Assembly (NCBI GenBank): GCA_003480425.1
Contig: QUJA01000009.1
Location: 1-64,000, forward strand
DNA: 64,000 nt
Reading direction: 5' to 3'
Origin: Firmicutes bacterium AM31-12AC
GTDB taxonomy: Bacteria; Bacillota; Clostridia; Lachnospirales; Lachnospiraceae
Shown here: positions 1 to 64,000 of the stretch, one piece after another
Position numbering within the stretch: the first letter of the stretch is position 1
Layout of the letters: the number at the start of each line of letters is the position of its first letter
The notes under the pieces: model-generated
Databases searched by the model: none
Seen by the model: only the letters and a program-made list of their open reading frames with translations
What the model was told of the DNA's origin: nothing
Translations under genes and position numbers: made by a program

Positions 1-40
1 GTCCCCATTGGTCTAAAACCCCGTCCCCATTAGTCTTCTA
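1..40. repeat. Partial intergenic repeat with two GGGGAC units
   Basis: Read on the minus strand, this stretch starts right after the cdd stop codon. It holds two copies of a GAC(T/C)AATGGGGAC unit separated by GGGGTTTTA. The GGGACGG-GTT core resembles the repeat at 545-601 and the half copy at 53491-53519. The window edge cuts it off, so its full form is unknown. Confidence 0.4.
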
Positions 41-456
41 CGCCAGATTTCCCGGACCAAATCCTTGTGGCATCAACTCACGCAAGGTATAAACATCATA
101 ATGTTCTTTGTCCAATGCAAGTATCACCTGAAATGTATCCGGATTACAGAATTCCATCATGACTTGTCTGCATACTCCGCATGGAGCTGCATATTCTGTC
201 AGAATGCCTTCCTTTCCACCAACAATACAGATTGCATCAAATTCGTGCACCCCCTCACTGACTGCCTTGAAAATGCGGTGCGTTCCGCACAGTTCGTTGG
301 TGTGAATGCTGCGTTTTCAATGTTGCATCCAGTATACACCGTTCCTTTTTTTGCCAGCAATGCTGCCCCAACTTTAAAATTGGAATACGGCGCATAAGAA
401 AATTTTAGTTGCTCGATTGCAGTGTCGATTAACTTCTCAATGACTTGTTTCTCCAT
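38..456 (-). pseudogene. cdd: Cytidine deaminase, frameshifted
   Basis: Cytidine deaminase converts cytidine and deoxycytidine to uridine and deoxyuridine in pyrimidine salvage in the cytoplasm. The first half (from 456) reads FSYAPYSNFKVGAALL and ends with the zinc-site motif NCAERTAF. The second half continues in another frame from about 250 with VHEFDAICIVGGKEG and the second zinc motif PCGVCRQ. Adding one base at the A-run 270-273 joins them into a normal protein of about 139 residues. The span is 419 nt, one short of a multiple of three. Nothing else looks damaged, so a sequencing error is as likely as a real mutation. Confidence 0.9.
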
Positions 457-544
457 TTGGTTTTCCTCCAGACAAAATAATGATATACAAAGTATATCTC
501 TATTTTGCTGGATTGCATAGTTTTTTCTTGCTTTGGAAGGCCAA

Positions 545-601
545 TAGGGACGGAGTTAGTGGCTTTTTGTCTGTGCAAAAAAGCCACTAACTCCGTCCCT
601 A
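545..601. repeat. Perfect palindromic repeat, 24-nt arms, at the end of the methyltransferase gene
   Basis: The arms 545-568 and 578-601 are perfect inverted complements (TAGGGACGGAGTTAGTGGC followed by Ts) around a 9-nt loop. The hairpin is GC-rich with T-runs at the loop side and lies between two minus-strand genes, so it may also terminate transcription. The TAG stop codon of the upstream gene is the first three bases of the palindrome. A half copy lies at 53491-53519 in the same position relative to a stop codon. Confidence 0.8.
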
Positions 602-1441
602 AATGGCTCCCGCCAACTGCCAAAACGCTACCGCACTCGCCGCTGCCACATTCAACGAATCGACTCCATGCGTCATCGGAATCTTCACGGTATAATCACA
701 ATCGGCAATGGTCTCGGTTGCCAGACCGTCGCCTTCCGTTCCGAGTATGATTGCCAGCTTTTCTTCCTGCATCAGTTTCTCATCATCAATTCGGACAGAA
801 TTATCACTAAGTGCAAGAGCGGCTGTCTTGAATCCCATCTTGTGGAGAATATCAATTCCTTCTTCCGGCCAGGAACAAGAGTTATTCACAAATGTCCATG
901 GAATTTGAAAAGTTGTCCCCATACTAACACGAATTGCCCTCCTGTAAAGTGGATTACTGCATCCGGACGTAAGCAAGATTGCATCAATATTCATCGCCGC
1001 CGCAGAACGGAAGATTGCACCGACATTCGTCGGGTTCATCACATTTTCTAAAATAGCAATCCGTCGTGCATTCTTACAGATGTCTTCTACTTTCGGCAAA
1101 TCTCTGCGATGCATTGCGCACAACATTCCTCTTGTAAGCTGAAATCCTGTAAGCTGCGTTAACACTTCAGATTCTGCTGTATAAATCAGAATTTCATTCA
1201 ACTGTTCTTCACTCAGTCTTTCTATGATACATTTCGCTTCCCCTGCAATCTGTTTTTTCTCAACCAACGCAGAAATCGGAACATACCCTGCGTCCAGTGC
1301 CCGTTCAATTACCTTTGGACTTTCTGCAATAAAAATTCCTTCTTCTGGTTTATCACGATTCAAAAGCTGTGCCTCTGTCTTTCTTGCATAAATATCTAAC
1401 TCCGGTGCTTCAAACTCTGTAATCTCAATAATATTTACCAT
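599..1441 (-). CDS. TrmH/SpoU-family RNA 2'-O-methyltransferase
   Basis: A 280-residue SPOUT methyltransferase. It is predicted to transfer a methyl group from S-adenosylmethionine to a ribose 2'-OH in rRNA or tRNA. The N-terminal third matches the substrate-binding region of the family. The catalytic SpoU domain starts near residue 130. Its three motifs are NPTNVGAIFRSAAA (residues ~138-151), GTEGDGL and IPMTHGVDSLNVAAASAVA at the C terminus. The last of these forms the trefoil knot and cofactor pocket. The exact target nucleotide cannot be read from sequence. The start at 1441 abuts the DUF218 gene stop (1442), suggesting co-transcription. The stop codon lies in the palindrome at 545-601. 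Confidence 0.9.
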   Translation of the reverse strand: MVNIIEITEFEAPELDIYARKTEAQLLNRDKPEEGIFIAESPKVIERALDAGYVPISALVEKKQIAGEAKCIIERLSEEQLNEILIYTAESEVLTQLTGFQLTRGMLCAMHRRDLPKVEDICKNARRIAILENVMNPTNVGAIFRSAAAMNIDAILLTSGCSNPLYRRAIRVSMGTTFQIPWTFVNNSCSWPEEGIDILHKMGFKTAALALSDNSVRIDDEKLMQEEKLAIILGTEGDGLATETIADCDYTVKIPMTHGVDSLNVAAASAVAFWQLAGAI

Positions 1442-2215
1442 CTAATTTTCTCCCCGATGATTCAAGTGTAATACTTTTCTGACCTGATATTTCATCTCTG
1501 CCAGATATTCCCGAAACATATTGTTCGGCATGTAAAATGCAGACGAATCTGCCGCTATTCCATATATATCTTCTATTTTTTGATTTTTTGCAATCTGCAA
1601 TGCCCGATATACATGAAAATTATTTGTCACAAGTCCGATTGTTGCCTTCTTTTTAATATATTTCATGCTGTTGGCAATGTTTTGCTCTGTAGTCTTTGAC
1701 TTATCTTCCTTGATAATCCTGTCTGATGACATGCCCTGCTCGATCAGATACTTTGCCATTCCTTCCGCTTCTGAATATGGCTCGTTATATCCTTGTCCGC
1801 CGGATACGATACAAATCGTCTTCGGATTTTCATTCATATATTCCAAAGCCTTGTCCAAACGATATTTGAGCACAATACTTGGACCACTTTCTTTTACCTG
1901 TGCACCAAGTACAATAATATAATCCAGGTTTTCTTTTTCTTCTGTCGCTAAGCTACTGATAATACATCCTTCTACAATAATAAATGATGTCATTCCCAGT
2001 GCAAAAATAAGCAATATAATCCCACGTGCAACCATTGGAATCTTGTCCCATATTCCACAGTAAATTCCGATTCCCATCATAAGAAAAACGAACGCCATCC
2101 CAAACCAGACAAGAAAAAATTTTGTTCCTGACCGAGTTGCCTGTATCATAATTCCATACAGAAAGCACAGTATTCCAAGTACTCCTAATATTCCTGCTAT
2201 TATACTTTTCATCAT
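1442..2215 (-). CDS. YdcF/DUF218-family membrane protein
   Basis: About 257 residues. The first ~95 residues hold three or four hydrophobic helices. A soluble DUF218 domain follows, with LDYIIVLGAQV, CIVSGGQGYNEPYSEA and GLVTNNFHVYRAL, the typical strand-loop motifs of YdcF and SanA relatives. Members are linked to envelope functions, but the reaction is unknown. I start it at ATG 2215, which has AAAGGGA about 7 nt upstream, rather than at 2248, which would overlap the SseB-like gene. It sits between that gene and the methyltransferase on one strand with almost no gaps, so an operon is likely. Confidence 0.8.
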   Translation of the reverse strand: MMKSIIAGILGVLGILCFLYGIMIQATRSGTKFFLVWFGMAFVFLMMGIGIYCGIWDKIPMVARGIILLIFALGMTSFIIVEGCIISSLATEEKENLDYIIVLGAQVKESGPSIVLKYRLDKALEYMNENPKTICIVSGGQGYNEPYSEAEGMAKYLIEQGMSSDRIIKEDKSKTTEQNIANSMKYIKKKATIGLVTNNFHVYRALQIAKNQKIEDIYGIAADSSAFYMPNNMFREYLAEMKYQVRKVLHLNHRGEN

Positions 2216-2231
2216 GTTTTTTCCCTTTATT

Positions 2232-2663
2232 TTAAGCTTTTGCCCCAAGTATCACCCGGATCAGATTTTTATCCAGCATAATCGTCCGATTCCATGGATT
2301 TAAAATAATACCTTGGATTCCCTCTACTTGAAGCACTGTTTCAAATAATTTATCTATATCTGTTAAAAATGTAGACTTCACACTGTCTCCACCTTTTAAT
2401 TCTTCTTCAAAACTTGTAAATGCCGTCCACCAGCTCTGTCCGTCCGATGTCTGAACCGCCTGGATTTGAATTTGTTCCAGCCCCTTCGGTGGCTCTACCG
2501 CCAGAATCACCTGTCCTTTTTCTTTCATTCGTCTGCGGATTACGGTCAATGTATGTGCCAGCATTTCCTTTGTACTTTCTTTTTGCAATCCTAAAATTGC
2601 ATCCTCAATTTTCTCATTTCCCTGTAATCCCTCATCTACCTTTGAATTATCCTGCTTTGTCAT
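2232..2663 (-). CDS. SseB-like N-terminal domain protein
   Basis: A 143-residue soluble protein. Residues ~50-130 resemble the SseB N-terminal domain: WWTAFTSFEEELKGGD, then a stretch ending in GIILNPWNRTIMLDKNLI. Despite the name, such proteins are common in Firmicutes that have no type III secretion. Their role is not known. The N-terminal 40 residues are charged and probably flexible. It is the first gene of a tight minus-strand group with the DUF218 and methyltransferase genes. Confidence 0.7.
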   Translation of the reverse strand: MTKQDNSKVDEGLQGNEKIEDAILGLQKESTKEMLAHTLTVIRRRMKEKGQVILAVEPPKGLEQIQIQAVQTSDGQSWWTAFTSFEEELKGGDSVKSTFLTDIDKLFETVLQVEGIQGIILNPWNRTIMLDKNLIRVILGAKA

Positions 2664-2744
2664 ATTACTTCCTTTCTCTTTCTATTTCTATTCATTGTGC
2701 TTAACAAAAAGCTTATCGTATTCTCTATCATTTTGTATTTTATA

Positions 2745-4126
2745 TCATTTTGCCTGTGCTTCCCGCATCATTCTCTCTCGTCCTTTTGCATGTACCTGTT
2801 TTCGTACAAAATAAAAGCATATTACCTGCATTACGATTGTAAGTAACCAGGATGCCGGATAAGAAATAAATAGAAATTCCAGTGATCTATGTTGTGGGAA
2901 CAGCATAAATATCCACACAATTCTCGTTCCGACTGTACCGATAATAGATAGGATCATCGGCACACCTGAACGCCCCATTCCTCGCAGCGCTCCCGGAAAC
3001 AAATCCATAATTCCACACAAAAAGTAAGTAACTGTTGTCATTGATAAAATTTCCAGACCACACTGGATTACTTTCGGATCTTCCGTATAAACCTTCAATA
3101 TTTCTGTTCCAAATGCATAAGAACCACAACCGAGGACTCCTGATATAACAACTGATAAAATCAAACAATTTATCAGCACCCGATCCATACGTTTATATTT
3201 TCCAACACCATAGTTCTGGCTTGTAAAGCTCATACATGCCTGTGTCACAGCATTAACGGAGACATATAAAAATCCCAGAATATTATTTGCCGCTGTATAA
3301 CCGGCCATCGCTGTCGAGCCGAAGGAATTGACGGATGACTGTAACAATGCATTTGAAAAATTGATAACTGTACTCTGGATTCCGGCCGGAATTCCAACTT
3401 GAAAAATCTGTCTTAAATATACTTTCTGAATTCTTAATTTAGAAAATCTTAATTGATAACACCCTTCAGATTTATACAAACACCGAAGTACTAAAATACA
3501 GGATATTAACTGTGAAATGACTGTTCCGATTCCAACTCCGGCAACACCCATGTGGAAAATAATTACAAGGATCATATTTAATCCTGCATTTGCCACACCT
3601 GAAATAATCAAAAATATAAGCGGACGTTTTGTGTCTCCGACAGCTCTTAAAATGGCCGCACCATAGTTATATAACATAAAAATGGCATTCCGCAAAAATA
3701 AATCCTCATATAAAGAGTAGATAACTCTATTACATCAGAAGGCGTTCCCATCAACTCCAATGCCAATTTTGCCAACACCAGTCCCACTACTGCCATTATA
3801 ATTCCACTGATCAGTGCCAGTGTGATTGCTGTATGTACCGTTTCCGACATTTCTTTTTCCTTGCCGGAAGCATAAAATCTTGCTGCCAGTACATTTGCCC
3901 CAAGAGAGATTCCAATAAATAAATTGGTAAATATATTAATCAACGCTGTCGTTGAACCGACCGCAGCCAACGCCTGACTTCCACTAAATCGTCCGACAAC
4001 AACAATATCTACCGCATTAAACATCAACTGCAAAATACCAGAAAGCATAAGTGGAAGTGAAAATGATATCAGCTTATCCATAATAGAACCATTACACATA
4101 TCTATCTCGTATTTATTTTTCTTCAC
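2745..4126 (-). pseudogene. MATE-family multidrug/Na+ antiporter, frameshifted
   Basis: A 12-helix exporter that normally uses a Na+ or H+ gradient to expel cationic compounds. The first part starts at GTG 4126 after GGGGTAG and has DKLISFSLPLMLSGILQLMFNAVDIVVVGRF, split here only in description, the usual first MATE repeat; it runs to YFCGMPF. The second part, in another frame, resumes with MLYNYGAAILRAVGDTKRPL and completes the family. Adding one base at the A-run 3678-3682 restores about 460 residues. The span of 1382 nt is one base short. The gene lies after a terminator following the NSS symporter gene, so it need not belong to the NRPS operon. Confidence 0.88.
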
Positions 4127-4215
4127 AGTTCTCTACCCCTTTTCTTTAAATTAAATTCCGTATTATATTATGGTACAAAAGAACAGTTAAAGCAAGTATG
4201 TGTGAAACATTGAAT

Positions 4216-4268
4216 GAATTTGTAAAAGGAGACATTGCATCGCCCCTTGCTCTGCAATATCTCCTTTT
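4216..4268. terminator. Hairpin terminator after the NSS transporter gene
   Basis: AAAAGGAGACATTGCA pairs with TGCAATATCTCCTTTTTT around a loop. The stem ends next to the stop codon of the NSS gene (4270). T-rich tails are present on both strands, so it may act in both directions. Confidence 0.75.
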
Positions 4269-4269
4269 T

Positions 4270-5610
4270 TCACCCGATTCCACCAAGCAGTGCTCCGGCT
4301 ACCAACGCCAGAAATGCCAATGGAACCAGCACATATTTTCCGACCGGAACAAACCATCTTCCAATCTTCTTATCTCTGCCTTTATTTACTGCCTGTAAAG
4401 CGAACTCTTCTCCTGCAATCCAGAAGAACATGATTGCTGACAGCATTGCACCAAGTGGACAAATATAAATTGAAACCGCATCCATCCATCCTGAAACGAT
4501 TCCCTGAATAAGCAGTGCAACAGCGCATCCGATCACTGCGATCACACCAACTGCCGAGAATCTTTTTAATCCAAATTTTTCCTGCAATGTTGCTACCGGA
4601 GCTTCATACAGATTAACCAGTGAACTCATTCCGGCAAATAATACACAAAGATAGAAAATGATTCCTACAAGCTTACCGCCCGGCATTCCGTTAAATACGT
4701 TGATCAAATAGATAAACATAAGTCCCGGACCGCCTGAAGATAATTCAGCTCCGCCGACTGCCATCCCCGGAATAATCACAAATGCTGCGAGCAATGCCGC
4801 CATTGTGTCAAAAATCGCTACATTTCTTGCAGAACTCACCAAATCCTCTTCCTCGCTTAAATAAGAACCATATATCACCGTTCCGTTTCCTGCGATTGAA
4901 AGCGAGAAGAATGCCTGTCCGAATGCATATATCCATAGCTTAATATCTAACAGACCTTTTGGCTTGATTGTAAATATATAACGATAACCGGCTTCTGCTC
5001 CCGGCAATGTGAAAATATAAATTCCAAGCCCTAAAAACATGATAAACAAAAATGGCATCATGACTTTATTCGCCCGCTCAATTCCTCCTGCGATTCCAAA
5101 TGCCATGATAACGGCTGTCACGATCACTGCAATCACCAGCCACAAATTGTTGCCAAAGACTTTTGCTGTACTTCCGAACATTCCGCCGATTATGTCCATG
5201 TCCTGTCCCATTGCTGCAACTTTACCGGTCAATGCCAGAAATGCATATTTAAAGATCCAGCCAACTACAACTGTATATCCAATTGCCAGTGCAAACGACC
5301 CAAGGACCGGCAAAACACCGATTATTTCTCCCGGCTTTCGCTTTCCTGTCCGCATCTGCGTACACGTTCCAAATGCTTTGATCGGTCCGCCTTTGGCTGC
5401 ACGTCCCAATGCCATCTCTTCGATCACACCGGAAGAACTAATCAAAATTACAAATAAAATATATGGAATTAAAAATGTCATACCGCCCCAGTCAGATACC
5501 ATATATGGAAATCTCCATATATTCCCCATACCGACTGCTGAACCAATACATGCTAAAACAAATCCTGTCTTACTTTTAAAACCATCCCTCTCATGACTTT
5601 TATGTTTCAT
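4270..5610 (-). CDS. Sodium-dependent transporter, NSS/SNF family
   Basis: A 446-residue LeuT-fold symporter that should import an amino acid or related small molecule with Na+. Helix 1 carries the family signature (FVLACIGSAVGMGNIWRFPY, residues ~17-36), where LeuT binds Na+ and substrate through an unwound helix. About 11 membrane segments follow, as usual for bacterial members. The start codon is 39 nt downstream of the stop of the STAS gene with no visible terminator between. It could therefore be the last gene of the NRPS operon and supply a precursor. That role is inference from position. The substrate cannot be assigned from sequence. Confidence 0.88.
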   Translation of the reverse strand: MKHKSHERDGFKSKTGFVLACIGSAVGMGNIWRFPYMVSDWGGMTFLIPYILFVILISSSGVIEEMALGRAAKGGPIKAFGTCTQMRTGKRKPGEIIGVLPVLGSFALAIGYTVVVGWIFKYAFLALTGKVAAMGQDMDIIGGMFGSTAKVFGNNLWLVIAVIVTAVIMAFGIAGGIERANKVMMPFLFIMFLGLGIYIFTLPGAEAGYRYIFTIKPKGLLDIKLWIYAFGQAFFSLSIAGNGTVIYGSYLSEEEDLVSSARNVAIFDTMAALLAAFVIIPGMAVGGAELSSGGPGLMFIYLINVFNGMPGGKLVGIIFYLCVLFAGMSSLVNLYEAPVATLQEKFGLKRFSAVGVIAVIGCAVALLIQGIVSGWMDAVSIYICPLGAMLSAIMFFWIAGEEFALQAVNKGRDKKIGRWFVPVGKYVLVPLAFLALVAGALLGGIG

Positions 5611-5649
5611 CCTCTGTATCCTTTCTCACCTGATTTGTAAGCACATGTC

Positions 5650-5948
5650 TTATTTTTCAATATCTATTTTCTGATCAAATCCTGTAAGACTAAACACATC
5701 AAAGACTTCGTCAGACACATTTATAATTTTAAACCCGTCCTTATTCTGCATCTTTTTGTATGCGGCAATTACTTGCCGCAGACCTGCTGATGAAATGTAT
5801 CAAGCTTTGCGAAATCAAATACAAGACTTGTGATCTCGTCTGTAAGCTTTGAAAGTTCTTCTTCTAACTGTGGAGCTGTCTGTGTATCCAGCCATCCTAC
5901 AATCTCCATTGTTGTTTTCGTTCCATCTGTTTTACTAATAATTTCCAT
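5650..5948 (-). pseudogene. STAS-domain anti-anti-sigma factor (RsbV/SpoIIAA-like), frameshifted
   Basis: It starts at ATG 5948, with AAGGAGA 8 nt upstream and only 17 nt after the NRPS stop. The first frame reads MEIISKTDGTKTTMEIVGWLD and ends FDFAKLDT, then hits an early stop. The next frame gives ISSAGLRQVIAAYKKM and ends DVFSLTGFDQKIDIEK. Adding one base at about 5799-5800 produces DYISSAGLR, in which the second Ser is the residue phosphorylated by RsbW-type kinases. The span is 299 nt, one short of 100 codons. The restored 99-residue protein would be a normal RsbV homologue. Its likely partner is the kinase domain fused to the exporter two genes upstream. Confidence 0.85.
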
Positions 5949-5965
5949 GAATTTTTCTCCTTAAA

Positions 5966-8900
5966 TTAATCAAAAAATGTAAGTCTGTCCAGTGCCTCAA
6001 TCGCACTTTCAAGATATCTGTCATCTGTAATAGGCCATTTGTAACCTAATCTGTAAAGAATCTGTGATGTAAATCTATTGCCGTAATCCAGCGTATAGAT
6101 TTCATTTTCATTGTGTGACGTATATGCGATAAGACCTGAAACAGCATCGGAATCCTGCCCTGTTTTTGCAAATTCTTTTACTGCAGTCTCAAATTCCTCG
6201 TCTTTTACAATATCGATCTTAAATCCATGTTCACGCATTGCATAGATCAAATCTGACATAAAGATGTGATGGCTGTTGCATGCATGGAATACGGTAAATC
6301 TTCTGTCTGTCTGTACCAGATTCAAAACTGCAAGTGCTGTAGAATCGATTGGTGAAAATTCTGTCACTTCATGCATACTTCCTACCGGGAATTTTCCAAC
6401 TGCTTTATAACCTCTCAGGCTTCGCAGGAAACCGTTTGTAATAAAGTTAATCTGGAATTCACCATCGGAATCTCTGCTCATAAGATTACCTACACGGATG
6501 ATCTTTCCGTCAAGACCATCGGCAACCGCTTCAAGTACAGCTCTTTCTGCAATAAATTTTGTACGGATATATTCGTTTGTAATGTTCTGTCCGATGTACA
6601 AATCATTTTCACAGAAAACTCTCGACATCGGCGGTACGCCGTCTGACCCTTCACCACTGACAGAGACTGTCGATATCTGAATCAGTCTACGTGCATTATT
6701 TTTACATAAATCAATCAGATTTTCTACTCCTATTACATTTATTTTTTCAAGAACATCGCCTGCCGCAAAATGTTTTACACACGCTGCACAGTTAATTAAT
6801 GTCTGGAATTTGTATTCTGCTAATCTGTCGACATCTTCTTTGGATGTAATATCTCCGTCCACACATACGATGCGCTCCTCAAACATTTCTTTGTATGGAT
6901 TATCAAAATAATACATCAACATATTCATCATTCGTTTTTCCGGTGATTCATATGAGCCTTTGCGTACAAGACAATAAACCTTTCCGTCATAATGATCCAG
7001 ATATGCCTTCAAAATATGTATTCCAAGGAATCCGGTCGCTCCTGTGATCATGATATCTCCGATTTTTTCTTTTGTCACAAGGTCAACATTTTCTTCGATA
7101 TTTCCACTTATCACACTTTGTATTTTATTATAGCTGTAATTTGAAAATTCATTGCCTCCTGTAGTATCTTCCACTGCTTCATCATTTCCAAGCATTGCAG
7201 AAAGCTCATGCACTGTAGGATATTTGAAAATATCTGCATATACAATACCGATATTCTTTGACAGACACATGATTGCTACCTTTGATGCAGTAAGCGAAGA
7301 ACCTCCCAGATCAAAGAAATTATCCTCGATTCCTACTTTATCAATACCAAGTGCTTTCTCAAAAATACCGCAAAGCTCTGTCTGAACAGCTGTAACCGGT
7401 TCGACATAGCTATTTCTTTCTACACTCATCTCTGGTTCAGGAAGTGCCTTTTTGTCAATCTTGCCCCCCGGTGTTACAGGCATCTTATCAAGATGAACAA
7501 AGAAGGACGGCATCATATAATCCGGGATAAGCGGCTCTAAGAAGTTTTTCATTTCTTCATCGGAAGTGCTTACGCCCGTATAGTAAGCAACAATATATTT
7601 ATTACCGCCTTTTTCAATTACTTTGGCAGCCGCATTTTGAACAGAATCATATTTCACTATCGCTCCCTCAATCTCGCCAAGCTCGATTCGATATCCTCTG
7701 ATTTTTACCTGTGAATCGATTCGACCGATGTATTCTATGTTTCCGTCTCCTTTCATGCGGACCATATCTCCGGTTCTGTAAAGACGTTTATCTTCCTCGC
7801 AAATTGAGAATGGGTTTTCAACAAACGCTGCGGCTGTTTTTTCCGGAAGATTATGGTAGCCTCTTGCAATCTGTCTTCCTGCATGACACAGCTCACCCGA
7901 TGCGCCTACCGGAAGTCTGGTCAAATCTTTATCTACGATATAGCTTCGGATATTTGTCTGCGATTTTCCAATCGGTATATTTTCATACTGCTTATCAACG
8001 AAAAATTCTGTTGATGAAACCGTATTTTCTGTTGGTCCATATCCATTGACCATCTGATAAGTACGATTTCTATAATGCTTGAATTTCTCACCGCCAAGTG
8101 TTGCAAAGCGCAATGCCGGAGCTTCTTCCAGTAATTCCGTCACCAGTTCTCCAATCTGTGTCGGAATCGTAAGGGTCGTAATATTTTCTTCTCTTACAAA
8201 CTTCGCAACTGCAACCGCATCTTTTCTGATACCTTCCGGTAAAATGTACAGCATTGCCCCAACGGTAAGTGGAGCGAACAAATCCACAACCGATGCATCA
8301 AAGCAAAAGCTTGCAAACTCTGCAACTATAAAATCAGGTGTCATTTTCCTTGATGAAACAAGATATTCTATCAGATTTAATAAATTTCTATGCTCGATCA
8401 TAACACCCTTTGGCTTTCCGGTTGAACCTGAGGTATAAATCATATACGCCAGATTTTCCGGTTTCGGAGGAGTAAGTTCTACTGAAAGCTCAAACTCTTT
8501 TGCCTCTTCTGCCACTTCATCAAGACTGATGATATTTTTATCATAAAATGCAACCAGATCACGATACTTGTTTACTACAAGCAAATTCTCTGCTCCTGAA
8601 TCTGTCAGCATATATTCGATCCTGCTCTGCGGATACTCCGGATCCAGCGGAACATATGCACCACCGGCTTTCATAACCCCTAGATAAGCAACTGTAAATT
8701 CTTTTGTTCTTCCACACAAAATACCTGCAACTTTTTCTCTTCCAACTCCATTTTCTGTAAGCTTTTGTGCAACATAATCGGACATTCTATCGAGTTCTTT
8801 GTAAGTGAGCTCTCCAAATTCATCCTTCACCGCTGCCTTATCCGGATATTTTGTAACAGTCTCTTTAAACAGTTCAACAAATGTTTTTCCTGCATGCTCC

Positions 8901-11900
8901 AGAACATCCACCATCTTAGTCTCTTCTTCAAATAACAATCTGATATCGGATGCTTTCTCTTCCTTCGTCAGCCCGTCAATTGCAAGCTCAAGGTTATCTG
9001 CGAGATATTTCATCGTCTCTTCACGATACATGTCTCCACGGTATTCAATTTCAAAGACAAATTTATTTCTTACAATAGAAATACTTACGGAAACAGGTGC
9101 TTTCGCAGCATTTAAATGTACCGGTTCTTCAGAAGCGAATTCACCTCCTATTGTATCAAATTCAAAGTTATCACCCTGATAAATCACCATGGCATCTGCT
9201 TTGATATTAAATTCACGGCTAATCTGTGAAAATGGATAAATGTCATTGTTCATAGAATCCATAAGCTGTTGCCGGACATCTGCCAGATATTCTTGCGTCT
9301 GTCCTGAAAAGTCGCAGTAAACCGGGAGTGTTTTTACAAGCATGCCGACTGTATCAGAAAGTCTCGAATCATTTCTTCCATGGTAAATTGTTGTGAAAAC
9401 AGCATTCTCTTTGAAATTATATTTTCCAAGTGTAAGTCCAAATGCTGCAATGAAAAATACATTTTCTGTGATTCCGTTCTTCTTGCAAAAATCTTTTATG
9501 CTCTGGACTGAAATCTCTGAAACTTCTCTGTGATACATTTCTGCTGTAGGAACAGCACCCGATTTATCCGGATAAAATGCTATACTTCCGCCGGCTTTTT
9601 CAAATACTGATCTATAATAATCTTCTGCATTTTTATATGTATTGCTATTCAAAGCATCCCGGTTATCCAGTGCAAGCTCATACGATGTATATTCTTCTTT
9701 TTTCAGAGTTTCTCCACTGTACGCCTTGTTAATATCATTGATGATAATTTCAAGAGAGGTACCATCTGCAATAATGTGATGCAAATCCAGGAACAAATAA
9801 TTTCCGGCTGCTGTTCTGTGAATCTCAAATCTGAAAAGCTGTTCGTTAAATAGCATATATGGACGAACAAGCGTCTCTTTATCCATTCCGTCAATAATCT
9901 GTGTTTTGTACTCTAAATCGTCATCACGTTTCTGAAGAACATCACCATTCTCATCCATAAAGAGATTCGTTTTGAGATAAGGATGTGCTTCAACCGTACT
10001 GTCTATTGCTTTTGCCAGCTTATCCAAATCTACTTTTCTATCCAATTTAAACAGATATGGGATATTATAAATTGTTGTACCCATATTAGCAGTACATTCG
10101 ATAAATATTCCTTCCTGCGTATTTGTAAGCGGATAAATCTCTTGAATTTTTCTCTTTGATGTCTTTCCTGCTTTTTGCACAAATCCTTCCAGCTTCTCAA
10201 TTGTCGGATTATCTTTGATATCCGATGTTTTGATAACAATATCAAACTCCTTTGAAATCAGCATATTTAATTTAATCGCACTGATGGATGTAAGTCCGAC
10301 ACTAAAAATATCTGTTGTAATTCCAAATTCTGTGTATCCTAATACTTCTGCCACACAATCAAAGATTTTCTGCTGGGTGTCATTTTGTGGCTTGATGATT
10401 TCTTCTACTTTCTTTTCCGGTTTTGGAAGTTCCTTTTTATTTACTTTCTGATTCTGGTTCAACGGAATCTTATCAATCTGCATTGTAACAGCAGGAACCA
10501 TATACGGCGGTTTTGTTTCTTTGATAAAATCATTTAATGCATTGATATCTACCTTACTGTCTGATACAACATAAGCTGCAATATATTTTCCACTGAATGG
10601 GTCATCAAATGCAACTACTGTCGCATCTTTTATACCTTCGTATCTTCGGATTACTTCCTCAACCTCTGAGAGTTCAATTCTGAATCCTCGAATCTTAACC
10701 TGTGAATCTTTTCTTCCGATAATCTGGATATTTCCATCTGTCAGATATCTTGCAACGTCTCCGGAATGATACAAAACCTCGTATCCTTCCTCATCGTCAT
10801 AAATATTTTTTGTATATACTTCTGCCGTTTTCTCAGGTTTGTTGAGGTATCCTCTTGAAACCTGCCAGCCGGCTATCATCAGCTCACCACATGCGCCATA
10901 TGGAAGCAGATGACCAAATTTATCTGTTATATAAAGCTTATTATTATCAAGTGCTTTACCTATCGGTACATTATTGTAATATTTATCCACTTCAAATATA
11001 GTTGTGAAAATCGTGTTTTCTGTAGGCCCATAACCGTTAAAAAACTTGAAATTCTTTGGAGGTTCACAAGGAACAAGCTTCTCGCCTCCTACAGATAAAT
11101 ATTTCAGGCTCTTGCAATCCATCTCCATTGCAAACTGTCTTCCGACCTGAGTTGTCATAAAGGAATGTGTAATACCATTTGTCTCAAAGTAATCATTTAA
11201 TGCAATAAAATCAAGGCGGATTTCTTCCGGAATAATATGAAGCTCGGCTCCATTTGCAATTGTTCCATAAATATCCATCATACATGCATCAAATCCAAAT
11301 GATGCATAAGCTGCAACCTTTGAATCAAAATCAAGTTCATAATATTTTTTGTACCAATGACTAAATGCAGTAATATTACCGTACTCAAGCATACATCCCT
11401 TCGGAACACCAGTTGAACCGGATGTATAGAGTAAGATGAACAGATCATGCAACTCTGGTTCTTTCAGTTCCATATCACGATCTTCTATCTGCATAATTTC
11501 ATCCATGTACAATACTGTTCCTTCATAACCATCAACCAACGGAAGTAATTCTCTGTCGACGATCAGAAGCTTCGCTTGTGCATCTTCAAGCATATACATT
11601 AATCTGTCTTTTGGATAAGTCGGATCAAGTGGCTGATATGCGGCACCTGCTTTTATCACTCCAAGCGGTGCAATTGCCATATATTCACAACGTGGAATCA
11701 GAATTGACACTACATCCTCACTGCCGATTCCAAGTGATGCAATATATTTTCCAAGCCTGTCACTAATCTCATCCAGTTCCTTGTATGTATATCTTTTATC
11801 TTTAAATACTACCGCTGTACGCTCCGGTATCTCCCGGGCCGTTTCAGAAAACATGTCGAAAATAGTTTTGCTTCTGCCGTAATCATTTTCTGTACTGTTA

Positions 11901-14900
11901 AATGTTGCAATTTGATTTGCTGCATTTTGTGAAATCACAGAAATCTCTGAAATATATTTTGACTTAAGCATCGAATCCATTGCTGCTTCATAGGCTTCAA
12001 GCATTCCATCAACAAACGCTTTGCTGTACATGTCACTTCTATATTCTGCAGTAAGTACATATTCGTGATCATACTCTCTTACCTGAATAAGCAGTGGCAT
12101 CTTCGCCATATCAAGCGACAGATCCTGTCCTCTCGCAATCGTATCTCCGATTGGATAATCATCACTTAACTCTGCCTGATATGCAAAGACGAAATCTGAA
12201 TTTATACCATATTTTGCACAGATATCATAGAATGGGAAGATATCATTTGCCATCGATGACATAAGCTGTTCTGAAAGCTCTGCCATATATGTCTGTATCG
12301 TCGTTTTCTCCTCAAAAGCACAGTATACAGGAAGTGTTTTTACAAGCATGCAGACTGTGTTTTCAAGTCGGGAGTCATTTCGTCCGTTGTAAATCGTTGC
12401 AAAAAGGCTGTCCTCGGAATTTGAATATTTTGTTGCAAGAATACCAAATAATCCTGTAAATAATGTGTTTGGCGTAACCCCTACTTTTTCACAGTAAGCA
12501 CGGATTTTCTCTTCCGGAATGTTTACTTCTCTTGACGTAATTCCCTTTTCAGGAGTTTTTCCTGAAATGTCCGGAAGCGGAAGTGACTCTGTTTCAACAC
12601 CTTCGAAAACGCTGTCGTAATATTTCTCGGCCTTTTTATATTTGCCCTCTTTCATCTGCTGTTCTTCATCAAGAGCTGCATCAAATCCTGTGTAGGTTTC
12701 GCTCTCAAGTTTTTCACCACAATACGCCTTATTGATATCTTCAAAAATAATATCGTAAGAATTACCATCTGCAATGATATGATGAAAATCTGTAAACAAA
12801 TATTTTTTATCTTCTGTAAGATAAATTTCCGCACGGAATAAACGCCCTTTTTCAAGCTTAAACGGACGTACCAGATTTTCTTTTAATGCTTCAAACTCGC
12901 TGTTTGTAGTCTTGATAATCTTTGGTATAAACGTATCTTCTCCCGGTCTTTGCACCATCTCTCCGTCACTGTTGAGATACACTTTTGTAAGCAGATAGGA
13001 ATGTGCATTTACCATCTTTGTAAGTGCATCAGCCAACTTCTGCTCATCAATCGCATTTTCCAGCTCAAAAAGGAATGGTATATTATAAACTGTGCTGTCT
13101 GGGTTTTTGCTACACTCAGCAAAAATACCTTTTTGAGATCCTGTAAGCGGATAAACCTCACGTTTTTCATAGGTTCCAAGCTTCGGTGCAAGCATGATGT
13201 ATTTTTCAAGTTTTTCAATCGTATTATTGTCATGGATATCGCCTGTTTTCACAGTAACTTTGAACTCATCCGAAAGTAAAATGCACAGTTTCATTGCACT
13301 GATGGAAGAAAGCCCTGCTTTGTAAAGACTGGTATCAATTCCAAAGAAATCATTTCCTACAATTTCAGAAACAATTTCAAAAATCTTTTTCTGTATCGGA
13401 GTTTCTGCTGCTTTTAAATTTGTCGGTGCTGAAACCGGCTTTGGCAATGCTTTCTTATCGACTTTTCCATTCTGTGTCATTGGCATCTTTTCAAGCTGTA
13501 TAAATACCTCCGGCACCATATAATGTGCGAGTGATTTTGAAGCATATTCCATAAGCTTTTCTGTATCAACGTCATGGTCTGCAATAAAATAACAGCATAA
13601 GTATTGATTATCTACCGGGATTGTAATACTGGTAAGAATGCCATCAAAGCTATTTATCACTTCTTCTATCTCACCGAGCTCGATTCTAAGTCCTCGCAGC
13701 TTGATCTGATTGTCCATTCTTCCGAAAAACTCTATTTCATTATCGGAATTGATTTTCGCAAGATCTCCTGTTTTATATGCACGTTCTCCATTCAATTCGA
13801 TAAATGCAACCGCCGTTTTCTCCGGAAGATTCACATATCCTCTGCCGACTCCAAGACCTGCTATAACAAGCTCACCGGTTTCTCCGTCCGGCAGGATATG
13901 ATTCTCTTTATCGACAATAAATACCTTCACATTTCCATTTGGAGCGCCGATTGTAATTTTTTGACTGTCTGTTATTACCTTCATAGTACAACTTATCGTT
14001 GTCTCCGTCGGACCATACCCGTTCATAATATAAGCATTCTGATTTACCAGACGGATCTTTTCATAAAGTGCCGGTGGAAATGCTTCTGCTCCGATATCAA
14101 AAACCTTAATCTGGGACATTGCTTCTGTAAGTTGTGGCAGATCAATAATGTTTGACAAATATGTAGGAGTTGTCGTCATAATATCGACTTTATTTTTTAC
14201 AATTAAATCTCCGAGAATAATTGGATTATTAATTTCATCTTCACTTGCTATAACCGCTGTAAGACCATTTGTAAGTGGAACAAATTCTTCGAGAATCGAT
14301 ACATCAAATGTCATTGCTGCCATAGAAAGAGAAACCGAGCCTTTGTCTACATATCCAAAGGTTTCCGCATTTTTCGGATCTGGGTTCACAAAGTTCGCCA
14401 GATTCACGTGTTCAATCATAACTCCTTTTGGCTTTCCTGTTGAGCCGGAAGTATAGATACAGTAGCAAAGATCATTCTCTTTTATTTCAACATCCGGATT
14501 TTCTGCATTTTCATTTTCAAGAAGCTCTTCAAGAAGCAGCACCTTGCAGTCGAGCTTTGCAAATAAATCCTGTCTCTCCTTTTCAATCTCCTTTGTCGTA
14601 ATTACAAAAGGAATTGCGGCATCCTCAAAAATGTACTGGATTCTATCATCCGGATAATCCGGCGCCGCAACCGTAAATGCTCCTCCTGCTTTTAAAATTG
14701 CCTGTCGTACTGCATAGAAATCACAGCATCTCTCAAGAATAACTCCTACGATCGTCTCTGCCTGCACACCCTTTTCGATGAGTGCATTTGCAATTCTATT
14801 CGCTCTTTCATTTAATTTCGAATATGAAAAGCTTTCCTTACTTGTCACAACCGCAAGCTTGTCCGGATGAAGAACCACCTGCTCTTCAAATAATTTTGTC

Positions 14901-14947
14901 ACTGGGCGAAACTTAAATTCAACATTACTTTCATTGATTGCAGTCAT
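5966..14947 (-). CDS. Three-module nonribosomal peptide synthetase with terminal reductase (A-T-C-A-T-C-A-T-R)
   Basis: A 2993-residue enzyme, intact over 9 kb. Order by residue: A1 (core YTSGSTGKPKG ~165), T1 (GLSSISA ~550), C1 (HHIIADG ~724), A2 (YTSGSTGVPKG ~1172), T2 (GLTSISA ~1555), C2 (HHIIADG ~1725), A3 (YTSGSTGKPKG ~2172), T3 (GGSSLTA ~2550), R (ITGATGFLGIH ~2635; catalytic-type YIRTK). Both condensation domains keep the HHxxxDG motif and all carriers keep the phosphopantetheine Ser. There is no starter C, epimerase or thioesterase. The R domain should release the chain with NAD(P)H as an aldehyde, perhaps further reduced. The predicted product is a tripeptide aldehyde, or a cyclic imine formed from it. 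Gut clostridial NRPS-R enzymes of two modules are known to make dipeptide aldehydes and pyrazinones that inhibit cysteine proteases; here there are three modules. No phosphopantetheinyl transferase gene lies in the window. Confidence 0.95.
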   Translation of the reverse strand: MTAINESNVEFKFRPVTKLFEEQVVLHPDKLAVVTSKESFSYSKLNERANRIANALIEKGVQAETIVGVILERCCDFYAVRQAILKAGGAFTVAAPDYPDDRIQYIFEDAAIPFVITTKEIEKERQDLFAKLDCKVLLLEELLENENAENPDVEIKENDLCYCIYTSGSTGKPKGVMIEHVNLANFVNPDPKNAETFGYVDKGSVSLSMAAMTFDVSILEEFVPLTNGLTAVIASEDEINNPIILGDLIVKNKVDIMTTTPTYLSNIIDLPQLTEAMSQIKVFDIGAEAFPPALYEKIRLVNQNAYIMNGYGPTETTISCTMKVITDSQKITIGAPNGNVKVFIVDKENHILPDGETGELVIAGLGVGRGYVNLPEKTAVAFIELNGERAYKTGDLAKINSDNEIEFFGRMDNQIKLRGLRIELGEIEEVINSFDGILTSITIPVDNQYLCCYFIADHDVDTEKLMEYASKSLAHYMVPEVFIQLEKMPMTQNGKVDKKALPKPVSAPTNLKAAETPIQKKIFEIVSEIVGNDFFGIDTSLYKAGLSSISAMKLCILLSDEFKVTVKTGDIHDNNTIEKLEKYIMLAPKLGTYEKREVYPLTGSQKGIFAECSKNPDSTVYNIPFLFELENAIDEQKLADALTKMVNAHSYLLTKVYLNSDGEMVQRPGEDTFIPKIIKTTNSEFEALKENLVRPFKLEKGRLFRAEIYLTEDKKYLFTDFHHIIADGNSYDIIFEDINKAYCGEKLESETYTGFDAALDEEQQMKEGKYKKAEKYYDSVFEGVETESLPLPDISGKTPEKGITSREVNIPEEKIRAYCEKVGVTPNTLFTGLFGILATKYSNSEDSLFATIYNGRNDSRLENTVCMLVKTLPVYCAFEEKTTIQTYMAELSEQLMSSMANDIFPFYDICAKYGINSDFVFAYQAELSDDYPIGDTIARGQDLSLDMAKMPLLIQVREYDHEYVLTAEYRSDMYSKAFVDGMLEAYEAAMDSMLKSKYISEISVISQNAANQIATFNSTENDYGRSKTIFDMFSETAREIPERTAVVFKDKRYTYKELDEISDRLGKYIASLGIGSEDVVSILIPRCEYMAIAPLGVIKAGAAYQPLDPTYPKDRLMYMLEDAQAKLLIVDRELLPLVDGYEGTVLYMDEIMQIEDRDMELKEPELHDLFILLYTSGSTGVPKGCMLEYGNITAFSHWYKKYYELDFDSKVAAYASFGFDACMMDIYGTIANGAELHIIPEEIRLDFIALNDYFETNGITHSFMTTQVGRQFAMEMDCKSLKYLSVGGEKLVPCEPPKNFKFFNGYGPTENTIFTTIFEVDKYYNNVPIGKALDNNKLYITDKFGHLLPYGACGELMIAGWQVSRGYLNKPEKTAEVYTKNIYDDEEGYEVLYHSGDVARYLTDGNIQIIGRKDSQVKIRGFRIELSEVEEVIRRYEGIKDATVVAFDDPFSGKYIAAYVVSDSKVDINALNDFIKETKPPYMVPAVTMQIDKIPLNQNQKVNKKELPKPEKKVEEIIKPQNDTQQKIFDCVAEVLGYTEFGITTDIFSVGLTSISAIKLNMLISKEFDIVIKTSDIKDNPTIEKLEGFVQKAGKTSKRKIQEIYPLTNTQEGIFIECTANMGTTIYNIPYLFKLDRKVDLDKLAKAIDSTVEAHPYLKTNLFMDENGDVLQKRDDDLEYKTQIIDGMDKETLVRPYMLFNEQLFRFEIHRTAAGNYLFLDLHHIIADGTSLEIIINDINKAYSGETLKKEEYTSYELALDNRDALNSNTYKNAEDYYRSVFEKAGGSIAFYPDKSGAVPTAEMYHREVSEISVQSIKDFCKKNGITENVFFIAAFGLTLGKYNFKENAVFTTIYHGRNDSRLSDTVGMLVKTLPVYCDFSGQTQEYLADVRQQLMDSMNNDIYPFSQISREFNIKADAMVIYQGDNFEFDTIGGEFASEEPVHLNAAKAPVSVSISIVRNKFVFEIEYRGDMYREETMKYLADNLELAIDGLTKEEKASDIRLLFEEETKMVDVLEHAGKTFVELFKETVTKYPDKAAVKDEFGELTYKELDRMSDYVAQKLTENGVGREKVAGILCGRTKEFTVAYLGVMKAGGAYVPLDPEYPQSRIEYMLTDSGAENLLVVNKYRDLVAFYDKNIISLDEVAEEAKEFELSVELTPPKPENLAYMIYTSGSTGKPKGVMIEHRNLLNLIEYLVSSRKMTPDFIVAEFASFCFDASVVDLFAPLTVGAMLYILPEGIRKDAVAVAKFVREENITTLTIPTQIGELVTELLEEAPALRFATLGGEKFKHYRNRTYQMVNGYGPTENTVSSTEFFVDKQYENIPIGKSQTNIRSYIVDKDLTRLPVGASGELCHAGRQIARGYHNLPEKTAAAFVENPFSICEEDKRLYRTGDMVRMKGDGNIEYIGRIDSQVKIRGYRIELGEIEGAIVKYDSVQNAAAKVIEKGGNKYIVAYYTGVSTSDEEMKNFLEPLIPDYMMPSFFVHLDKMPVTPGGKIDKKALPEPEMSVERNSYVEPVTAVQTELCGIFEKALGIDKVGIEDNFFDLGGSSLTASKVAIMCLSKNIGIVYADIFKYPTVHELSAMLGNDEAVEDTTGGNEFSNYSYNKIQSVISGNIEENVDLVTKEKIGDIMITGATGFLGIHILKAYLDHYDGKVYCLVRKGSYESPEKRMMNMLMYYFDNPYKEMFEERIVCVDGDITSKEDVDRLAEYKFQTLINCAACVKHFAAGDVLEKINVIGVENLIDLCKNNARRLIQISTVSVSGEGSDGVPPMSRVFCENDLYIGQNITNEYIRTKFIAERAVLEAVADGLDGKIIRVGNLMSRDSDGEFQINFITNGFLRSLRGYKAVGKFPVGSMHEVTEFSPIDSTALAVLNLVQTDRRFTVFHACNSHHIFMSDLIYAMREHGFKIDIVKDEEFETAVKEFAKTGQDSDAVSGLIAYTSHNENEIYTLDYGNRFTSQILYRLGYKWPITDDRYLESAIEALDRLTFFD

Positions 14948-14959
14948 CTTTCATACCTC

Positions 14960-16708
14960 CTAAAAAGATATTATTGTATTATTCATATCGATTGCACGAA
15001 TATAATTCATCGATTTTGAAATCTTCTTTACAAGTTCTATTCCATGGATATCAAATTCTTCGCTGTCATTTTTATATTCCAAAGGATTAAAATTCACTCC
15101 GTTATCTCTGATTCTCAAGTTTAAAATATCCTCTTCCAGACAGAGATTAATATCAATCCAGTTCGAAGATTTCCCTCCGAATTTAATAATATTTACCGTC
15201 ATTTCTTCTGCACACACAGCAGCAAGATTTGCCCTGCTTCCCGATACATTATTTTCTATACAGAATTCCTTGATTTTTCTATGAACATCCTGCGATTCTT
15301 CCAATCTGCTTTTAATCGAAAAGTCCAGGTTGATTCCCGGATTCTGCTCTGGAATAATATAAAATGTAGATTCTCTATATTTGATTTTTCTGTATATATT
15401 TGCTGCGATCACAGTTAAGAACTCCGTAATAACAAATGAGATTGCAATACCATTGATTCCGATTCCGTCAATCTGTTTCCATACAAAGATTCCGACAAAT
15501 GTTACCGGAAGTAATACAACTGCATTTTCAAGAAGTGTAACAAAACTTGCGATGGATGTCTCTTCGATTGATTCGTAATAGCTTACCATAAATTTATTCC
15601 ACAAATACGGTGCTGCACAAAATGCGAACAGACGAAGCGCACTCACCATCTGTGCTCCCAGCTCTCCGCCGCCACTTCCAAATAAAATCGTAATCTGCTC
15701 AGTAAATGCCATGATACAGACAAATACCAAAGCCAGAACAATATAGCTGTATTTCAGCATCTTTTTGCAAAGAACATGGATTCCGACAAAGTCTTTTTCC
15801 CCGTAAAGGATTCCGGCAACATTAGGGATCACACCAATGATTCCTCCCGTTAACATTTCCACGATCATAAGAACATTATCACAAACTGTGAATACTGCCA
15901 TTCCAACTTCTCCGATCAGGCGCATGATAATCAAGTTCAGCCCGAGTGCTTTCACGAAATTGGTTGCCATGAAAACAAGCATTGGCATTCCCGTTACGAT
16001 TGCTTCTTTTAGTATTACAAAATCTTTGGTTTTGAGAATTACAAAGCTTAAGTTTCGTTTATCTGAACGAATGTAAAGAATGAAAATCACCATTGCTAAA
16101 AGGAAGCCGAGTACCGTAGATAATGCTGCCCCTTTAATTCCCATCGGAGTGTATTTAAGGAAAATATAATCGAGCACAAGGTTGATTACATTTGCAGCAA
16201 TCAGATATGCCGATGCAAGCTCCGGATGATTTTCCGCTCCAAGATAATTCACCATCAACAATCCTACCCCGATTACCGGTGCGCCCAGCATGCTTACCAA
16301 AATATAATCTCTTGTGTAATGCATTAAAACACCGCCATCTGATACCAGTGTTTTTGCGATTGGGTCAGCTGTAAAAAATGCAGCAACAGAAAAAATAATC
16401 CCCACTATAAGAGTCACTGTAAGGGTTGCTGAAAATAGTTTTGAAGCGGTCTCCTTATCACGTCTTCCCAGCATAATACCTGCTGCAATGGAGCCTCCGA
16501 CTCCAAGACAATAACCAACAAGCTGGATAACTGTTTCAACCGGCAGGCTCATCGTAACCGCTGCCATCGCATCCACTCCTATTAAATTACTGACAAAAAT
16601 GGTATCGACTATATTTCCCAATTGAAGCGCCAGTGACATCATTATTCCGGGAATTATGTATTTATTTAACTTTGTATTTAATAATCTGTTATTCCTCTTT
16701 TGCGTCAT
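14960..16708 (-). CDS. MATE exporter fused to an RsbW-like HATPase anti-sigma kinase domain
   Basis: A 582-residue fusion. Residues ~10-440 form a 12-helix MATE transporter, beginning KYIIPGIMMSLALQLGNIVD. Residues ~480-582 form a GHKL ATPase of the RsbW/SpoIIAB type: N-box EEMTVNIIKFG, G1 box RIRDNGVNFNP and G2-like IHGIELVKKISKSM. The soluble part follows the last membrane helix and should face the cytoplasm. The ATG at 16708 has AAGGAGAG 7 nt upstream. It is the first gene of the NRPS operon, 12 nt before the synthetase. A transporter is expected for the peptide product. The fused kinase, with a STAS gene behind the synthetase, suggests that phosphorylation switches export. This is inference; no sigma factor is present here. 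Confidence 0.9.
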   Translation of the reverse strand: MTQKRNNRLLNTKLNKYIIPGIMMSLALQLGNIVDTIFVSNLIGVDAMAAVTMSLPVETVIQLVGYCLGVGGSIAAGIMLGRRDKETASKLFSATLTVTLIVGIIFSVAAFFTADPIAKTLVSDGGVLMHYTRDYILVSMLGAPVIGVGLLMVNYLGAENHPELASAYLIAANVINLVLDYIFLKYTPMGIKGAALSTVLGFLLAMVIFILYIRSDKRNLSFVILKTKDFVILKEAIVTGMPMLVFMATNFVKALGLNLIIMRLIGEVGMAVFTVCDNVLMIVEMLTGGIIGVIPNVAGILYGEKDFVGIHVLCKKMLKYSYIVLALVFVCIMAFTEQITILFGSGGGELGAQMVSALRLFAFCAAPYLWNKFMVSYYESIEETSIASFVTLLENAVVLLPVTFVGIFVWKQIDGIGINGIAISFVITEFLTVIAANIYRKIKYRESTFYIIPEQNPGINLDFSIKSRLEESQDVHRKIKEFCIENNVSGSRANLAAVCAEEMTVNIIKFGGKSSNWIDINLCLEEDILNLRIRDNGVNFNPLEYKNDSEEFDIHGIELVKKISKSMNYIRAIDMNNTIISF

Positions 16709-16765
16709 GCTCTCTCCTTTTTCAGTATAATTTTTCCGTTCTATTTATTTCGATAAATTTGTTAA

Positions 16766-16794
16766 ATTATATCATGAATTTTCTGAATATTCAA
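16766..16794 (-). promoter_or_regulatory. Promoter of the NRPS operon
   Basis: On the minus strand, TTGAAT (16789-16794) and TATAAT (16766-16771) are separated by 17 nt, about 60 nt upstream of the exporter-kinase start. This is a good match to the housekeeping sigma-A consensus. Confidence 0.7.
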
Positions 16795-16838
16795 ATTTTA
16801 TACCTTTCCATTCTTGTTAATTTTCTGACAACAAAAAG

Positions 16839-16885
16839 CACCTGAATGGTCAAAAATAATTTCTTCTCCATCCAGGTGATTTTCT
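16839..16885 (-). terminator. Terminator after the beta-propeller lipoprotein gene
   Basis: CACCTGGATGG pairs with CCATTCAGGTG on the minus strand and is followed by CTTTTTG. It lies 18 nt after the lipoprotein stop codon and separates it from the NRPS operon. Confidence 0.75.
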
Positions 16886-16895
16886 TAAAAACAAA

Positions 16896-18953
16896 TCATT
16901 TATTTCCGAGAATAACTGCTATCTTAATTTCTTTTTCTGTATCACTAAGATCAAATTCTCCTCCATCTTCTACCATAACATGCACTTCATATAATGTATC
17001 CTCTGTAAGTTTATCCGGCAATGTTCCATCTTCTTCCTGAATATGCCATAACTCTGCAGGAACTTCTTTTAATTTATTCTCTTTATCATATGCATATAAT
17101 GTAAATGTATCTGCTTCTCCTGCAATTCCTTTCATTCGTATTGCCACAGTAGTATTTGGATGTACATTTTCTACTGTAATCGTATTCAGCCAGCCTGCAA
17201 CATTTCCTTTCCCGCCGGCTTCTGTAAATTCTTCTTGTGTTAGTACATTTCTCTTTGCCTTGTCTAAATCTACTTTTCGATAAGGCATCTCCGGCAGATA
17301 AACAAATCTGTCCTGCAATCTTAAGAGCTCCAAATATCCTGTCGGGCAATATAATGTATTTCCACTATTTCCTGCATACATGCCGATTGCCATATTGTTG
17401 TATCCCGGTTTATCTGAAACATCCATTGTGAATGCTGTTTCTCCTGTTTCAAAATCTAACATGATGAATTGCCACATGCCACTTTCCAGATCCTGAACAT
17501 AACCATAGATGTAACCTGTCGCTGTAGAAAGCTTCATCATAGATGTATCATGAATATCGTTTCTGCACCAGATACTCTTCATTTTATATCCGTCTTTTGT
17601 CTTGATGGTATCAACACGCTCTACTCCCGGCAAGACCATCTTATTTCCCTGCTTCAGCCAGTTTACATCGTAAATATTTTCATAGGTCTGTATAGAAGAA
17701 TCGTTGTCTGCGTCCGCAAGTTTTGCACTTCCGGCTCCAAACCAGTTACATACGATTGTACTGACTGTGCCTTCTCCGTTATCATATACCATTGCTGAAT
17801 TTTCTACCGACACCTGCATATTTTCCGGAAGCTCATCAATTACCGGCATGCTTGCCATTATTTCCCCGGTCTTCATATCTAATGCCAACAGATTTACCGG
17901 ATCCTGATTGTCTGTAAACATAACTAATTTGCTTGTCAGAGATGGGGAACATCCACCTCCCCAGGCAAGACCTCCGCCTGTAGTTTCATCTCCTTCTTTG
18001 CTGTCTTTCGCTCCCACACTTTCATATGGGGTACACCACTGCACCTGTACACCATCTTTTGCATTTAATAAATAACAATTTTGATTCGTTAATATAACTG
18101 CACCTTCCTTTGACGATGCAATTCCATTCTCTGCACCTTCGCCAGGCTCCAATTCATATACAAATGTAGATTCTTTCAGATCAACATGTTCTCCCTTTAA
18201 GATGGCATCAATTGCTTCCCTTGAAATATATCCCATTGCACCTTGCTGTTTACGTTCCGGATAAATACGGAAACCACCTGTGGCAAACCATAAATTTCCT
18301 TCATAGTCAAAAACTACAGATAATAAGTTCTGATCCAATGTTTTCCCTGTAATTTCTTCTGCCGCTGCTTTAATATCAATATCCAGCACTTTTTCAAATT
18401 CCGGAAGGACATTTCCCGCATCATCTGTTGCTTTCAACATAAGCACATGGTTGTTGCTTGTCGGACATACCAGACGATTACTCTCATCTACAAATGAATA
18501 TGAGCTTTGTATCACATAGCCCCCACCATCATGCTTCGCCGGTGAAAAATAACCTTCTGTCTGTGCTTCATCCGCATTAATATCACGGATAGCCAGTCCC
18601 CCCTGCAATGGAACAACAGCGTGTCCATATGTATCAAAAAACACCGCCGGAGATGCATTTTTATTTACCGTTTCATAAGAAACATTTATCTCCGGATAAA
18701 TGTCAACCGGTAATACTTCATCTGTCGTATCTGAATTATAACAGTCATGATGAATATTGGCATCGCTCTTTGCCATATATGGATTATCATCAATTGCTTT
18801 TGCCGTAAGCGGTTTAATTGGAACAACTGCATTTTCTTCTGTTGTCTTCTGCTCTGATTTTGCCTCCTCTGTCTTTGATGTACCATTTGCACATCCCGAT
18901 GTGAACGTAACTGCAGATATAATAAACGCTAATAGTATTTTTCTTCCTTTCAT
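16896..18953 (-). CDS. Large secreted lipoprotein, probable PQQ/quinoprotein-like beta-propeller
   Basis: A 685-residue surface lipoprotein of unknown function. The signal peptide ends in the lipobox FTSGC (Cys ~20), followed by a Thr/Glu-rich linker to residue ~50. The body has repeated short strands typical of a beta-propeller: GNLWFATGGFRIYPE, GAVILTNQNCYLLNAKDG, VNLLALDMKTGEIMASMPV, GYIYGYVQDLESGMWQFIMLDFETGETAF. The pattern 'd.etGe' recurs at blade ends. The last ~150 residues look like a separate beta-sandwich. The start has AAGGAGG 11 nt upstream. It is divergent from a GHKL kinase gene and has its own promoter with paired upstream repeats, so the kinase may control it. I cannot name a ligand or enzyme activity. 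Confidence 0.65.
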   Translation of the reverse strand: MKGRKILLAFIISAVTFTSGCANGTSKTEEAKSEQKTTEENAVVPIKPLTAKAIDDNPYMAKSDANIHHDCYNSDTTDEVLPVDIYPEINVSYETVNKNASPAVFFDTYGHAVVPLQGGLAIRDINADEAQTEGYFSPAKHDGGGYVIQSSYSFVDESNRLVCPTSNNHVLMLKATDDAGNVLPEFEKVLDIDIKAAAEEITGKTLDQNLLSVVFDYEGNLWFATGGFRIYPERKQQGAMGYISREAIDAILKGEHVDLKESTFVYELEPGEGAENGIASSKEGAVILTNQNCYLLNAKDGVQVQWCTPYESVGAKDSKEGDETTGGGLAWGGGCSPSLTSKLVMFTDNQDPVNLLALDMKTGEIMASMPVIDELPENMQVSVENSAMVYDNGEGTVSTIVCNWFGAGSAKLADADNDSSIQTYENIYDVNWLKQGNKMVLPGVERVDTIKTKDGYKMKSIWCRNDIHDTSMMKLSTATGYIYGYVQDLESGMWQFIMLDFETGETAFTMDVSDKPGYNNMAIGMYAGNSGNTLYCPTGYLELLRLQDRFVYLPEMPYRKVDLDKAKRNVLTQEEFTEAGGKGNVAGWLNTITVENVHPNTTVAIRMKGIAGEADTFTLYAYDKENKLKEVPAELWHIQEEDGTLPDKLTEDTLYEVHVMVEDGGEFDLSDTEKEIKIAVILGNK

Positions 18954-18971
18954 TTATACTTTCCTCCTTTT

Positions 18972-19064
18972 TCCAACCTTTGTCATCTACTGCTTTTATT
19001 ATAAAAAAACACTTCTCGTTTTCAATCGCTCTGTCACGAATAGTCAAAAAATAGCACGAATTGT
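18972..19064 (-). promoter_or_regulatory. Lipoprotein promoter with two direct repeats upstream (candidate LytTR box)
   Basis: On the minus strand, TTGAAA (19020-19025) and TATAAT are 16 nt apart. Upstream of the -35 lie two direct repeats, CACGAATAGT (19035-19044) and CACGAATTGT (19055-19064), with a 20-bp period. Regulators of the LytTR family bind short direct repeats about two helical turns apart just upstream of weak -35 boxes, and they pair with GHKL kinases such as the adjacent one. The assignment is inference. Confidence 0.5.
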
Positions 19065-19147
19065 AAATCCGCCCCGTAGTTTGTCTATCTGTTTTATGTT
19101 AAAATAAACGCATGAGACAAAGCTTTTTTTGAAAGGGGGCATACATA

Positions 19148-20479
19148 ATGAACAATATTCTTCGCCCGACACTTGAACTTACTGTAATTATCCCTGGGAT
19201 GATTCTTGCCTATCTTCCTGTAAAATCAACACTAAAAATATCTCTTCCAAAGCTAATTGCCTGGCTTTTTCCTCTTCTAATTGCACTCTGCATTTTGGGA
19301 GGTATATTATGCTCGGCTTTACAGATTAAAACAGCTCCCATTCTCTTTTTCCTGTTATTGCTTCTCTTGGTGATCTATCATAAAACTCTTGCGATTTCTA
19401 TTTGGAAATCTTTTAGCATTTTTCTTGCGATTTGTGCTGTTTTTTCTTGCGTGAATAGTTTTTCCCGCGCAATAAATGCAATTATAGATTTGCATTTACC
19501 TGCCTCAAAAAATATACTCTGGTTTCAGATTGGCACAGGAATCATCTATAACATTATCTGTATTTTATTCCTTTTAGCTGTCTGGTATCCTGCCATCCAT
19601 ACTGTCCGAATCATGATTGATGATGATAATTTTGCTCAGACCTGGTATGTATTCTGGATCTTACCGCTTATATTTATCGGACTGAATCTGTTCATGGTCC
19701 CAAAATACGATGGCACCTTATATACCGGACGGATTTTACAGATATATATTGTTGTCAGCCTTGTTCTGTTAATCATTCTTGCATTATTTTATGCTCTGTT
19801 TTTATTAATGGCAAACAATCTAAACCAAAATGCACGGCTTCAACAAGAAAACTATCTTCTTTCAATCCAACAGGAAAGATATACTAACCTCTGCAATGCA
19901 ATCGAAGAGACACGTCAGGCACGACATGATATGCGCCATCATTTTCTTCAGCTATCCTCAATGGCTGAAGCCGGAGATTTAGAAAAAATAAAAGAGTATC
20001 TATATAATGTAACCCAGAAAATCCCGACTATGCATATGCATTTTTGTGAAAATCAGGTCATCGACAGTGTAATCAGCTATTATTGTACACTGGCTGAACG
20101 TAACACAATTCCTTTCCACGTGCAGATTGATCTTCCGGCACAAATTTCAGTCGATGAAACAGACTTTTGTCTTGTTCTTTCTAACCTGTTAGAAAATGCA
20201 TTGGAAGCCAGCTTGAAGACCGCAAAATTCAGACAACGGATCGATATCAAAATCTATCGACATGCTTCTAATCTTATTTTAATTCAAATTGAAAATGCGT
20301 TTGATGGTAAAATCCAGCAAAAGCATGGCATTTTTCTTTCTTCTAAAAGAAATGAAAATGGTATCGGAATTCAATCTGTCCGCCACATTGTTGAAAAGAC
20401 TGGCGGTGGATGTGATTTCACGTATGATAATGGAATATTTACAGCTAAAATTATGCTTCGTCCTTGTATCAATTCATAA
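19148..20479 (+). CDS. GHKL-family sensor histidine kinase (AgrC/NatK-like)
   Basis: A 443-residue membrane kinase. Residues ~1-225 have six or seven membrane segments with very short outside loops. A coiled linker rich in Gln and Glu follows. The phosphoacceptor region is RQARHDMRHHFLQL (~residues 257-270), and the ATPase domain has LSNLLENALEAS (N-box) and NGIGIQSVRHIVEKTGG (G-box). This is the GHKL type that usually phosphorylates LytTR response regulators. No response regulator gene is adjacent, so it is an orphan here. The start has AAAGGGGG 7 nt upstream. It is divergent from the propeller lipoprotein gene and convergent with sulP. The signal it senses is unknown. Confidence 0.85.
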   Translation: MNNILRPTLELTVIIPGMILAYLPVKSTLKISLPKLIAWLFPLLIALCILGGILCSALQIKTAPILFFLLLLLLVIYHKTLAISIWKSFSIFLAICAVFSCVNSFSRAINAIIDLHLPASKNILWFQIGTGIIYNIICILFLLAVWYPAIHTVRIMIDDDNFAQTWYVFWILPLIFIGLNLFMVPKYDGTLYTGRILQIYIVVSLVLLIILALFYALFLLMANNLNQNARLQQENYLLSIQQERYTNLCNAIEETRQARHDMRHHFLQLSSMAEAGDLEKIKEYLYNVTQKIPTMHMHFCENQVIDSVISYYCTLAERNTIPFHVQIDLPAQISVDETDFCLVLSNLLENALEASLKTAKFRQRIDIKIYRHASNLILIQIENAFDGKIQQKHGIFLSSKRNENGIGIQSVRHIVEKTGGGCDFTYDNGIFTAKIMLRPCINS

Positions 20480-20487
20480 AATTTATA

Positions 20488-20531
20488 AAAAGAAATGGCC
20501 GGAACTTCAAAATTCCAACCATTTCTTTTTT
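20488..20531. terminator. Bidirectional terminator between kinase and sulP genes
   Basis: AGAAATGG pairs with CCATTTCT, with extra GGAA/TTCC pairing inside. It is flanked by A- and T-runs, so it can serve both convergent genes. Confidence 0.75.
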
Positions 20532-20534
20532 ATC

Positions 20535-22672
20535 TTATTCTTCTTTCTTCTTGTTATCTCTTAAACTAATGACAAGCTCATAAACATCCGGACGGCGTTC
20601 TTTCAAATGCTCATCCAGACGATGTCTGCGCTCCTTAAACCGTTGGGCAAGCTCTGGGTGTTCCTGTGCAATACGGTCATGTACTTCTTGTCTGTGCTCT
20701 TCCAAACGCGCTGCAAGTGTTCTTTCATCTTTTCCGGAAATATTTACAATTTCTTTCAAATGTTCCTCAAGATGCTCCAGCCACTCATCTTCATCAAATG
20801 CATCCATATGTGACCAGCTTCCATGCAGCAGTTTCTCCATATCTCCACTTTTTTTCAACTGCTCGATCTGTCGTGCAATCTGCTTTTCAATCTCATCTTC
20901 TGAATTCGAGCCAAATGCCCAAACAAATTCCTGTACACGATTGTCTACACGCTTTCTTGAAGCGCTGCGCTCTTCATTATCCACCCCATCCTCTAAAGGA
21001 TATGGCCTGTTAATTCCCATATCTTTTAATGCGATATGTGTTGTTCTTCGCACACAACCTTCTCTGATAAGATATCCTAACCCCAGTTTCTCATCTGCTC
21101 ATTCAATCCCGCAATGTGCTCCGTTATATAAAAACGAACCCCCTGTGCTTTCAGAGATGCGTAAAGATTTCCAAGCCTTTCCGCTGCTGTGATATCCATA
21201 CTTCCGATACCGCTTGCATCTAAAATTACTGCCTTCGTATCTTTCTTTTGTTCCAGTGCATCCTCTATATCCTGCTGTAATACCTGCACGTTTGCGAAAA
21301 AAAGATTGCTGCTAAAACGATAGATTAAAACATCTTTTATTGCATGAATCTGACTACTTTCATTTAAATCCCGGAAATGTCTGTGCCCCGGCTGAATCCC
21401 GAGAAATCCTCTCGCCGGCTTAGATGATCGGATTATCATTTCTGAAAATGATAAAATAATTCCAATCAATACACCATTGATCGTCCCAAGAAAAAGTACT
21501 CCTACAAATGCACCTGCGAAAATAAAAAATTCTGTCCGGCTGACTTTCCACAGCTTCGCCGCAAGATGAAATTCTGTCGCACCCAGCAGTGCTGAAATCA
21601 CGATGGCTGTAAGCACCGGAATCGGAAGATACCCTATAAATCCAGTTCCACAAAGCAGCAAAATCAACATAGACAAACCTGCAACAATACTCATTACCTG
21701 CGTTTTCCCCTGGTATTGTTCCCCCATCGCAGTTCTTGAAACAGAACCATTGATTGGACAACATCCGGTAAAGGCTGCCGCCATATTGCCCGCTGCGAAT
21801 GCTAAAATCTCCTGATTGTCATTAATCCGATATCGGTTTTTCTGTGCGAAATTATTTTCTGCAAGCAATGTTTCTGCCATAATGACAACCGCAACCGATA
21901 AACTAATCGTAATTACTTCACGGATCGGAACAACTGTAAAGTCCGGAATATTCCACTTTGGCAGTCCCGGTTCAACCGCATCCAAAGTTTTAATTCCCCA
22001 CGCTGTCATTGGAAGAATGTTTGTAAGAACTGCACCTAATACCATTAACACTACCGCCATCGGAAACTTAGGTACAAGCTTTTTCGCTACAAGTAAAATC
22101 ACAAGAGAGACACTCCCAAGTACAAGTGACGGCATATTGATTTGTCGGACAGCTTTGATAATATGTTCCGCCAGTTCCAAGAATTCGCCGGTTCCTGCAC
22201 TTCCGCCCATAAGCTTTGGCACCTGCATCAAAATAATCGTTGTACAAATACCGGTAATAAATCCCCCCATCACCGGCTCTGATATATAATTGACAAGCTT
22301 TCCTGCATGCATTAAATAAAATGCAAAAAGCCACACAGCCACAAAAAATGTCAGCACCGGAACAACTGCGAGAGCTTCTTTTGAACCGCCTTCTATGTTC
22401 ATTCCTAATAAAGCTGAACCAACTAAAGCTGCCGGTGCTGCATCCACACCAAATACAAATTGTGGTGATGTCGAAAATAATGCAAATAAAAGGATTGGAA
22501 ATACTGAACCATATAATCCATATACTGCCGGAAGACCTGCTATTTGTGCATATCCCATAGAAATCGGGATTGACACCGCCATAATAATCAGACCTGTAAT
22601 TACATCATGTACTAAATTTTCCTTATTATATTTTCGAATCGTGGGTGCCAAGGTAATATTTGCAAGCTTCAT
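20535..22672 (-). pseudogene. SulP-family anion transporter with STAS domain, frameshifted near the C terminus
   Basis: SulP proteins carry sulfate, bicarbonate or dicarboxylates. The first frame (22672-21077) has about 11 membrane segments, starting NLVHDVITGLIIMAVSIPISMGYAQIAG. The STAS domain then begins (TKAVILDASGIGSMDITAAERLG) and runs to AGLNEQMR. The second frame completes the STAS with VRRTTHIALKDMGINRPYPL and adds a Glu/Arg-rich tail of ~150 residues (RHRLDEHLKERRPDVYEL). One added base at the T-run 21087-21089 joins them through LGLGYLIREGC into ~712 residues. The span is 2138 nt, one short. The charged helical tail is an unusual extension. Without the frameshift it would be annotated wrongly as a separate 172-residue protein. 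Confidence 0.87.
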
Positions 22673-22701
22673 TCTATGTTCATTCCCTTCTTAGCTTTTT
22701 A

Positions 22702-23553
22702 TTACATACTTTGGATAAATAAAACGCCTAATGTTCCCGGACCACAATGGCTGGAAATGACGCCGCCAGCCCTTGTTTCTAATATTTCAGAGAAAACACC
22801 CAAATTTTCCAAATAAGAATGTACTTCCTCTACTATCGTGCGATCACAACCAGAATGCGTAATAAAAACTCTGTTCGGTCTTGCCGCTTTCAAATCATCC
22901 TCCATATCCTTGACATACGTCATAATTGCAGAATTGATTTTTCCACGATATTTTTTTGAAGCATTCATTGCACCATTCTCTACTACGATTTTAGGATGCA
23001 GTTTTAAAACGCCCCCTGCCATAGCTGAAACCGCATTGCAGCGACCGCCACGATATAAATAAGTGAGCGTATCTACAACAAAGCTTGCTCTGACATTCGG
23101 TTTTAACGCTTCTATTGCTGAAACAATTTCTTCTACTGTATGATTATTCTGTGCCATAATAGCTGCCTCTATTACAAGAAGCCCAATCCCTGTGGAAAGA
23201 TTTGCTGAATCAATTACTGTAATACGATCTTCCGCCTCCAGCTCCTCTGCAGCAATACGCATAACATTCCCTGATGTAGACATACTGCTTGAAATAGAAA
23301 AACATACAATTTCACGACCTTCATCTATATATGGTTTAAAAAGCTCAATTGCATCTGTCAAGGCCGGAGCTGACGTTTTTGGTGTTGTTTTATTTTCATC
23401 AGACCAACTATAAATCTCTTCTGGTGTAATATTCTTTCCATCTTCATATTCATCTTCCCCGAGAAGAATATGAAGTGGCAAAATGTCAATATCATATTTT
23501 GCAATCAACTCTGGAGAGAGGTCGCATGTGCTGTCAGAAATAATTTTTACCAT
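22702..23553 (-). CDS. DegV-family fatty-acid-binding protein
   Basis: A 283-residue DegV fold protein. It opens with the family motif ISDSTCDLSPELIAKYDIDILPLHI and contains ISSSMSTSGN, part of the lipid-carboxylate site, near residue 93. The C-terminal domain holds RVFITHSGCDR and GVISSHCGPGTLGVLFI, also typical. Members act as FakB subunits that present fatty acids to the kinase FakA for phospholipid synthesis. No fakA is nearby, so its partner is elsewhere. The start has AAAGGAG 9 nt upstream. It is probably a single-gene unit. Confidence 0.9.
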   Translation of the reverse strand: MVKIISDSTCDLSPELIAKYDIDILPLHILLGEDEYEDGKNITPEEIYSWSDENKTTPKTSAPALTDAIELFKPYIDEGREIVCFSISSSMSTSGNVMRIAAEELEAEDRITVIDSANLSTGIGLLVIEAAIMAQNNHTVEEIVSAIEALKPNVRASFVVDTLTYLYRGGRCNAVSAMAGGVLKLHPKIVVENGAMNASKKYRGKINSAIMTYVKDMEDDLKAARPNRVFITHSGCDRTIVEEVHSYLENLGVFSEILETRAGGVISSHCGPGTLGVLFIQSM

Positions 23554-23617
23554 GTTAAGAATCTCCTTTTTTATAATTTGTTTTTTACATTCTCATTTTT
23601 TCACTTTGCTTAGAAAA

Positions 23618-24487
23618 TCAACCATTTGTTTCTGTATCTTCAATAAGATTTTTCTTCAATGCTTCAATCGCATCTTGATTCTTCTTCAAAAGTTCTAATT
23701 GTCTGTATGCCTTTTCCCGTAATATTTTTAATCGCTCAATTTTAGGCACTTCCTGTCTTATCAGATCTGCATTCGTATCTTCCAGATTGATAAGCACGAC
23801 CAATTCTTCTGCTGAAGCAAAATCTCTGATATTAGGAGTTTTGCCTTTTATTCCTTTTTCGTTTCTCCATTGTGCTGCTGTTTTTCCAAACAAAGCCATA
23901 TTTAAAATATCCGCTTCTGAAGCGTATGTATATGCCATTTCCTGCGGAGATAATGTGGGAGTTATCAAAAATTCTTTTACTGCATCTGTATGGATACGAT
24001 AGTTTATTTTTGAAAGTTCTCTCTTTACATCCCATCCAATCGCTAACCGATCTGCTTCATCTTTCTTTAATCGCTGATAATCTTTGATGATATAAAGCTT
24101 AAATTCCGGTGAAATCCATGACGCAAACTCGAAAGCTATATCTGTATGAGCATAAGTACCGCCATATCGTCCCGATTTTGATACGATACCGATTGCAGCC
24201 GTTGCTTTGATCCACTGCTGCGGTGTCAATGTAAAAGCATTATCTCCTGATTCTGCCTTAAACCTATCGAATTCGATAGGTTTAAAATTCGGATTATGGA
24301 TCTGTTCCCACAATCCTAAAAACGAAATTGTAGAATGATTACGCATCCAGTTAGCAACTACAATAAAAGCATTATCCGGATTTTTATATTTAGCAATATC
24401 TGTGAGAGAAATATATGCTTCCTCATTAACAACATCACCCATCACTCTGATTTCTGTTCCGTTAGCATCTATTTTCATATTTTTCAT
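23618..24487 (-). CDS. KilA-N domain protein
   Basis: A 289-residue protein. Residues ~1-115 form a KilA-N domain, a DNA-binding fold common in large DNA viruses, phages and some bacterial accessory regions. Markers are ISLTDIAKYKNPDNAFIVVANWMRN and later WIKATAAIGIVSKSGRYGGTYAHTDIAFEFASW, described here in parts. The C-terminal half is helical and ends with a charged coil (ERLKILREKAYRQLELLKKNQ). I choose ATG 24487 because GGGAGGGG lies 8-12 nt upstream; 24520 has no such site. The gene stands alone between degV and a broken nucleoside phosphorylase gene, close to the guaA island. Function is unknown; relatives are suggested to regulate phage or defence genes. Confidence 0.8.
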   Translation of the reverse strand: MKNMKIDANGTEIRVMGDVVNEEAYISLTDIAKYKNPDNAFIVVANWMRNHSTISFLGLWEQIHNPNFKPIEFDRFKAESGDNAFTLTPQQWIKATAAIGIVSKSGRYGGTYAHTDIAFEFASWISPEFKLYIIKDYQRLKKDEADRLAIGWDVKRELSKINYRIHTDAVKEFLITPTLSPQEMAYTYASEADILNMALFGKTAAQWRNEKGIKGKTPNIRDFASAEELVVLINLEDTNADLIRQEVPKIERLKILREKAYRQLELLKKNQDAIEALKKNLIEDTETNG

Positions 24488-24827
24488 TTTTTCTCTCACC
24501 CCTCCCATGTTATTTTTCAAATATACGATTTACAATTTGCTTGTGTCACAAGTATATCACATAACATCCAACAAATAAATTCACAGTTAAAATTTACGTT
24601 GATAACAAATTTCAATGTCTATTTCTGTGAAATATGGATAATAGAAAACAACAGGCAATCCTATAGACTGCCTGTCATTCAGAATAACTAATATCTACTT
24701 TTCATCATTCGAATTTGACAACCACTAATCAATTTTGTTTAGAAAATCAACACAATGTGGTTGAACTACTGTAGATTACTATTTTTTATTATATTTGGTA
24801 TCTCGACAAAGCAAAAATTACAACTCT
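24488..24827. other. Gene-free stretch between KilA-N and nucleoside phosphorylase genes
   Basis: I see one hairpin, 24651-24675 (ACAGGCA...TGCCTGT), followed on the minus strand by a T-rich tail. It probably terminates the phosphorylase transcript. The AT-rich remainder should hold the KilA-N promoter, but I could not find a convincing -35/-10 pair. Confidence 0.5.
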
Positions 24828-25454
24828 CTACATCTTCACTACCGCATCAAGGCAGAGTGTAAGTGCATATTCATATGCGTTTCCACCAAAATTTCGCTCG
24901 TCATATTTATTAATATTTTCAAGGCTATCTGCCGTATAAAGTATCATTCCCCAATTTACACCACGAAAAGCCGAACAAGCTGCAAGTGCTGAACATTCCA
25001 TTTCTACAACAGAACACCCTTCGCTTTTGCGGTATATTACTTTTTCTTTGGTTTCACGATATAACCCATCCGTTGACCAAATAATAACTTCTTGATATTT
25101 CATACCATGTTCTAGTATAGTTTCTTCAATAGCTTTTCTTGCTCTTTCATTAATTGCCATAAAACGTGACAGTGGAGCATAGTGATAAGATGTTCCTTCA
25201 TCACGCAGAGCCTTGTATGGTACAAGAAATGTCCCTTCAGGAAATGTTTCAAGACATCCGCAAGATCCGGCAGAAATTATTTCTCGCACACCATACCCAA
25301 TCAGCCAATCCAAAATTTGTGTCGCAGAAGCGGCACCTACAGGTGCTTGACAAAGTGTGACCTCTTTTCCCTTATATTCAGCTATGTAAATCGGATAATA
25401 CTTCGTTGCACTAATAAGAGTGAATTCTATAAGACAATTTTTAATATCGGCAAG
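24828..25454 (-). pseudogene. Purine/uridine nucleoside phosphorylase, N-terminal part missing
   Basis: The frame is open from 25454 but has no proper start; the only in-frame options are TTG 25313 and unusual codons without a binding site. What remains is the PNP_UDP core: SATKYYPIYIAEYKGKEV, CQAPVGAASATQ, IISAGSCG, TDGLYRET, CSVVEMECSALAACSAFRGV and a final YEYALTLCLDAVV. VEMECSAL is the usual base and ribose binding motif. Compared with ~250-residue relatives, about 45 N-terminal residues are absent. These normally hold a phosphate-binding Arg. The upstream sequence to 25770 does not supply them in any frame, so this looks like a real truncation beside the island boundary. Confidence 0.75.
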
Positions 25455-25770
25455 CTAAATGTACAGCTGGAATAGCACCTATTAACGAACCTTGACAGTT
25501 TAACAATTGCTCTGAACTCTGCGATAGGGACTTTGCGCCCTTTTGACAGAGAAATTGAGCAATGTTATGACTGCATGGAGCATTTTTAATTTCATGGTAC
25601 AGTTATCAGTTCAGATATTGTTCCATGAATAATTCAGGATAAACATTAATCAAACATTTTTATTGACAACATTTATAATATTAGAATTCAGCAAATGAGA
25701 ATAAGTGAAACAAATAGCAGGCAACCTTATCGATTACCTGCTACGTAAAATATCTTATGCAAATTAGAAA
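25455..25770. other. Non-coding flank of element 1, with a hairpin
   Basis: I find no supported gene here. A hairpin at 25714-25741 (AGCAGG...CCTGCT) is followed on the minus strand by a T-rich stretch and likely ends the defence operon transcript from element 1. The stretch 25480-25600 may be a remnant of an older insertion, but I do not recognise it. Confidence 0.45.
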
Positions 25771-25782
25771 TTATTCAAACTC
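25771..25782. repeat. Attachment site repeat A (left junction with chromosome)
   Basis: TTATTCAAACTC, identical to the end of guaA at 45959-45970 and to the site at 37232-37243, all in the same orientation. Confidence 0.85.
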
Positions 25783-25883
25783 TTCTTTACCAAGTTGTTA
25801 TGTGGTGTTTTTTATCGGGTTTGGTGGCGGAAATCATGGATTTTGTCTGATTTCTACCTATTGCTCGGATTTTTGAAAGATTG

Positions 25884-25903
25884 TATTGTCATTTTGTTGT
25901 CTC
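25884..25903. promoter_or_regulatory. Candidate integrase arm site, left end of element 1
   Basis: TATTGTCATTTTGTTGTC, a paired TTGTC repeat, ~102 bp from att site A. The counterpart at the right end of element 1 is 37155-37174. It overlaps the stop codon of the AAA+ gene. Confidence 0.6.
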
Positions 25904-27158
25904 ACTGACAATCTTGCTCACCTTTCTCGCTATTTACATACTCTTTCCATGCTTTATCCTTTCCCACTAATCCAACAAAACGATTCATAACATTACGCTT
26001 TATGCTTCTCAAATTATCATAGTTCTGATAATTTTCTTCTACTATTTGATTTTTTATAGTAGTTTTTTTTAACACACCTATATGTTCCATATAATCTTCT
26101 ATTAGTTTATCAGTAAAATCAGAAACAAATTTCACTTTATCTGCATAAGATAAAGGTTGAAACTCATATGTCATATCAAATCTAGAAAACAAAGGTTCTG
26201 GAATCATATCCTTAAAATTGGTATTATTTAAATTCGCTGTAAAAACAATTATATACCCATCCAAATCAATAACTTTTCCATCCAAATCAGTATATTGACC
26301 ATCTTCTAGCATTTCATAAAAGAATGTAAATATAGCTTCATCCGCCTTATCTAACTCGTCGATTACAATAATTTTCGACTTACTGTGCAAAATCTTATTT
26401 GTCAACTCTCCACCTTGTTCACTTCCAACATATCCTTTGGGAGAACCAATTAAACTCCACAAAGAACCTTTACCTGAATAATTCCCAAAATTAATTTTTA
26501 TTGATGGTTCATCCGGGTACATCTCTCTCTGTAAAATTCTTCCTACTTCCGTTTTTCCTACTCCTGATTTACCGCATAACAACAAGGAAAAAACTTTCTT
26601 TCTTTTCATTCTATGTAGTAAGATAAATGCCTCTATCTGGTCTTTAAAATCCTTTTTAAACTTCTCATGCCCATATAACTGCAAATCAAACTGTTCTATA
26701 ATAGAATCAAATTTCTCTTTATTACAATCAATAATAGAAAACGCTTCCTGTTCTTCTTGTGTCTCCTCTTGAGTTTCTTCAGCCTTATCTAACACTTTAT
26801 CGCATTCCTCATCTCTTTCAAAATAATAGCTAAACACATCACAGGCTTCATGCAAAAAGGTTTTTTCCACACAATAATCAATATTTTCTTCGTTTTCTTC
26901 ATTTAACGAATTAATCCATCCCTCATATATAATTCGCAAATCATTTCTTACAAGAGCAGACATCACCATTACGGTTATATCAATAACAAAATGCTCAACA
27001 TCATTTATTCCTGTATACTTTAATGCAATATTTTGATTAGTCAAATAGGAAATAGGGTACACAATATTCTCCCCTTCTGGAAATTGTTTTGCAAATTCAT
27101 CAAATTTACCTTTTTCATAATACAATAATTTTTTCTTTTTCATCTCTCTATTTTGCAT
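25902..27158 (-). CDS. ClpB/ClpX-like AAA+ ATPase of the defence operon (possible DodB-like)
   Basis: A 418-residue protein with one AAA+ module of the AAA_2 type. Residues ~1-150 are a family-specific N-terminal part, with an acidic Glu/Gln run (EETQEETQEEQEA) near 135. Walker A is LLCGKSGVGKTEVGR (~197-211), Walker B is IIVIDELDKAD (~263), and a sensor region reads IIVFTANLNN. An arginine-finger-like FSRFD follows (~325), then a helical C domain. DELDKA is typical of the ClpX and Clp D2 group, suggesting protein remodelling rather than DNA translocation. The ATG at 27158 overlaps the upstream gene by 11 nt and has CAGGAGA in front, so it is translationally coupled. In Dodola defence systems a ClpB-like ATPase pairs with a DUF6414 protein, which may be the case here. 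Confidence 0.85.
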   Translation of the reverse strand: MQNREMKKKKLLYYEKGKFDEFAKQFPEGENIVYPISYLTNQNIALKYTGINDVEHFVIDITVMVMSALVRNDLRIIYEGWINSLNEENEENIDYCVEKTFLHEACDVFSYYFERDEECDKVLDKAEETQEETQEEQEAFSIIDCNKEKFDSIIEQFDLQLYGHEKFKKDFKDQIEAFILLHRMKRKKVFSLLLCGKSGVGKTEVGRILQREMYPDEPSIKINFGNYSGKGSLWSLIGSPKGYVGSEQGGELTNKILHSKSKIIVIDELDKADEAIFTFFYEMLEDGQYTDLDGKVIDLDGYIIVFTANLNNTNFKDMIPEPLFSRFDMTYEFQPLSYADKVKFVSDFTDKLIEDYMEHIGVLKKTTIKNQIVEENYQNYDNLRSIKRNVMNRFVGLVGKDKAWKEYVNSEKGEQDCQ

Positions 27159-28422
27159 TAATCTCCTGAATCACTGCAATCACATCTATAACCTCTTGGA
27201 ATTCTCCAGATTGCTTACCTTTATTGTATATATCATCAAACATTTCTTCCTTACCTTGCACAGAGGGTTGTAATCGGTAATCATCGTTCTCATAAGTATG
27301 CACTTTCTTCTGTTCATTATTTTCCGAAAAAATTTCTTGTAAACTTAATCTTTTTTCATACTGACGTTTTCCTCTATAAATTCCTACAACAGTTACAGTA
27401 CCAACCTGTAAATCATATATATTATAAGAATTCTCAAAATCGTTTTCAAAGGTCATTGGAATTGTTAACAAAAATTTCTTATCACCAACAATACATCCCA
27501 ACTCATAAGCACAATCCTTTAATAAAGAGTTTATCATTGCTGATAAATCAAATTCAATTTTCATGTCATCTGAATTACTGCTAATTTTCGTATCCTTAAA
27601 TGCTCCGTTTAATATCATTTTAGTAACAGCATAGGAGTCTTCAGCATTCAAAAGTACTAAGGATGCATTCTTCAATAAAATCAAATCACCCAAATTCATC
27701 ATTTCATTTTCTTCATATACATTGGCTTTTGCAATAATACTTGCAAGCATATTTGATTTAGTAGTCTTTACATCAAAGTTTTCAAGCACCTTACTTTTCA
27801 TGCCATTATGAATTTGAATATTTTGAGACAATCCTAATTCACCTTTTACGCTCTCTAAATATTTAAGATTACTATTAATACCAATATTAGTTTGTTTCTC
27901 AAGCGTCGATTCTGATTCATTTTCACTTGTTCCACTAGTAACAATTCGATTATTCAAAAGCATTGCAATCTCGTATACTTTTTCAGTATTTATATAATAC
28001 AAACTAAATATTTTCTTTTTCCTCTCTTGCTTATCCTCTTCACCTTCCATCCCACTTATCTTTGCTCCTTTAATTTTGCTGTATATCAGCATATAAAGAG
28101 CGGTTATCATGTAAATAACAATTTTAATCTTTGCTGGAAAAAGCATTGTATCTATTAAAACAAGCATTAGATATTCAACAGCCGCTAAAACTAACGCATA
28201 GTATAATCCGTTTACTTCCTTTTGACTTTCTCTTTGTGTGCACAACAACTTTAACACTACCGCTAGCAAGATCGGTACAGAAAGAATATACGGCGAATAA
28301 AAATATGTTATGTCAAATATATGTACAATATCTAACAATATACATACAACAGAAATTGAAATTAAGATTATTGCCAGATAATGCATCCATTTTTCAGCAA
28401 TACATTCTTTAATTTTTTTCAC
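27148..28422 (-). CDS. Membrane-anchored protein, possibly DUF6414-like (DodA-like)
   Basis: About 424 residues. I start at GTG 28422, which has AAGGAGG 8 nt upstream; the earlier in-frame TTG at 28482 has no site. Residues ~10-130 hold four or five hydrophobic segments in pairs (YLAIILISISVVCILL, YILSVPILLAVVLKLL, YALVLAAVEYLMLVLID, IVIYMITALYMLIYS). After a basic linker a soluble domain begins FSLYYINTEKVYEIAMLLNNR. This resembles the YLD-x-x-KV opening I know from DUF6414 proteins, with a later LGDLILLKNASLVLLN. That family match is from memory and needs a profile search. The gene starts 61 nt after the nuclease stop and overlaps the ATPase gene by 11 nt. A membrane anchor would place the ATPase at the membrane. 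Confidence 0.6.
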   Translation of the reverse strand: MKKIKECIAEKWMHYLAIILISISVVCILLDIVHIFDITYFYSPYILSVPILLAVVLKLLCTQRESQKEVNGLYYALVLAAVEYLMLVLIDTMLFPAKIKIVIYMITALYMLIYSKIKGAKISGMEGEEDKQERKKKIFSLYYINTEKVYEIAMLLNNRIVTSGTSENESESTLEKQTNIGINSNLKYLESVKGELGLSQNIQIHNGMKSKVLENFDVKTTKSNMLASIIAKANVYEENEMMNLGDLILLKNASLVLLNAEDSYAVTKMILNGAFKDTKISSNSDDMKIEFDLSAMINSLLKDCAYELGCIVGDKKFLLTIPMTFENDFENSYNIYDLQVGTVTVVGIYRGKRQYEKRLSLQEIFSENNEQKKVHTYENDDYRLQPSVQGKEEMFDDIYNKGKQSGEFQEVIDVIAVIQEINAK

Positions 28423-28483
28423 ACTCGTCCTCCTTTTTACATAATCCTCAAATATATAACGACATATTAATGAATACACCAAG

Positions 28484-29584
28484 TTACGGATTAAAAACTA
28501 CTTGTCCTTTGAATTCTTCAAAAAAGCTCATCGGGATACTCCGTTGACATTTAAAGCTTTTTTCTGCAACATAAGTAAAACTTTTTCCCAATTCTTCTCC
28601 CGGACACATTATTAAGCCATCTATTGCACCATCCATAGCATTAGTCAATGCAATAAGATATCTAATAGTTCTTGTTGTAAAATTATCATTTATCTGTTCT
28701 TCAAACTGCGGAGAATACTTTCCTAGATCAATCGTTGGTGAATCTTGTACTTTAACCTCCAACATTTGATTTCTTATATCTGGATATCCACCTTCAAGAC
28801 TATCTTGCTTACCGCTATATCCCAATTGATAAGCTACCATTCTCTCTAATTGCTGTCCTCTTTGTTTTGTAGACAAGGAAATGTCTAATTTTTCACCGAT
28901 AAGCCTGTCAGTAATACGTTCATCTATAATCTCAATTGGCAAAACCTTTTGAGGTTCATCTTTTATACTGACATCAGCGTTTATAATTTCGTCACCACTA
29001 GCCAAAAGTTCTTGTGGCAAGTTTGAATCAGCTATTACCATACCACCATCGCGAATAATATCTTCACGTTTTTTATTAGAAATAATAAGTTGTTGTTTAA
29101 CTGTAGGTTTACCAAATTTTCCAAACCTATTTTCAATATAATCTGGAGTCATTACAATTATAGATTCAATACAATTATCTGTATCTATCTTACCTAGAAC
29201 AAATCTTACATCGCTTGCCAAAAGAGTTTCTCCATTCTTTAAATCAACCTGCACTGATGTACTGTTCGGATTTCTATTCCATACTTGCAAATTATATGAA
29301 TTACCCGTTGTAACAATATATGTATCTATATATTCTCGCAAGAAGGCTGGCACTCCTTTTTGTTTGGGTGGTACAATTTCATACTCATCCGCTGCTTCAG
29401 GCATATAATTTGATAAGAGATGATTGGTTACAATCTTTCTAAAATTTGATCCATCAGTTCTTGATTTTCCCGTCATAGGTATCGCCTGACCAATCAACGG
29501 TCTTAATGCTTCTACAAGTTCTTCTGGTGTAGATATAACACTTTTACATTTAGGTGGTTTCTTGCCCTCTTCAATACAATTCAT
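28484..29584 (-). CDS. Probable type II restriction endonuclease (PD-(D/E)XK)
   Basis: A 366-residue protein with no family I can name. Near residues 265-277 it has GGYPDIRNQMLEVKVQD, that is PD, then five residues, then E-V-K, the PD-(D/E)XK metal-binding core. Before it comes RGQQLERMVAYQLG, a helix often preceding the catalytic strand. Residues ~70-170 may be the DNA-recognition part. The ATG shares one base with the methyltransferase stop (TAATG), so the two are translationally coupled. Order and coupling with an N6-adenine methyltransferase make it the cognate nuclease. The recognition sequence cannot be predicted. Confidence 0.72.
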   Translation of the reverse strand: MNCIEEGKKPPKCKSVISTPEELVEALRPLIGQAIPMTGKSRTDGSNFRKIVTNHLLSNYMPEAADEYEIVPPKQKGVPAFLREYIDTYIVTTGNSYNLQVWNRNPNSTSVQVDLKNGETLLASDVRFVLGKIDTDNCIESIIVMTPDYIENRFGKFGKPTVKQQLIISNKKREDIIRDGGMVIADSNLPQELLASGDEIINADVSIKDEPQKVLPIEIIDERITDRLIGEKLDISLSTKQRGQQLERMVAYQLGYSGKQDSLEGGYPDIRNQMLEVKVQDSPTIDLGKYSPQFEEQINDNFTTRTIRYLIALTNAMDGAIDGLIMCPGEELGKSFTYVAEKSFKCQRSIPMSFFEEFKGQVVFNP

Positions 29585-31776
29585 TAGTAATGCTCCTCTC
29601 TCCCTTTTCCTATAAAGCTTTCAATTTTTAAAATTTCTTCCTCTGATAAATCAAATGCATCATAAACAATCTTATCTATTGCATTTTCTAATTCGCCTGA
29701 CATGCCCGCAATTAAATCATCCACATATTTAGCTATGATTATGGCATCATCCTTTTTGATTCTTGGAATAGGCCATCTATTCAAATTCGATGTAGTATAC
29801 CTATACTTCTGCGAATATAGGCAACCGCTTATCATTTTTTGATAAAATTCCATAGCTTTGGAATTTAATAGTCCTAATAAAAAACAATAATATTGATGTT
29901 CATTTAAATCTGAGTATTCCGACATTAAAATTGAAGATTTCTTCGTTAGGAAAAACGTATTACCTTGGCATAATCTCCCCGACTCATCTAGTGCAAATGA
30001 ATTGCTTGAAACAATATCCCTCGTGACAATTTTTGTTTGTTGAAATTTTGATAACTTCTGAGGAACCCAACACTCATACCACATTCTACTCTTAGACTCT
30101 GCCAAATAAGATCGTTTCTTTAATACATCTGAACATTCTTCAAGATATTCTGCTGCTTTAGGTATCTCTTCCAAAGGAATAGCAACCATATTCCCTTCTA
30201 TTTCTCTATGTGGATATAATATATATCTATCCCTTGAACTTTCACCCCACGAAATATTCCATTTATTCACATTAAAACTCTGTATTAATGGATATACCGC
30301 AATTTTCTCAAATGCATGCTCATTAATAAAATTTTGAGTCATCGGTTTTACAAATATTGTATCTGCAGTAGTCTTTATCCCTACACATACATCAACTATA
30401 TCCACGAGAGAGCATATTTTTTGTTCATCCATTTTTGTTTTGATAGTGTTCTCATCACTTGTAGAAAAGTTCCATGTTTTTCCATCAGCAGGTATTTTGA
30501 CCTTTGAACGAGACACTTCAAAAACTTGCTTATCTTCATTTCCATAGAGAATGAAACTTTTACCACAAGTCAACTCATTTTCAACGTACTCAAATAACTC
30601 ATTAGCATTCAAACACACACGCTGTACATCTTGCTCAGCAGTTTTTATTCCGATATAATCCACTTCACAGTTATCACTCTTACTATTTTCGCACATAATA
30701 ATTGCTGGCAAAACAGCAGCACCAAAAAATTTAGTATCATACAAATCTACCAATTTTCTAACATGTCCTGCTTGCGACAAATATTTGCGTATACCCACGC
30801 CATAATTAGCAGTCAAATACTTGTTACTTGTAATCAAACACATCCTTCCATTTTTATTCAATAATTTATCACTTTTTTCGAGAAAACAAGTAAAAATATC
30901 AAATCTCCCCGTAGCACTAACAAAATTATTTTTTATAAAATCCCTATATTCAACAGGCATGTTTTGTAACCTGATATAAGGAGGATTACCAATAATATAA
31001 TCTGAGTTATCTCCCACACACAAAAAATCCTGACAGTATACTGGCAGTTTTCTTATCATATCCAAAACATCTTTGATTTCACATATAAAATTTTTCTTAA
31101 CTAGCGAAGAAATAATGACTATTTTTGTAACAAATACATTGGATGGTTTTGTATCGTATGCTCGTATTAATTTACGTTCCAAAAGTTTTTCCTTATATGT
31201 GTTTGTAACTTGATTTACATACAATCCATCTATAAACCTATCTATTATCTGCTTTATAAATGTACCCGTACCACATGCCGGATCAACAATAGTTTTATTA
31301 ATAGAAACAATCTCATTATATCCTATAATATCAAGCATATATTTGATTATTTCATCCGGCGTTCTTTCACTTCCAGATTTTTTTCGGGATTCTAAATCTA
31401 TCCCATCTGTCAATAATCCAAATAATATCTCATCTAACTCTTTCTCTGTTTTATCAGCAAATGAGATCTCGATATTTTTCATATTTGAAAAACCCACACA
31501 TATTTTTTCAATCTGATTTTCGTTATATTCTATTCCTTTTCTATTCAATAGTTCAATCAATACAGCTGTCGCTGTATATATAGCCGATATCGAATAGTTT
31601 AGCATTTTATCTTGTGCTGATAACTTGTTCCCCACTTTTCCAAACATCTTGTCTATAAATTTTGTCTCATCATCTTTAACACTCAAATAATAGATATGCC
31701 CAAAATTTCTTTTGTAAAAACCAAAATTCTTATTTATAACATAGTATGAATTTTCTAAAACGCTCATAGCATCCAT
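29584..31776 (-). CDS. N6-adenine DNA methyltransferase (type II, Eco57I/TaqI-like)
   Basis: About 730 residues. Motif I, TIVDPACGTGTF, lies at ~165 and binds S-adenosylmethionine. Motif IV, IIGNPPYIRL, at ~268 is the N6-adenine catalytic NPPY. A helical region precedes motif I. The C-terminal 350 residues look like a target-recognition domain ending in a helical tail with a TTSNLNRWPIPRI segment, as in TaqI-like specificity domains. I prefer ATG 31776 over 31791 because GGAGG lies 8 nt before it. The gene follows a small XRE regulator whose stop codon is just upstream, an arrangement like controller-protein R-M systems. Codon usage and base content are much more AT-rich than in the flanking core genes. 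Confidence 0.9.
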   Translation of the reverse strand: MDAMSVLENSYYVINKNFGFYKRNFGHIYYLSVKDDETKFIDKMFGKVGNKLSAQDKMLNYSISAIYTATAVLIELLNRKGIEYNENQIEKICVGFSNMKNIEISFADKTEKELDEILFGLLTDGIDLESRKKSGSERTPDEIIKYMLDIIGYNEIVSINKTIVDPACGTGTFIKQIIDRFIDGLYVNQVTNTYKEKLLERKLIRAYDTKPSNVFVTKIVIISSLVKKNFICEIKDVLDMIRKLPVYCQDFLCVGDNSDYIIGNPPYIRLQNMPVEYRDFIKNNFVSATGRFDIFTCFLEKSDKLLNKNGRMCLITSNKYLTANYGVGIRKYLSQAGHVRKLVDLYDTKFFGAAVLPAIIMCENSKSDNCEVDYIGIKTAEQDVQRVCLNANELFEYVENELTCGKSFILYGNEDKQVFEVSRSKVKIPADGKTWNFSTSDENTIKTKMDEQKICSLVDIVDVCVGIKTTADTIFVKPMTQNFINEHAFEKIAVYPLIQSFNVNKWNISWGESSRDRYILYPHREIEGNMVAIPLEEIPKAAEYLEECSDVLKKRSYLAESKSRMWYECWVPQKLSKFQQTKIVTRDIVSSNSFALDESGRLCQGNTFFLTKKSSILMSEYSDLNEHQYYCFLLGLLNSKAMEFYQKMISGCLYSQKYRYTTSNLNRWPIPRIKKDDAIIIAKYVDDLIAGMSGELENAIDKIVYDAFDLSEEEILKIESFIGKGREEHY

Positions 31777-31791
31777 AGAACAAACCTCCAT

Positions 31792-31995
31792 CTAGTCTTC
31801 CGTTAACTCCATAATATCCTGTAAATCACACTCAAGAGCATTACATATTTTCAACAAAATATCTGTATTCACATTTTCATTTTTTCTCAATTTAGCAATG
31901 GACGTCATACTAATATCAGCCTTTTCTGCCAAATCCTTTTTTAGCATCTCTCTGTCTATTAACAATTTCCATAATCTTTTATAACTTATCTTCAT
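31792..31995 (-). CDS. Small XRE/Cro-type regulator (controller protein of the defence operon)
   Basis: A 67-residue single helix-turn-helix domain: LWKLLIDREMLKKDLAEKADISMTSIAKL, with YozG/Cro-like features and no other domain. It leads the methyltransferase operon with TAGGAGGACAC before its ATG and ends where the methyltransferase begins. It probably times expression of methyltransferase and nuclease by binding its own promoter. The promoter spacer and start region contain TTCGAA and short inverted repeats that could be its operator. Confidence 0.8.
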   Translation of the reverse strand: MKISYKRLWKLLIDREMLKKDLAEKADISMTSIAKLRKNENVNTDILLKICNALECDLQDIMELTED

Positions 31996-32082
31996 GTGTC
32001 CTCCTAGAATTCGAACATATTTTCTTAATTATACCATTAAAATCCTGCTTTTGCAATAATATTTTCGCATTCGCTAAATTTC
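31996..32082 (-). promoter_or_regulatory. Promoter of the defence operon
   Basis: On the minus strand, TTGCAA (32051-32056) and TATAAT (32028-32033) lie 17 nt apart, ~30 nt upstream of the XRE start. A palindromic TTCGAA sits between the -10 box and the start codon. Confidence 0.7.
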
Positions 32083-32340
32083 TCATCTTCCTCTCCCAAC
32101 ATCCCTGACCTTCTCTTCAATCCACTCCATAAACTTCTCCAGCAGATTAATCCCGCCAATCACAAACTGTTTCATAAACTCATATGCCTTTTCCAGCTTG
32201 TCCTTTAAGCTACGATTCTCTTCCCGCAATATCTGATTCTGATACCTCAGTTCTATCACCTGCTCCTTCAGATAATCATCTCCATCGACTTCACCAAGCA
32301 GTTCCTTGAGGTTGATGGATTCGTGACAATAAAAGGGCGT
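32083..32340 (-). pseudogene. C-terminal fragment of a relaxase-type mob gene (inversion product)
   Basis: An open frame without a start. It reads DTPFYCHESINLKELLGEV, DYLKEQVIELRYQNQ, a coiled REENRSLKDKLEKAYEFMKQ and a short amphipathic end, stopping at TGA 32083. The coiled-coil tail resembles MobV/Pre C termini. It points away from the integrase, while a mob N-terminal fragment lies at 34569 on the other strand. With the split xis this marks the left breakpoint of an inversion. Confidence 0.6.
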
Positions 32341-32403
32341 GTCAGTACACAGTATTTTATGAAACGAATCTACGGGCTATCTACGGATAAGGAGGTGGGA
32401 TAG
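32335..32403 (+). pseudogene. C-terminal fragment of xis, split by inversion
   Basis: The 22 codons before the integrase read GRVSTQYFMKRIYG and on to a TAG stop next to the integrase ATG. In element 2 the intact xis ends GRVNRQYFYERLYG, also directly before its integrase. The N-terminal part of this xis is at 34716-34823 on the opposite strand. Confidence 0.75.
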
Positions 32404-33498
32404 ATGGCGGTTGTCAAGAATAATAAGACAGGAATGTGGGAGGTAAGAACCTATTATAAGGATTTGACAGGAGCAAGGAAGCAGAAAACCAAGAGGGGAT
32501 TTGCCAAGAAGAGCGAAGCCCTTGAATGGGAACGCAATTTCAAACTGAAAGAGGATCAGAGTATCAGTATGAGCTTTAAAAGTTTTGTGGATATTTATCT
32601 GACGGATTTAGAGCCAAGAATAAAGCGCAATACTTTTCTGACAAAGAAGCACATTATTGAGACAAAGATTCTGCCTTATTTCGGGAAACGAAAACTGGAT
32701 GATATTCGAACCTCTGATGTCATCCAGTGGCAAAATGAGATTATGAAGCTGAAAAAGGATAATGGGGCGTTATTCTCCCCTACCTATCTGAAAACCATCC
32801 ATAATCAGCTCAGTGCCATATTAAATCATGCGGTAAATATGTATGGTCTAAAGGATAATGTAGCACGAAAAGCCGGAACTATGGGCAAAGAAGAAAATAA
32901 GGAAATGGAGTTCTGGACGCAGGATGAATTTCAGGCATTTTTAGAGTGCGTGGCTGATAAGCCAATTTCTTATTATGCATTTGAAGTGCTTTATTGGACA
33001 GGAATTCGAGAGGGTGAGCTGCTTGCTCTGACGCCGACAGATTTCAATTTTGAAAAGAAAACACTCCGAATTAACAAGTCATATCAGAGGCTGGAAGGCA
33101 AAGATGTGATTACATCCCCCAAAACTCCAAAGAGTAATAGAAACATTGTCATGCCGGATTTTCTTGCTGTAGAGATGGAGGATTTTATAAGCAGTCTTTA
33201 TGAAATAAAGAATGATGACAGAATTTTCATTATTTCAAAAAGTTATCTGCATCATGAGATGGATAGAGGAGCAAAGCTTGCAGGAGTGAAGAGAATACGG
33301 ATTCATGGATTAAGACATTCGCACATTTCATTGCTAATCAATTTAGGATTTTCTGCATTAGCAATAGGGGAGAGAGTCGGACATGAGGCGGTAGATATCA
33401 CATATCATTATGCACATTTATTTCCGACGGTGCAGACGGATATGGCAGCACAACTGGAAACAGAAAGAGAGGCGTTAGTCAATGTCAGAAAAGAATAG
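32404..33498 (+). CDS. Tyrosine recombinase/integrase of element 1
   Basis: A 364-residue phage-type integrase. An N-terminal AP2-like arm-binding region (GMWEVRTYYKDLTGARKQKTKRGF) is followed by a SAM-like core-binding domain (~60-165). The catalytic domain has Arg in GIREGELL (~205), HGLRHSH (~300), VGHEAVDITYHYAHLF with the nucleophile Tyr (~330). All catalytic residues are present. It is closely similar along its whole length to the integrase at 43407-44498, consistent with both elements using guaA. AAGGAGG precedes the ATG by 8 nt. It now reads toward the right, opposite to its counterpart, because the segment is inverted. Confidence 0.95.
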   Translation: MAVVKNNKTGMWEVRTYYKDLTGARKQKTKRGFAKKSEALEWERNFKLKEDQSISMSFKSFVDIYLTDLEPRIKRNTFLTKKHIIETKILPYFGKRKLDDIRTSDVIQWQNEIMKLKKDNGALFSPTYLKTIHNQLSAILNHAVNMYGLKDNVARKAGTMGKEENKEMEFWTQDEFQAFLECVADKPISYYAFEVLYWTGIREGELLALTPTDFNFEKKTLRINKSYQRLEGKDVITSPKTPKSNRNIVMPDFLAVEMEDFISSLYEIKNDDRIFIISKSYLHHEMDRGAKLAGVKRIRIHGLRHSHISLLINLGFSALAIGERVGHEAVDITYHYAHLFPTVQTDMAAQLETEREALVNVRKE

Positions 33499-33853
33499 AG
33501 ATGATAAAAACTGATGGCGGAATGTGACAATAACATTTCGCATGTCGCCGGAGGAAAACGAGGAGCTGAATAACAGAGTGAAGCTTAGTGGATTTCGTAC
33601 CAAGCAGGATTATATAATCCAGAGTGTTCTTCATCAAAAGGTGGTTGTCACTGGTAATCCATTGATGCTGGTACAATTCCGGCAGACCCTGCAAAGGATT
33701 GAACGTGAGCTTGAAAGAATTGAAAAGGCATCGGATATGGATGGGGAGTTACTTACTCCCATCAGTTCCATGCTGGAAATATTGGAAGGCTTCAAGGAAC
33801 AACCGGGAACATTGGCAGATATAAAACAGCTTACAGTACCAAATGAGGAATAA
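33482..33853 (+). pseudogene. Ribbon-helix-helix mobilisation protein with an in-frame stop
   Basis: The homologue in element 2 starts MSAKNRDNKNRWRNITVGFRVS. Here the same frame reads MSEKNRDDKN, then TGA at 33512-33514, then WRNVTITFRMSPEENEEL. The stop sits where the homologue has Arg, so a single base change explains it. The rest is intact to 33853, and ATG 33524 could restart translation without the first 14 residues. The start overlaps the integrase by 17 nt exactly as in element 2. The protein is MobC-like: a DNA-binding partner of the relaxase. Confidence 0.75.
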
Positions 33854-33883
33854 CAGATATTTTGTATAAAGGAAGTGACTGCT

Positions 33884-34261
33884 ATGAGCGAAGAAATATT
33901 ATTTGAAAAATTAGGTGTGAAATACATAGAAAAAGACGGAATTTTTTATCCATTGATTACCTTAGGTGGAGAGGAGACCAGTACAGATGTTGGCAAATAT
34001 GGTCGTATATGGATTGGATACATACAGAAGGAATATCCGCAGCGATACAGAAGTCTGATGCGATTTGGCGAATTACATGATAAAGCAACCGAGGTAAATG
34101 AAGTGGCTTATGAATTGCTAGAGGATATTGAAAATGCGTGGTTGCGTGAACATAAACCAAAGCATGCAAATTCTTTTGTGGAAATGTATCAGCTACGAAC
34201 TCAGGCAAGAATGATTGCAGAGGAAGTTGTTATGCATGATGTGGTGAACTGTTTTCATTAG
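33884..34261 (+). CDS. TnpV-family transposon protein (element 1)
   Basis: About 125 residues, matching the TnpV family of small accessory proteins in Firmicute integrative elements. Shared features with the copy at 40042-40419 are the opening ILFEKLGVKYIEKDGIFYPLI, a GRIWIGYIQKEYPQRY segment, and a helical end. I choose ATG 33884, with AAGGAAG 8 nt upstream, over the GTG at 33875. Its role is unknown. In element 2 it lies downstream of mob; here it lies between the ribbon-helix-helix gene and mob. Confidence 0.75.
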   Translation: MSEEILFEKLGVKYIEKDGIFYPLITLGGEETSTDVGKYGRIWIGYIQKEYPQRYRSLMRFGELHDKATEVNEVAYELLEDIENAWLREHKPKHANSFVEMYQLRTQARMIAEEVVMHDVVNCFH

Positions 34262-34289
34262 GAGATAAGTGGAGTTCTGTATCGGAGCT

Positions 34290-34470
34290 TTGGCTGGTAA
34301 ATAATATGTCGCGTATCCGCGGCACATAAGCTCCCGAAAGGGAGTCTTATCCGGCTCGAAGAGCCGTGCAGCCACTCCGGCGAGGAGCGCAAAACCCGCT
34401 TGCAGGTTTGCATTTTTGATGGCGAAGCTGTCAAAAGTGCTTTTGTGTACTTTTGACAAAAGTAACAAAA
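34290..34470. other. Structured region upstream of mob (candidate oriT), element 1
   Basis: It holds hairpins CTCCCGAAAGGGAG (34331-34344) and CGGCTCGAAGAGCCG (34352-34366), and the palindrome ACTTTTGACAAAAGT (34449-34463). The palindrome and a nearby AAAGTGCTTTTG are conserved in front of mob in element 2 (41650-41664). MobV relaxases nick at a palindrome just upstream of their own gene, so this is a reasonable oriT candidate. No protein-coding frame here is supported. Confidence 0.5.
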
Positions 34471-34568
34471 TCTTTCCGTGGAAATCTGCTATTTCGTGCT
34501 GTATCCGGCACTCATTACGGATAAGAAGAAGGTGCCTATATACCTACCAAAAGAGGAGGATTTTCAAA

Positions 34569-34730
34569 ATGGAAAGAACGATTAGTTTTATGAATGGGGA
34601 AGGTTCCATAGGACACAATACAAGAAGATTTATAGCGAGTAATGTAGATGCCAGCCGTATTCAAAATAACATTACGCTTATCCATGAGGACATTAAGCAG
34701 GCTTATCATAAATTGTTTGACAAGTTCTGC
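34569..34730 (+). pseudogene. N-terminal fragment of MobV/Pre relaxase (inversion product)
   Basis: It starts MERTISFMNGEGSIGHNTRRF and runs to about residue 53 (KLFDKF), matching the start of the element 2 relaxase (MQRTISAMVGKGSVNHNSRKF, HELFDE). AGAGGAGG precedes the ATG. Similarity stops at ~34725, where the complementary strand becomes the xis N-terminal fragment. The catalytic His motif is absent, so this copy cannot work. Confidence 0.8.
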
Positions 34731-34823
34731 ATTCAACCTTCGTATCAGTTTATAGGAATACGATAGTGAAACTCCCAGCATTTCCATGACATCCAGTGCC
34801 GTCAAAAATCTCTTGTTCTCCAT
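34716..34823 (-). pseudogene. N-terminal fragment of xis/excisionase-like HTH protein
   Basis: It reads MENKRFLTALDVMEMLGVS then YSYKLIRRLNAELVK, matching MENRFIRAEDVAQELNVS and YAYKLIRQLNEELKAK of the element 2 xis. Beyond that the frame runs into reversed mob sequence. It is half of a gene whose other half is at 32335-32403. Confidence 0.8.
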
Positions 34824-34857
34824 AAGCTAATTCCTCCTCTCTTTCGTTTTATTATTC

Positions 34858-34952
34858 AGTTCATTTCTGAACGGCTTTGATGTGTTTTATATTGGCAGTT
34901 CATTTTTGTACTGTCGATACTTTTTACCAAAAAACATTTCATTTTTGCACTG
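34858..34952. promoter_or_regulatory. Operator array: three repeats at exact 39-bp spacing
   Basis: AGTTCATTTCTGAACGG (34858-34874), AGTTCATTTTTGTACTG (34897-34913) and ATTTCATTTTTGCACTG (34936-34952) start 39 bp apart. The first contains the perfect inverted repeat GTTCA-N4-TGAAC. They lie between xis and the XRE gene, which has a TATAAT just after the third copy. They are probably bound by the XRE regulator. Confidence 0.65.
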
Positions 34953-35042
34953 TTAATGATATAATGTACATAGATGCGTGATTTGTAGCTCGTGTCGTCG
35001 TGCATGCTACAACCCTCATTAACCTTATAAGGAGCAGTAAAA

Positions 35043-35684
35043 ATGGGCGAGAAATTCACCAGCCGAGTAGGCTATTTGATTCGAAATTTCAGAATTACAT
35101 CTGACATGACGCAAAAAGAATTAGCAGATAAATGTGGATTAAACGAATCCACCATCCGAAACTATGAGCTCGGAAACAGATATCCGGATGAAGCAACTTT
35201 ATTAAATATTGCAAACAATCTGGGTGTCAGCTTTTATGCATTATCTGACCCTGATGTAGCAAATATATTCCGTGCACTTCATGTGCTATTTGACATCGAA
35301 TGGGCATACGGACTACGACCTACTATGAAAGATGGAGAAGTATACTTCAAATTTGAAAATCGGCTTCCAAGTACCGGTCCCCGTCCACAGGAAGACCTTG
35401 ATAACTTCCGAAAGATGGTTGAATACTGGGCACGTTTACGAGACAAACTGGAAAACAATGAAATATCAGAAACGGAATATTATCTCAAAGAGGTAAAGTA
35501 CCCAATGAATCCAACAGACCCAAATAAAGAATATACTGTATCGCTAAATCTTGATGATAACGACCAGCTACTGACTCAAAAAATGAATGAGGATGATGAT
35601 ACAGAAGAAGCTGCCGAATTGTTAAAAGACCTGTTTCCGGATTTCTCTTATGTGAAGAGGAAAAGGAAACCGAAGAAAGAATAA
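35043..35684 (+). CDS. XRE-family regulator of element 1
   Basis: A 213-residue protein. The helix-turn-helix is at ~8-62 (GYLIRNFRITSDMTQKELAD, LNESTIRNYELGNRYPDEATL). The remainder is an acidic, mostly helical domain rich in charged residues, ending in a basic KRKRKPKKE tail. A gene of the same type and position starts element 2 (45136-45666), so it most likely controls excision and mobilisation from the operator array just upstream. AAGGAGC precedes the ATG. The ATPase gene begins 21 nt after it, so the two are probably co-transcribed. Confidence 0.82.
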   Translation: MGEKFTSRVGYLIRNFRITSDMTQKELADKCGLNESTIRNYELGNRYPDEATLLNIANNLGVSFYALSDPDVANIFRALHVLFDIEWAYGLRPTMKDGEVYFKFENRLPSTGPRPQEDLDNFRKMVEYWARLRDKLENNEISETEYYLKEVKYPMNPTDPNKEYTVSLNLDDNDQLLTQKMNEDDDTEEAAELLKDLFPDFSYVKRKRKPKKE

Positions 35685-35705
35685 TTTTATGAACGGGGGA
35701 TAGCC

Positions 35706-37139
35706 ATGAAAATCAAGAAGATACAGTTAGAAAATAACACTTTTTTCGGAAATATCACTTTCGATTTCACCAACGGTACAGGAGATGTTATGGATAACAT
35801 AGTTCTTGCAGGCGAAAATGGATGTGGAAAAACACAACTATTAAATATACTATATGAATTTTCCGAATTATCAACAAGCGGTATTGTTAGTACAGAAAAA
35901 AGAGTTTTTACAATCTTATTATCAAATGAAGAAATTTCAAAAATAAATAGTATAACAACATTGTTAAGTCCTCCAATAGGTGAATTTGAAATAACACAAG
36001 ATTTCACTGCTCAGCCTAACTATTGGAGTAGGATAAAAATTAGATATATATCTAGCGAAGAAAATGGTGATATTTCTTTCAAAGACTTAGATGCATCAAC
36101 TTTATTTTCAAATGCCAATGTAAAAAAACTATTCAAATCAGTTTTTTCAACAGTAGAAATTAATTATAATCCGCAAACCACATCATCTATAACAGCACAA
36201 GAAGTCGACCAAGAAATAGAAAGTAGTTTACGTAGTGGCAACAATTTAGGAACAGAAATACAACAACTATTTATTGACATTCATACTAATGATGCTAACG
36301 ATTTGCAAAGTTGGGTAGATGAACACGATGGTATTGCCCCGCCACCCGAGGTCAAAAATGTACGGATTAATCGATTCAAAAGAGCATTTTCTACAGTATT
36401 TGACAATTTAAATTTTCATAGAATTATTACTGAAAATAATATCAAAAAGGCAATGTTCAAAAAATACGAACAAGAGGTAGATATTGCTTCTCTCAGTTCC
36501 GGCGAAAAGCAAATAGTCTTTAGGGGAGCATTCCTATTGCGCAATCAACAAAGTATAAAAGGTAATACCATTTTAATTGACGAACCAGAAATAAGCTTAC
36601 ACCCTAAATGGCAAACAAAAATTTTTGATTATTACAGAAAATTGTTTATGGACAATAATAACAAGCAAACTTCCCAGTTATTTATTGCCACCCATTCACA
36701 ATATGTATTAGATTCGGCTCTTGCATGTATGGATAACACTTCCATTATTTTAATGAAAAGAACAAATAATAGAATGGAGATGAATGCTATATCAGCTCCT
36801 TTAGTTCTACCTTCCATCACTGCGGCTGAGTTGAATTATGTGGCTTTTGATATTGTATCGAACGACTACCACATTGAACTATATGGGTACTTACAACAAA
36901 AAGTTGCTCGTTCTCTTGGGCACCTCTCTTGTTCCGTTAAGGAATGTGATACCTACATTACTCAACAAAGCGAATATATTGTAACATTACACGAAAAGCC
37001 TTCATCTCACAACACTACAACATATTCATCATTAACAACCTACATCCGTAATGCAATAGACCATCCTGACCCTAACAGAGCTTTTACAGAAGATGAGCTC
37101 CGTTGTTCTATAGAATTACTAATAAAACTTTGTCATTAA
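35706..37139 (+). CDS. AAA_21/OLD-like ATPase, probable defence protein
   Basis: A 477-residue ABC/SMC-like ATPase. Walker A is LAGENGCGKTQLLN (~37-50). The central region (~100-240) is an insertion of unknown fold. The signature is LSSGEKQIVF (~264), with Walker B ILIDEPEISLHPKWQ (~291) and an H-loop region IATHSQYVL (~326). The C terminus has no TOPRIM, HNH or PD-(D/E)XK motif that I can see, so it is not a complete OLD nuclease. Related ATPases work with a separate effector in several phage-defence systems, but no effector gene follows; the att site is ~90 nt downstream. It may act alone or be left from a two-gene system. Confidence 0.75.
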   Translation: MKIKKIQLENNTFFGNITFDFTNGTGDVMDNIVLAGENGCGKTQLLNILYEFSELSTSGIVSTEKRVFTILLSNEEISKINSITTLLSPPIGEFEITQDFTAQPNYWSRIKIRYISSEENGDISFKDLDASTLFSNANVKKLFKSVFSTVEINYNPQTTSSITAQEVDQEIESSLRSGNNLGTEIQQLFIDIHTNDANDLQSWVDEHDGIAPPPEVKNVRINRFKRAFSTVFDNLNFHRIITENNIKKAMFKKYEQEVDIASLSSGEKQIVFRGAFLLRNQQSIKGNTILIDEPEISLHPKWQTKIFDYYRKLFMDNNNKQTSQLFIATHSQYVLDSALACMDNTSIILMKRTNNRMEMNAISAPLVLPSITAAELNYVAFDIVSNDYHIELYGYLQQKVARSLGHLSCSVKECDTYITQQSEYIVTLHEKPSSHNTTTYSSLTTYIRNAIDHPDPNRAFTEDELRCSIELLIKLCH

Positions 37140-37154
37140 ACAAATTTCTAAAAT

Positions 37155-37174
37155 TATTGTCATTTGATTGTCAT
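37155..37174. promoter_or_regulatory. Candidate integrase arm site, right end of element 1
   Basis: TATTGTCATTTGATTGTC, paired TTGTC repeats, 58 bp from att site B. Same orientation and variant as the site at 25884-25903. Confidence 0.6.
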
Positions 37175-37186
37175 TCAACCAAAAAC

Positions 37187-37226
37187 GAGCCAAGAAACAC
37201 CGTAAATTCGGCATTTCTTGGCTCAT
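37187..37226 (-). terminator. Hairpin terminator beside att site B
   Basis: GAGCCAAGAAA pairs with TTTCTTGGCTC. On the minus strand it is followed by GTTTTTGG, so it could end transcripts that leave element 2 from the resistance genes. Confidence 0.6.
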
Positions 37227-37231
37227 GTACA

Positions 37232-37243
37232 TTATTCAAACTC
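37232..37243. repeat. Attachment site repeat B (junction of elements 1 and 2)
   Basis: TTATTCAAACTC, identical to sites A and C. It is the right end of element 1 and the left end of element 2. Confidence 0.85.
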
Positions 37244-37342
37244 TACAAAGACTAACGCTTTTTGTTTAGGAATTATTCTCTGTAATGTTTCTCGTTCTTT
37301 TGATTATTTGATATATCCATATTATCCTGCCTATACGAGCTA

Positions 37343-37363
37343 ATGTTATCATTTTGTTATCGG
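37343..37363. promoter_or_regulatory. Candidate integrase arm site, left end of element 2
   Basis: ATGTTATCATTTTGTTATC, a paired TTATC repeat, 100 bp from att site B. It matches the site at 45880-45900. Confidence 0.6.
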
Positions 37364-37461
37364 CATTGATAACACCTACTCGATAACTGTGGATAATAAC
37401 TATATGTAGCATGTCAAATTATAAGCTATTTTGCTTAGAGATTCAACACAAAACTGAAATT

Positions 37462-37959
37462 TTACTTTTCCTTATATTCATCTGGTATTGCTATTTGAAA
37501 TGTTTCACACAACAGCATCACATCATGCACATCATTTTTATCGTGTTCATATCCCAAATGAAGCATTACCTGACTCAATGGTTCAATACAAGAAACAGTT
37601 ATATCTCCAACTTTTCCAATACCGGAAAAAGTTTTTGATGGAAATATATCTCCCTCATAAACAATTCCGTCATCTGTAAATTCAAAACAATGTAAATCAA
37701 TGATTCTTTGTTTATCATCTTTCCAGACAGTATGACCATCCGTTGTATAATCAGTATTTACTTCCTCAAATCCATGCTGCTTAATCACATAAATATAATC
37801 ATGATAATGTTTCAGTTCAACAAACAAATCAATATCATTGTGTATTCTTGATTCTCTTTTAAGAAGTGCATCAACACCCCATCCGCCATCTAAATATACT
37901 TTAATTTCGTTTTGCAAAGCATATTTTATAATTTCACATGCATCTTCTGTACGTACCAT
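37462..37959 (-). CDS. Lincosamide nucleotidyltransferase, Lnu(A/C) type
   Basis: A 165-residue enzyme of the small Lnu group, which adenylates lincomycin and clindamycin and so inactivates them. The catalytic region reads VYLDGGWGVDALL, then HNDIDLFV, whose Asp residues bind Mg2+. Further family features are GHTVWKD, IIDLHCFEF, GDIFPSKTFSGIG and LGYEHDKNDVHDVMLL. The length fits Lnu(A)/Lnu(C). It is similar but clearly not identical to the Lnu(C) sequence I remember, so I give no allele name. It lies 84 nt after the ABC-F gene on the same strand and is likely expressed from the same attenuated promoter. Confidence 0.88.
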   Translation of the reverse strand: MVRTEDACEIIKYALQNEIKVYLDGGWGVDALLKRESRIHNDIDLFVELKHYHDYIYVIKQHGFEEVNTDYTTDGHTVWKDDKQRIIDLHCFEFTDDGIVYEGDIFPSKTFSGIGKVGDITVSCIEPLSQVMLHLGYEHDKNDVHDVMLLCETFQIAIPDEYKEK

Positions 37960-38043
37960 AATCTATCCTCCAAATTCAAATCTTTGTATGCTTTCCAACT
38001 CACTAAAAGCCTGAAATTTGTCAGTCTTTCATCCTTTTTGTTA

Positions 38044-39588
38044 TCAATCACCAATTAGCTGTAATCCATTAGGATTTAGCTGATATATTTTATCGCACAC
38101 CTCTTCAATATACTTTCTATCGTGAGAAATGCTAATGACAGCCCCCGGAAATTCTCGGAGCATTTTTCTTATTACCGGACCGGACAATGGTGAAAAATTT
38201 CTTGTCGGTTCATCCAGAATAAGAACATTTGCACCACTTAAGCTCATCCTCAAGAGAAGCACTTTCGCCTTTTGTCCGCCTGATAACTCCCGAATCGGAT
38301 GCTCCATTTCATCTGGTGTGTATTTAAGTGAACCAAGGTATGTTCTAATTCTTGTACGCTCTTCTTTATCTCCTGTTTTATCAAGGTAATCAACCGGTGT
38401 AACATCCAAATCCAGCAGGTCTTCATAAGTTTGAGGCATATATTCTGCTTTAATGTCATTCCGATTTAGGAGTTCTTCCGCTATCTTTTTTAGAAGAGTC
38501 GTTTTTCCTGCCCCGTTGGCTCCTATCATACAGATTTTTTCTGAACCTTTTATTTTTAAATGAATTCCTTCTGCTAAAATTCTTTTGCCATCCGGAGTCA
38601 CAAGCTTTGAAAGTTCATATTCTATGACCGTTTTTCCTGCGGGAATGTGTGAGTTTTCATCCCCTAATTTGACAAAGATTGCTTCTTCCTGTTCCGGCAT
38701 CTGAGTCATATTTTCATCTTCTTTTTCAAATCTTCGTTCCATTGCCTTAACCGTATGCATTTTGTCCTTTAAGTTTTTGGCAACAGACGGTGCTTGTCTG
38801 GTACAACTTCTTAATGCACCTTGTACACTCTGCATAACTCTTTGATATTTTTCATCGCGAATCTTTTTCTCCCTACGGTCACTCAGTGCCCGCTGTTTTT
38901 GGATTTCAAATTTATGAAGCCGTTCTTCCACATAGCGTCTATAGGGAAGCTTTGCCACGGTATATCTCGCCTTTGTTTTTCGTATAATCTGCTCGATATG
39001 TATCACCATGTTGGCAGTACGCTCTATCAGCGTTTCATCGTGTGAAATAAAAAGCACAATGTGCTTCCAGTCATTTATGATTTTTTCCAGTAATGTAAGC
39101 GTCGCAATGTCGATGTCATTGGAAGGTTCGTCCAACAACAGCACAGAAACATCGCGAATGAAAAGCCTCATAAGTTGTGTCTTGACTTTTTCGCCTCCTG
39201 AAAGACTACCCATTGTCTGGTTACTGTAGAAAAAATCATTTTTCATTCCAAATTTTCCCGCAATAACAGACAATTCTTTAGGCGTTTTCTCCCAGAATAT
39301 TTCCTCTTCAGAAAAATATTCGTATATTGTTTTTTCCTTATCTTCATCGAGCATCTCCTGCGGAAGATAACCAAGACGTTCGTGTCCCATTATCCTTTCC
39401 CCATCTGCTTCTATATAGTTTTCTACAAGCGACGGATTGTATATCCACTTCATTAATGTCGATTTCCCATTTCCCTCTTCTCCAATAATAACTGCCTTAT
39501 CTCCATCATTTAGCACAAGGTTGAAATCATTAAGAATTATTCTCAGGTCTTTTTTATGTGTTAAATTTAATTTTTTTATCTGCAACAT
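38044..39588 (-). CDS. ABC-F ribosome-protection protein
   Basis: A 514-residue cytoplasmic protein with two ATP-binding domains and no membrane part. First Walker A GEEGNGKST, signature LSGGEKVKTQ, Walker B LLLDEPSND; second Walker A GANGAGKTT, signature LSGGQKAKVLL, Walker B LILDEPTRN. The linker (~190-290) is long, helical and basic (HKFEIQKQRALSDRREKKIRD), as in ABC-F proteins that enter the ribosomal exit site to displace lincosamides, streptogramin A or pleuromutilins. ATG 39588 has AAAAGGAG 8 nt upstream. Its partner Lnu gene and the leader attenuator upstream both support an antibiotic-resistance role. I cannot assign it to a named class such as lsa or vga. Confidence 0.9.
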   Translation of the reverse strand: MLQIKKLNLTHKKDLRIILNDFNLVLNDGDKAVIIGEEGNGKSTLMKWIYNPSLVENYIEADGERIMGHERLGYLPQEMLDEDKEKTIYEYFSEEEIFWEKTPKELSVIAGKFGMKNDFFYSNQTMGSLSGGEKVKTQLMRLFIRDVSVLLLDEPSNDIDIATLTLLEKIINDWKHIVLFISHDETLIERTANMVIHIEQIIRKTKARYTVAKLPYRRYVEERLHKFEIQKQRALSDRREKKIRDEKYQRVMQSVQGALRSCTRQAPSVAKNLKDKMHTVKAMERRFEKEDENMTQMPEQEEAIFVKLGDENSHIPAGKTVIEYELSKLVTPDGKRILAEGIHLKIKGSEKICMIGANGAGKTTLLKKIAEELLNRNDIKAEYMPQTYEDLLDLDVTPVDYLDKTGDKEERTRIRTYLGSLKYTPDEMEHPIRELSGGQKAKVLLLRMSLSGANVLILDEPTRNFSPLSGPVIRKMLREFPGAVISISHDRKYIEEVCDKIYQLNPNGLQLIGD

Positions 39589-39631
39589 TAAAGTTTCTCC
39601 TTTTCGAAGTCTGAGCCAATTATTATTTTGA

Positions 39632-39676
39632 ACACACAAAAACGAGTCTTTTTTGCATACGCAAAAATAGACTCGC
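39632..39676 (-). terminator. Attenuator in the ABC-F leader
   Basis: On the minus strand CGAGTCT and AGACTCG form a hairpin, extended by pairing of TTTTTGC with GCAAAAA, and TTTTTGTGTG follows. It is a factor-independent terminator ~45 nt before the ABC-F start, far downstream of the promoter. This is the usual layout of drug-inducible attenuation. Confidence 0.75.
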
Positions 39677-39808
39677 TAAATAGCCCCTTATTTCTTTTCC
39701 AAAAGGAAAACAAAGGAAATGCCTCTTGCGATAATCCAACTTAAGCGTACACAAAACAAACCTATTCTCTACAGGCTCAATAACTATATGTGTCTTACTT
39801 AAATCAAA

Positions 39809-39823
39809 TTATCTATTAATCAT
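39809..39823 (-). CDS. Four-residue leader peptide (MINR) of the ABC-F operon
   Basis: ATG ATT AAT AGA TAA, preceded by GGTGAGG at 4-6 nt, lies between the promoter and the attenuator. Very short upstream frames like this sense ribosome-targeting drugs: a stalled ribosome changes folding of the leader RNA and lets transcription pass the terminator. The peptide is too short for homology, so the call rests on position and the binding site. Confidence 0.6.
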   Translation of the reverse strand: MINR

Positions 39824-39867
39824 TTCCTCACCTTACACAAAATGTGCCTTTCTTTCTTCTAATGGCA

Positions 39868-39896
39868 ATACTATCATACTGTATTTTTTGTGTCAA
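39868..39896 (-). promoter_or_regulatory. Promoter of the ABC-F/lnu operon
   Basis: TTGACA (39891-39896) and TAGTAT (39868-39873) on the minus strand, 17 nt apart, ~45 nt before the leader peptide. Confidence 0.75.
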
Positions 39897-40041
39897 TACA
39901 TTTCACCTTATGGAAGTGCAAATTAAAATTTTCACTTCCTAATTATACATCCAACCATTACGAAATTCAATCTTTCACAACCTCTTTACAACCACAACCA
40001 CAGCACTCCAGCAAACGCAGGAGCACCATACCGTAAAACGC

Positions 40042-40419
40042 TTATGTGTAAATCAACTCCGTTCCTACAACTTCCCTCACACAAGCCTGAATATTATTCA
40101 TTCTTCCAATCCATTCGTAGGGATTATCTTTCTTTAATTGTTCCGTCACATCTTGTCTGTCGGCATATTCCTTTACCAGTCGAAGAAACATATCCTCTGC
40201 TTGCTTATCGACTTCTGCAAGATAACTATGCAGCTTTCCGCTTGTCAGCAGGTTCATATATAACACTTTATAGTGTTCCTTTAAATGCCTTGCATGTCGT
40301 TTCCCCCATAAACCAATCGGCTCTATTTCTTCTTCGGCTGGTACTGTGATGTTCGGCAATAAATAATCACCCACCTGTCTATAAGTTCCGCCCATTTCTT
40401 CAAAAATTGTCTTTGTCAT
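40042..40419 (-). CDS. TnpV-family transposon protein (element 2)
   Basis: A 125-residue relative of the protein at 33884-34261, with TIFEEMGGTYRQVGDYLLPNI at the start and a KRHARHLKEHYKVLYMNLL helix. The family is found beside mobilisation genes in Firmicute elements and has no known activity. It follows the relaxase gene by 26 nt on the same strand and is probably the last gene of the mobility operon. Confidence 0.78.
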   Translation of the reverse strand: MTKTIFEEMGGTYRQVGDYLLPNITVPAEEEIEPIGLWGKRHARHLKEHYKVLYMNLLTSGKLHSYLAEVDKQAEDMFLRLVKEYADRQDVTEQLKKDNPYEWIGRMNNIQACVREVVGTELIYT

Positions 40420-40445
40420 TTTCCTTTTCCTCCTGTGATTTTTGT

Positions 40446-41605
40446 CTATCGTGATCGTGTATTATCACGCTTGCGACCTTTAACTGTTCTTGCCTGCTCC
40501 AACAAATCATCTATCTGTTTGCGACCAAAAACCTTACGGAGCAGGCTGTAATCTTTATTTTCTGCTTTTAGGATTTTGTTTTCTTCGGTCAATCTTTCAT
40601 TGACTTTCTCCAAACGCTGATTGGTGCGGTATAACTGTGCATTCGCTGTATTCAGCCTATGATAGTTGTCCCACCCCTCAAAGCAGCGGGCAAGCACCGT
40701 TTTGACAAGTTGCTTCAATTTCCTTACAACCGGCTCTGCCATTTTGGTTTATATGCCTTTGCAGTCATAAATTTCTCTGGTTCTGGCAACTGATATTTCG
40801 GTGCAGTATCAAGCTCTATTTCAAGATTTGACAGCTCGTCTTTTGCCTTATCATAGTTCAATACTCGTTCCGACAACACATCAAATTCAATCTGTTTCTG
40901 CTCGATTTTCGCACCTAATGCCGCCACTTCTTTTTCTCTTTCCTGCTTTTTATAATCCAAAACAGAAAGATGTTTTTCGTGTGTGCCTAAATGTTCCCAC
41001 TCAATCCCATAACGTTCCATCACCGCCGCAAGCTGTTCTTTTTCGGACTGTATCCATTGCGACCACTCCGTATCGCCACGACTGCCGCCCTTAAAACCTT
41101 GCGTTGCAAGAGCCTGCTTTAGTGACACTCTTGTATCAAGTCCACGCTTGCTGCCTGTGGTAAAAGGTACAAAATCTATGTGCAGATGTGGTGTAGCTTC
41201 ATCCATATGCAGATGAGCCGAGAACACCCGAAGCTGTGGATTTCGCTCCTGAAAACCCTGATAGTATTCATCTAAAATCTGCTTTGCCAGTTCTCCGTTT
41301 TCCGTATCGGCGTTCATATTTCCCTTACCGCCCACCTGTAAAATGATTTCGTGGAACGGTTTTTCCTGCTTGGAACTTCGGATTTTTTCATAATAATCTT
41401 TTATCTTTCGGTCTGACCTTATCTGCTTGGCATTGTATCTTTCCAATGCTTCATCAAACAATTCGTGATAAACTGTCTTTATATTTTCATTGCAGTAGTC
41501 GATATTGAGATGAGTACGAGTTCCGTCTACATTTTCTGCTCGGAACTTTCGGCTATTGTGATTGACCGAGCCTTTACCGACCATTGCACTTATCGTTCTC
41601 TGCAT
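40446..41605 (-). pseudogene. MobV/Pre relaxase, frameshifted near the C-terminal third
   Basis: The first frame gives 293 residues: MQRTISAMVGKGSVNHNSRKF, the metal-binding HLHMDEATPHLHID (~residue 130) and a coiled coil, ending at KAYKPKWQSRL. The next frame continues MAEPVVRKLKQLVKTVLARCFEGWDNYHRLN and ends KVFGRKQIDDLLEQAR, the usual C terminus. One base added at the T-run 40742-40745 gives KPKMAEPVV and a single ~386-residue protein. The span of 1160 nt is one short. Even as drawn, the catalytic part is complete and the second piece has its own ATG overlapping by 19 nt, so function may survive. It nicks oriT and pilots the strand during mobilisation. Confidence 0.8.
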
Positions 41606-41639
41606 TTTTTCATCTCCCATCTGTAAATTTCAACATTCT

Positions 41640-41850
41640 CAGGTTTGTTACTTTTGTCAAAAGTAACGCAAAAGCACTTTTGACGGGTACACCCATCAAA
41701 AATGCGACCTGTAAACAGGTTTTGCGTCTCCGAAGGCTCTCCGAGGGGTGAGCGTGTGCCGGTGGCACACACGCCTGCGAACCGACCGAGCCAGCAGGCG
41801 AGACCAAAGAGCCGCCTTTGAAAAGGCACTCTCTGCACACTCCCCTAAAC
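41640..41850. other. Structured region upstream of mob (candidate oriT), element 2
   Basis: It contains ACTTTTGTCAAAAGT (41650-41664), matching the palindrome in element 1, then hairpins GTGTGCCGGTGGCACAC and CGCCTGC...GCAGGCG at ~41752-41798. It is more GC-rich than its flanks. The open frames across it are in several phases and show no protein features, so I call it non-coding. Confidence 0.5.
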
Positions 41851-41937
41851 TTTATCCGGTGTCAAAGTGTGACGATGGTGACAATGTTTTTCACAGCGTG
41901 CTGCTCTCAAAAACATTGACACCTTTGACACCGTTTG

Positions 41938-43092
41938 TCACGCCGTCTGCTCGGTTTCTTTCCAAAGTGAAACCTTTCTTCCGTCGTGTGTGCGGCTGTT
42001 CTGATAACGGATACCGTAATCACGAAACAGCCTGCTTGCGTTGATACTGAGCCTTAAAGAAAGTACATTCGGCTTTATATCCACCGCAAGCCTTTCGCAA
42101 AGTTCCGAAGCAGTTCCTTCCCATCTGTCACTTTCCGAAAAGAGCGTATCCGCTATCTTCTCAAGCAGAGGTTCGGGCGGTTCTTTCCACATCTCCGTTT
42201 CCGATTTTGCAAAGTTCCACACCAATCGCTCGCTGTCCCTTACAAGATGGATTTTCATATCCTGCTGGTCTCTGCCAGCAACATCAAGTGTGGCATTGTT
42301 GGAAGTACGCTTGTCCTTACTGAGAACAAATGCACCGTCTGCCGCACCCATCAGACCATTCGTGCCTGAAATCATATCGAATATATCTTCCGATTTTTGT
42401 TTGCGTGTATGATGAACAATAAGCATTGAAACCTTGTAACTGTCTGCCAACGCTTTCAGCCTTGCCACAACATCATAATCACTTGCGTAGCTGTAATCTG
42501 CTCCGCCTGCTTCACGCACACGCTTTAAGGTGTCTATGATAATCAAGCCTGTGTCTGGGTGTTCCCTCATAAACCCTCTTATCTGTTCTTCCAGTCCGCC
42601 ATTGACCGTTTTACATTCCGTTGCGAAATACAGATTGCCTGTCTCCTTTGCACCGAACATCTGAAACAATCGCTTCTGCAAACGTGGGTAATCATCTTCA
42701 AGGGCAAAATAAAGCACCGTTGCCTTACGCACCTTATACTCCCAAAGCGGTGTGCCTGTGCTGATATGATAGGCAAGCTGTGCCATCATAAAGCTCTTTC
42801 CCACTTTCGGGGAACCTACGAAAAGGTAAGTTCCCCTTTGGAGCAGACCGTCGATAAGTGGTGTCTGAACCTCAAACACCGTATCATACAGCGTTGTCAT
42901 TGATACTGTTTTCAGATAGGAAGGGTCTAACTGTCTGAGTATTTCCCTTTGCATTTCTTCAAAAGATTGCTCGTACCCCTTGAAATCCGTATCCTGATTG
43001 ACTATACTATTGTCAGTACATTTGGAAAGTGACTGTTCCGCATCTGTTGCCGCAGATACATTTGGAATAGTCATTTCTTTTTTATTCTCCAT
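41938..43092 (-). CDS. RepA-like hexameric helicase/ATPase (RecA fold)
   Basis: About 384 residues. A disordered N-terminal ~55 residues is followed by a RecA-like ATPase: Walker A VGSPKVGKSFMMAQL (~93-107), a Glu in LYFALEDDYPRL, Walker B LIIIDTLKRV (~170) and MLIVHHTRK. This is the RSF1010 RepA/Sak4-like group found in plasmids and mobilisable elements. The C-terminal ~90 residues may be a winged helix (ASELCERLAVDIKPNVLSLRLS). I prefer ATG 43092 with AAAGGAG 9 nt upstream. It probably unwinds DNA for replication of the excised circle. Element 1 lacks this gene. Confidence 0.82.
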   Translation of the reverse strand: MENKKEMTIPNVSAATDAEQSLSKCTDNSIVNQDTDFKGYEQSFEEMQREILRQLDPSYLKTVSMTTLYDTVFEVQTPLIDGLLQRGTYLFVGSPKVGKSFMMAQLAYHISTGTPLWEYKVRKATVLYFALEDDYPRLQKRLFQMFGAKETGNLYFATECKTVNGGLEEQIRGFMREHPDTGLIIIDTLKRVREAGGADYSYASDYDVVARLKALADSYKVSMLIVHHTRKQKSEDIFDMISGTNGLMGAADGAFVLSKDKRTSNNATLDVAGRDQQDMKIHLVRDSERLVWNFAKSETEMWKEPPEPLLEKIADTLFSESDRWEGTASELCERLAVDIKPNVLSLRLSINASRLFRDYGIRYQNSRTHDGRKVSLWKETEQTA

Positions 43093-43417
43093 TCGCATCC
43101 TCTCCTTTCAAACCGCCGAGAATAATGGAAATCAGTTCTATTACACTCAGCAGTTCATCATCCACACCTTTTCCTGCTTCAATCCTTTTCAGTTCCGCAA
43201 GGACTGTGGCAAATTCCGTTTTCAACGCCTTATACACTCTCGGATTGCCCTGTACCACCACATCCTGATTTAAGCAACGGCGGTAACAATACTCCTGTTT
43301 TGGCAATCCTGATAGAGCTACAGCTCTGTTAATGAGTTCGTTTTCTTCGGGCGATACTCGAAACCCTACTGTGATATTCCTCCAACGATTTTTGTTATCT
43401 CTGTTCTTAGCTGACAT
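43082..43417 (-). CDS. Ribbon-helix-helix mobilisation protein (MobC-like)
   Basis: A 111-residue protein with an N-terminal ribbon-helix-helix (NITVGFRVSPEENELINRAVALSGL) and a helical C terminus. Such proteins bind oriT and help the relaxase. ATG 43417, inside the end of the integrase gene, has AAAGGAG 8 nt upstream. It overlaps the RepA-like gene at the other end, so integrase, this gene and RepA are translated as one unit. It is the intact version of the broken gene at 33482-33853. Confidence 0.8.
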   Translation of the reverse strand: MSAKNRDNKNRWRNITVGFRVSPEENELINRAVALSGLPKQEYCYRRCLNQDVVVQGNPRVYKALKTEFATVLAELKRIEAGKGVDDELLSVIELISIILGGLKGEDANGE

Positions 43418-44498
43418 TTTCAAAATCTCCTTTCCCTAAATCATCTAATTTTTCTGCCATCTCAATCTGCTTTGACGGAAAGAGGTGTGCGTACTGATAA
43501 GTAATATCAATACTTTCGTGACCAACTCGGTCAGCAATCGCCACCGCAGAAAAGCCCATATCAATCAAGAGTGAAATGTGGCTGTGACGGAGATCGTGAA
43601 TGCGGATACGCTTCACGCCTGCCGCCTTTGCCCCTCTGTCCATCTCGTGATGAAGATAGCTTTTCGTCACCGTAAAGATACGGTCTTTCTTCTTCAATCC
43701 GTAAAGCATACCGAGATATTCTTTCATTTCCTCACACAGAAACTTCGGCATTTTAATCGTGCGGTTGCTCTTTTTCGTTTTCGGAGAAGTAATCACATCC
43801 TGCCCTTTCAAACGCTGATAGGATTTATTGATTGTGACTGTTTCCTTATCAAAGTTGAAATCTGCCGGAGTCAAAGCTAACAGCTCGCCCTCTCGGATAC
43901 CGCACCAGTAAAGCATTTCAAACGCATAAAAGGAAACAGGCTTGTCCATCATCTCAAAAGAGAATTTCTTGTATTCTTCCTTTGTCCAGAACAGCATTTC
44001 CTTGTGTTCCTCACGTCCCATATTTCCCACCTTTGCCGCAGGATTGGAACGCAGTTCATAGTAGCGGACAGCGTGATTGAAAATGGCGGACAACTGATTG
44101 TGCAGCGTTTTCAGATACGTCTGTGAATAAGGCTTTTTCTTCTCATCACGATAGGCAAGCATTTCATTCTGCCAAGTAATAATCTCCTTTGTGGAAATCT
44201 CGCTGATTTTCAGTTTCCCGAAATACGGAAGTATCTTTGTGCGTATGATATGCTCTTTGGTAAGCCACGTGTTTTCCTTCAAACGGTTCTTCACATCATT
44301 GATATAAAGCTCCGTAAAGGCTTCAAAACTCATATCAAGGTCTGAAGAAGTCTGCAATTTGAACATTCTTTCCCATTCCTGTGCTTCTCGTTTGGTAGCA
44401 AAGCCACGCTTGCATTTCTGCTTGCGTTCCCCTTTCCAGTTCACATACCTTGCCATCACATACCAAGTACCGTTATCTTCATTCTTAAATACCGGCAT
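43407..44498 (-). CDS. Tyrosine recombinase/integrase of element 2
   Basis: A 363-residue integrase with the same domain layout as the element 1 enzyme. Catalytic motifs are GIREGELL (Arg), HDLRHSH, VGHESIDITYQYAHLF (His and nucleophile Tyr). Nothing is missing. The ATG follows the xis stop immediately. The identical target repeats at sites A, B and C suggest that both enzymes recombine at the last codons of guaA, a common target of integrative elements in Firmicutes. Confidence 0.95.
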   Translation of the reverse strand: MPVFKNEDNGTWYVMARYVNWKGERKQKCKRGFATKREAQEWERMFKLQTSSDLDMSFEAFTELYINDVKNRLKENTWLTKEHIIRTKILPYFGKLKISEISTKEIITWQNEMLAYRDEKKKPYSQTYLKTLHNQLSAIFNHAVRYYELRSNPAAKVGNMGREEHKEMLFWTKEEYKKFSFEMMDKPVSFYAFEMLYWCGIREGELLALTPADFNFDKETVTINKSYQRLKGQDVITSPKTKKSNRTIKMPKFLCEEMKEYLGMLYGLKKKDRIFTVTKSYLHHEMDRGAKAAGVKRIRIHDLRHSHISLLIDMGFSAVAIADRVGHESIDITYQYAHLFPSKQIEMAEKLDDLGKGDFENVS

Positions 44499-44687
44499 TT
44501 ACATTTCCCCCTTTCCTGCTCCGTAGAGCCTTTCGTAAAAATACTGGCGATTTACACGCCCTGCAATCGTAATAAAGCCCTTTGCTTTCAATTCCTCATT
44601 TAATTGTCTGATGAGTTTATATGCATAAGGTTTTGATACGTTTAGTTCCTGAGCCACATCTTCGGCTCGGATAAATCTGTTTTCCAT
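44499..44687 (-). CDS. Excisionase-like HTH protein (xis)
   Basis: A 62-residue DNA-binding protein: FIRAEDVAQELNVSKPYAYKLIRQLNEEL is a helix-turn-helix of the excisionase/MerR-like kind, followed by a wing (FITIAGRVNRQYF). It lies just upstream of the integrase and should direct excision. The ATG has AAGGAAGAAAAAGG nearby. Its split counterpart in element 1 gives the evidence for the inversion there. Confidence 0.78.
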   Translation of the reverse strand: MENRFIRAEDVAQELNVSKPYAYKLIRQLNEELKAKGFITIAGRVNRQYFYERLYGAGKGEM

Positions 44688-44705
44688 ATCCTTTTTCTTC
44701 CTTTC

Positions 44706-44965
44706 TTAAAATAATTTTTTGCTTGCCGCTTTCTCCGTGTTAAAGTTCCAACAGGCACTCCTGCTTGTCGGCAGGCGCTGTGCTGTCCCAATGCACCGCA
44801 GTACATCAGGCGCTCGCTCGTATAGGGGTTCCCGAAAAGTCGGAGACTTTTGGGGAAGAGGAGGAGCAGTGCAGCGAATGAGCTTTTGTGCTTGCACACA
44901 AGCGAACGATACGGAACTTGCTCCGACGAGGTCTTGGCGGTTTGGCTTTTCGGACGGTCATTCAG
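44706..44965. other. GC-rich structured non-coding region upstream of xis
   Basis: About 260 bases, clearly more GC-rich than the neighbouring AT-rich regulator region. It contains a long imperfect hairpin (CCCGAAAAGTC with GACTTTTGGGG, ~44830-44856), and AGCTTTTGTGCTTGCACACAAGC. Open frames exist on both strands but none has a binding site or protein-like composition. It could be a structured RNA, a leader of the xis-int operon, or a replication origin. Confidence 0.45.
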
Positions 44966-44972
44966 TTGTCGC

Positions 44973-45103
44973 ATTAAGCATATTTGTTTAATTCGTAATT
45001 TATTTTACTAAACATATTTGCTATTGTCAAGTGGTTGCAAAGAAAATATTAAACATTTTTGTTTCGGTTTTTCTTGACTTCCACTAAACATTTCTGCTAT
45101 ACT
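44973..45103. promoter_or_regulatory. Operator array (four repeats) and XRE promoter of element 2
   Basis: Four similar sites, ATTAAGCATATTTGTTTA (44973), ACTAAACATATTTGCTA (45007), ATTAAACATTTTTGTTT (45048) and ACTAAACATTTCTGCTA (45083), lie 34, 41 and 35 bp apart. The core is a TAAACAT/TGTTTA inverted repeat. Promoter TTGACT (45074-45079) and TATACT (45098-45103) with 18-nt spacing drives the XRE gene, and the fourth site covers its spacer. This predicts autoregulation and joint control of xis-int. Confidence 0.65.
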
Positions 45104-45135
45104 TATTTCACTAAATATAAAAGGAGCGTATCATT

Positions 45136-45666
45136 ATGGCTATCAGCGAAAGAATACATTTTTTCAGACTAATGCGTGGTATGACACAAAAGTATCTCGG
45201 TACAGCAATCGGTTTTCCAGAAAAGAGTGCTGATGTGCGTTTGGCACAGTACGAAACTGGTACACGCAAACCGAAAGCAGACCTTACAAATGCATTGGCA
45301 CAGGTGCTTGATGTTTCTCCACAGGCTCTTGATGTTCCTGACATAGACAGCTATATCGGTCTTATGCACACTCTGTTTACCCTTGAAGATATTTACGGTC
45401 TTACTGTCAGTGAAGCAGACGGAGAGGTATGCTTAAAGGTCAACAAGGACAAAGGCAGAGAAGCATATGAACTCCTCAAAATGCTGTATGCTTGGAAAGA
45501 ACAGGCAGACAAGCTATCTTCCGAAGAAATCAACAGAGAAGAATACGATAACTGGCGTTACCATTATCCAGAGTTCGACACCACACAGCGTTGGGCAAAA
45601 GTTCCATCACAGGAATTAAGTGACGCTCTCGTGGAAGCATTCAAAGACCACTTGAAAGATAAATAA
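45136..45666 (+). CDS. XRE-family regulator of element 2
   Basis: A 176-residue protein with a helix-turn-helix at ~5-60 (FFRLMRGMTQKYLGTAIG, ADVRLAQYETGTRKPK) and a helical C-terminal domain (LMHTLFTLEDIYGLTV, ending ALVEAFKDHLKDK). It is of the same type as the regulator at 35043-35684, which has the matching LHVLFDIEWAYGLRP segment, but the DNA-reading residues differ, as do the operators. AAAAGGAG lies 10 nt before the ATG. It is divergent from xis across the operator array. Confidence 0.83.
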   Translation: MAISERIHFFRLMRGMTQKYLGTAIGFPEKSADVRLAQYETGTRKPKADLTNALAQVLDVSPQALDVPDIDSYIGLMHTLFTLEDIYGLTVSEADGEVCLKVNKDKGREAYELLKMLYAWKEQADKLSSEEINREEYDNWRYHYPEFDTTQRWAKVPSQELSDALVEAFKDHLKDK

Positions 45667-45720
45667 GCACCTACAGGACCTGCCACTGGCAGCTCCCTAC
45701 AGATGCTTTGGCAACGACAA

Positions 45721-45762
45721 AAAAGCCCTTAACTATGGTTATTAACCACAGCTAAGGGCTTA
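45721..45762 (+). terminator. Terminator of the XRE gene, element 2
   Basis: AGCCCTTA and TAAGGGCT form a stem, with further internal CTATGGTT/AACCACAG pairing, followed by TAGTTT. It lies ~55 nt after the stop codon. Confidence 0.7.
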
Positions 45763-45879
45763 GTTTATAATATGGAATTTGTTCAGAGCCAAGCTCCGAA
45801 CTTTAGTCTGCAAGCCACCTGTTAATTGTTCCGTTACCCATAAACCACTGGATAACAAGAATAATGGCACTTGCTATGA

Positions 45880-45900
45880 CTGTTATCAATTTGTTATCAA
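45880..45900. promoter_or_regulatory. Candidate integrase arm site, right end of element 2
   Basis: TGTTATCAATTTGTTATC, 59 bp from att site C. It is the TTATC variant shared only with the left end of the same element. Confidence 0.6.
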
Positions 45901-45958
45901 AAGACTAATCGAAATCGCTGAAACCCGCATAAACACTGGCTTTTTTAAGCAACTCGAT

Positions 45959-45970
45959 TTATTCAAACTC
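45959..45970. repeat. Attachment site repeat C within the 3' end of guaA
   Basis: TTATTCAAACTC on the plus strand equals the codons GAG TTT GAA TAA (Glu-Phe-Glu-stop) of guaA. Insertion here leaves guaA intact. Confidence 0.88.
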
Positions 45971-47506
45971 AATTGTTCCAGGTGGCTTACTCGTCAGATC
46001 ATAGAATACTCTATTAACCCCACGAACCTCATTTATAATTCTACTCATCACTTTATTCAAGACTTCATACGGAATCTCCGCTGCCTCAGCAGTCATAAAA
46101 TCCACTGTATTAACCGCTCTAAGCGCAACAGCATAATCATAAGTTCTCTCATCACCCATAACTCCAACACTTCGCATGTTTGTCAACGCTGCGAAATACT
46201 GTCCGATACTGCGATCCAATCCGGCATTTGCAATTTCTTCTCGATAAATCGCATCTGCATCCTGAACAATTCGTACTTTATCTGCTGTCACTTCTCCGAT
46301 GATACGGATTCCAAGTCCCGGTCCTGGGAACGGCTGACGGAATACCAGTTTTTCCGGAATTCCAAGCTCTAATCCAGCTTTTCGAACTTCATCCTTGAAC
46401 AGATCACGCAATGGTTCAATGATTTCTTTAAAATCAACATAATCAGGAAGCCCTCCAACATTATGGTGAGATTTAATCACTGCTGATTCTCCGCCAAGAC
46501 CACTTTCTACCACATCTGGGTAAATAGTTCCCTGAGCAAGGAAATCAACTGCTCCGATTTTCTTTGCTTCTTCTTCAAAGATTCGGATAAATTCCTCTCC
46601 GATAATCTTACGTTTTTCTTCCGGTTCTGTAACTCCGGCAAGTTTATTATAATATCTCTCCTGTGCATTCACACGGATAAAGTTCAGATCAAACTGGCCA
46701 TTTGGTCCAAACACACCTTCCACTTCGTCTCCTTCATCTTTACGGAGCAGACCATGATCTACGAATACACATGTCAGCTGTTTTCCGATAGCTCTTGACA
46801 AAAGTCCTGCTGCCACAGAAGAATCAACTCCTCCCGACAAGGCAAGTAATACTTTTCCGCCGCCAACTTTCTCTCTGATTGATTGGATTGTTTCTTCTAC
46901 AAATGCATCCATCTTCCAATCACCTGCACACTCACATACATTTTTCACAAAGTTGTTGATCATCTTTGTGCCTTCTTCTGTATGAAGCACTTCTGGATGG
47001 AACTGAATCGCATATAATTTTTTCTCTGCATTCTCAGCTGCTGCAACCGGGCAGTCTGCTGTGTGAGCACTAATCTCAAATCCTGGAGCGACCTGTGCAA
47101 TATAGTCAAAATGGCTCATCCAACAAATTGTTGGTGTGCTGACTCCTGCAAACACTTTTGACTCAGGCTTATCAATGATAACTTCTGTTTTACCATACTC
47201 ACGAACATCTGCAAGCTTCACTTCTCCGCCTAATACATGTGACATCAACTGTGCCCCATAACACAGACCAAGAACCGGAATTCCTAATTCAAACAATTCT
47301 TTTGTATAAGTTGGTGAATCTGCTTCGTAACAGCTATTTGGACCACCTGTGAGGATGATTCCTTTTGGATTCATCGCTTTGATCTTTTCTATATCTGTTT
47401 TATAGGAATAAATTTCACAATATACATTACATTCTCTGACACGTCTGGCTACCAACTGGTTATACTGTCCACCAAAATCGAGAACTATCACTAATTCGTT
47501 CTTCAA
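45959..47506 (-). CDS. guaA: GMP synthase (glutamine-hydrolysing)
   Basis: A 515-residue enzyme that turns XMP into GMP with ATP and glutamine. The N-terminal amidotransferase has [11 protein letters not shown] (catalytic Cys) and QFHPEV (His). The ATP-pyrophosphatase domain has [13 protein letters not shown], a P-loop. The C-terminal dimerisation part ends [10 protein letters not shown] choose TTG 47506, because AAAGGAGG lies 8 nt upstream and the protein then begins like its relatives with [17 protein letters not shown]. The ATG at 47539 has no binding site. The last four codons serve as the attachment site of two elements. A sigma-A promoter lies ~75 nt upstream. Confidence 0.97.
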
Positions 47507-47577
47507 AATGTTCCTCCTTTCAGATGATATCTCTACCATTCCTTCGAATTAATTCTGCATATTTCAGAATAACTTTA

Positions 47578-47606
47578 ATTATAAAATACTGTAGTTTCAT
47601 TTACAA
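47578..47606 (-). promoter_or_regulatory. guaA promoter
   Basis: TTGTAA (47601-47606) and TATAAT (47578-47583) on the minus strand, spaced 17 nt. I see no purine riboswitch fold in the ~70-nt leader. Confidence 0.7.
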
Positions 47607-47645
47607 GAAAAAATTTGATATTCGTCCCATTTTTTACATTTTAAA

Positions 47646-47694
47646 AGGACCCCGAAAGAAAATAATTTCGTTTTCTCACAGCGTCCCCTTTATT
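47646..47694 (-). terminator. Imperfect terminator after the HPr-like gene
   Basis: On the minus strand AAAGGGGACGC and GGGGTCCTTTT pair imperfectly around AAAACG-AAATTA-TTTTC, with a T-rich end. It separates the HPr-like gene from the guaA promoter. Confidence 0.5.
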
Positions 47695-47727
47695 CCTATA
47701 CTATCATCTTTTTTACGTGATCTTTTC

Positions 47728-47958
47728 TTATGCAACTGCGTACTGAGCAATTTCTTTTTTTAATTCTTCGCAATCTTCATCATATATTTTCAGATTAATA
47801 ATATTGTTCAGTCCAAGGTTCATAATTCCGAGAATGGATTTACCGTCAACTACATAAATCCCTCTGTTCATATCCATTGCACAATCATATTTTTCTACTT
47901 TATTTACAAAATCTAAAATCTCTTCTGGTTTTTTAAATGTTATCTTCATTTCGTTCAT
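47728..47958 (-). CDS. HPr-like protein without the active-site histidine
   Basis: A 76-residue protein with the HPr fold pattern. The second half is clear: VVDGKSILGIMNLGLNNIINLKIYDED matches the HPr region around Ser46 (KSIMGVMSLG), the HPr-kinase target. The N-terminal GIHARPA segment with the catalytic His15 is missing; the protein instead reads ITFKKPEEILDFVNKVEKY. It therefore cannot pass phosphate in the PTS. It may be a Crh-like regulator or a decoy partner of HPr kinase. It is a single-gene unit upstream of guaA. Confidence 0.75.
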   Translation of the reverse strand: MNEMKITFKKPEEILDFVNKVEKYDCAMDMNRGIYVVDGKSILGIMNLGLNNIINLKIYDEDCEELKKEIAQYAVA

Positions 47959-48146
47959 AATTTTTACCTTCTTTTCTATATATTCTTTACAGTTTTCTTA
48001 ATTACTGCGTCTTTTTAATCTGTTCTTTACACTAATTATATTAGCACTGTTTTTCGACAAAAAAAGACGAAATATTTTAAAAAGGTAGAATATTTTAAAC
48101 AACTTTATTATGAAAATGTTGATTTTAGATGATAACATTCCCGCTG

Positions 48147-49688
48147 CTAATGCAATGATTTTCGATACTCGCTCGGCAGCATTCCTACTTCTTCTTTAAA
48201 GACTTTGCTCATATATTTTGAATCGCTGTACCCTGCTAATTCTGCAATTTGATTTAATTTAAATGGAGTTTCCAACAGTAGTTTTTTTACTTTTTCTACA
48301 CGATATTTTCTTACCGTCTCTGAAAATGTCATCCCTGTTTCTTTCTTAAATTGCGTACTTAAATATTCTTCTGATACAACTAACTTTCCTGCAATTTCTT
48401 CCAATGTGATTCCTTGATCATAATATTGCAGGATTAGTTGTTGTGCCTTTTGTACCATGGCACTGGTATGTTCTTCCGGGGATTTCTTTTCCTCTAAGTT
48501 CTGGATAATCTGTATTGTCTGCTCCACAATTTTCTGAATTTGAGGCCAGCACACTGCACCTGATATCTGATTCAATTTTTCTTGAATATCCGGCTCTTTT
48601 CCATCTATCTCTAATCCTCCCACTTTGGCAAGTGCCCAGAAAAAACGAATTATATCTTTCTTTATCGTCATTGGAGATTGTGGGTTATTTTGATAATATT
48701 GCGGCAATTGATGATAACAATATTTTAATTGTTCTTTGTCTTTTATTAACATCGCCTTCTTAGCCAATTCTTCTAACTCCATCGGGTATTTCTCAATTCC
48801 GTTCTGAATAGATTCTTGTTTTAATTCGATTTCACTTACTCTGATTAATTTTCCTTCTTCAAATAATAACGCCCATTCCAGCTGTGTGTACATTTCTTTT
48901 AAATCCGAAGAAACCGAACATATTTCTTCAGCTTGTTTCCACACACTAACCATTGGTATCTCCATTCGTTTATACACCGCTGGCAGTACATGTTCTGATA
49001 GATATGTATACAACGATGTATTTTGTGAATTTTTGTAAAATATAATAACCAGTGACTGCCATATTTCCATTTCCTGCATATACATACTATAGCTTACTCT
49101 TTGGCCTATTCCCTGCTCAATCATAAGCTTTAATCTCTCGATTTGCATTTCATATGCCTCTCCAAGCCAGATTAACATTATTTCAGCAGAGTCTCTCACT
49201 GTAAATCCATATTTTTCTTGTGTCATTTTATGAAATGCGTCATCGGGCTGAAGCTGTCCGTTGATACAACTGTTAAAAATGTATTCCAGTGAGAAAGCCC
49301 TGTCTTGATTCTGCGCTTTTACCAACTCAGCCTCTGCCTGTTGTAATGCTTTTTTTAACTCTACTATATTAATTGGTTTAAGCAAATAATTTTCGATACC
49401 CAATTCAATCGCCTGTTTTGCATAAGCAAAATCTGAGTATGCCGATAACACAATTACTTTGCACTTATTTTGCTCATGTCGCAATCGCGAAAGCATTTCT
49501 AATCCCGTCATATGAGGCATACGGATATCCATAATAACAAGATCCGGCTGTTCCTTCCGTATCAATTCCAACCCTTTTTCTCCGTCTACGGCGGTCCCGA
49601 CGACCTTATAATCTGTATTTATTTTACTAAGAATCTTCGCCATGCCTTCTCGGATTGGTGCTTCATCTTCAACAACTACAATTCTCAT
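48147..49688 (-). CDS. Response regulator, YesN/AraC type
   Basis: A 513-residue regulator. The receiver domain is at ~1-120 (IVVVEDEAPIREG, phosphoacceptor Asp in LVIMDIRMPHMTG, Lys in YLLKPI). A long helical middle follows, and an AraC-type double helix-turn-helix forms the last ~100 residues (GITLEEIAGKLVVSEEYLSTQFKKETG, LNQIAELAGYSDSKYMSKVFKEEVG). Such regulators control uptake of sugars or glycans. The start is 33 nt after the kinase stop, and it is the last gene of the SBP-kinase-regulator operon. No permease genes lie nearby, so its targets are elsewhere. Confidence 0.93.
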   Translation of the reverse strand: MRIVVVEDEAPIREGMAKILSKINTDYKVVGTAVDGEKGLELIRKEQPDLVIMDIRMPHMTGLEMLSRLRHEQNKCKVIVLSAYSDFAYAKQAIELGIENYLLKPINIVELKKALQQAEAELVKAQNQDRAFSLEYIFNSCINGQLQPDDAFHKMTQEKYGFTVRDSAEIMLIWLGEAYEMQIERLKLMIEQGIGQRVSYSMYMQEMEIWQSLVIIFYKNSQNTSLYTYLSEHVLPAVYKRMEIPMVSVWKQAEEICSVSSDLKEMYTQLEWALLFEEGKLIRVSEIELKQESIQNGIEKYPMELEELAKKAMLIKDKEQLKYCYHQLPQYYQNNPQSPMTIKKDIIRFFWALAKVGGLEIDGKEPDIQEKLNQISGAVCWPQIQKIVEQTIQIIQNLEEKKSPEEHTSAMVQKAQQLILQYYDQGITLEEIAGKLVVSEEYLSTQFKKETGMTFSETVRKYRVEKVKKLLLETPFKLNQIAELAGYSDSKYMSKVFKEEVGMLPSEYRKSLH

Positions 49689-49721
49689 CTTACCACTCCG
49701 TTTCTGTTTTTTCTTCCTCTA

Positions 49722-51452
49722 TTATTGCACTTCTTGATGTTCATCTGTCATTGGTATAAACAAATGTACTCTCGTATATAAGTGTTCTTCGCTTTCAAAA
49801 TATACCATTGCTTCTTCACCATAATATAATTTCAACCGTTTTCTCACATTTGTTATACCCAGATGACCTTTCATATCACTTTGTTCATCATTTATTTTAG
49901 CAAGCATGTCTTGTGTTATTCCATTTCCATTATCCTCGATTTGTATATGAATCTGATATTCCATTTGTCTCGCTGATATTTTTAACACACATTCTTCTTC
50001 CTTGCCATAAAATCCATATTTTACTGAATTTTCCACAAATGGCTGCAATAACAGCTTGTGAATTTGAAATCCGAATAGTTCTTCTGGTATATCTGTCTCA
50101 ATAACAGGAATTTTTCCCATCCTTGTTCCCTGCAATACCATGTATTGTTTCAACCATCCAAGTTCCTGTGCCAATGTTGATGTTCCACCTGCATTGTCTA
50201 CTGTATATCGTAAAATATTTGCCAAAGCAACCAACATACTGCTAATATCGTACTGTTCATTTTCAATTGCTTTCCAGTTAATACTGTCCAATGTATTATA
50301 TAAGAAATGTGGGTCAATCTGGGCTTCCAATGCAGATAATTCTGCATTTTTCTGTTCCAGCACTGCCTGTTTTACTTGATTGATCAGATTATCCAGATTT
50401 TCCACCATCTCATTAAATCCGAATTCTATATCTTTTATTTCTTCCGGTGCACGTTTCCAAAATTCCAGACGTGTCTCAAAATTTCCCGTTTCAACTTCAT
50501 GAAACCCCTGTCCTACACTCTGTATAACATAAATATATGGACGTGTAAAAATATAACTCAAAAAAATCATAACAAGAAACGCAATAAATGCAACGCCTAT
50601 CAACATCCCAACTTGTTCATTCATCGTTTTTCTATATGTCGATATATCTCTTTCTATACAAATAGTAAACTGACTCTTCTGATTTACTTTAGAAACATAT
50701 AAATTTTTTTTCGTATTTTTTACAGAATCCAATGTTCGCCCAATTTTAGCAACCGATGGTGCACTTATAACATAATTTCTTTCCAGCAAATAAGTATTCG
50801 CATTTGCTCCAACCTGCAAGGTATCTGAAATCAACTGCTCATCTATACTGAATACAACAGTTCCAAGCTTTTCATGAATGTCTCGATAATCGATTAGGTT
50901 TCTCGCAATTTGCAGTAAATATGTATGTTTATCATTTACAACTATCGGTTGCATCTGTCCTTGATAAACCTGCTCTTTCTTCACCTCCGGACAATGTACT
51001 TTTCCTGCCCAGTCACTGGATATAGATGACGAATTTTGTTTGTCGTAAAATATGACTTCACCATTTGCAAGAAATATTGTAATACCTTCTATTCCTTGAT
51101 TTCGATTACAAACATGACTCAGTTCATGACGTAGTTTACTGGTATTTACTTCCATCGCATCATTATTATTATTAATATTTTCAACAGCCTCAACTACTAC
51201 ATCATCCGTACAAAGATCAAACAGAATTGCATTATACTTATCTAACTGAATATCAAGGCATCGATCTGCATTCTCAATATTTGCCTGCATCCGTTCCTGT
51301 AAATCATTCTTCTGCCAGGCCCGCAGACTTCCCTGCGATATAATCGCAAAAATTAAAATCGGAAACATTGCCACGATCATTATATCCACAAATATTCTGC
51401 CTCTGAGGCTTTTGATTTTTTTCCCTCTGAGGCTTTTGATTTTTTTCATCAT
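49722..51452 (-). CDS. Sensor histidine kinase, YesM type
   Basis: A 576-residue kinase. Membrane helix 1 is at ~20-42, an extracellular dCache-like sensor covers ~45-285, helix 2 is at ~290-310 (LIGVAFIAFLVMIFLSYIF), then HAMP, then the His_kinase domain with QIDPHFLYNTLDSINWKA (phosphoacceptor His) and ATPase motifs LQPFVENSVKYGF and IEDNGNGI. Start ATG overlaps the SBP stop (ATGA). The N terminus has an exact 24-bp in-frame tandem duplication (51400-51447) that repeats KIKSLRGK before the first helix. Confidence 0.93.
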   Translation of the reverse strand: MMKKIKSLRGKKIKSLRGRIFVDIMIVAMFPILIFAIISQGSLRAWQKNDLQERMQANIENADRCLDIQLDKYNAILFDLCTDDVVVEAVENINNNNDAMEVNTSKLRHELSHVCNRNQGIEGITIFLANGEVIFYDKQNSSSISSDWAGKVHCPEVKKEQVYQGQMQPIVVNDKHTYLLQIARNLIDYRDIHEKLGTVVFSIDEQLISDTLQVGANANTYLLERNYVISAPSVAKIGRTLDSVKNTKKNLYVSKVNQKSQFTICIERDISTYRKTMNEQVGMLIGVAFIAFLVMIFLSYIFTRPYIYVIQSVGQGFHEVETGNFETRLEFWKRAPEEIKDIEFGFNEMVENLDNLINQVKQAVLEQKNAELSALEAQIDPHFLYNTLDSINWKAIENEQYDISSMLVALANILRYTVDNAGGTSTLAQELGWLKQYMVLQGTRMGKIPVIETDIPEELFGFQIHKLLLQPFVENSVKYGFYGKEEECVLKISARQMEYQIHIQIEDNGNGITQDMLAKINDEQSDMKGHLGITNVRKRLKLYYGEEAMVYFESEEHLYTRVHLFIPMTDEHQEVQ

Positions 51453-52693
51453 TCTGCCTCCCGATTTTCCCGTAATTTTTCTGCTAGATTTGATATAATT
51501 ACTGATTGTGGTATCTCCCCGACAATCTCATCTTCCATTGCGTCTGTCAAGGCAACAGACACATACGGCCAATCTACTGAAAATTCCCTCAGTTTGGCAT
51601 ATTGTAATATTTCGTATGTATTTTTTAAAGCCTTACTATCTGCAACCTGTTCCGATAAAATATCCTGGCGAGGAGCCAGATATCCTATCTGATCCACTAA
51701 TTTTTCCATCTGACATTTTTCAGAAACAAATTTAACAAATTCCAATGCTGCAGCCTGTTTTTCTCCTGGCGTTACTACAAGAACTTCTCCGCCAACCGCT
51801 GTTACTCTCTCAATGTTTTCATTACCGGCCGGCGGAATGGTCATTGTATATTTCATTTTTGGCTTTTCTTTTTGAATTGTTTGCTGTAAAGCAGATGAGA
51901 CTAAAACCATAGCCACATTTCCTTCCATAAACTGTCTTCCAATATCGCCGGTTGTCAGGTTGTTTACTTGTGGACTCATTGCACCTGATTCCGACAGTTC
52001 CCTTAATTTCAAAAATGCAGCCTGACTTTCCTCCGATTCTATTTCTGCTATTTTTCCTCCATATCCCCACAATAATGGTAAAAATGAGAAAACACTTTCT
52101 TCGCTTCGAAGTGCAGGCATAGCAAAACCGTAACGATCTTCTTTTGTTAGTTTCAAAGCTGTTTCTTGTAATTCATCCCATGTTTTTGGAACCTGTACCC
52201 CTGCTTCCTCCAACATCTCTGTATTGCAAAATAAAGCAGCACAGTTCATCCCAAGCGGCATCCCTTTCATCTGTCCATCCACCTTACAGGATGCTATTGC
52301 CTCCGGTAAATAATCATCCAGATTTTCAATCTGCTCTGTCACATTTACAAACGACTGCATCGCATTGAAATAATTCAAATCAGAAGAATCCACCAGTGCA
52401 AGCTCCGGCATATCTCCATCTGCCATACTAAGTGCCAGATGTTTCTTAAAATCTTCATCCGGTACATACTGTATCTCCACCTGGATATTTTCCTGCGAAT
52501 GATTAAATGTATCTGCAATCTCTAATAATGCCTGCTTACTCGCAGAAGAATCCAAATAATGCCAAAGCGTCAAAGTTTGTACTGGCTTAACCGACGTTTC
52601 TTTCTCTTTTTGACATCCGGTCAATTGTCCGACTACAAGACAGATTCCAATTAAAAAAATGTACCATTTTCTCCAAAGATTTCTTTTGTTCAT
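51449..52693 (-). CDS. Extracellular solute-binding lipoprotein (sugar ABC type)
   Basis: About 414 residues. Signal peptide with lipobox GQLTGC (Cys ~27), then a type-1 binding-protein fold: LTLWHYLDSSASKQALLEIADTFN, VPKTWDELQETALKL, FMEGNVAMVLVSSALQQ and ITAVGGEVLVV-like segments. I start at ATG 52693 (GGGAG 5-9 nt upstream), not 52714. Such proteins normally feed sugar permeases, but here the gene is followed directly by a YesM-type kinase and its regulator, with no permease genes. It may present ligand to the kinase sensor, or serve a permease encoded elsewhere. Confidence 0.88.
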   Translation of the reverse strand: MNKRNLWRKWYIFLIGICLVVGQLTGCQKEKETSVKPVQTLTLWHYLDSSASKQALLEIADTFNHSQENIQVEIQYVPDEDFKKHLALSMADGDMPELALVDSSDLNYFNAMQSFVNVTEQIENLDDYLPEAIASCKVDGQMKGMPLGMNCAALFCNTEMLEEAGVQVPKTWDELQETALKLTKEDRYGFAMPALRSEESVFSFLPLLWGYGGKIAEIESEESQAAFLKLRELSESGAMSPQVNNLTTGDIGRQFMEGNVAMVLVSSALQQTIQKEKPKMKYTMTIPPAGNENIERVTAVGGEVLVVTPGEKQAAALEFVKFVSEKCQMEKLVDQIGYLAPRQDILSEQVADSKALKNTYEILQYAKLREFSVDWPYVSVALTDAMEDEIVGEIPQSVIISNLAEKLRENREAE

Positions 52694-52772
52694 GCTGCTC
52701 CCTTCGTATTCCATCTCTTTCTGTATTGATTATACCTTACTATTAAAGATAGTAGCAATAAAATTAAGTATT

Positions 52773-53027
52773 CTATACATGTAAATGTAAATATTTTTCT
52801 CGGGTAGCAAGTCCACCACGAATGTGGCGCTCTGATTTGTTTGTATCGAGGACTTTACGTGCCTCATGTGCAAGTGATGGGTTGATTTGGAACAGACGCT
52901 CGGTAACATCCTTATGTACAGTCGATTTTGACACTCCGAATTTTTTTGCTGTCTGCCGGATTGTTGCCTTCTCTTGTATAATGTAATTTGCAATCTCGAT
53001 TGCCCGCTCTTCAATATAATCTCTCAT
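52773..53027 (-). CDS. spoIIID: Stage III sporulation transcriptional regulator SpoIIID
   Basis: An 84-residue DNA-binding protein that activates and represses mother-cell genes under sigma E and sigma K during sporulation. It matches the family almost end to end: IEERAIEIANYIIQEKATIRQTAKKFGVSKSTVHKDVTERL, with LATREKY near the C terminus. It shows the organism is, or descends from, a spore former. The ribosome binding site GGGG (53035-53038) is inside a strong hairpin at 53035-53071. Confidence 0.95.
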   Translation of the reverse strand: MRDYIEERAIEIANYIIQEKATIRQTAKKFGVSKSTVHKDVTERLFQINPSLAHEARKVLDTNKSERHIRGGLATREKYLHLHV

Positions 53028-53034
53028 AGAAAAG

Positions 53035-53071
53035 CCCCTGCATAGTTTGTTTTTTACAATCTATGCAAGGG
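53035..53071 (-). promoter_or_regulatory. Hairpin covering the spoIIID ribosome binding site
   Basis: On the minus strand CCCTTGCATAG (53071-53061) pairs with CTATGCAGGGG (53045-53035) around a 15-nt A/T-rich loop, leaving one bulge or mismatch. The final GGGG is the only plausible Shine-Dalgarno, 7 nt before the ATG. It could repress translation, or be a weak terminator since GCTTTTC follows. Confidence 0.5.
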
Positions 53072-53133
53072 TCTGTTATTGTATGTCTGATTCAAATTTC
53101 TGGAAGTCTTTCAGAAAAAACTTCCACATTTTT

Positions 53134-53388
53134 TTATTTATTCAATACCAATTCATTTCCCATATTCATCATTCTAAGCATTCCGCCAATCCATCCAGGA
53201 AATACTCCTGCATATCCGATGAATACGAAAAGCCATGTCATATTATCTAAAGCAACTCTGCTTACTATAAACCAAAGTGCTGCTCCGATTACACACCAGC
53301 AAATGATATTCAAAAATAAAAATAATCTAATTTTGCTCTCTCTTCCTAAATTTTTATCTTTACAGAAATCCCATATTTTTTTCATCAT
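53134..53388 (-). CDS. Small two-helix membrane protein, unknown
   Basis: An 84-residue protein with two hydrophobic segments, LFLFLNIICWCVIGAALWFIV (~22-42, given here as a range) and MTWLFVFIGYAGVFPGWIGGML, flanked by basic residues at the N terminus. GGAAGATGAT precedes the two ATGs. I recognise no family. It stands alone between spoIIID and the alarmone synthetase gene. Confidence 0.6.
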   Translation of the reverse strand: MMKKIWDFCKDKNLGRESKIRLFLFLNIICWCVIGAALWFIVSRVALDNMTWLFVFIGYAGVFPGWIGGMLRMMNMGNELVLNK

Positions 53389-53490
53389 ATCATCTTCCTT
53401 CCCTTTCTACTTTGAAAGTTTAGCAAGCTGACGTTAAATCAGATGTCTGTAAATGTTAAATCCATGTAATAGAATGTTAAATCTATTATT

Positions 53491-53519
53491 TGTAAAAAGA
53501 GCCACAAACTCCGTCCCTA
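53491..53519. repeat. Half copy of the palindromic repeat, at the end of the alarmone synthetase gene
   Basis: On the minus strand TAGGGACGGAGTTTGTGGC then T-run, nearly identical to one arm of the repeat at 545-601. As there, the TAG is the stop codon of the upstream gene. The second arm is absent. Confidence 0.65.
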
Positions 53520-54308
53520 CCGGTTTATCAAGTTCAGTAATCGTGTTGGCTTCTCCGGTTCTTTCGACTCTTGTTCCGACTGTATAAGCATGTCTTTTAC
53601 TTTCTGCATACGCTCATCCAGTGATGCACTGATTTCTGCACACTGACTCATCTCTTCTGCCAGAAATACACTTTGTTCTTCGGAAATGTTTTTCTTATAA
53701 CGGAGCTTATGCTCCAGACTTGCCCAAAAGTCCATAGCAATCGTTCGAAGCTGCACTTCTACTGTCACCATCCTTTTTCCTTCTTGAAGGAAAATCGGCG
53801 TTTGTATGATCAGGTGCAGGCTTCTATATCCGCTTGGTTTTGGATTTTTTATATAGTCTTTCTTCTCTAACAAAATAATATCATCTTGACTCAGCAAACA
53901 ATCTGCAAGCCTGTAAATATCATCTGGAAAAGAACAAATTACGCGAACCCCTGCGATATCCTGAATATTTTCCTCAATCGATGTCATTGTAAGCGGAATA
54001 TTTTTTCTGCGGATTTTCTTTAGTAAACTGTCAAACGATTTTACTCTGGACTTAATATTTTCAATCGGATTTCGATCATACTCCAGTGAATATTCTTCGC
54101 TCAAAACCTTAAATTTTGTCTCAACCTCCATGATTGCACATTGATAATAAGACATTAATGTATCAAATGGTTTTTTATTTTTCTGAACAAACTCAATAAA
54201 TTCGTCTGACAACAAATTGTTTCGTACAAAGTCTTCTTTTCTTTTTTCCAATTTGCTTTCGAGATTCCGTCTGTTTTCTGTTTTATTTTCAAAATTAAGT
54301 CTACCCAT
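53517..54308 (-). CDS. Small alarmone synthetase (RelA/SpoT-like (p)ppGpp synthetase)
   Basis: A 263-residue cytoplasmic enzyme of the YjbM/YwaC group, predicted to move pyrophosphate from ATP to GDP or GTP. Synthetase motifs: IQDIAGVRVICSF, KPSGYRSLHLI and EVQLRTIAMDFWASLEHKLRYKK. There is no HD hydrolase, TGS or ACT domain. An N-terminal extension (~40 residues, Lys/Glu-rich) and a C-terminal helix follow the family pattern. ATG 54308 has AAAAGG 8 nt upstream; GTG 54317 is too close to it. It follows an unknown gene by 18 nt. Confidence 0.9.
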   Translation of the reverse strand: MGRLNFENKTENRRNLESKLEKRKEDFVRNNLLSDEFIEFVQKNKKPFDTLMSYYQCAIMEVETKFKVLSEEYSLEYDRNPIENIKSRVKSFDSLLKKIRRKNIPLTMTSIEENIQDIAGVRVICSFPDDIYRLADCLLSQDDIILLEKKDYIKNPKPSGYRSLHLIIQTPIFLQEGKRMVTVEVQLRTIAMDFWASLEHKLRYKKNISEEQSVFLAEEMSQCAEISASLDERMQKVKDMLIQSEQESKEPEKPTRLLNLINR

Positions 54309-54326
54309 CAGACTCACCTTTTCCTT

Positions 54327-54728
54327 TTATTTCAGATACTGATCTAGGATTTTTCTCAACCCTTCCGGTGTATCTTTAAACCAAGTATCGAATGTCTTGC
54401 CCGTTCCTCGGATTGTTGTTCCTAATTCTATAAAAAATGTCGGAATGTCTGATTCTTTCATCACTCCCTGTGAATCACCAGATATGTTCTCTCCCGGCTG
54501 CTCACATCCATTTACATGGATTGTAAACACCGGTTCTACATTATTATCGTTCTTTCTTGATTCCCCCGAACAATCTACTATCCCGAGCTGATATATTCCG
54601 CAAGATGGAGTATTATCGGAAATAAGAATTCCCGGTAACACACCGTCTGCAAAGTTATATGGTTTTACTGCCTCATCAATCTCTGAAAGTACTCTCTGAA
54701 AACCATTTTTTTCTATCTCTTTCCCCAT
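54327..54728 (-). CDS. Conserved hypothetical protein, 133 residues
   Basis: I do not recognise a family. The protein has KNGFQRVLSEIDEAVKPYNFADGVLPGILIS, CGIYQLGIVDCSG and GTTIRGTGKTFDTWFKDTPEGLRKILDQYL, without membrane segments. I start it at ATG 54728 with GGGAGG 5 nt upstream. The open frame continues to 54899, but that extension runs through the palindromic repeat region and has no protein-like features. It is probably co-transcribed with the alarmone synthetase gene. Confidence 0.6.
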   Translation of the reverse strand: MGKEIEKNGFQRVLSEIDEAVKPYNFADGVLPGILISDNTPSCGIYQLGIVDCSGESRKNDNNVEPVFTIHVNGCEQPGENISGDSQGVMKESDIPTFFIELGTTIRGTGKTFDTWFKDTPEGLRKILDQYLK

Positions 54729-54785
54729 TTTTCCTCCCGCTGCCTCTTCCTGTTTCTTAATTACTGCACAGAAACCGTTACTATT

Positions 54786-54922
54786 CACTCCCGTGTCAAT
54801 CACTACGCTGATTGACACGGAGGATGCACGTTTTATCTTGAACGGCATCTCGCCCATCGCCAAAGGCGATTTAAAATGGCGAGATGCGTTGCTGGTCACA
54901 GGTACTGTGAACAGTAACCAGA
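54786..54922. repeat. Cluster of three palindromes in the intergenic region
   Basis: GTGTCAATCA/TGATTGACAC form a perfect hairpin (~54796-54821). GCATCTCGCC/GGCGAGATGC with an inner ATCGCC/GGCGAT pair forms a longer one (~54845-54888). GGTACTGTGAACAGTAACC (~54900-54918) is a near palindrome. The compact set looks like a MITE-like or structured-RNA repeat, not a gene. No second copy is in the window. Confidence 0.55.
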
Positions 54923-54972
54923 AATTAACTCTATCTTCCCCTATTCACTCCTGGCAGTTTGACTTACAAGAA

Positions 54973-55848
54973 TTATGCAACTACGATTGTATAATCTTTT
55001 ATAAATTTTTCTCCTGCTTCCACTTTATTTACATTTGGTTTCTCGGATAACTCTGCATTAAATCCAACATTATCGCATCGTCCCATCCAAGGTTCCAAAC
55101 ATACAAATGGAGCTCCTTCTACTGACCAAATACCATAGTTCGGAAAGCCTGCGCTTCGAACTCCAACATATGGTGTTCCGTCCTTGTGGCACAGCCATGC
55201 TTCTTCAATCTGTCCATTGTCCACTACAAGTGCATCCTTTGCAAACAGCTCATCACTTAACGGATATGTTTCTTCACTCAACTGCAACGTATGAACCTCA
55301 TCTACATTTGCACATCCACAGCTTATATCGATTAAAACATACTCCAGCTTCTCTTTTCCCGGAACCTTTAATACATAGTCTGCTTTTGTTTCTTCTGGCT
55401 TTGCAAATCGAAATGCCGGATGTCCGCCAATTGTAAAATACATTGTTTCATCACCGCAATTCTTAACCTGCCACTCTACTGTAAGTTCTTTCTTGTTCAG
55501 CTTGTAGTTAATATGCAATTCAAAATCAAACGGATAAACTTCTTTTGTCTCTTCTGAAGAACGGAACATAAAAGAAGCCTTTTCATTTGCAGATTCGATA
55601 CATGTAAATACATTATCTCTTGCAAATCCATGCTGGGAAGTTGGATATTGAGTTCCGTTGATCAGCACTCTATTTTTATATGTCTTACCTACATTTGGAA
55701 ATAAAACCGGTGAATGACGTTTCCAATAAACCGGATTCCCTTCCCACAAAATCTCATTGTCTTCTGTCTTGTCGTAAATTCGTGTTACTTCTGCCCCCAT
55801 CTCTGCAATCTCTACATATAGAAATTCATTTTCCAACTTAACCGCCAT
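54973..55848 (-). CDS. Aldose 1-epimerase family protein (LacX-like)
   Basis: A 291-residue beta-sandwich enzyme of the GalM superfamily, likely interconverting sugar or sugar-phosphate anomers. Features: the opening LENEFLYVEIAEMGAEV, NEILWEGNPVYWKRHSPVLFPNVG, QHGFARDNVF (catalytic-type His), IGGHPAFR (second His) and CLEPWMGRCD with the Glu region. AGGAGG lies 8 nt before the ATG. Substrate not assignable. It is monocistronic or co-transcribed with the lipoprotein gene upstream, 53 nt away. Confidence 0.88.
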   Translation of the reverse strand: MAVKLENEFLYVEIAEMGAEVTRIYDKTEDNEILWEGNPVYWKRHSPVLFPNVGKTYKNRVLINGTQYPTSQHGFARDNVFTCIESANEKASFMFRSSEETKEVYPFDFELHINYKLNKKELTVEWQVKNCGDETMYFTIGGHPAFRFAKPEETKADYVLKVPGKEKLEYVLIDISCGCANVDEVHTLQLSEETYPLSDELFAKDALVVDNGQIEEAWLCHKDGTPYVGVRSAGFPNYGIWSVEGAPFVCLEPWMGRCDNVGFNAELSEKPNVNKVEAGEKFIKDYTIVVA

Positions 55849-55901
55849 TCGTAATTCCTCCTAACTCTTTACCCTATCTACATTTTTATTTTTCCGATAA
55901 A

Positions 55902-57005
55902 CTACTTATCACTTGAAGAGCCATCTGTTGAATTATCTGTACTTGCTGCCTCTACCTGCACACTGCTTTCCAACAAATAATTCGCTACAGCCTCCTGAAG
56001 GATTGTTGCACGGATTGTATCTTCATCATATGCTTTTCTAAATGCATCTACATCTTCATATCCGGCTTTTTCTGCATATTCTTCTACTTTCTTTTCATAT
56101 TCTTTATCAGAAGGCTCCAGTTTCTTTTTCTTTGCAAGCAATTCACATGCCAGTTTTTTCTTTACTGACTCCTCTGCAACTTCTTTTGCTTTCTTTTTAA
56201 AATCTTCCTCTGTCATATTCATATATGTCTTAAGGAAATCCGCAAACTCCATACCATACTGCTGTGCATATGCCGTATAATAGTCTTCCACTGCCTGATA
56301 TTCTTTGTCTATATCTCCATCTGGATATTTCTTCACCTCAACCTGTTCGCTCAATGCTTCTAAAACCTCTGACTGAAGCTGACTCTGTCTCGTAGACTCA
56401 TTGTTCTCTTTCATCTTCGTACGGATTTCTTCTTTGAATTCTTCTACAGTCTCTGCTGTATCACTATTCTGTTTTACCCACTCGTCTGTAATCTCTGTAT
56501 CATCACTTACTTCATAAATTCCATTTAACGTAATACTAAATGTCGCAACCTTACCTGCCAGAGTACTTTCAGAATAATCATCCGGGAACTTCACTTCGAT
56601 ATCAAACTTGTCCCCTTTCTTATGACCGATGATCTGCTCTTCAAATCCTTTGTAATCTCCATTTGCCCCAATGTATGTTCCAGATCCGATTTTTAAAGAT
56701 GCACCGGATGCTGTTCCTCCGTCAAATGCTTTTCCATCAACTTTACCAACAAAATCAATGTCTACTGTATCCCCATCCTGTGCGGCACGATCCGTTATCT
56801 CTGTTTTTAACGGTGCTGCAGTAAGATAGCTCTTTACTGTATTCTCTACAGTTTCATCTGTCACCTCTGTTTTCTCAACCTCTGTTATCTCCAACCCTTT
56901 ATATTTATTAATCGTAACGTACTCATCGGACATTGTATTTCCACATCCAGCCATAGATATTGTCATCACTGCCGCTAAAGTAAGTGCTACTAATTTTTTC
57001 TTCAT
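55902..57005 (-). CDS. Trigger-factor-like FKBP peptidyl-prolyl isomerase lipoprotein
   Basis: A 367-residue exported lipoprotein (lipobox ISMAGC, Cys ~21). An FKBP-type isomerase domain spans ~65-165: DGDTVDIDFVGKVDGKAFDGGTA, YKGFEEQIIGHKKGDKFDIEVKFPDDY. A helical arm like the trigger-factor C domain follows (residues ~180-345), then a Ser/Thr-rich tail. Cytoplasmic trigger factor has no signal peptide, so this is a surface folding helper, as seen in other Lachnospiraceae. The start has GAGGTGA 8 nt upstream. Confidence 0.9.
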   Translation of the reverse strand: MKKKLVALTLAAVMTISMAGCGNTMSDEYVTINKYKGLEITEVEKTEVTDETVENTVKSYLTAAPLKTEITDRAAQDGDTVDIDFVGKVDGKAFDGGTASGASLKIGSGTYIGANGDYKGFEEQIIGHKKGDKFDIEVKFPDDYSESTLAGKVATFSITLNGIYEVSDDTEITDEWVKQNSDTAETVEEFKEEIRTKMKENNESTRQSQLQSEVLEALSEQVEVKKYPDGDIDKEYQAVEDYYTAYAQQYGMEFADFLKTYMNMTEEDFKKKAKEVAEESVKKKLACELLAKKKKLEPSDKEYEKKVEEYAEKAGYEDVDAFRKAYDEDTIRATILQEAVANYLLESSVQVEAASTDNSTDGSSSDK

Positions 57006-57157
57006 TTTAAATTCACCTCATGATTTATTTATATGACCCATACAAGCCAAAACATATGCTTACATTGTACCATACTTTATTTTAGAATAAAAGTTGGAAC
57101 ACTGTTTAAACACACCTTTTTCCTTTATCTTTTACCCGATTTCTGCACTTGTTTTAC

Positions 57158-57186
57158 TTGCGCTTCACTCTAAACAATGATACAAT
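57158..57186 (+). promoter_or_regulatory. Promoter of the small membrane protein gene at 57252
   Basis: TTGCGC (57158-57163) and TACAAT (57181-57186), 17 nt apart, ~65 nt upstream of the start codon. Confidence 0.6.
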
Positions 57187-57251
57187 ACTAAATGCATAAT
57201 TGCGGATTTCTTGATATCCGCTCTACATTTAATTTAATAGGAGGGTTTGTC

Positions 57252-57725
57252 GTGAGTACAGGAATGATTGTAATGCTGGTAATTCTTGCCGTACTGATCA
57301 TTGCATTAGTTGCACTGTATTTTTTTGGAAAGAAAGCTGAGAAAAAACAGGCTGAACAGAAAGCACAGATGGATGCGATGGCTCAGACCATGAATATGTT
57401 GATTATCGATAAGGGAAAGATGAAATTAAAAGATGCAGGTTTTCCTTCTGTCGTTATTGAAAATACACCAAAGTATCTTCGTCGTTCAAAGGTGCCTGTT
57501 GTAAAAGCAAAGGTTGGACCTAAGATTATGACTTTCATGTGCGATGCACAGGTATTTCCACTGGTTCCAGTAAAGAAAGAAGTCAAAGCTGTTGTCAGCG
57601 GAATCTACATTACAAGCGTAAGAGGTGTTCGTGGTCCTTTGGAAACACCACCTAAAAAGAAGAAATTCATGGATCGCTTTAAGAAAGACAACAAGACTAA
57701 CACAAAAAGTAAAAACAAAAAATAA
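57252..57725 (+). CDS. Single-pass membrane protein of unknown function
   Basis: A 157-residue protein. GTG 57252 is chosen because AGGAGGG lies 6-8 nt upstream. Residues ~4-25 are one membrane helix (IVMLVILAVLIIALVALYFF), followed by a KKAEKKQAEQKAQ coil and a soluble domain of ~90 residues (LKDAGFPSVVIENTPKYLRR, MTFMCDAQVFPLVPVKKEVKAVVSGIYI). The C terminus is very Lys/Asn-rich. The soluble part should face the cytoplasm because the positive charges follow the helix. I know no function. Own promoter and terminator make it a single-gene unit. Confidence 0.75.
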   Translation: MSTGMIVMLVILAVLIIALVALYFFGKKAEKKQAEQKAQMDAMAQTMNMLIIDKGKMKLKDAGFPSVVIENTPKYLRRSKVPVVKAKVGPKIMTFMCDAQVFPLVPVKKEVKAVVSGIYITSVRGVRGPLETPPKKKKFMDRFKKDNKTNTKSKNKK

Positions 57726-57730
57726 AACAA

Positions 57731-57770
57731 TGGACAAGGATGATTCACATTTCACCCTTGTCCATTTTTA
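57731..57770 (+). terminator. Terminator of the membrane protein gene
   Basis: TGGACAAGG pairs with CCTTGTCCA and TTTTTATTA follows. Confidence 0.85.
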
Positions 57771-57791
57771 TTACTTTAACATATGCATTTC

Positions 57792-58268
57792 TTATATTTC
57801 TGTCGCTCCTGCGATGTTTGCCCTATAATCTGACTTAGAAATAATATTCATTTTTATTCTGCTGTCTGCTACGGCCTCATGATTCACATGAAGTTCATAA
57901 TCAATCAGAATATCTATTCTGTTCTCTTTTATATCAACCTTCATCTCTTTTGTATTCACTCCGACAAGCATCTGTCCATATGGAGTAGAATAATAGGTCT
58001 GGTTCTTTTTATTTTTTTCAAAGATCATGTGTGCATTGGAAACACCAGATTTCATAATTTCCACAACTTGATCTTCTGTAATTTTTAATTTATTTTTTAT
58101 GGTGCCTGACACCCCTTCTACCGGCTCATCATATACTATATAATGTTTTCCGTTACGAAAATAATAGTTGGCAGGATTCACCACTTCAATGGCTTCGTTT
58201 TCCTCTTCTGCCTCCTGCATAACATCGGTATGAAGTCCTGAAATGCTCACCAATACATCTTTTGTCAT
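57792..58268 (-). CDS. DUF1934 beta-barrel protein (YwiB-like)
   Basis: A 158-residue calycin-like protein. The family pattern is visible: DVLVSISGLHTD at the start, NYYFRNGKHYIVYDEPVEG, MIFEKNKKNQTYYSTPYGQMLVGVNTKEM and ILIDYELHVNHEAVADSRIKMNI. Function is unknown. It starts 3 nt after the murI stop and so is in the murI operon. Confidence 0.82.
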   Translation of the reverse strand: MTKDVLVSISGLHTDVMQEAEEENEAIEVVNPANYYFRNGKHYIVYDEPVEGVSGTIKNKLKITEDQVVEIMKSGVSNAHMIFEKNKKNQTYYSTPYGQMLVGVNTKEMKVDIKENRIDILIDYELHVNHEAVADSRIKMNIISKSDYRANIAGATEI

Positions 58269-58271
58269 CTT

Positions 58272-59096
58272 TTAATACTCCTCTATATTGACTACATTAG
58301 TCTCTGGCACATCGAATGGCATCACCGTATTTGCAAATTGTCTAAACTTCTCTGCCGTATCACTTACGTAAAATTCGTAATGACTATGCATCTTTGAACG
58401 ATCATTTGCCATATTTCCTTCTTTTAACAATTGTTTCAGATCCATCGCAGTCTCGTATGCCGGATTTACAATCTGAATACGCTCTCCCATATAACTGCGT
58501 ATCTTTGAACGAAGTAATGGATAATGTGTACACCCCAGAATCATCGCATCAATATCTGATTCTTTCATGGATTGTAAATAATACTCGATAATTTCTTCTG
58601 TCACGACATGTTCTTTAAATCCTTCTTCTACAAGTGGCACAAATAATGGACATGCCTTTTCAATCACTTGAATATCAGGGTTCATTCCTTGTATGATTTT
58701 TGTGTACATACCGCTCTGAACTGTAGCGTCAGTCCCGATAACTCCTACTTTGTTATCTTGTGTCGCCTCCACCGCTGCTCTTGCTCCCGGAATTACCACT
58801 CCGATAATCGGCACATCAAACTCATGTCTTACTGCATCTAATGCAAGTGCACTTGCTGTATTACAGGCAATCACAATCGCCTTAACATCTTTTGTTTTTA
58901 AAAAGCGAATAATCTGCTCTGAAAATCGAATGATCGTATTTTTCGACTTGCTTCCGTATGGTACACGAGCCGTATCCCCAAAATATACGATATTTTCATC
59001 CGGCAATTGTCTGACGATCTCTCTTACTACTGTAAGCCCGCCAACCCCGGAATCAAACACTCCAATCGGTGCTGAATTTTTACACTTATCATTCAC
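58272..59096 (-). CDS. murI: Glutamate racemase
   Basis: A 274-residue enzyme that makes D-glutamate for peptidoglycan. IGVFDSGVGGLTVVREI starts the fold. The two catalytic cysteines are in ACNTASALAL (~78) and GCTHYPLL (~189), and YFGDTARVPYG is the substrate loop. Length and motifs are normal. It is the first gene of a two-gene unit with the DUF1934 gene. Confidence 0.96.
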   Translation of the reverse strand: MNDKCKNSAPIGVFDSGVGGLTVVREIVRQLPDENIVYFGDTARVPYGSKSKNTIIRFSEQIIRFLKTKDVKAIVIACNTASALALDAVRHEFDVPIIGVVIPGARAAVEATQDNKVGVIGTDATVQSGMYTKIIQGMNPDIQVIEKACPLFVPLVEEGFKEHVVTEEIIEYYLQSMKESDIDAMILGCTHYPLLRSKIRSYMGERIQIVNPAYETAMDLKQLLKEGNMANDRSKMHSHYEFYVSDTAEKFRQFANTVMPFDVPETNVVNIEEY

Positions 59097-59223
59097 TATA
59101 TCTATCTCCCACTCTAATCGTTTTATGGTTTACTATATTCGTTCTGCTATATTCGTGTAATCTGAAACAGAACTGTTCTTATATATTATACCATTCATCA
59201 CATCTCCGCAAGTATTGTAATGA

Positions 59224-59268
59224 AAAAGAGGATGACAAGCCTCTCAATGCTTCATCATCCTCTTTTTT
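59224..59268 (-). terminator. Terminator after pfkA
   Basis: AAAGAGGATGA pairs with TCATCATCCTCTTTT around a 16-nt loop, with T-runs on both strands. Confidence 0.8.
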
Positions 59269-59284
59269 ATCATGTTCACTTTTC

Positions 59285-60295
59285 TTACAGTGCAAGAGTT
59301 TTAGAAATCTCATACTGATGTGCCGGGATTTCTTTTTTCATAGACAATGCTTCATTGATATCAAAATCAATAAACTCACCATGTCTGTATCCAACAACAC
59401 GATTTGACTTACCTTCCATAAGAAGCTCTACTGCCTTTGCTCCCATTACAGATGCATATACACGGTCTTTACATGTCGGGCTTCCACCACGCTGCATGTG
59501 TCCAAGAATTGTTGCTCTTGTCTCAATTCCTGTTGCCTCTTCAATTCTCTTAGCCATATTGATAGAATCTCCAACACCTTCTGCATTGATAATGATGTAG
59601 TTCTTCTTACCGCGTTTCTTACATTCCATAATATCATCGATCATAGACTGCTCATCATAATCATGTTCTTCTGGAAGTAAAATTTTCTCTGCACCGTTGG
59701 CAATACCACACCACAATGCAAGGTAACCTGCACCACGACCCATAACCTCAATGATACTGCAACGCTCATGAGATGTGGATGTATCACGTACTTTATCAAT
59801 TGCTTCCATAGCTGTGTTAACAGCTGTATCAAATCCGATTGTATAATCTGTACATGCAATATCCAAATCAATTGTTCCCGGAAGACCGATTGTTCTAACA
59901 CCTAAGTTAGCCAGCTTCTGTGCTCCTGCAAATGATCCGTCTCCACCGATTACAACAAGACCATCAATACCATATTTTTTACAGATTGCTGCTGCTTTCT
60001 GCTGTCCTTCTTCTGTACGCATTGTCTGACAACGAGCTGTCTGAAGAATTGTACCACCACGCTGAATTGTATCAGCTACATCACGTGCTGTTAATTCAAT
60101 GATCTCTTCTTTTAATAATCCATGATATCCTCTGCGGATTCCACATACTCGGATTCCATTTGCTATAGCTGTTCTTACTACAGCACGAATTGCTGCATTC
60201 ATTCCCGGTGCATCTCCACCACTTGTCAGTACACCAATTGTACGCACGCGGTCTTCAATCTGTTCTAATTCTTCTTTTCTGTTTTTTTCTGCCAT
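59285..60295 (-). CDS. pfkA: ATP-dependent 6-phosphofructokinase
   Basis: A 336-residue glycolytic enzyme phosphorylating fructose 6-phosphate. ATP site: GVLTSGGDAPGMNAAIRAVVR and GGDGSFAGA. The Gly in GGDGS and the Gly before TID indicate ATP, not pyrophosphate, as donor. The catalytic loop reads GTIDLDI: both Asp residues are kept but the usual Asn between them is Leu. EVMGRGAGYLALWCG and LGHMQRGGSPTCKDR are the substrate and effector regions. ATG 60295 has AAAGGTGG 8 nt upstream; the open frame to 60352 has no site. It follows dnaE by 78 nt on the same strand, a common Clostridia arrangement. Confidence 0.95.
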   Translation of the reverse strand: MAEKNRKEELEQIEDRVRTIGVLTSGGDAPGMNAAIRAVVRTAIANGIRVCGIRRGYHGLLKEEIIELTARDVADTIQRGGTILQTARCQTMRTEEGQQKAAAICKKYGIDGLVVIGGDGSFAGAQKLANLGVRTIGLPGTIDLDIACTDYTIGFDTAVNTAMEAIDKVRDTSTSHERCSIIEVMGRGAGYLALWCGIANGAEKILLPEEHDYDEQSMIDDIMECKKRGKKNYIIINAEGVGDSINMAKRIEEATGIETRATILGHMQRGGSPTCKDRVYASVMGAKAVELLMEGKSNRVVGYRHGEFIDFDINEALSMKKEIPAHQYEISKTLAL

Positions 60296-60373
60296 TTTGA
60301 TTGTCCACCTTTCAAAATAATAATCCCTTATAGTTTGCTTATTTTTTAACACTCTAGAGTTATTCTAAACTAT

Positions 60374-63300
60374 TTATATCTTGTTTTCAATAGTCTTTTC
60401 GACCACTTTTACACGTTTTTCGCCATAATGATTCATCAATTTGCTAAGTACCTGCGGTGCAATCTGTATATTCCTATTCTTTGGAAGGCGTTTTACAGCC
60501 CGTTCTGCCTGACAGTAAATAATAACTTCGTCTTCCCCTTCGGAATCTGCAAGATATCCATATACGATCTGTTCGTTTTTTAAATAATCCGCTTTATCCG
60601 GAAATTGAATCCATAACTCCCTCTTTATCTGATTGAAAGGAACTACTTTCTCACATATCAATTTACTTGGTTTATCATCTTCTTCTGACACGCGCCCTTT
60701 GATAAACACTTTCCTGTCTACTTCTAAGAGATTCCTGTTTTTTTCGTAATCGCGCGGAAACACAACAACCTCAACCGTTCCAAGCAAATCCTCCAATGTT
60801 ACGAATGCCATCATCTGATTTGTCTTTGTAGCCTTCATCGTTTTTTCTGTAATGAAACCACCAATGATTTCTCTTGCTCCATCGTGTACTTTAGAATGAT
60901 TGCTTTCTTCGTCTAACTGGAAATCCAATGTCGTTGCTGAGATAGCCTTCTGCCACTGCTCTTCATATTCTTCCAACGGATGTCCGCTAATATACACACC
61001 TAAGACTTCTTTTTCAAAGGCAAGCTTTGTTTCTTTCGCATATTCTCCCACTTTCGGAAGCTGGATCTGAAAATCACTCTTTTCTTCTTCACTGACCAGA
61101 TCAAATAAACTCATCTGCCCTGTCATAGAGTATTTCTTTTCCTGATTGACATGATCTACTATCTGAATGTAAATGCTCATGAACTGTTTTCTCGTTCCGC
61201 CAAGACAATCCAGTGCACCTGCCTTGATAAAATTCTCAATCGCACGTTTATTTAATGCTTCTCTGGTCGACATACGACTGATAAAATCTTCCAGATTCTT
61301 AAACTCACCATATTCTTTACGTTCTTCTACAATTGTCTGAATAATCGGTTTTCCAATACTTTTAATTGCAGCCAGACCATAACGGATATTTCCTTCATCA
61401 ACTGAGAAGTCCGCATACCCACGATTTATATCCGGTGGCAGAATCTTAATATTCATTTGACGGCATGCATAGATATAAGCTGCAACCTTGGAAGGATTTT
61501 CAATCACAGATGTCATAAGTGCAGCCATATATTCTACCGGATAATAGTATTTTAAAAATGCTGTCTGATATGAGACAACCGCATAAGCTGCCGCATGGGA
61601 TTTGTTAAATGCGTATTTTGCAAAATCAATCATTTCATCATAGATTTTATTTGCTGTTTTCTCGTCAATTCCATTCTTAATACATCCAGGTACACCTGTT
61701 TCTTCATCTCCATACACAAAGATCTGTCGTTCTTTCTGCATGACATCGCCTTTTTTCTTTGACATTGCCCTTCGCAGTAAATCACTTCGCCCCAGTGTAT
61801 ATCCTGCCAGTGCCTGTACAATCTGCATAACCTGTTCCTGATATACGATACAACCATATGTCGGTGCAAGGATTGGTTCCAGCTGCGGGCAATCATAAGT
61901 GATGGAAGATGCATCATTTTTACCCTTGATATACTGTGGAATAAAATCCATCGGACCCGGACGATATAGTGAGATTCCTGCAATGATATCTTCCAGGCTA
62001 TGTGGTTTCAATTCCTTCATAAATCCCTTCATCCCGGCACTTTCTAACTGGAATATACCATCTGTCTTACCTGTTCCGATATAATCTAAAACCGCCTGAT
62101 CATTGTAATCTATCTTATCAATCTGAAAATCCGGATTCTTTTGCTTTGCCAGATTCACCGCATTCTGAATTACCGTTAATGTACGAAGTCCCAGGAAATC
62201 CATTTTCAAAAGCCCAAGTTCTTCCAGTGTTGTCATTGTAAACTGTGTCACGATCGTTCCATCTGATGCTCTTGACAATGGTACATATTCATCCACCGAC
62301 TTCTGACTGATCACAACACCTGCCGCATGCATTGAACTGTGTCTCGGCAAGCCCTCCAGTCTCTTACACATATCTATCAGATATTTTACCTGTTCATCTG
62401 ATTCATATGTACTTCTAAGCTCCGAATTCATTTTTAAAGCCTTATCAATCGTAATATTTAACTCCTGCGGTATCATCTTTGCAATATTGTCAACAAATGC
62501 GTATGGAAGATCCATAACACGACCCACATCACGAATTACTCCTCTTGCTGCCAGTGTACCAAATGTAACGATTTGTACCACACGGTCTTTTCCATATTTA
62601 CGCATAACATAATCAATTACCTCCGGACGGCGTTCAAAACAAAAGTCCACGTCAATATCGGGCATGGATACACGCTCTGGGTTTAGGAATCGCTCAAACA
62701 GAAGTTGATAGCGCATCGGATCAATATTCGTAATTTCAAGACAGTATGACACAATACTTCCGGCTGCTGACCCACGTCCCGGTCCTACCGCAATATCATG
62801 TCTTTTCGCATAATTAATGAAATCCCACACAATCAGGAAATAGTCCACATATCCCATATGCTGAATCGTATCCAGCTCATATTTCAATCGCTCCCTCAAT
62901 TCTTCCGGTGGGTTCTCATATCGTCTCTCCAGACCTTCATAACACAGCTTATTGAGATATTCCCACGATGTCATGCCATCCGGCACATCGTATTTCGGCA
63001 GTTTTGTCACACCAAATTCAATCTCTACATCACAGCGGTCTGCTATTTTCTGAGTATTCTCCAGTGCCTGCAATGCATATGGGAACAGATTTGCCATCTC
63101 TTCCGGTGATTTCACATAATACTGCCCGCCTTCGTAACGCATACGATTTTCATCCTGTAATTTCTTGCCGGTCTGTATACATAACAAAATATCGTGTGGT
63201 TTCTCATCTTCCGCATAAGTGTAATGCACATCATTCGTCGCCACAAGCTCAATGCCAAGCTCTTCTGACATCTGTAACAATCTCTGGTTTACAATTCCCT

Positions 63301-63847
63301 GCTCCGGAATCCCATGGTCCTGTAATTCCAAAAAGAAGTTATCCTTGCCAAATATCTCCTGATACTCTAATGCCGCTTTTTTTGCATTGTCATATAGTCC
63401 TTTTGAAATATAACGCGGAACTTCCCCCGCCAGACATGCACTCAATGCAATGATACCTTCATGATATTCTCTCAACAACGATTTATCTACTCGAGGTTTA
63501 TAATAATACCCATCCACGAATCCTTTTGAAACAATCTTCATCAAATTTGAATATCCTGTATTATTCTCTGCCAAAAGTACAAGATGATAATACCTGTCCT
63601 CACCACCTGTAATCTCCCGGTCGAAACGGGAATTGGGTGCAACATAAACCTCACAGCCAAGAATCGGCTTGATTCCATTCTTTTTTGCTTCCCGATAAAA
63701 ATCAATCACACCATACATAACTCCATGATCTGTGATTGCGGCACTGTTCATCCCAAGTTCTTTGACCCGGGCTACATATTCTTTTATTTTATTAGAACCA
63801 TCCAGCAGACTATACTCCGTATGGACATGTAAATGTGAAAAATTCAT
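60374..63847 (-). CDS. dnaE: DNA polymerase III alpha subunit
   Basis: A 1157-residue replicative polymerase of the DnaE1 type. The N-terminal PHP domain begins FSHLHVHTEYSLLDGSNKIKEYV. The polymerase core has GPGRGSAAGSIVSYCL (~355) and the three catalytic acids, two in MPDIDVDFCFERR (~398) and one further on. HSSMHAAGVVIS (~495) and GIFQLESAGMKGF (~590) follow, then a helix-hairpin-helix region and an OB-fold (~1000). Length is normal for the family. Firmicutes also use PolC; this enzyme extends primers. Intact frame over 3.5 kb. Confidence 0.97.
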   Translation of the reverse strand: MNFSHLHVHTEYSLLDGSNKIKEYVARVKELGMNSAAITDHGVMYGVIDFYREAKKNGIKPILGCEVYVAPNSRFDREITGGEDRYYHLVLLAENNTGYSNLMKIVSKGFVDGYYYKPRVDKSLLREYHEGIIALSACLAGEVPRYISKGLYDNAKKAALEYQEIFGKDNFFLELQDHGIPEQGIVNQRLLQMSEELGIELVATNDVHYTYAEDEKPHDILLCIQTGKKLQDENRMRYEGGQYYVKSPEEMANLFPYALQALENTQKIADRCDVEIEFGVTKLPKYDVPDGMTSWEYLNKLCYEGLERRYENPPEELRERLKYELDTIQHMGYVDYFLIVWDFINYAKRHDIAVGPGRGSAAGSIVSYCLEITNIDPMRYQLLFERFLNPERVSMPDIDVDFCFERRPEVIDYVMRKYGKDRVVQIVTFGTLAARGVIRDVGRVMDLPYAFVDNIAKMIPQELNITIDKALKMNSELRSTYESDEQVKYLIDMCKRLEGLPRHSSMHAAGVVISQKSVDEYVPLSRASDGTIVTQFTMTTLEELGLLKMDFLGLRTLTVIQNAVNLAKQKNPDFQIDKIDYNDQAVLDYIGTGKTDGIFQLESAGMKGFMKELKPHSLEDIIAGISLYRPGPMDFIPQYIKGKNDASSITYDCPQLEPILAPTYGCIVYQEQVMQIVQALAGYTLGRSDLLRRAMSKKKGDVMQKERQIFVYGDEETGVPGCIKNGIDEKTANKIYDEMIDFAKYAFNKSHAAAYAVVSYQTAFLKYYYPVEYMAALMTSVIENPSKVAAYIYACRQMNIKILPPDINRGYADFSVDEGNIRYGLAAIKSIGKPIIQTIVEERKEYGEFKNLEDFISRMSTREALNKRAIENFIKAGALDCLGGTRKQFMSIYIQIVDHVNQEKKYSMTGQMSLFDLVSEEEKSDFQIQLPKVGEYAKETKLAFEKEVLGVYISGHPLEEYEEQWQKAISATTLDFQLDEESNHSKVHDGAREIIGGFITEKTMKATKTNQMMAFVTLEDLLGTVEVVVFPRDYEKNRNLLEVDRKVFIKGRVSEEDDKPSKLICEKVVPFNQIKRELWIQFPDKADYLKNEQIVYGYLADSEGEDEVIIYCQAERAVKRLPKNRNIQIAPQVLSKLMNHYGEKRVKVVEKTIENKI

Positions 63848-63868
63848 ATTCTACCTCTTTTATGATTC

Positions 63869-63903
63869 AAAAAGGGTGGTTCCCATATGGAAACTACCCT
63901 TTT
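63869..63903. terminator. Terminator between the partial gene and dnaE
   Basis: AAAAGGGTGGTT-CCC pairs with GG-AAACTACCCTTTT around ATAT, with short T-runs on both sides. It follows the stop codon of the partial gene at 63944. Confidence 0.75.
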
Positions 63904-63943
63904 CATCACTTCTCAATATCAACATTCTTAATTCAGAAAAATC

Positions 63944-64000
63944 TTATTCTCCATCAAGCATGAATTTAATCAGTCTATCTGTATCTTCTTTTTCGTAAGC
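63944..64000 (-). CDS. 3' end of an unidentified gene (partial)
   Basis: The last 18 codons read YEKEDTDRLIKFMLDGE and stop at TAA 63944-63946, 40 nt before a terminator. The gene runs off the window. The tail is too short to assign; a phosphocarrier HPr-like end is possible but unproven. Confidence 0.5.
   Translation of the reverse strand, partial: AYEKEDTDRLIKFMLDGE

Follow-up and report, generated by a model that had tools for sequence, protein, structure and literature searches.

Why should a type II restriction-modification (R-M) operon end in genes for a membrane protein and a Clp-like ATPase, and do these two genes belong to the restriction machinery or to a module of their own? The question is raised by a locus within a 64,000-nt stretch of contig QUJA01000009.1 (the window). 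All five genes are present as open reading frames on the minus strand (Table 1), transcribed in the order regulator, methyltransferase, nuclease, membrane protein and ATPase, and the family matches of their products lie well past chance level, in agreement with the set originally predicted (XRE, N6-A methyltransferase, PD-(D/E)XK nuclease, membrane protein and AAA+ ATPase). Judged from its sequence, the locus is a well-formed type II R-M operon that ends in a PDC-M37 cassette, encoding M37A and M37B. The overlapping junctions of the original prediction are borne out in part: the methyltransferase and nuclease genes have TAATG in common and the M37A and M37B genes overlap by 11 nt, whereas the nuclease and membrane-protein genes are separated by 61 nt (28423-28483) containing a new ribosome site. 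The XRE stop and the methyltransferase start touch in the DNA (TAGATG). Joint expression of all five genes is likely; promoter-like sites, one of which lies ahead of the operon, are no more frequent in this A+T-rich stretch than in shuffles of it (30 observed versus 36.3 expected).

Table 1. Features of the R-M/PDC-M37 operon and of the element carrying it (positions in the window).
Feature	Position	Strand	Basis
XRE/HTH_26 regulator, 67 aa	31792..31995	-	PF13443 1.6e-18
N6-adenine DNA methyltransferase, 735 aa	29584..31791	-	Eco57I / N6_Mtase / TaqI_C; PADLOC MTase_II PDLC03226 1.9e-81
Type II restriction endonuclease (predicted), 366 aa	28484..29584	-	PADLOC REase_II PDLC03565 1.6e-20
PDC-M37A, 424 aa	27148..28422	-	PADLOC PDLC04602 1.2e-55
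N-terminal four-helix transmembrane part of M37A (residues 1-125)	28048..28422	-	Hydropathy and AlphaFold2
Soluble DUF6414-related part of M37A (residues 136-424)	27151..28017	-	Weak OB-fold-like match
PDC-M37B, 418 aa	25902..27158	-	PADLOC PDLC04605 4.9e-108
Promoter-like site TTGCAA-17-TATAAT, extended TG, ahead of XRE/operon	32028..32056	-	Consensus match alone
att-like repeat TTATTCAAACTC, outer end of operon-bearing element	25771..25782	+	
att-like repeat TTATTCAAACTC, junction of two tandem elements	37232..37243	+	
att-like repeat TTATTCAAACTC, 3' end of guaA-like gene 45959-47539	45959..45970	+	
Tyrosine recombinase of operon-bearing element	32404..33498	+	NF040815 2.7e-20, under its cut-off
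AAA ATPase of operon-bearing element	35706..37139	+	TIGR04435 1.4e-12, PtuA 1.1e-9, both under cut-off

The first three genes encode a type II-like R-M system, consisting of an HTH_26 regulator, a BseCI-like N6 methyltransferase and a nuclease with a PD-(D/E)xK core. The R-M genes are open, and their catalytic motifs are intact. The HTH_26 protein, encoded by the first gene, is a putative controller (its PADLOC Control_protein match is weak, 0.0044) and is 46-48% identical to the XRE head of a 5mC methyltransferase fusion at another M37 locus (L036). The best PDB relative of the methyltransferase is M.BseCI (7qw5, 2.5e-59), aligned over residues 136-716 with the C-terminal part included, and the translation contains DPACGTGTF and NPPY, which we take to be the methyltransferase catalytic motifs; from a GGAGG lying within its opening codons, translation may actually begin at residue 6. 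BseCI recognizes ATCGAT. The operon further resembles BseCI-like type II R-M systems in having the nuclease in the next gene and a small regulator first, but its methyltransferase is about 120 residues longer at the N terminus and two further genes stand at its end. In the nuclease, the core was located at P268-D269 ... E276-V-K278, with D269, E276 and K278 identical in all 107 aligned homologues (those of 340-390 aa among 120 listed of 1089), while no Pfam match at E<=1 and no PDB relative were found for this protein.

The fourth gene product, M37A, matches four PDC-M37A models. Its GTG start is preceded by AGGAGG and, although the mechanical reading frame begins earlier, at TTG 28482, is supported by the lengths of the full-length homologues, most of which, among 120 listed, are 424 aa or near. 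AlphaFold2 places helices at residues 2-35, 40-60, 64-90 and 97-125, a predicted four-helix membrane anchor, to which a domain is joined that is distantly related to DUF6414/DolA. M37B, which also matches PDLC04606 (7.3e-108), combines an N-terminal alpha/beta part with a single Clp-D2-type AAA+ module carrying Walker A, Walker B, a GYVG motif, sensor 1 and an SRF arginine; these motif names are our assignments, and the GYVG-type motif is presumably the Clp pore loop. In an alignment of 14 M37B rows and one canonical DolB (L037), every one of the 15 rows retains the Walker A GxGKTE and the sensor and arginine positions, and 13 of the 14 M37B rows retain the Walker B glutamate (lysine in L003); the G-Y/F-V/I/M-G/N motif is found in every M37B row but is absent from the L037 DolB. 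These motifs, including the arginine finger, are shared with ClpB/ClpC unfoldases, and the AAA+ core and C-terminal small domain of M37B superpose on the D2 ring of ClpB/ClpC and on Skd3 (mitochondrial CLPB). However, the structure model of M37B contains one AAA+ module and a different short N-terminal part, and the protein falls far below the curated ClpB/ClpA cut-offs (95 bits versus 1232 for ClpB); membership in the two-ring ClpB/ClpC group was ruled out on both grounds.

The last two genes had been likened to a Dodola pair (DolA with DUF6414, DolB ClpB-like) bearing an added membrane anchor. The membrane part and the ClpB-like partner in a two-gene arrangement stand, and M37B does match the PADLOC DolB model (6.8e-34), but far more weakly than PDC-M37B (4.9e-108), which scores three times more bits (360 versus 116); the L037 DolB is 18% identical and lacks the GYVG motif. 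The assignment of the membrane protein itself to DUF6414/DolA found no support, as neither PF19952 (DUF6414) nor DolA gave a match to window M37A at E<=1; by this criterion the protein falls outside Dodola, with homology remaining visible through a relative. This shorter M37A protein, in L003, clears the DUF6414 cut-off (27.1 bits versus 25, 4.4e-6). In addition, a clear DUF6414/DolA protein in L037 (1.9e-43; 3.5e-83) touches the M37A model (5.3e-6), and plasmid M37A proteins in L016 and L019 match DolA (2.2e-5 and 6.4e-6, respectively); DUF6414 matches were absent from four further M37A-type proteins scanned (L017, L019, L024 and L031). Because of these cross-matches, M37A and DolA are regarded as distant relatives. 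The pair agrees instead with PDC-M37, a PADLOC-DB candidate, in that strong matches to an A and a B model lie adjacent with A first; compared with PDC-M37 in general, the window member has a fused membrane anchor and stands at the end of a type II R-M operon.

PDC systems come from 'guilt-by-embedding' in other defence systems and are credited to Payne et al. 2024 (bioRxiv 10.1101/2024.01.29.577857), according to PMC12988326 and PMC12255303, the former adding that most PDCs are without experimental validation. PMC11811056, the one paper in the literature searched that names PDC-M37, lists Dodola and PDC-M37 once as a duplicate call and counts PDC-M37 among the systems labelled differently by PADLOC and DefenseFinder. 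Table 1 of PMC12322248 gives the Dodola mechanism as unknown. A literature search, with bioRxiv outside its scope, returned no reported activity test of PDC-M37 and no mention of 'DUF6414'. An additional defence module within a single R-M transcription unit is also known from DarTG2 in a type I system (PMC12255303); the window differs in its module, in its type II host system and in the position of the module at the operon end rather than between subunit genes.

Loci carrying M37 were collected with M37A queries alone, blind to R-M, from a scan of genome contigs (6 loci), plasmids (4 records) and whole-genome samples, in which matches were found in 5/391 (2 strong), 3/397, 3/238, 1/247, 2/257 and 3/235 (2 strong) genomes; the centre genomes of the samples of 391, 238, 247, 257 and 235 were already known matches. 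The cassette is rare across the genomes sampled. Collapsing the shared islands L005/L006 and L017/L018 left 16 independent strong loci (L001-L005, L016, L017, L019, L024-L027, L030, L031, L035 and L036), seven of which have R-M genes upstream. In six of the seven the cassette follows immediately on the same strand, no more than 84 nt away, and the genes directly upstream encode a type IIG enzyme (L003, E=0); a nuclease (4.7e-101) and a methyltransferase (2.3e-113) (L004); a 5mC-type methyltransferase (2.1e-86) and an HpaII-type nuclease (2.6e-83) (L005/L006); a type IIG enzyme (6.3e-264), a methyltransferase (3.7e-180) and a PLD-like protein (2.4e-7) (L026); a methyltransferase (1.1e-127) and an REase_II (1.5e-156) (L027); and an XRE-5mC methyltransferase fusion (3e-126) with an Eco47II-type nuclease (1.6e-90) (L036). 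The seventh locus, L025, has its type IIG gene (5.6e-278) 3.0 kb upstream; four small ORFs intervene, and the three that were scanned against PADLOC gave no match. Seven further loci (L016, L017/L018, L019, L024, L030, L031 and L035) show no recognised R-M beside the pair in gene lists and in PADLOC scans of some neighbours. The remaining two start at a contig end, so that their upstream side is cut: L002 is preceded by a partial ORF without significant family (nuclease-like by eye alone), and L001, the closest cassette with visible neighbours (M37A 63% and M37B 75% identical to the window), by part of a PDC-S53-type gene (6.2e-134). A predicted membrane part is present in four of the 16 loci (L001, L005/L006, L024 and L025) as well as in the window. 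M37B is reduced by deletion in L026 and was not seen in L036.

In three pairs of sister loci, the M37A start marks the beginning of DNA similarity. L002 and L003 are alike (72%) from 980/4186, a single base ahead of the M37A start codons, as far as 3033/6241, 19 nt short of the M37B ends. In L003 and L004 (69%) the similar stretch, 4187/10115 to 6260/12186, opens exactly with the M37A start codon and closes exactly with the M37B stop codon, and in L026 and L027 (83%) it opens at 6304/8170, the M37A start. Within none of these three pairs did BLASTP match the upstream proteins to each other at 1e-3. Between other loci there are weak methylase similarities. In the tree, the starred branches unite L026 with L027, L002/L003 with L004, L024 with L025 and the window with L001, and each of these groups contains members with different upstream genes. 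These boundaries and groups indicate that partners change faster than the cassette, and the varied or absent R-M partners, together with similarity beginning at the M37A start, argue for a portable M37 cassette, found behind unrelated R-M genes, rather than a fixed five-gene machine. Of the two readings originally offered, a module joined to an R-M system thus gains support, as related cassettes occur both behind unrelated R-M systems and without R-M, whereas five genes forming one fixed system do not agree with the seven of 16 loci lacking recognised R-M. A membrane protein without links to defence, in a pair usually found apart from R-M genes, had been named as contrary evidence; the defence link exists, and the R-M-adjoining pairs make up 7 of the 14 loci open to judgement. 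The occurrence of related cassettes behind unrelated R-M operons is new, and of the new results the evidence for cassette exchange is the most useful.

Placement near methylases was assessed in the 14 genomes with whole-genome loci (31.7 Mb, rounded sizes), in which PF00145 and PF02384 methylases occur at 24 places after merging of one-gene fragments. Five M37/Dol loci (G1543, G004, G005, G423 and G614) lie 0.9-4.4 kb from a methylase against a random expectation of 0.76% (P 4.7e-8; 2.2e-6 with a shared island counted once). The placement is non-random, but an excess over defence-island clustering is not implied.

The operon probably sits on a mobile element. All three window matches to the 12-bp repeat TTATTCAAACTC, searched with at most one mismatch, are exact (0.99 expected); at least three matches were reached in 9 of 100 shuffles, and the repeat by itself is therefore not decisive. 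The end of guaA is a known integration site, and the gene at 45959-47539 is presumably guaA. Combined with two tyrosine recombinases, the second at 43407-44498, the repeats and this gene end suggest that the operon rides the outer element, of about 11.5 kb, of two in tandem at the guaA 3' end. The AAA ATPase of the same element is weakly like restriction-associated and PtuA ATPases and is a possible further defence gene. The host of the element is a gut-type bacterium.

We tentatively favour, at somewhat less than even confidence, the reading that an R-M operon on an integrative element carries a portable PDC-M37 cassette, a distant relative of Dodola, as a second-line antiviral module. The R-M enzymes would act first, cutting unmodified phage DNA, and the cassette would follow as a second line that responds to a cue shared by all of its partners. 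Such a cue is likelier than docking on one enzyme, because the nucleases and methylases beside related cassettes are unrelated to one another and are often missing altogether. The simplest cue would be DNA (ends or single strands) or phage replication or infection itself; M37A, held at the membrane in this branch, may bind it through the DUF6414-like domain, and M37B, acting as a Clp-like ring and bearing the conserved aromatic motif of the pore loop, could use ATP to thread or remodel a target protein, either M37A itself or a phage or host protein. The outcome would be that infection is stopped, possibly by abortive infection.

Nearly as likely as this second-line role is that PDC-M37 is a self-sufficient Dodola-like defence, placed in the same operon and mobile element as the R-M genes through co-transfer and defence-island clustering, with no action of either system on the other. 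The pairs without recognised R-M listed above are in keeping with such independence, as are the 'guilt-by-embedding' origin of the PDCs and the protection that cloned Dodola alone gave against all streptococcal phages tested, according to PMC12322248; independence by itself leaves unexplained, however, the next-gene, same-strand placement in six of the seven R-M-linked loci. A role of the cassette in R-M control, in which M37B would act as a Clp-like unfoldase to clear the restriction enzyme or hold it in check (restriction alleviation) and M37A as a membrane adaptor, is improbable. Clp-dependent alleviation of type I restriction is known, and both the single Clp-type AAA+ module with its pore-loop motif and the operon position of M37B behind the nuclease would suit such a role, but action of the ATPase on the nuclease becomes less likely because the partner nucleases are unrelated (window PD-(D/E)xK, HpaII type, Eco47II type, PDLC03418 REase_II, PDLC03548 REase_II, type IIG and PLD-like), and recognised R-M is missing from nearly half of the loci. 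One obligate five-gene machine, with the ATPase and membrane protein as subunits of a restriction complex, would fit the overlapping genes and the one promoter-like site in front, but it is very improbable and already largely refuted, given that some cassettes lack R-M neighbours, that others stand beside a wide variety of R-M enzymes, and that the closest cassette with visible neighbours, L001, follows a helicase-type gene, not the window R-M.

The link between PDC-M37 and Dodola, the membrane-anchored branch and the related cassettes behind unrelated R-M operons raise the testable question of whether a Clp-like ring is a generic back-up for R-M systems, for which sister loci with similar cassettes but different R-M partners and loci with reduced or missing M37B offer ready-made comparisons. 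It is conceivable, although rather unlikely, that DUF6414/Clp-ring pairs, both PDC-M37 and Dodola, assist restriction and other DNA-directed defences in general. Such a pair would be a plug-in cassette of sensor and unfoldase, transferred whole between the M37A start codon and roughly the M37B stop codon to places behind type II, IIG and possibly III enzymes, TIR or helicase genes. It would convert damage to DNA, or restriction that has failed, into a second response, which in the anchored branch would take place at the membrane. Canonical Dodola loci were viewed for comparison. DolA matches on plasmids numbered 17 records, of which six were viewed: annotated R-M was not seen within the stretch viewed in three (L041-L043), a large DNA methyltransferase gene lies on the other strand beyond two small genes in L040, a TIR-domain gene stands just upstream in L044, and the upstream genes in L039 encode two DNA methyltransferases, HicAB, Fic and a protein in which several hydrophobic stretches are visible by eye. 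In L037, DolA and DolB directly follow a type III mod gene (5.2e-196), PDC-S72 (3.3e-180) and a DrmD-like helicase gene (3.2e-94); the PDC-S72 protein looks Fic-like by eye.

Window positions 25771-45970 apparently comprise two integrated elements arranged in tandem at the 3' terminus of a guaA-like gene, as indicated by a 12-bp repeat present in three exact copies and by two tyrosine recombinases. The outer element, which carries the operon, also encodes an AAA ATPase that may represent an additional defence gene. Immediately beyond the outer repeat lies a short AMP-nucleosidase-like ORF, which is apparently a partial gene.

Additional genes in the window and its tandem elements
Feature	Window position	Location	Likeness or size
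Non-ribosomal peptide synthetase, multi-module	5966-14947		2993 aa; likeness to aureusimine synthetase AusA, below cut-off
AMP-nucleosidase-like short ORF	24828-25313	Immediately beyond outer repeat	161 aa (model 261)
AAA ATPase	35706-37139	Operon's (outer) element	Weak likeness to restriction-associated and PtuA ATPases
Lincosamide nucleotidyltransferase-like gene	37462-37959	Inner element	Lnu(C)/(D) models, score below cut-off
ABC-F ribosomal-protection-like gene	38044-39639	Inner element	Score below cut-off

The PDC-M37 pair consists of M37A and the Clp-type AAA+ protein M37B. In the M37-linked R-M operon of L036, an XRE head is fused to a 5mC methyltransferase (10374-11603), and this head shares 46-48% identity with the small regulator of the window. 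Most of M37B has been deleted in L026 (7163-7344, versus 9030-9904 in L027), despite which M37A and the R-M genes of this locus remain open. In addition, the Walker B glutamate is replaced by lysine in the M37B of L003 (5085-6260), and it is retained in the 13 other M37B rows of the alignment.

The PDC-M37A model also matched Methanocaldococcus jannaschii, a control genome in the whole-genome scans, suggesting that the range of the M37A family may extend to Archaea. The M37 pair of L001, a locus on a contig labelled Bacteroidales, shares 63/75% identity with the pair of the window. The genome of L001 itself was the sole one with an M37A match among the 247 scanned from its phylum, and the contig may therefore have been mis-binned.

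Regarding the neighbours of canonical DolA-DolB pairs, a TIR-domain gene (4263-4985) directly precedes the pair on the Enterococcus plasmid locus L044. On the plasmid locus L039, the pair is preceded by a separate protein (3725-4741) with several hydrophobic stretches, as judged by eye, and the same stretch encodes two DNA methyltransferases, HicAB, and Fic.
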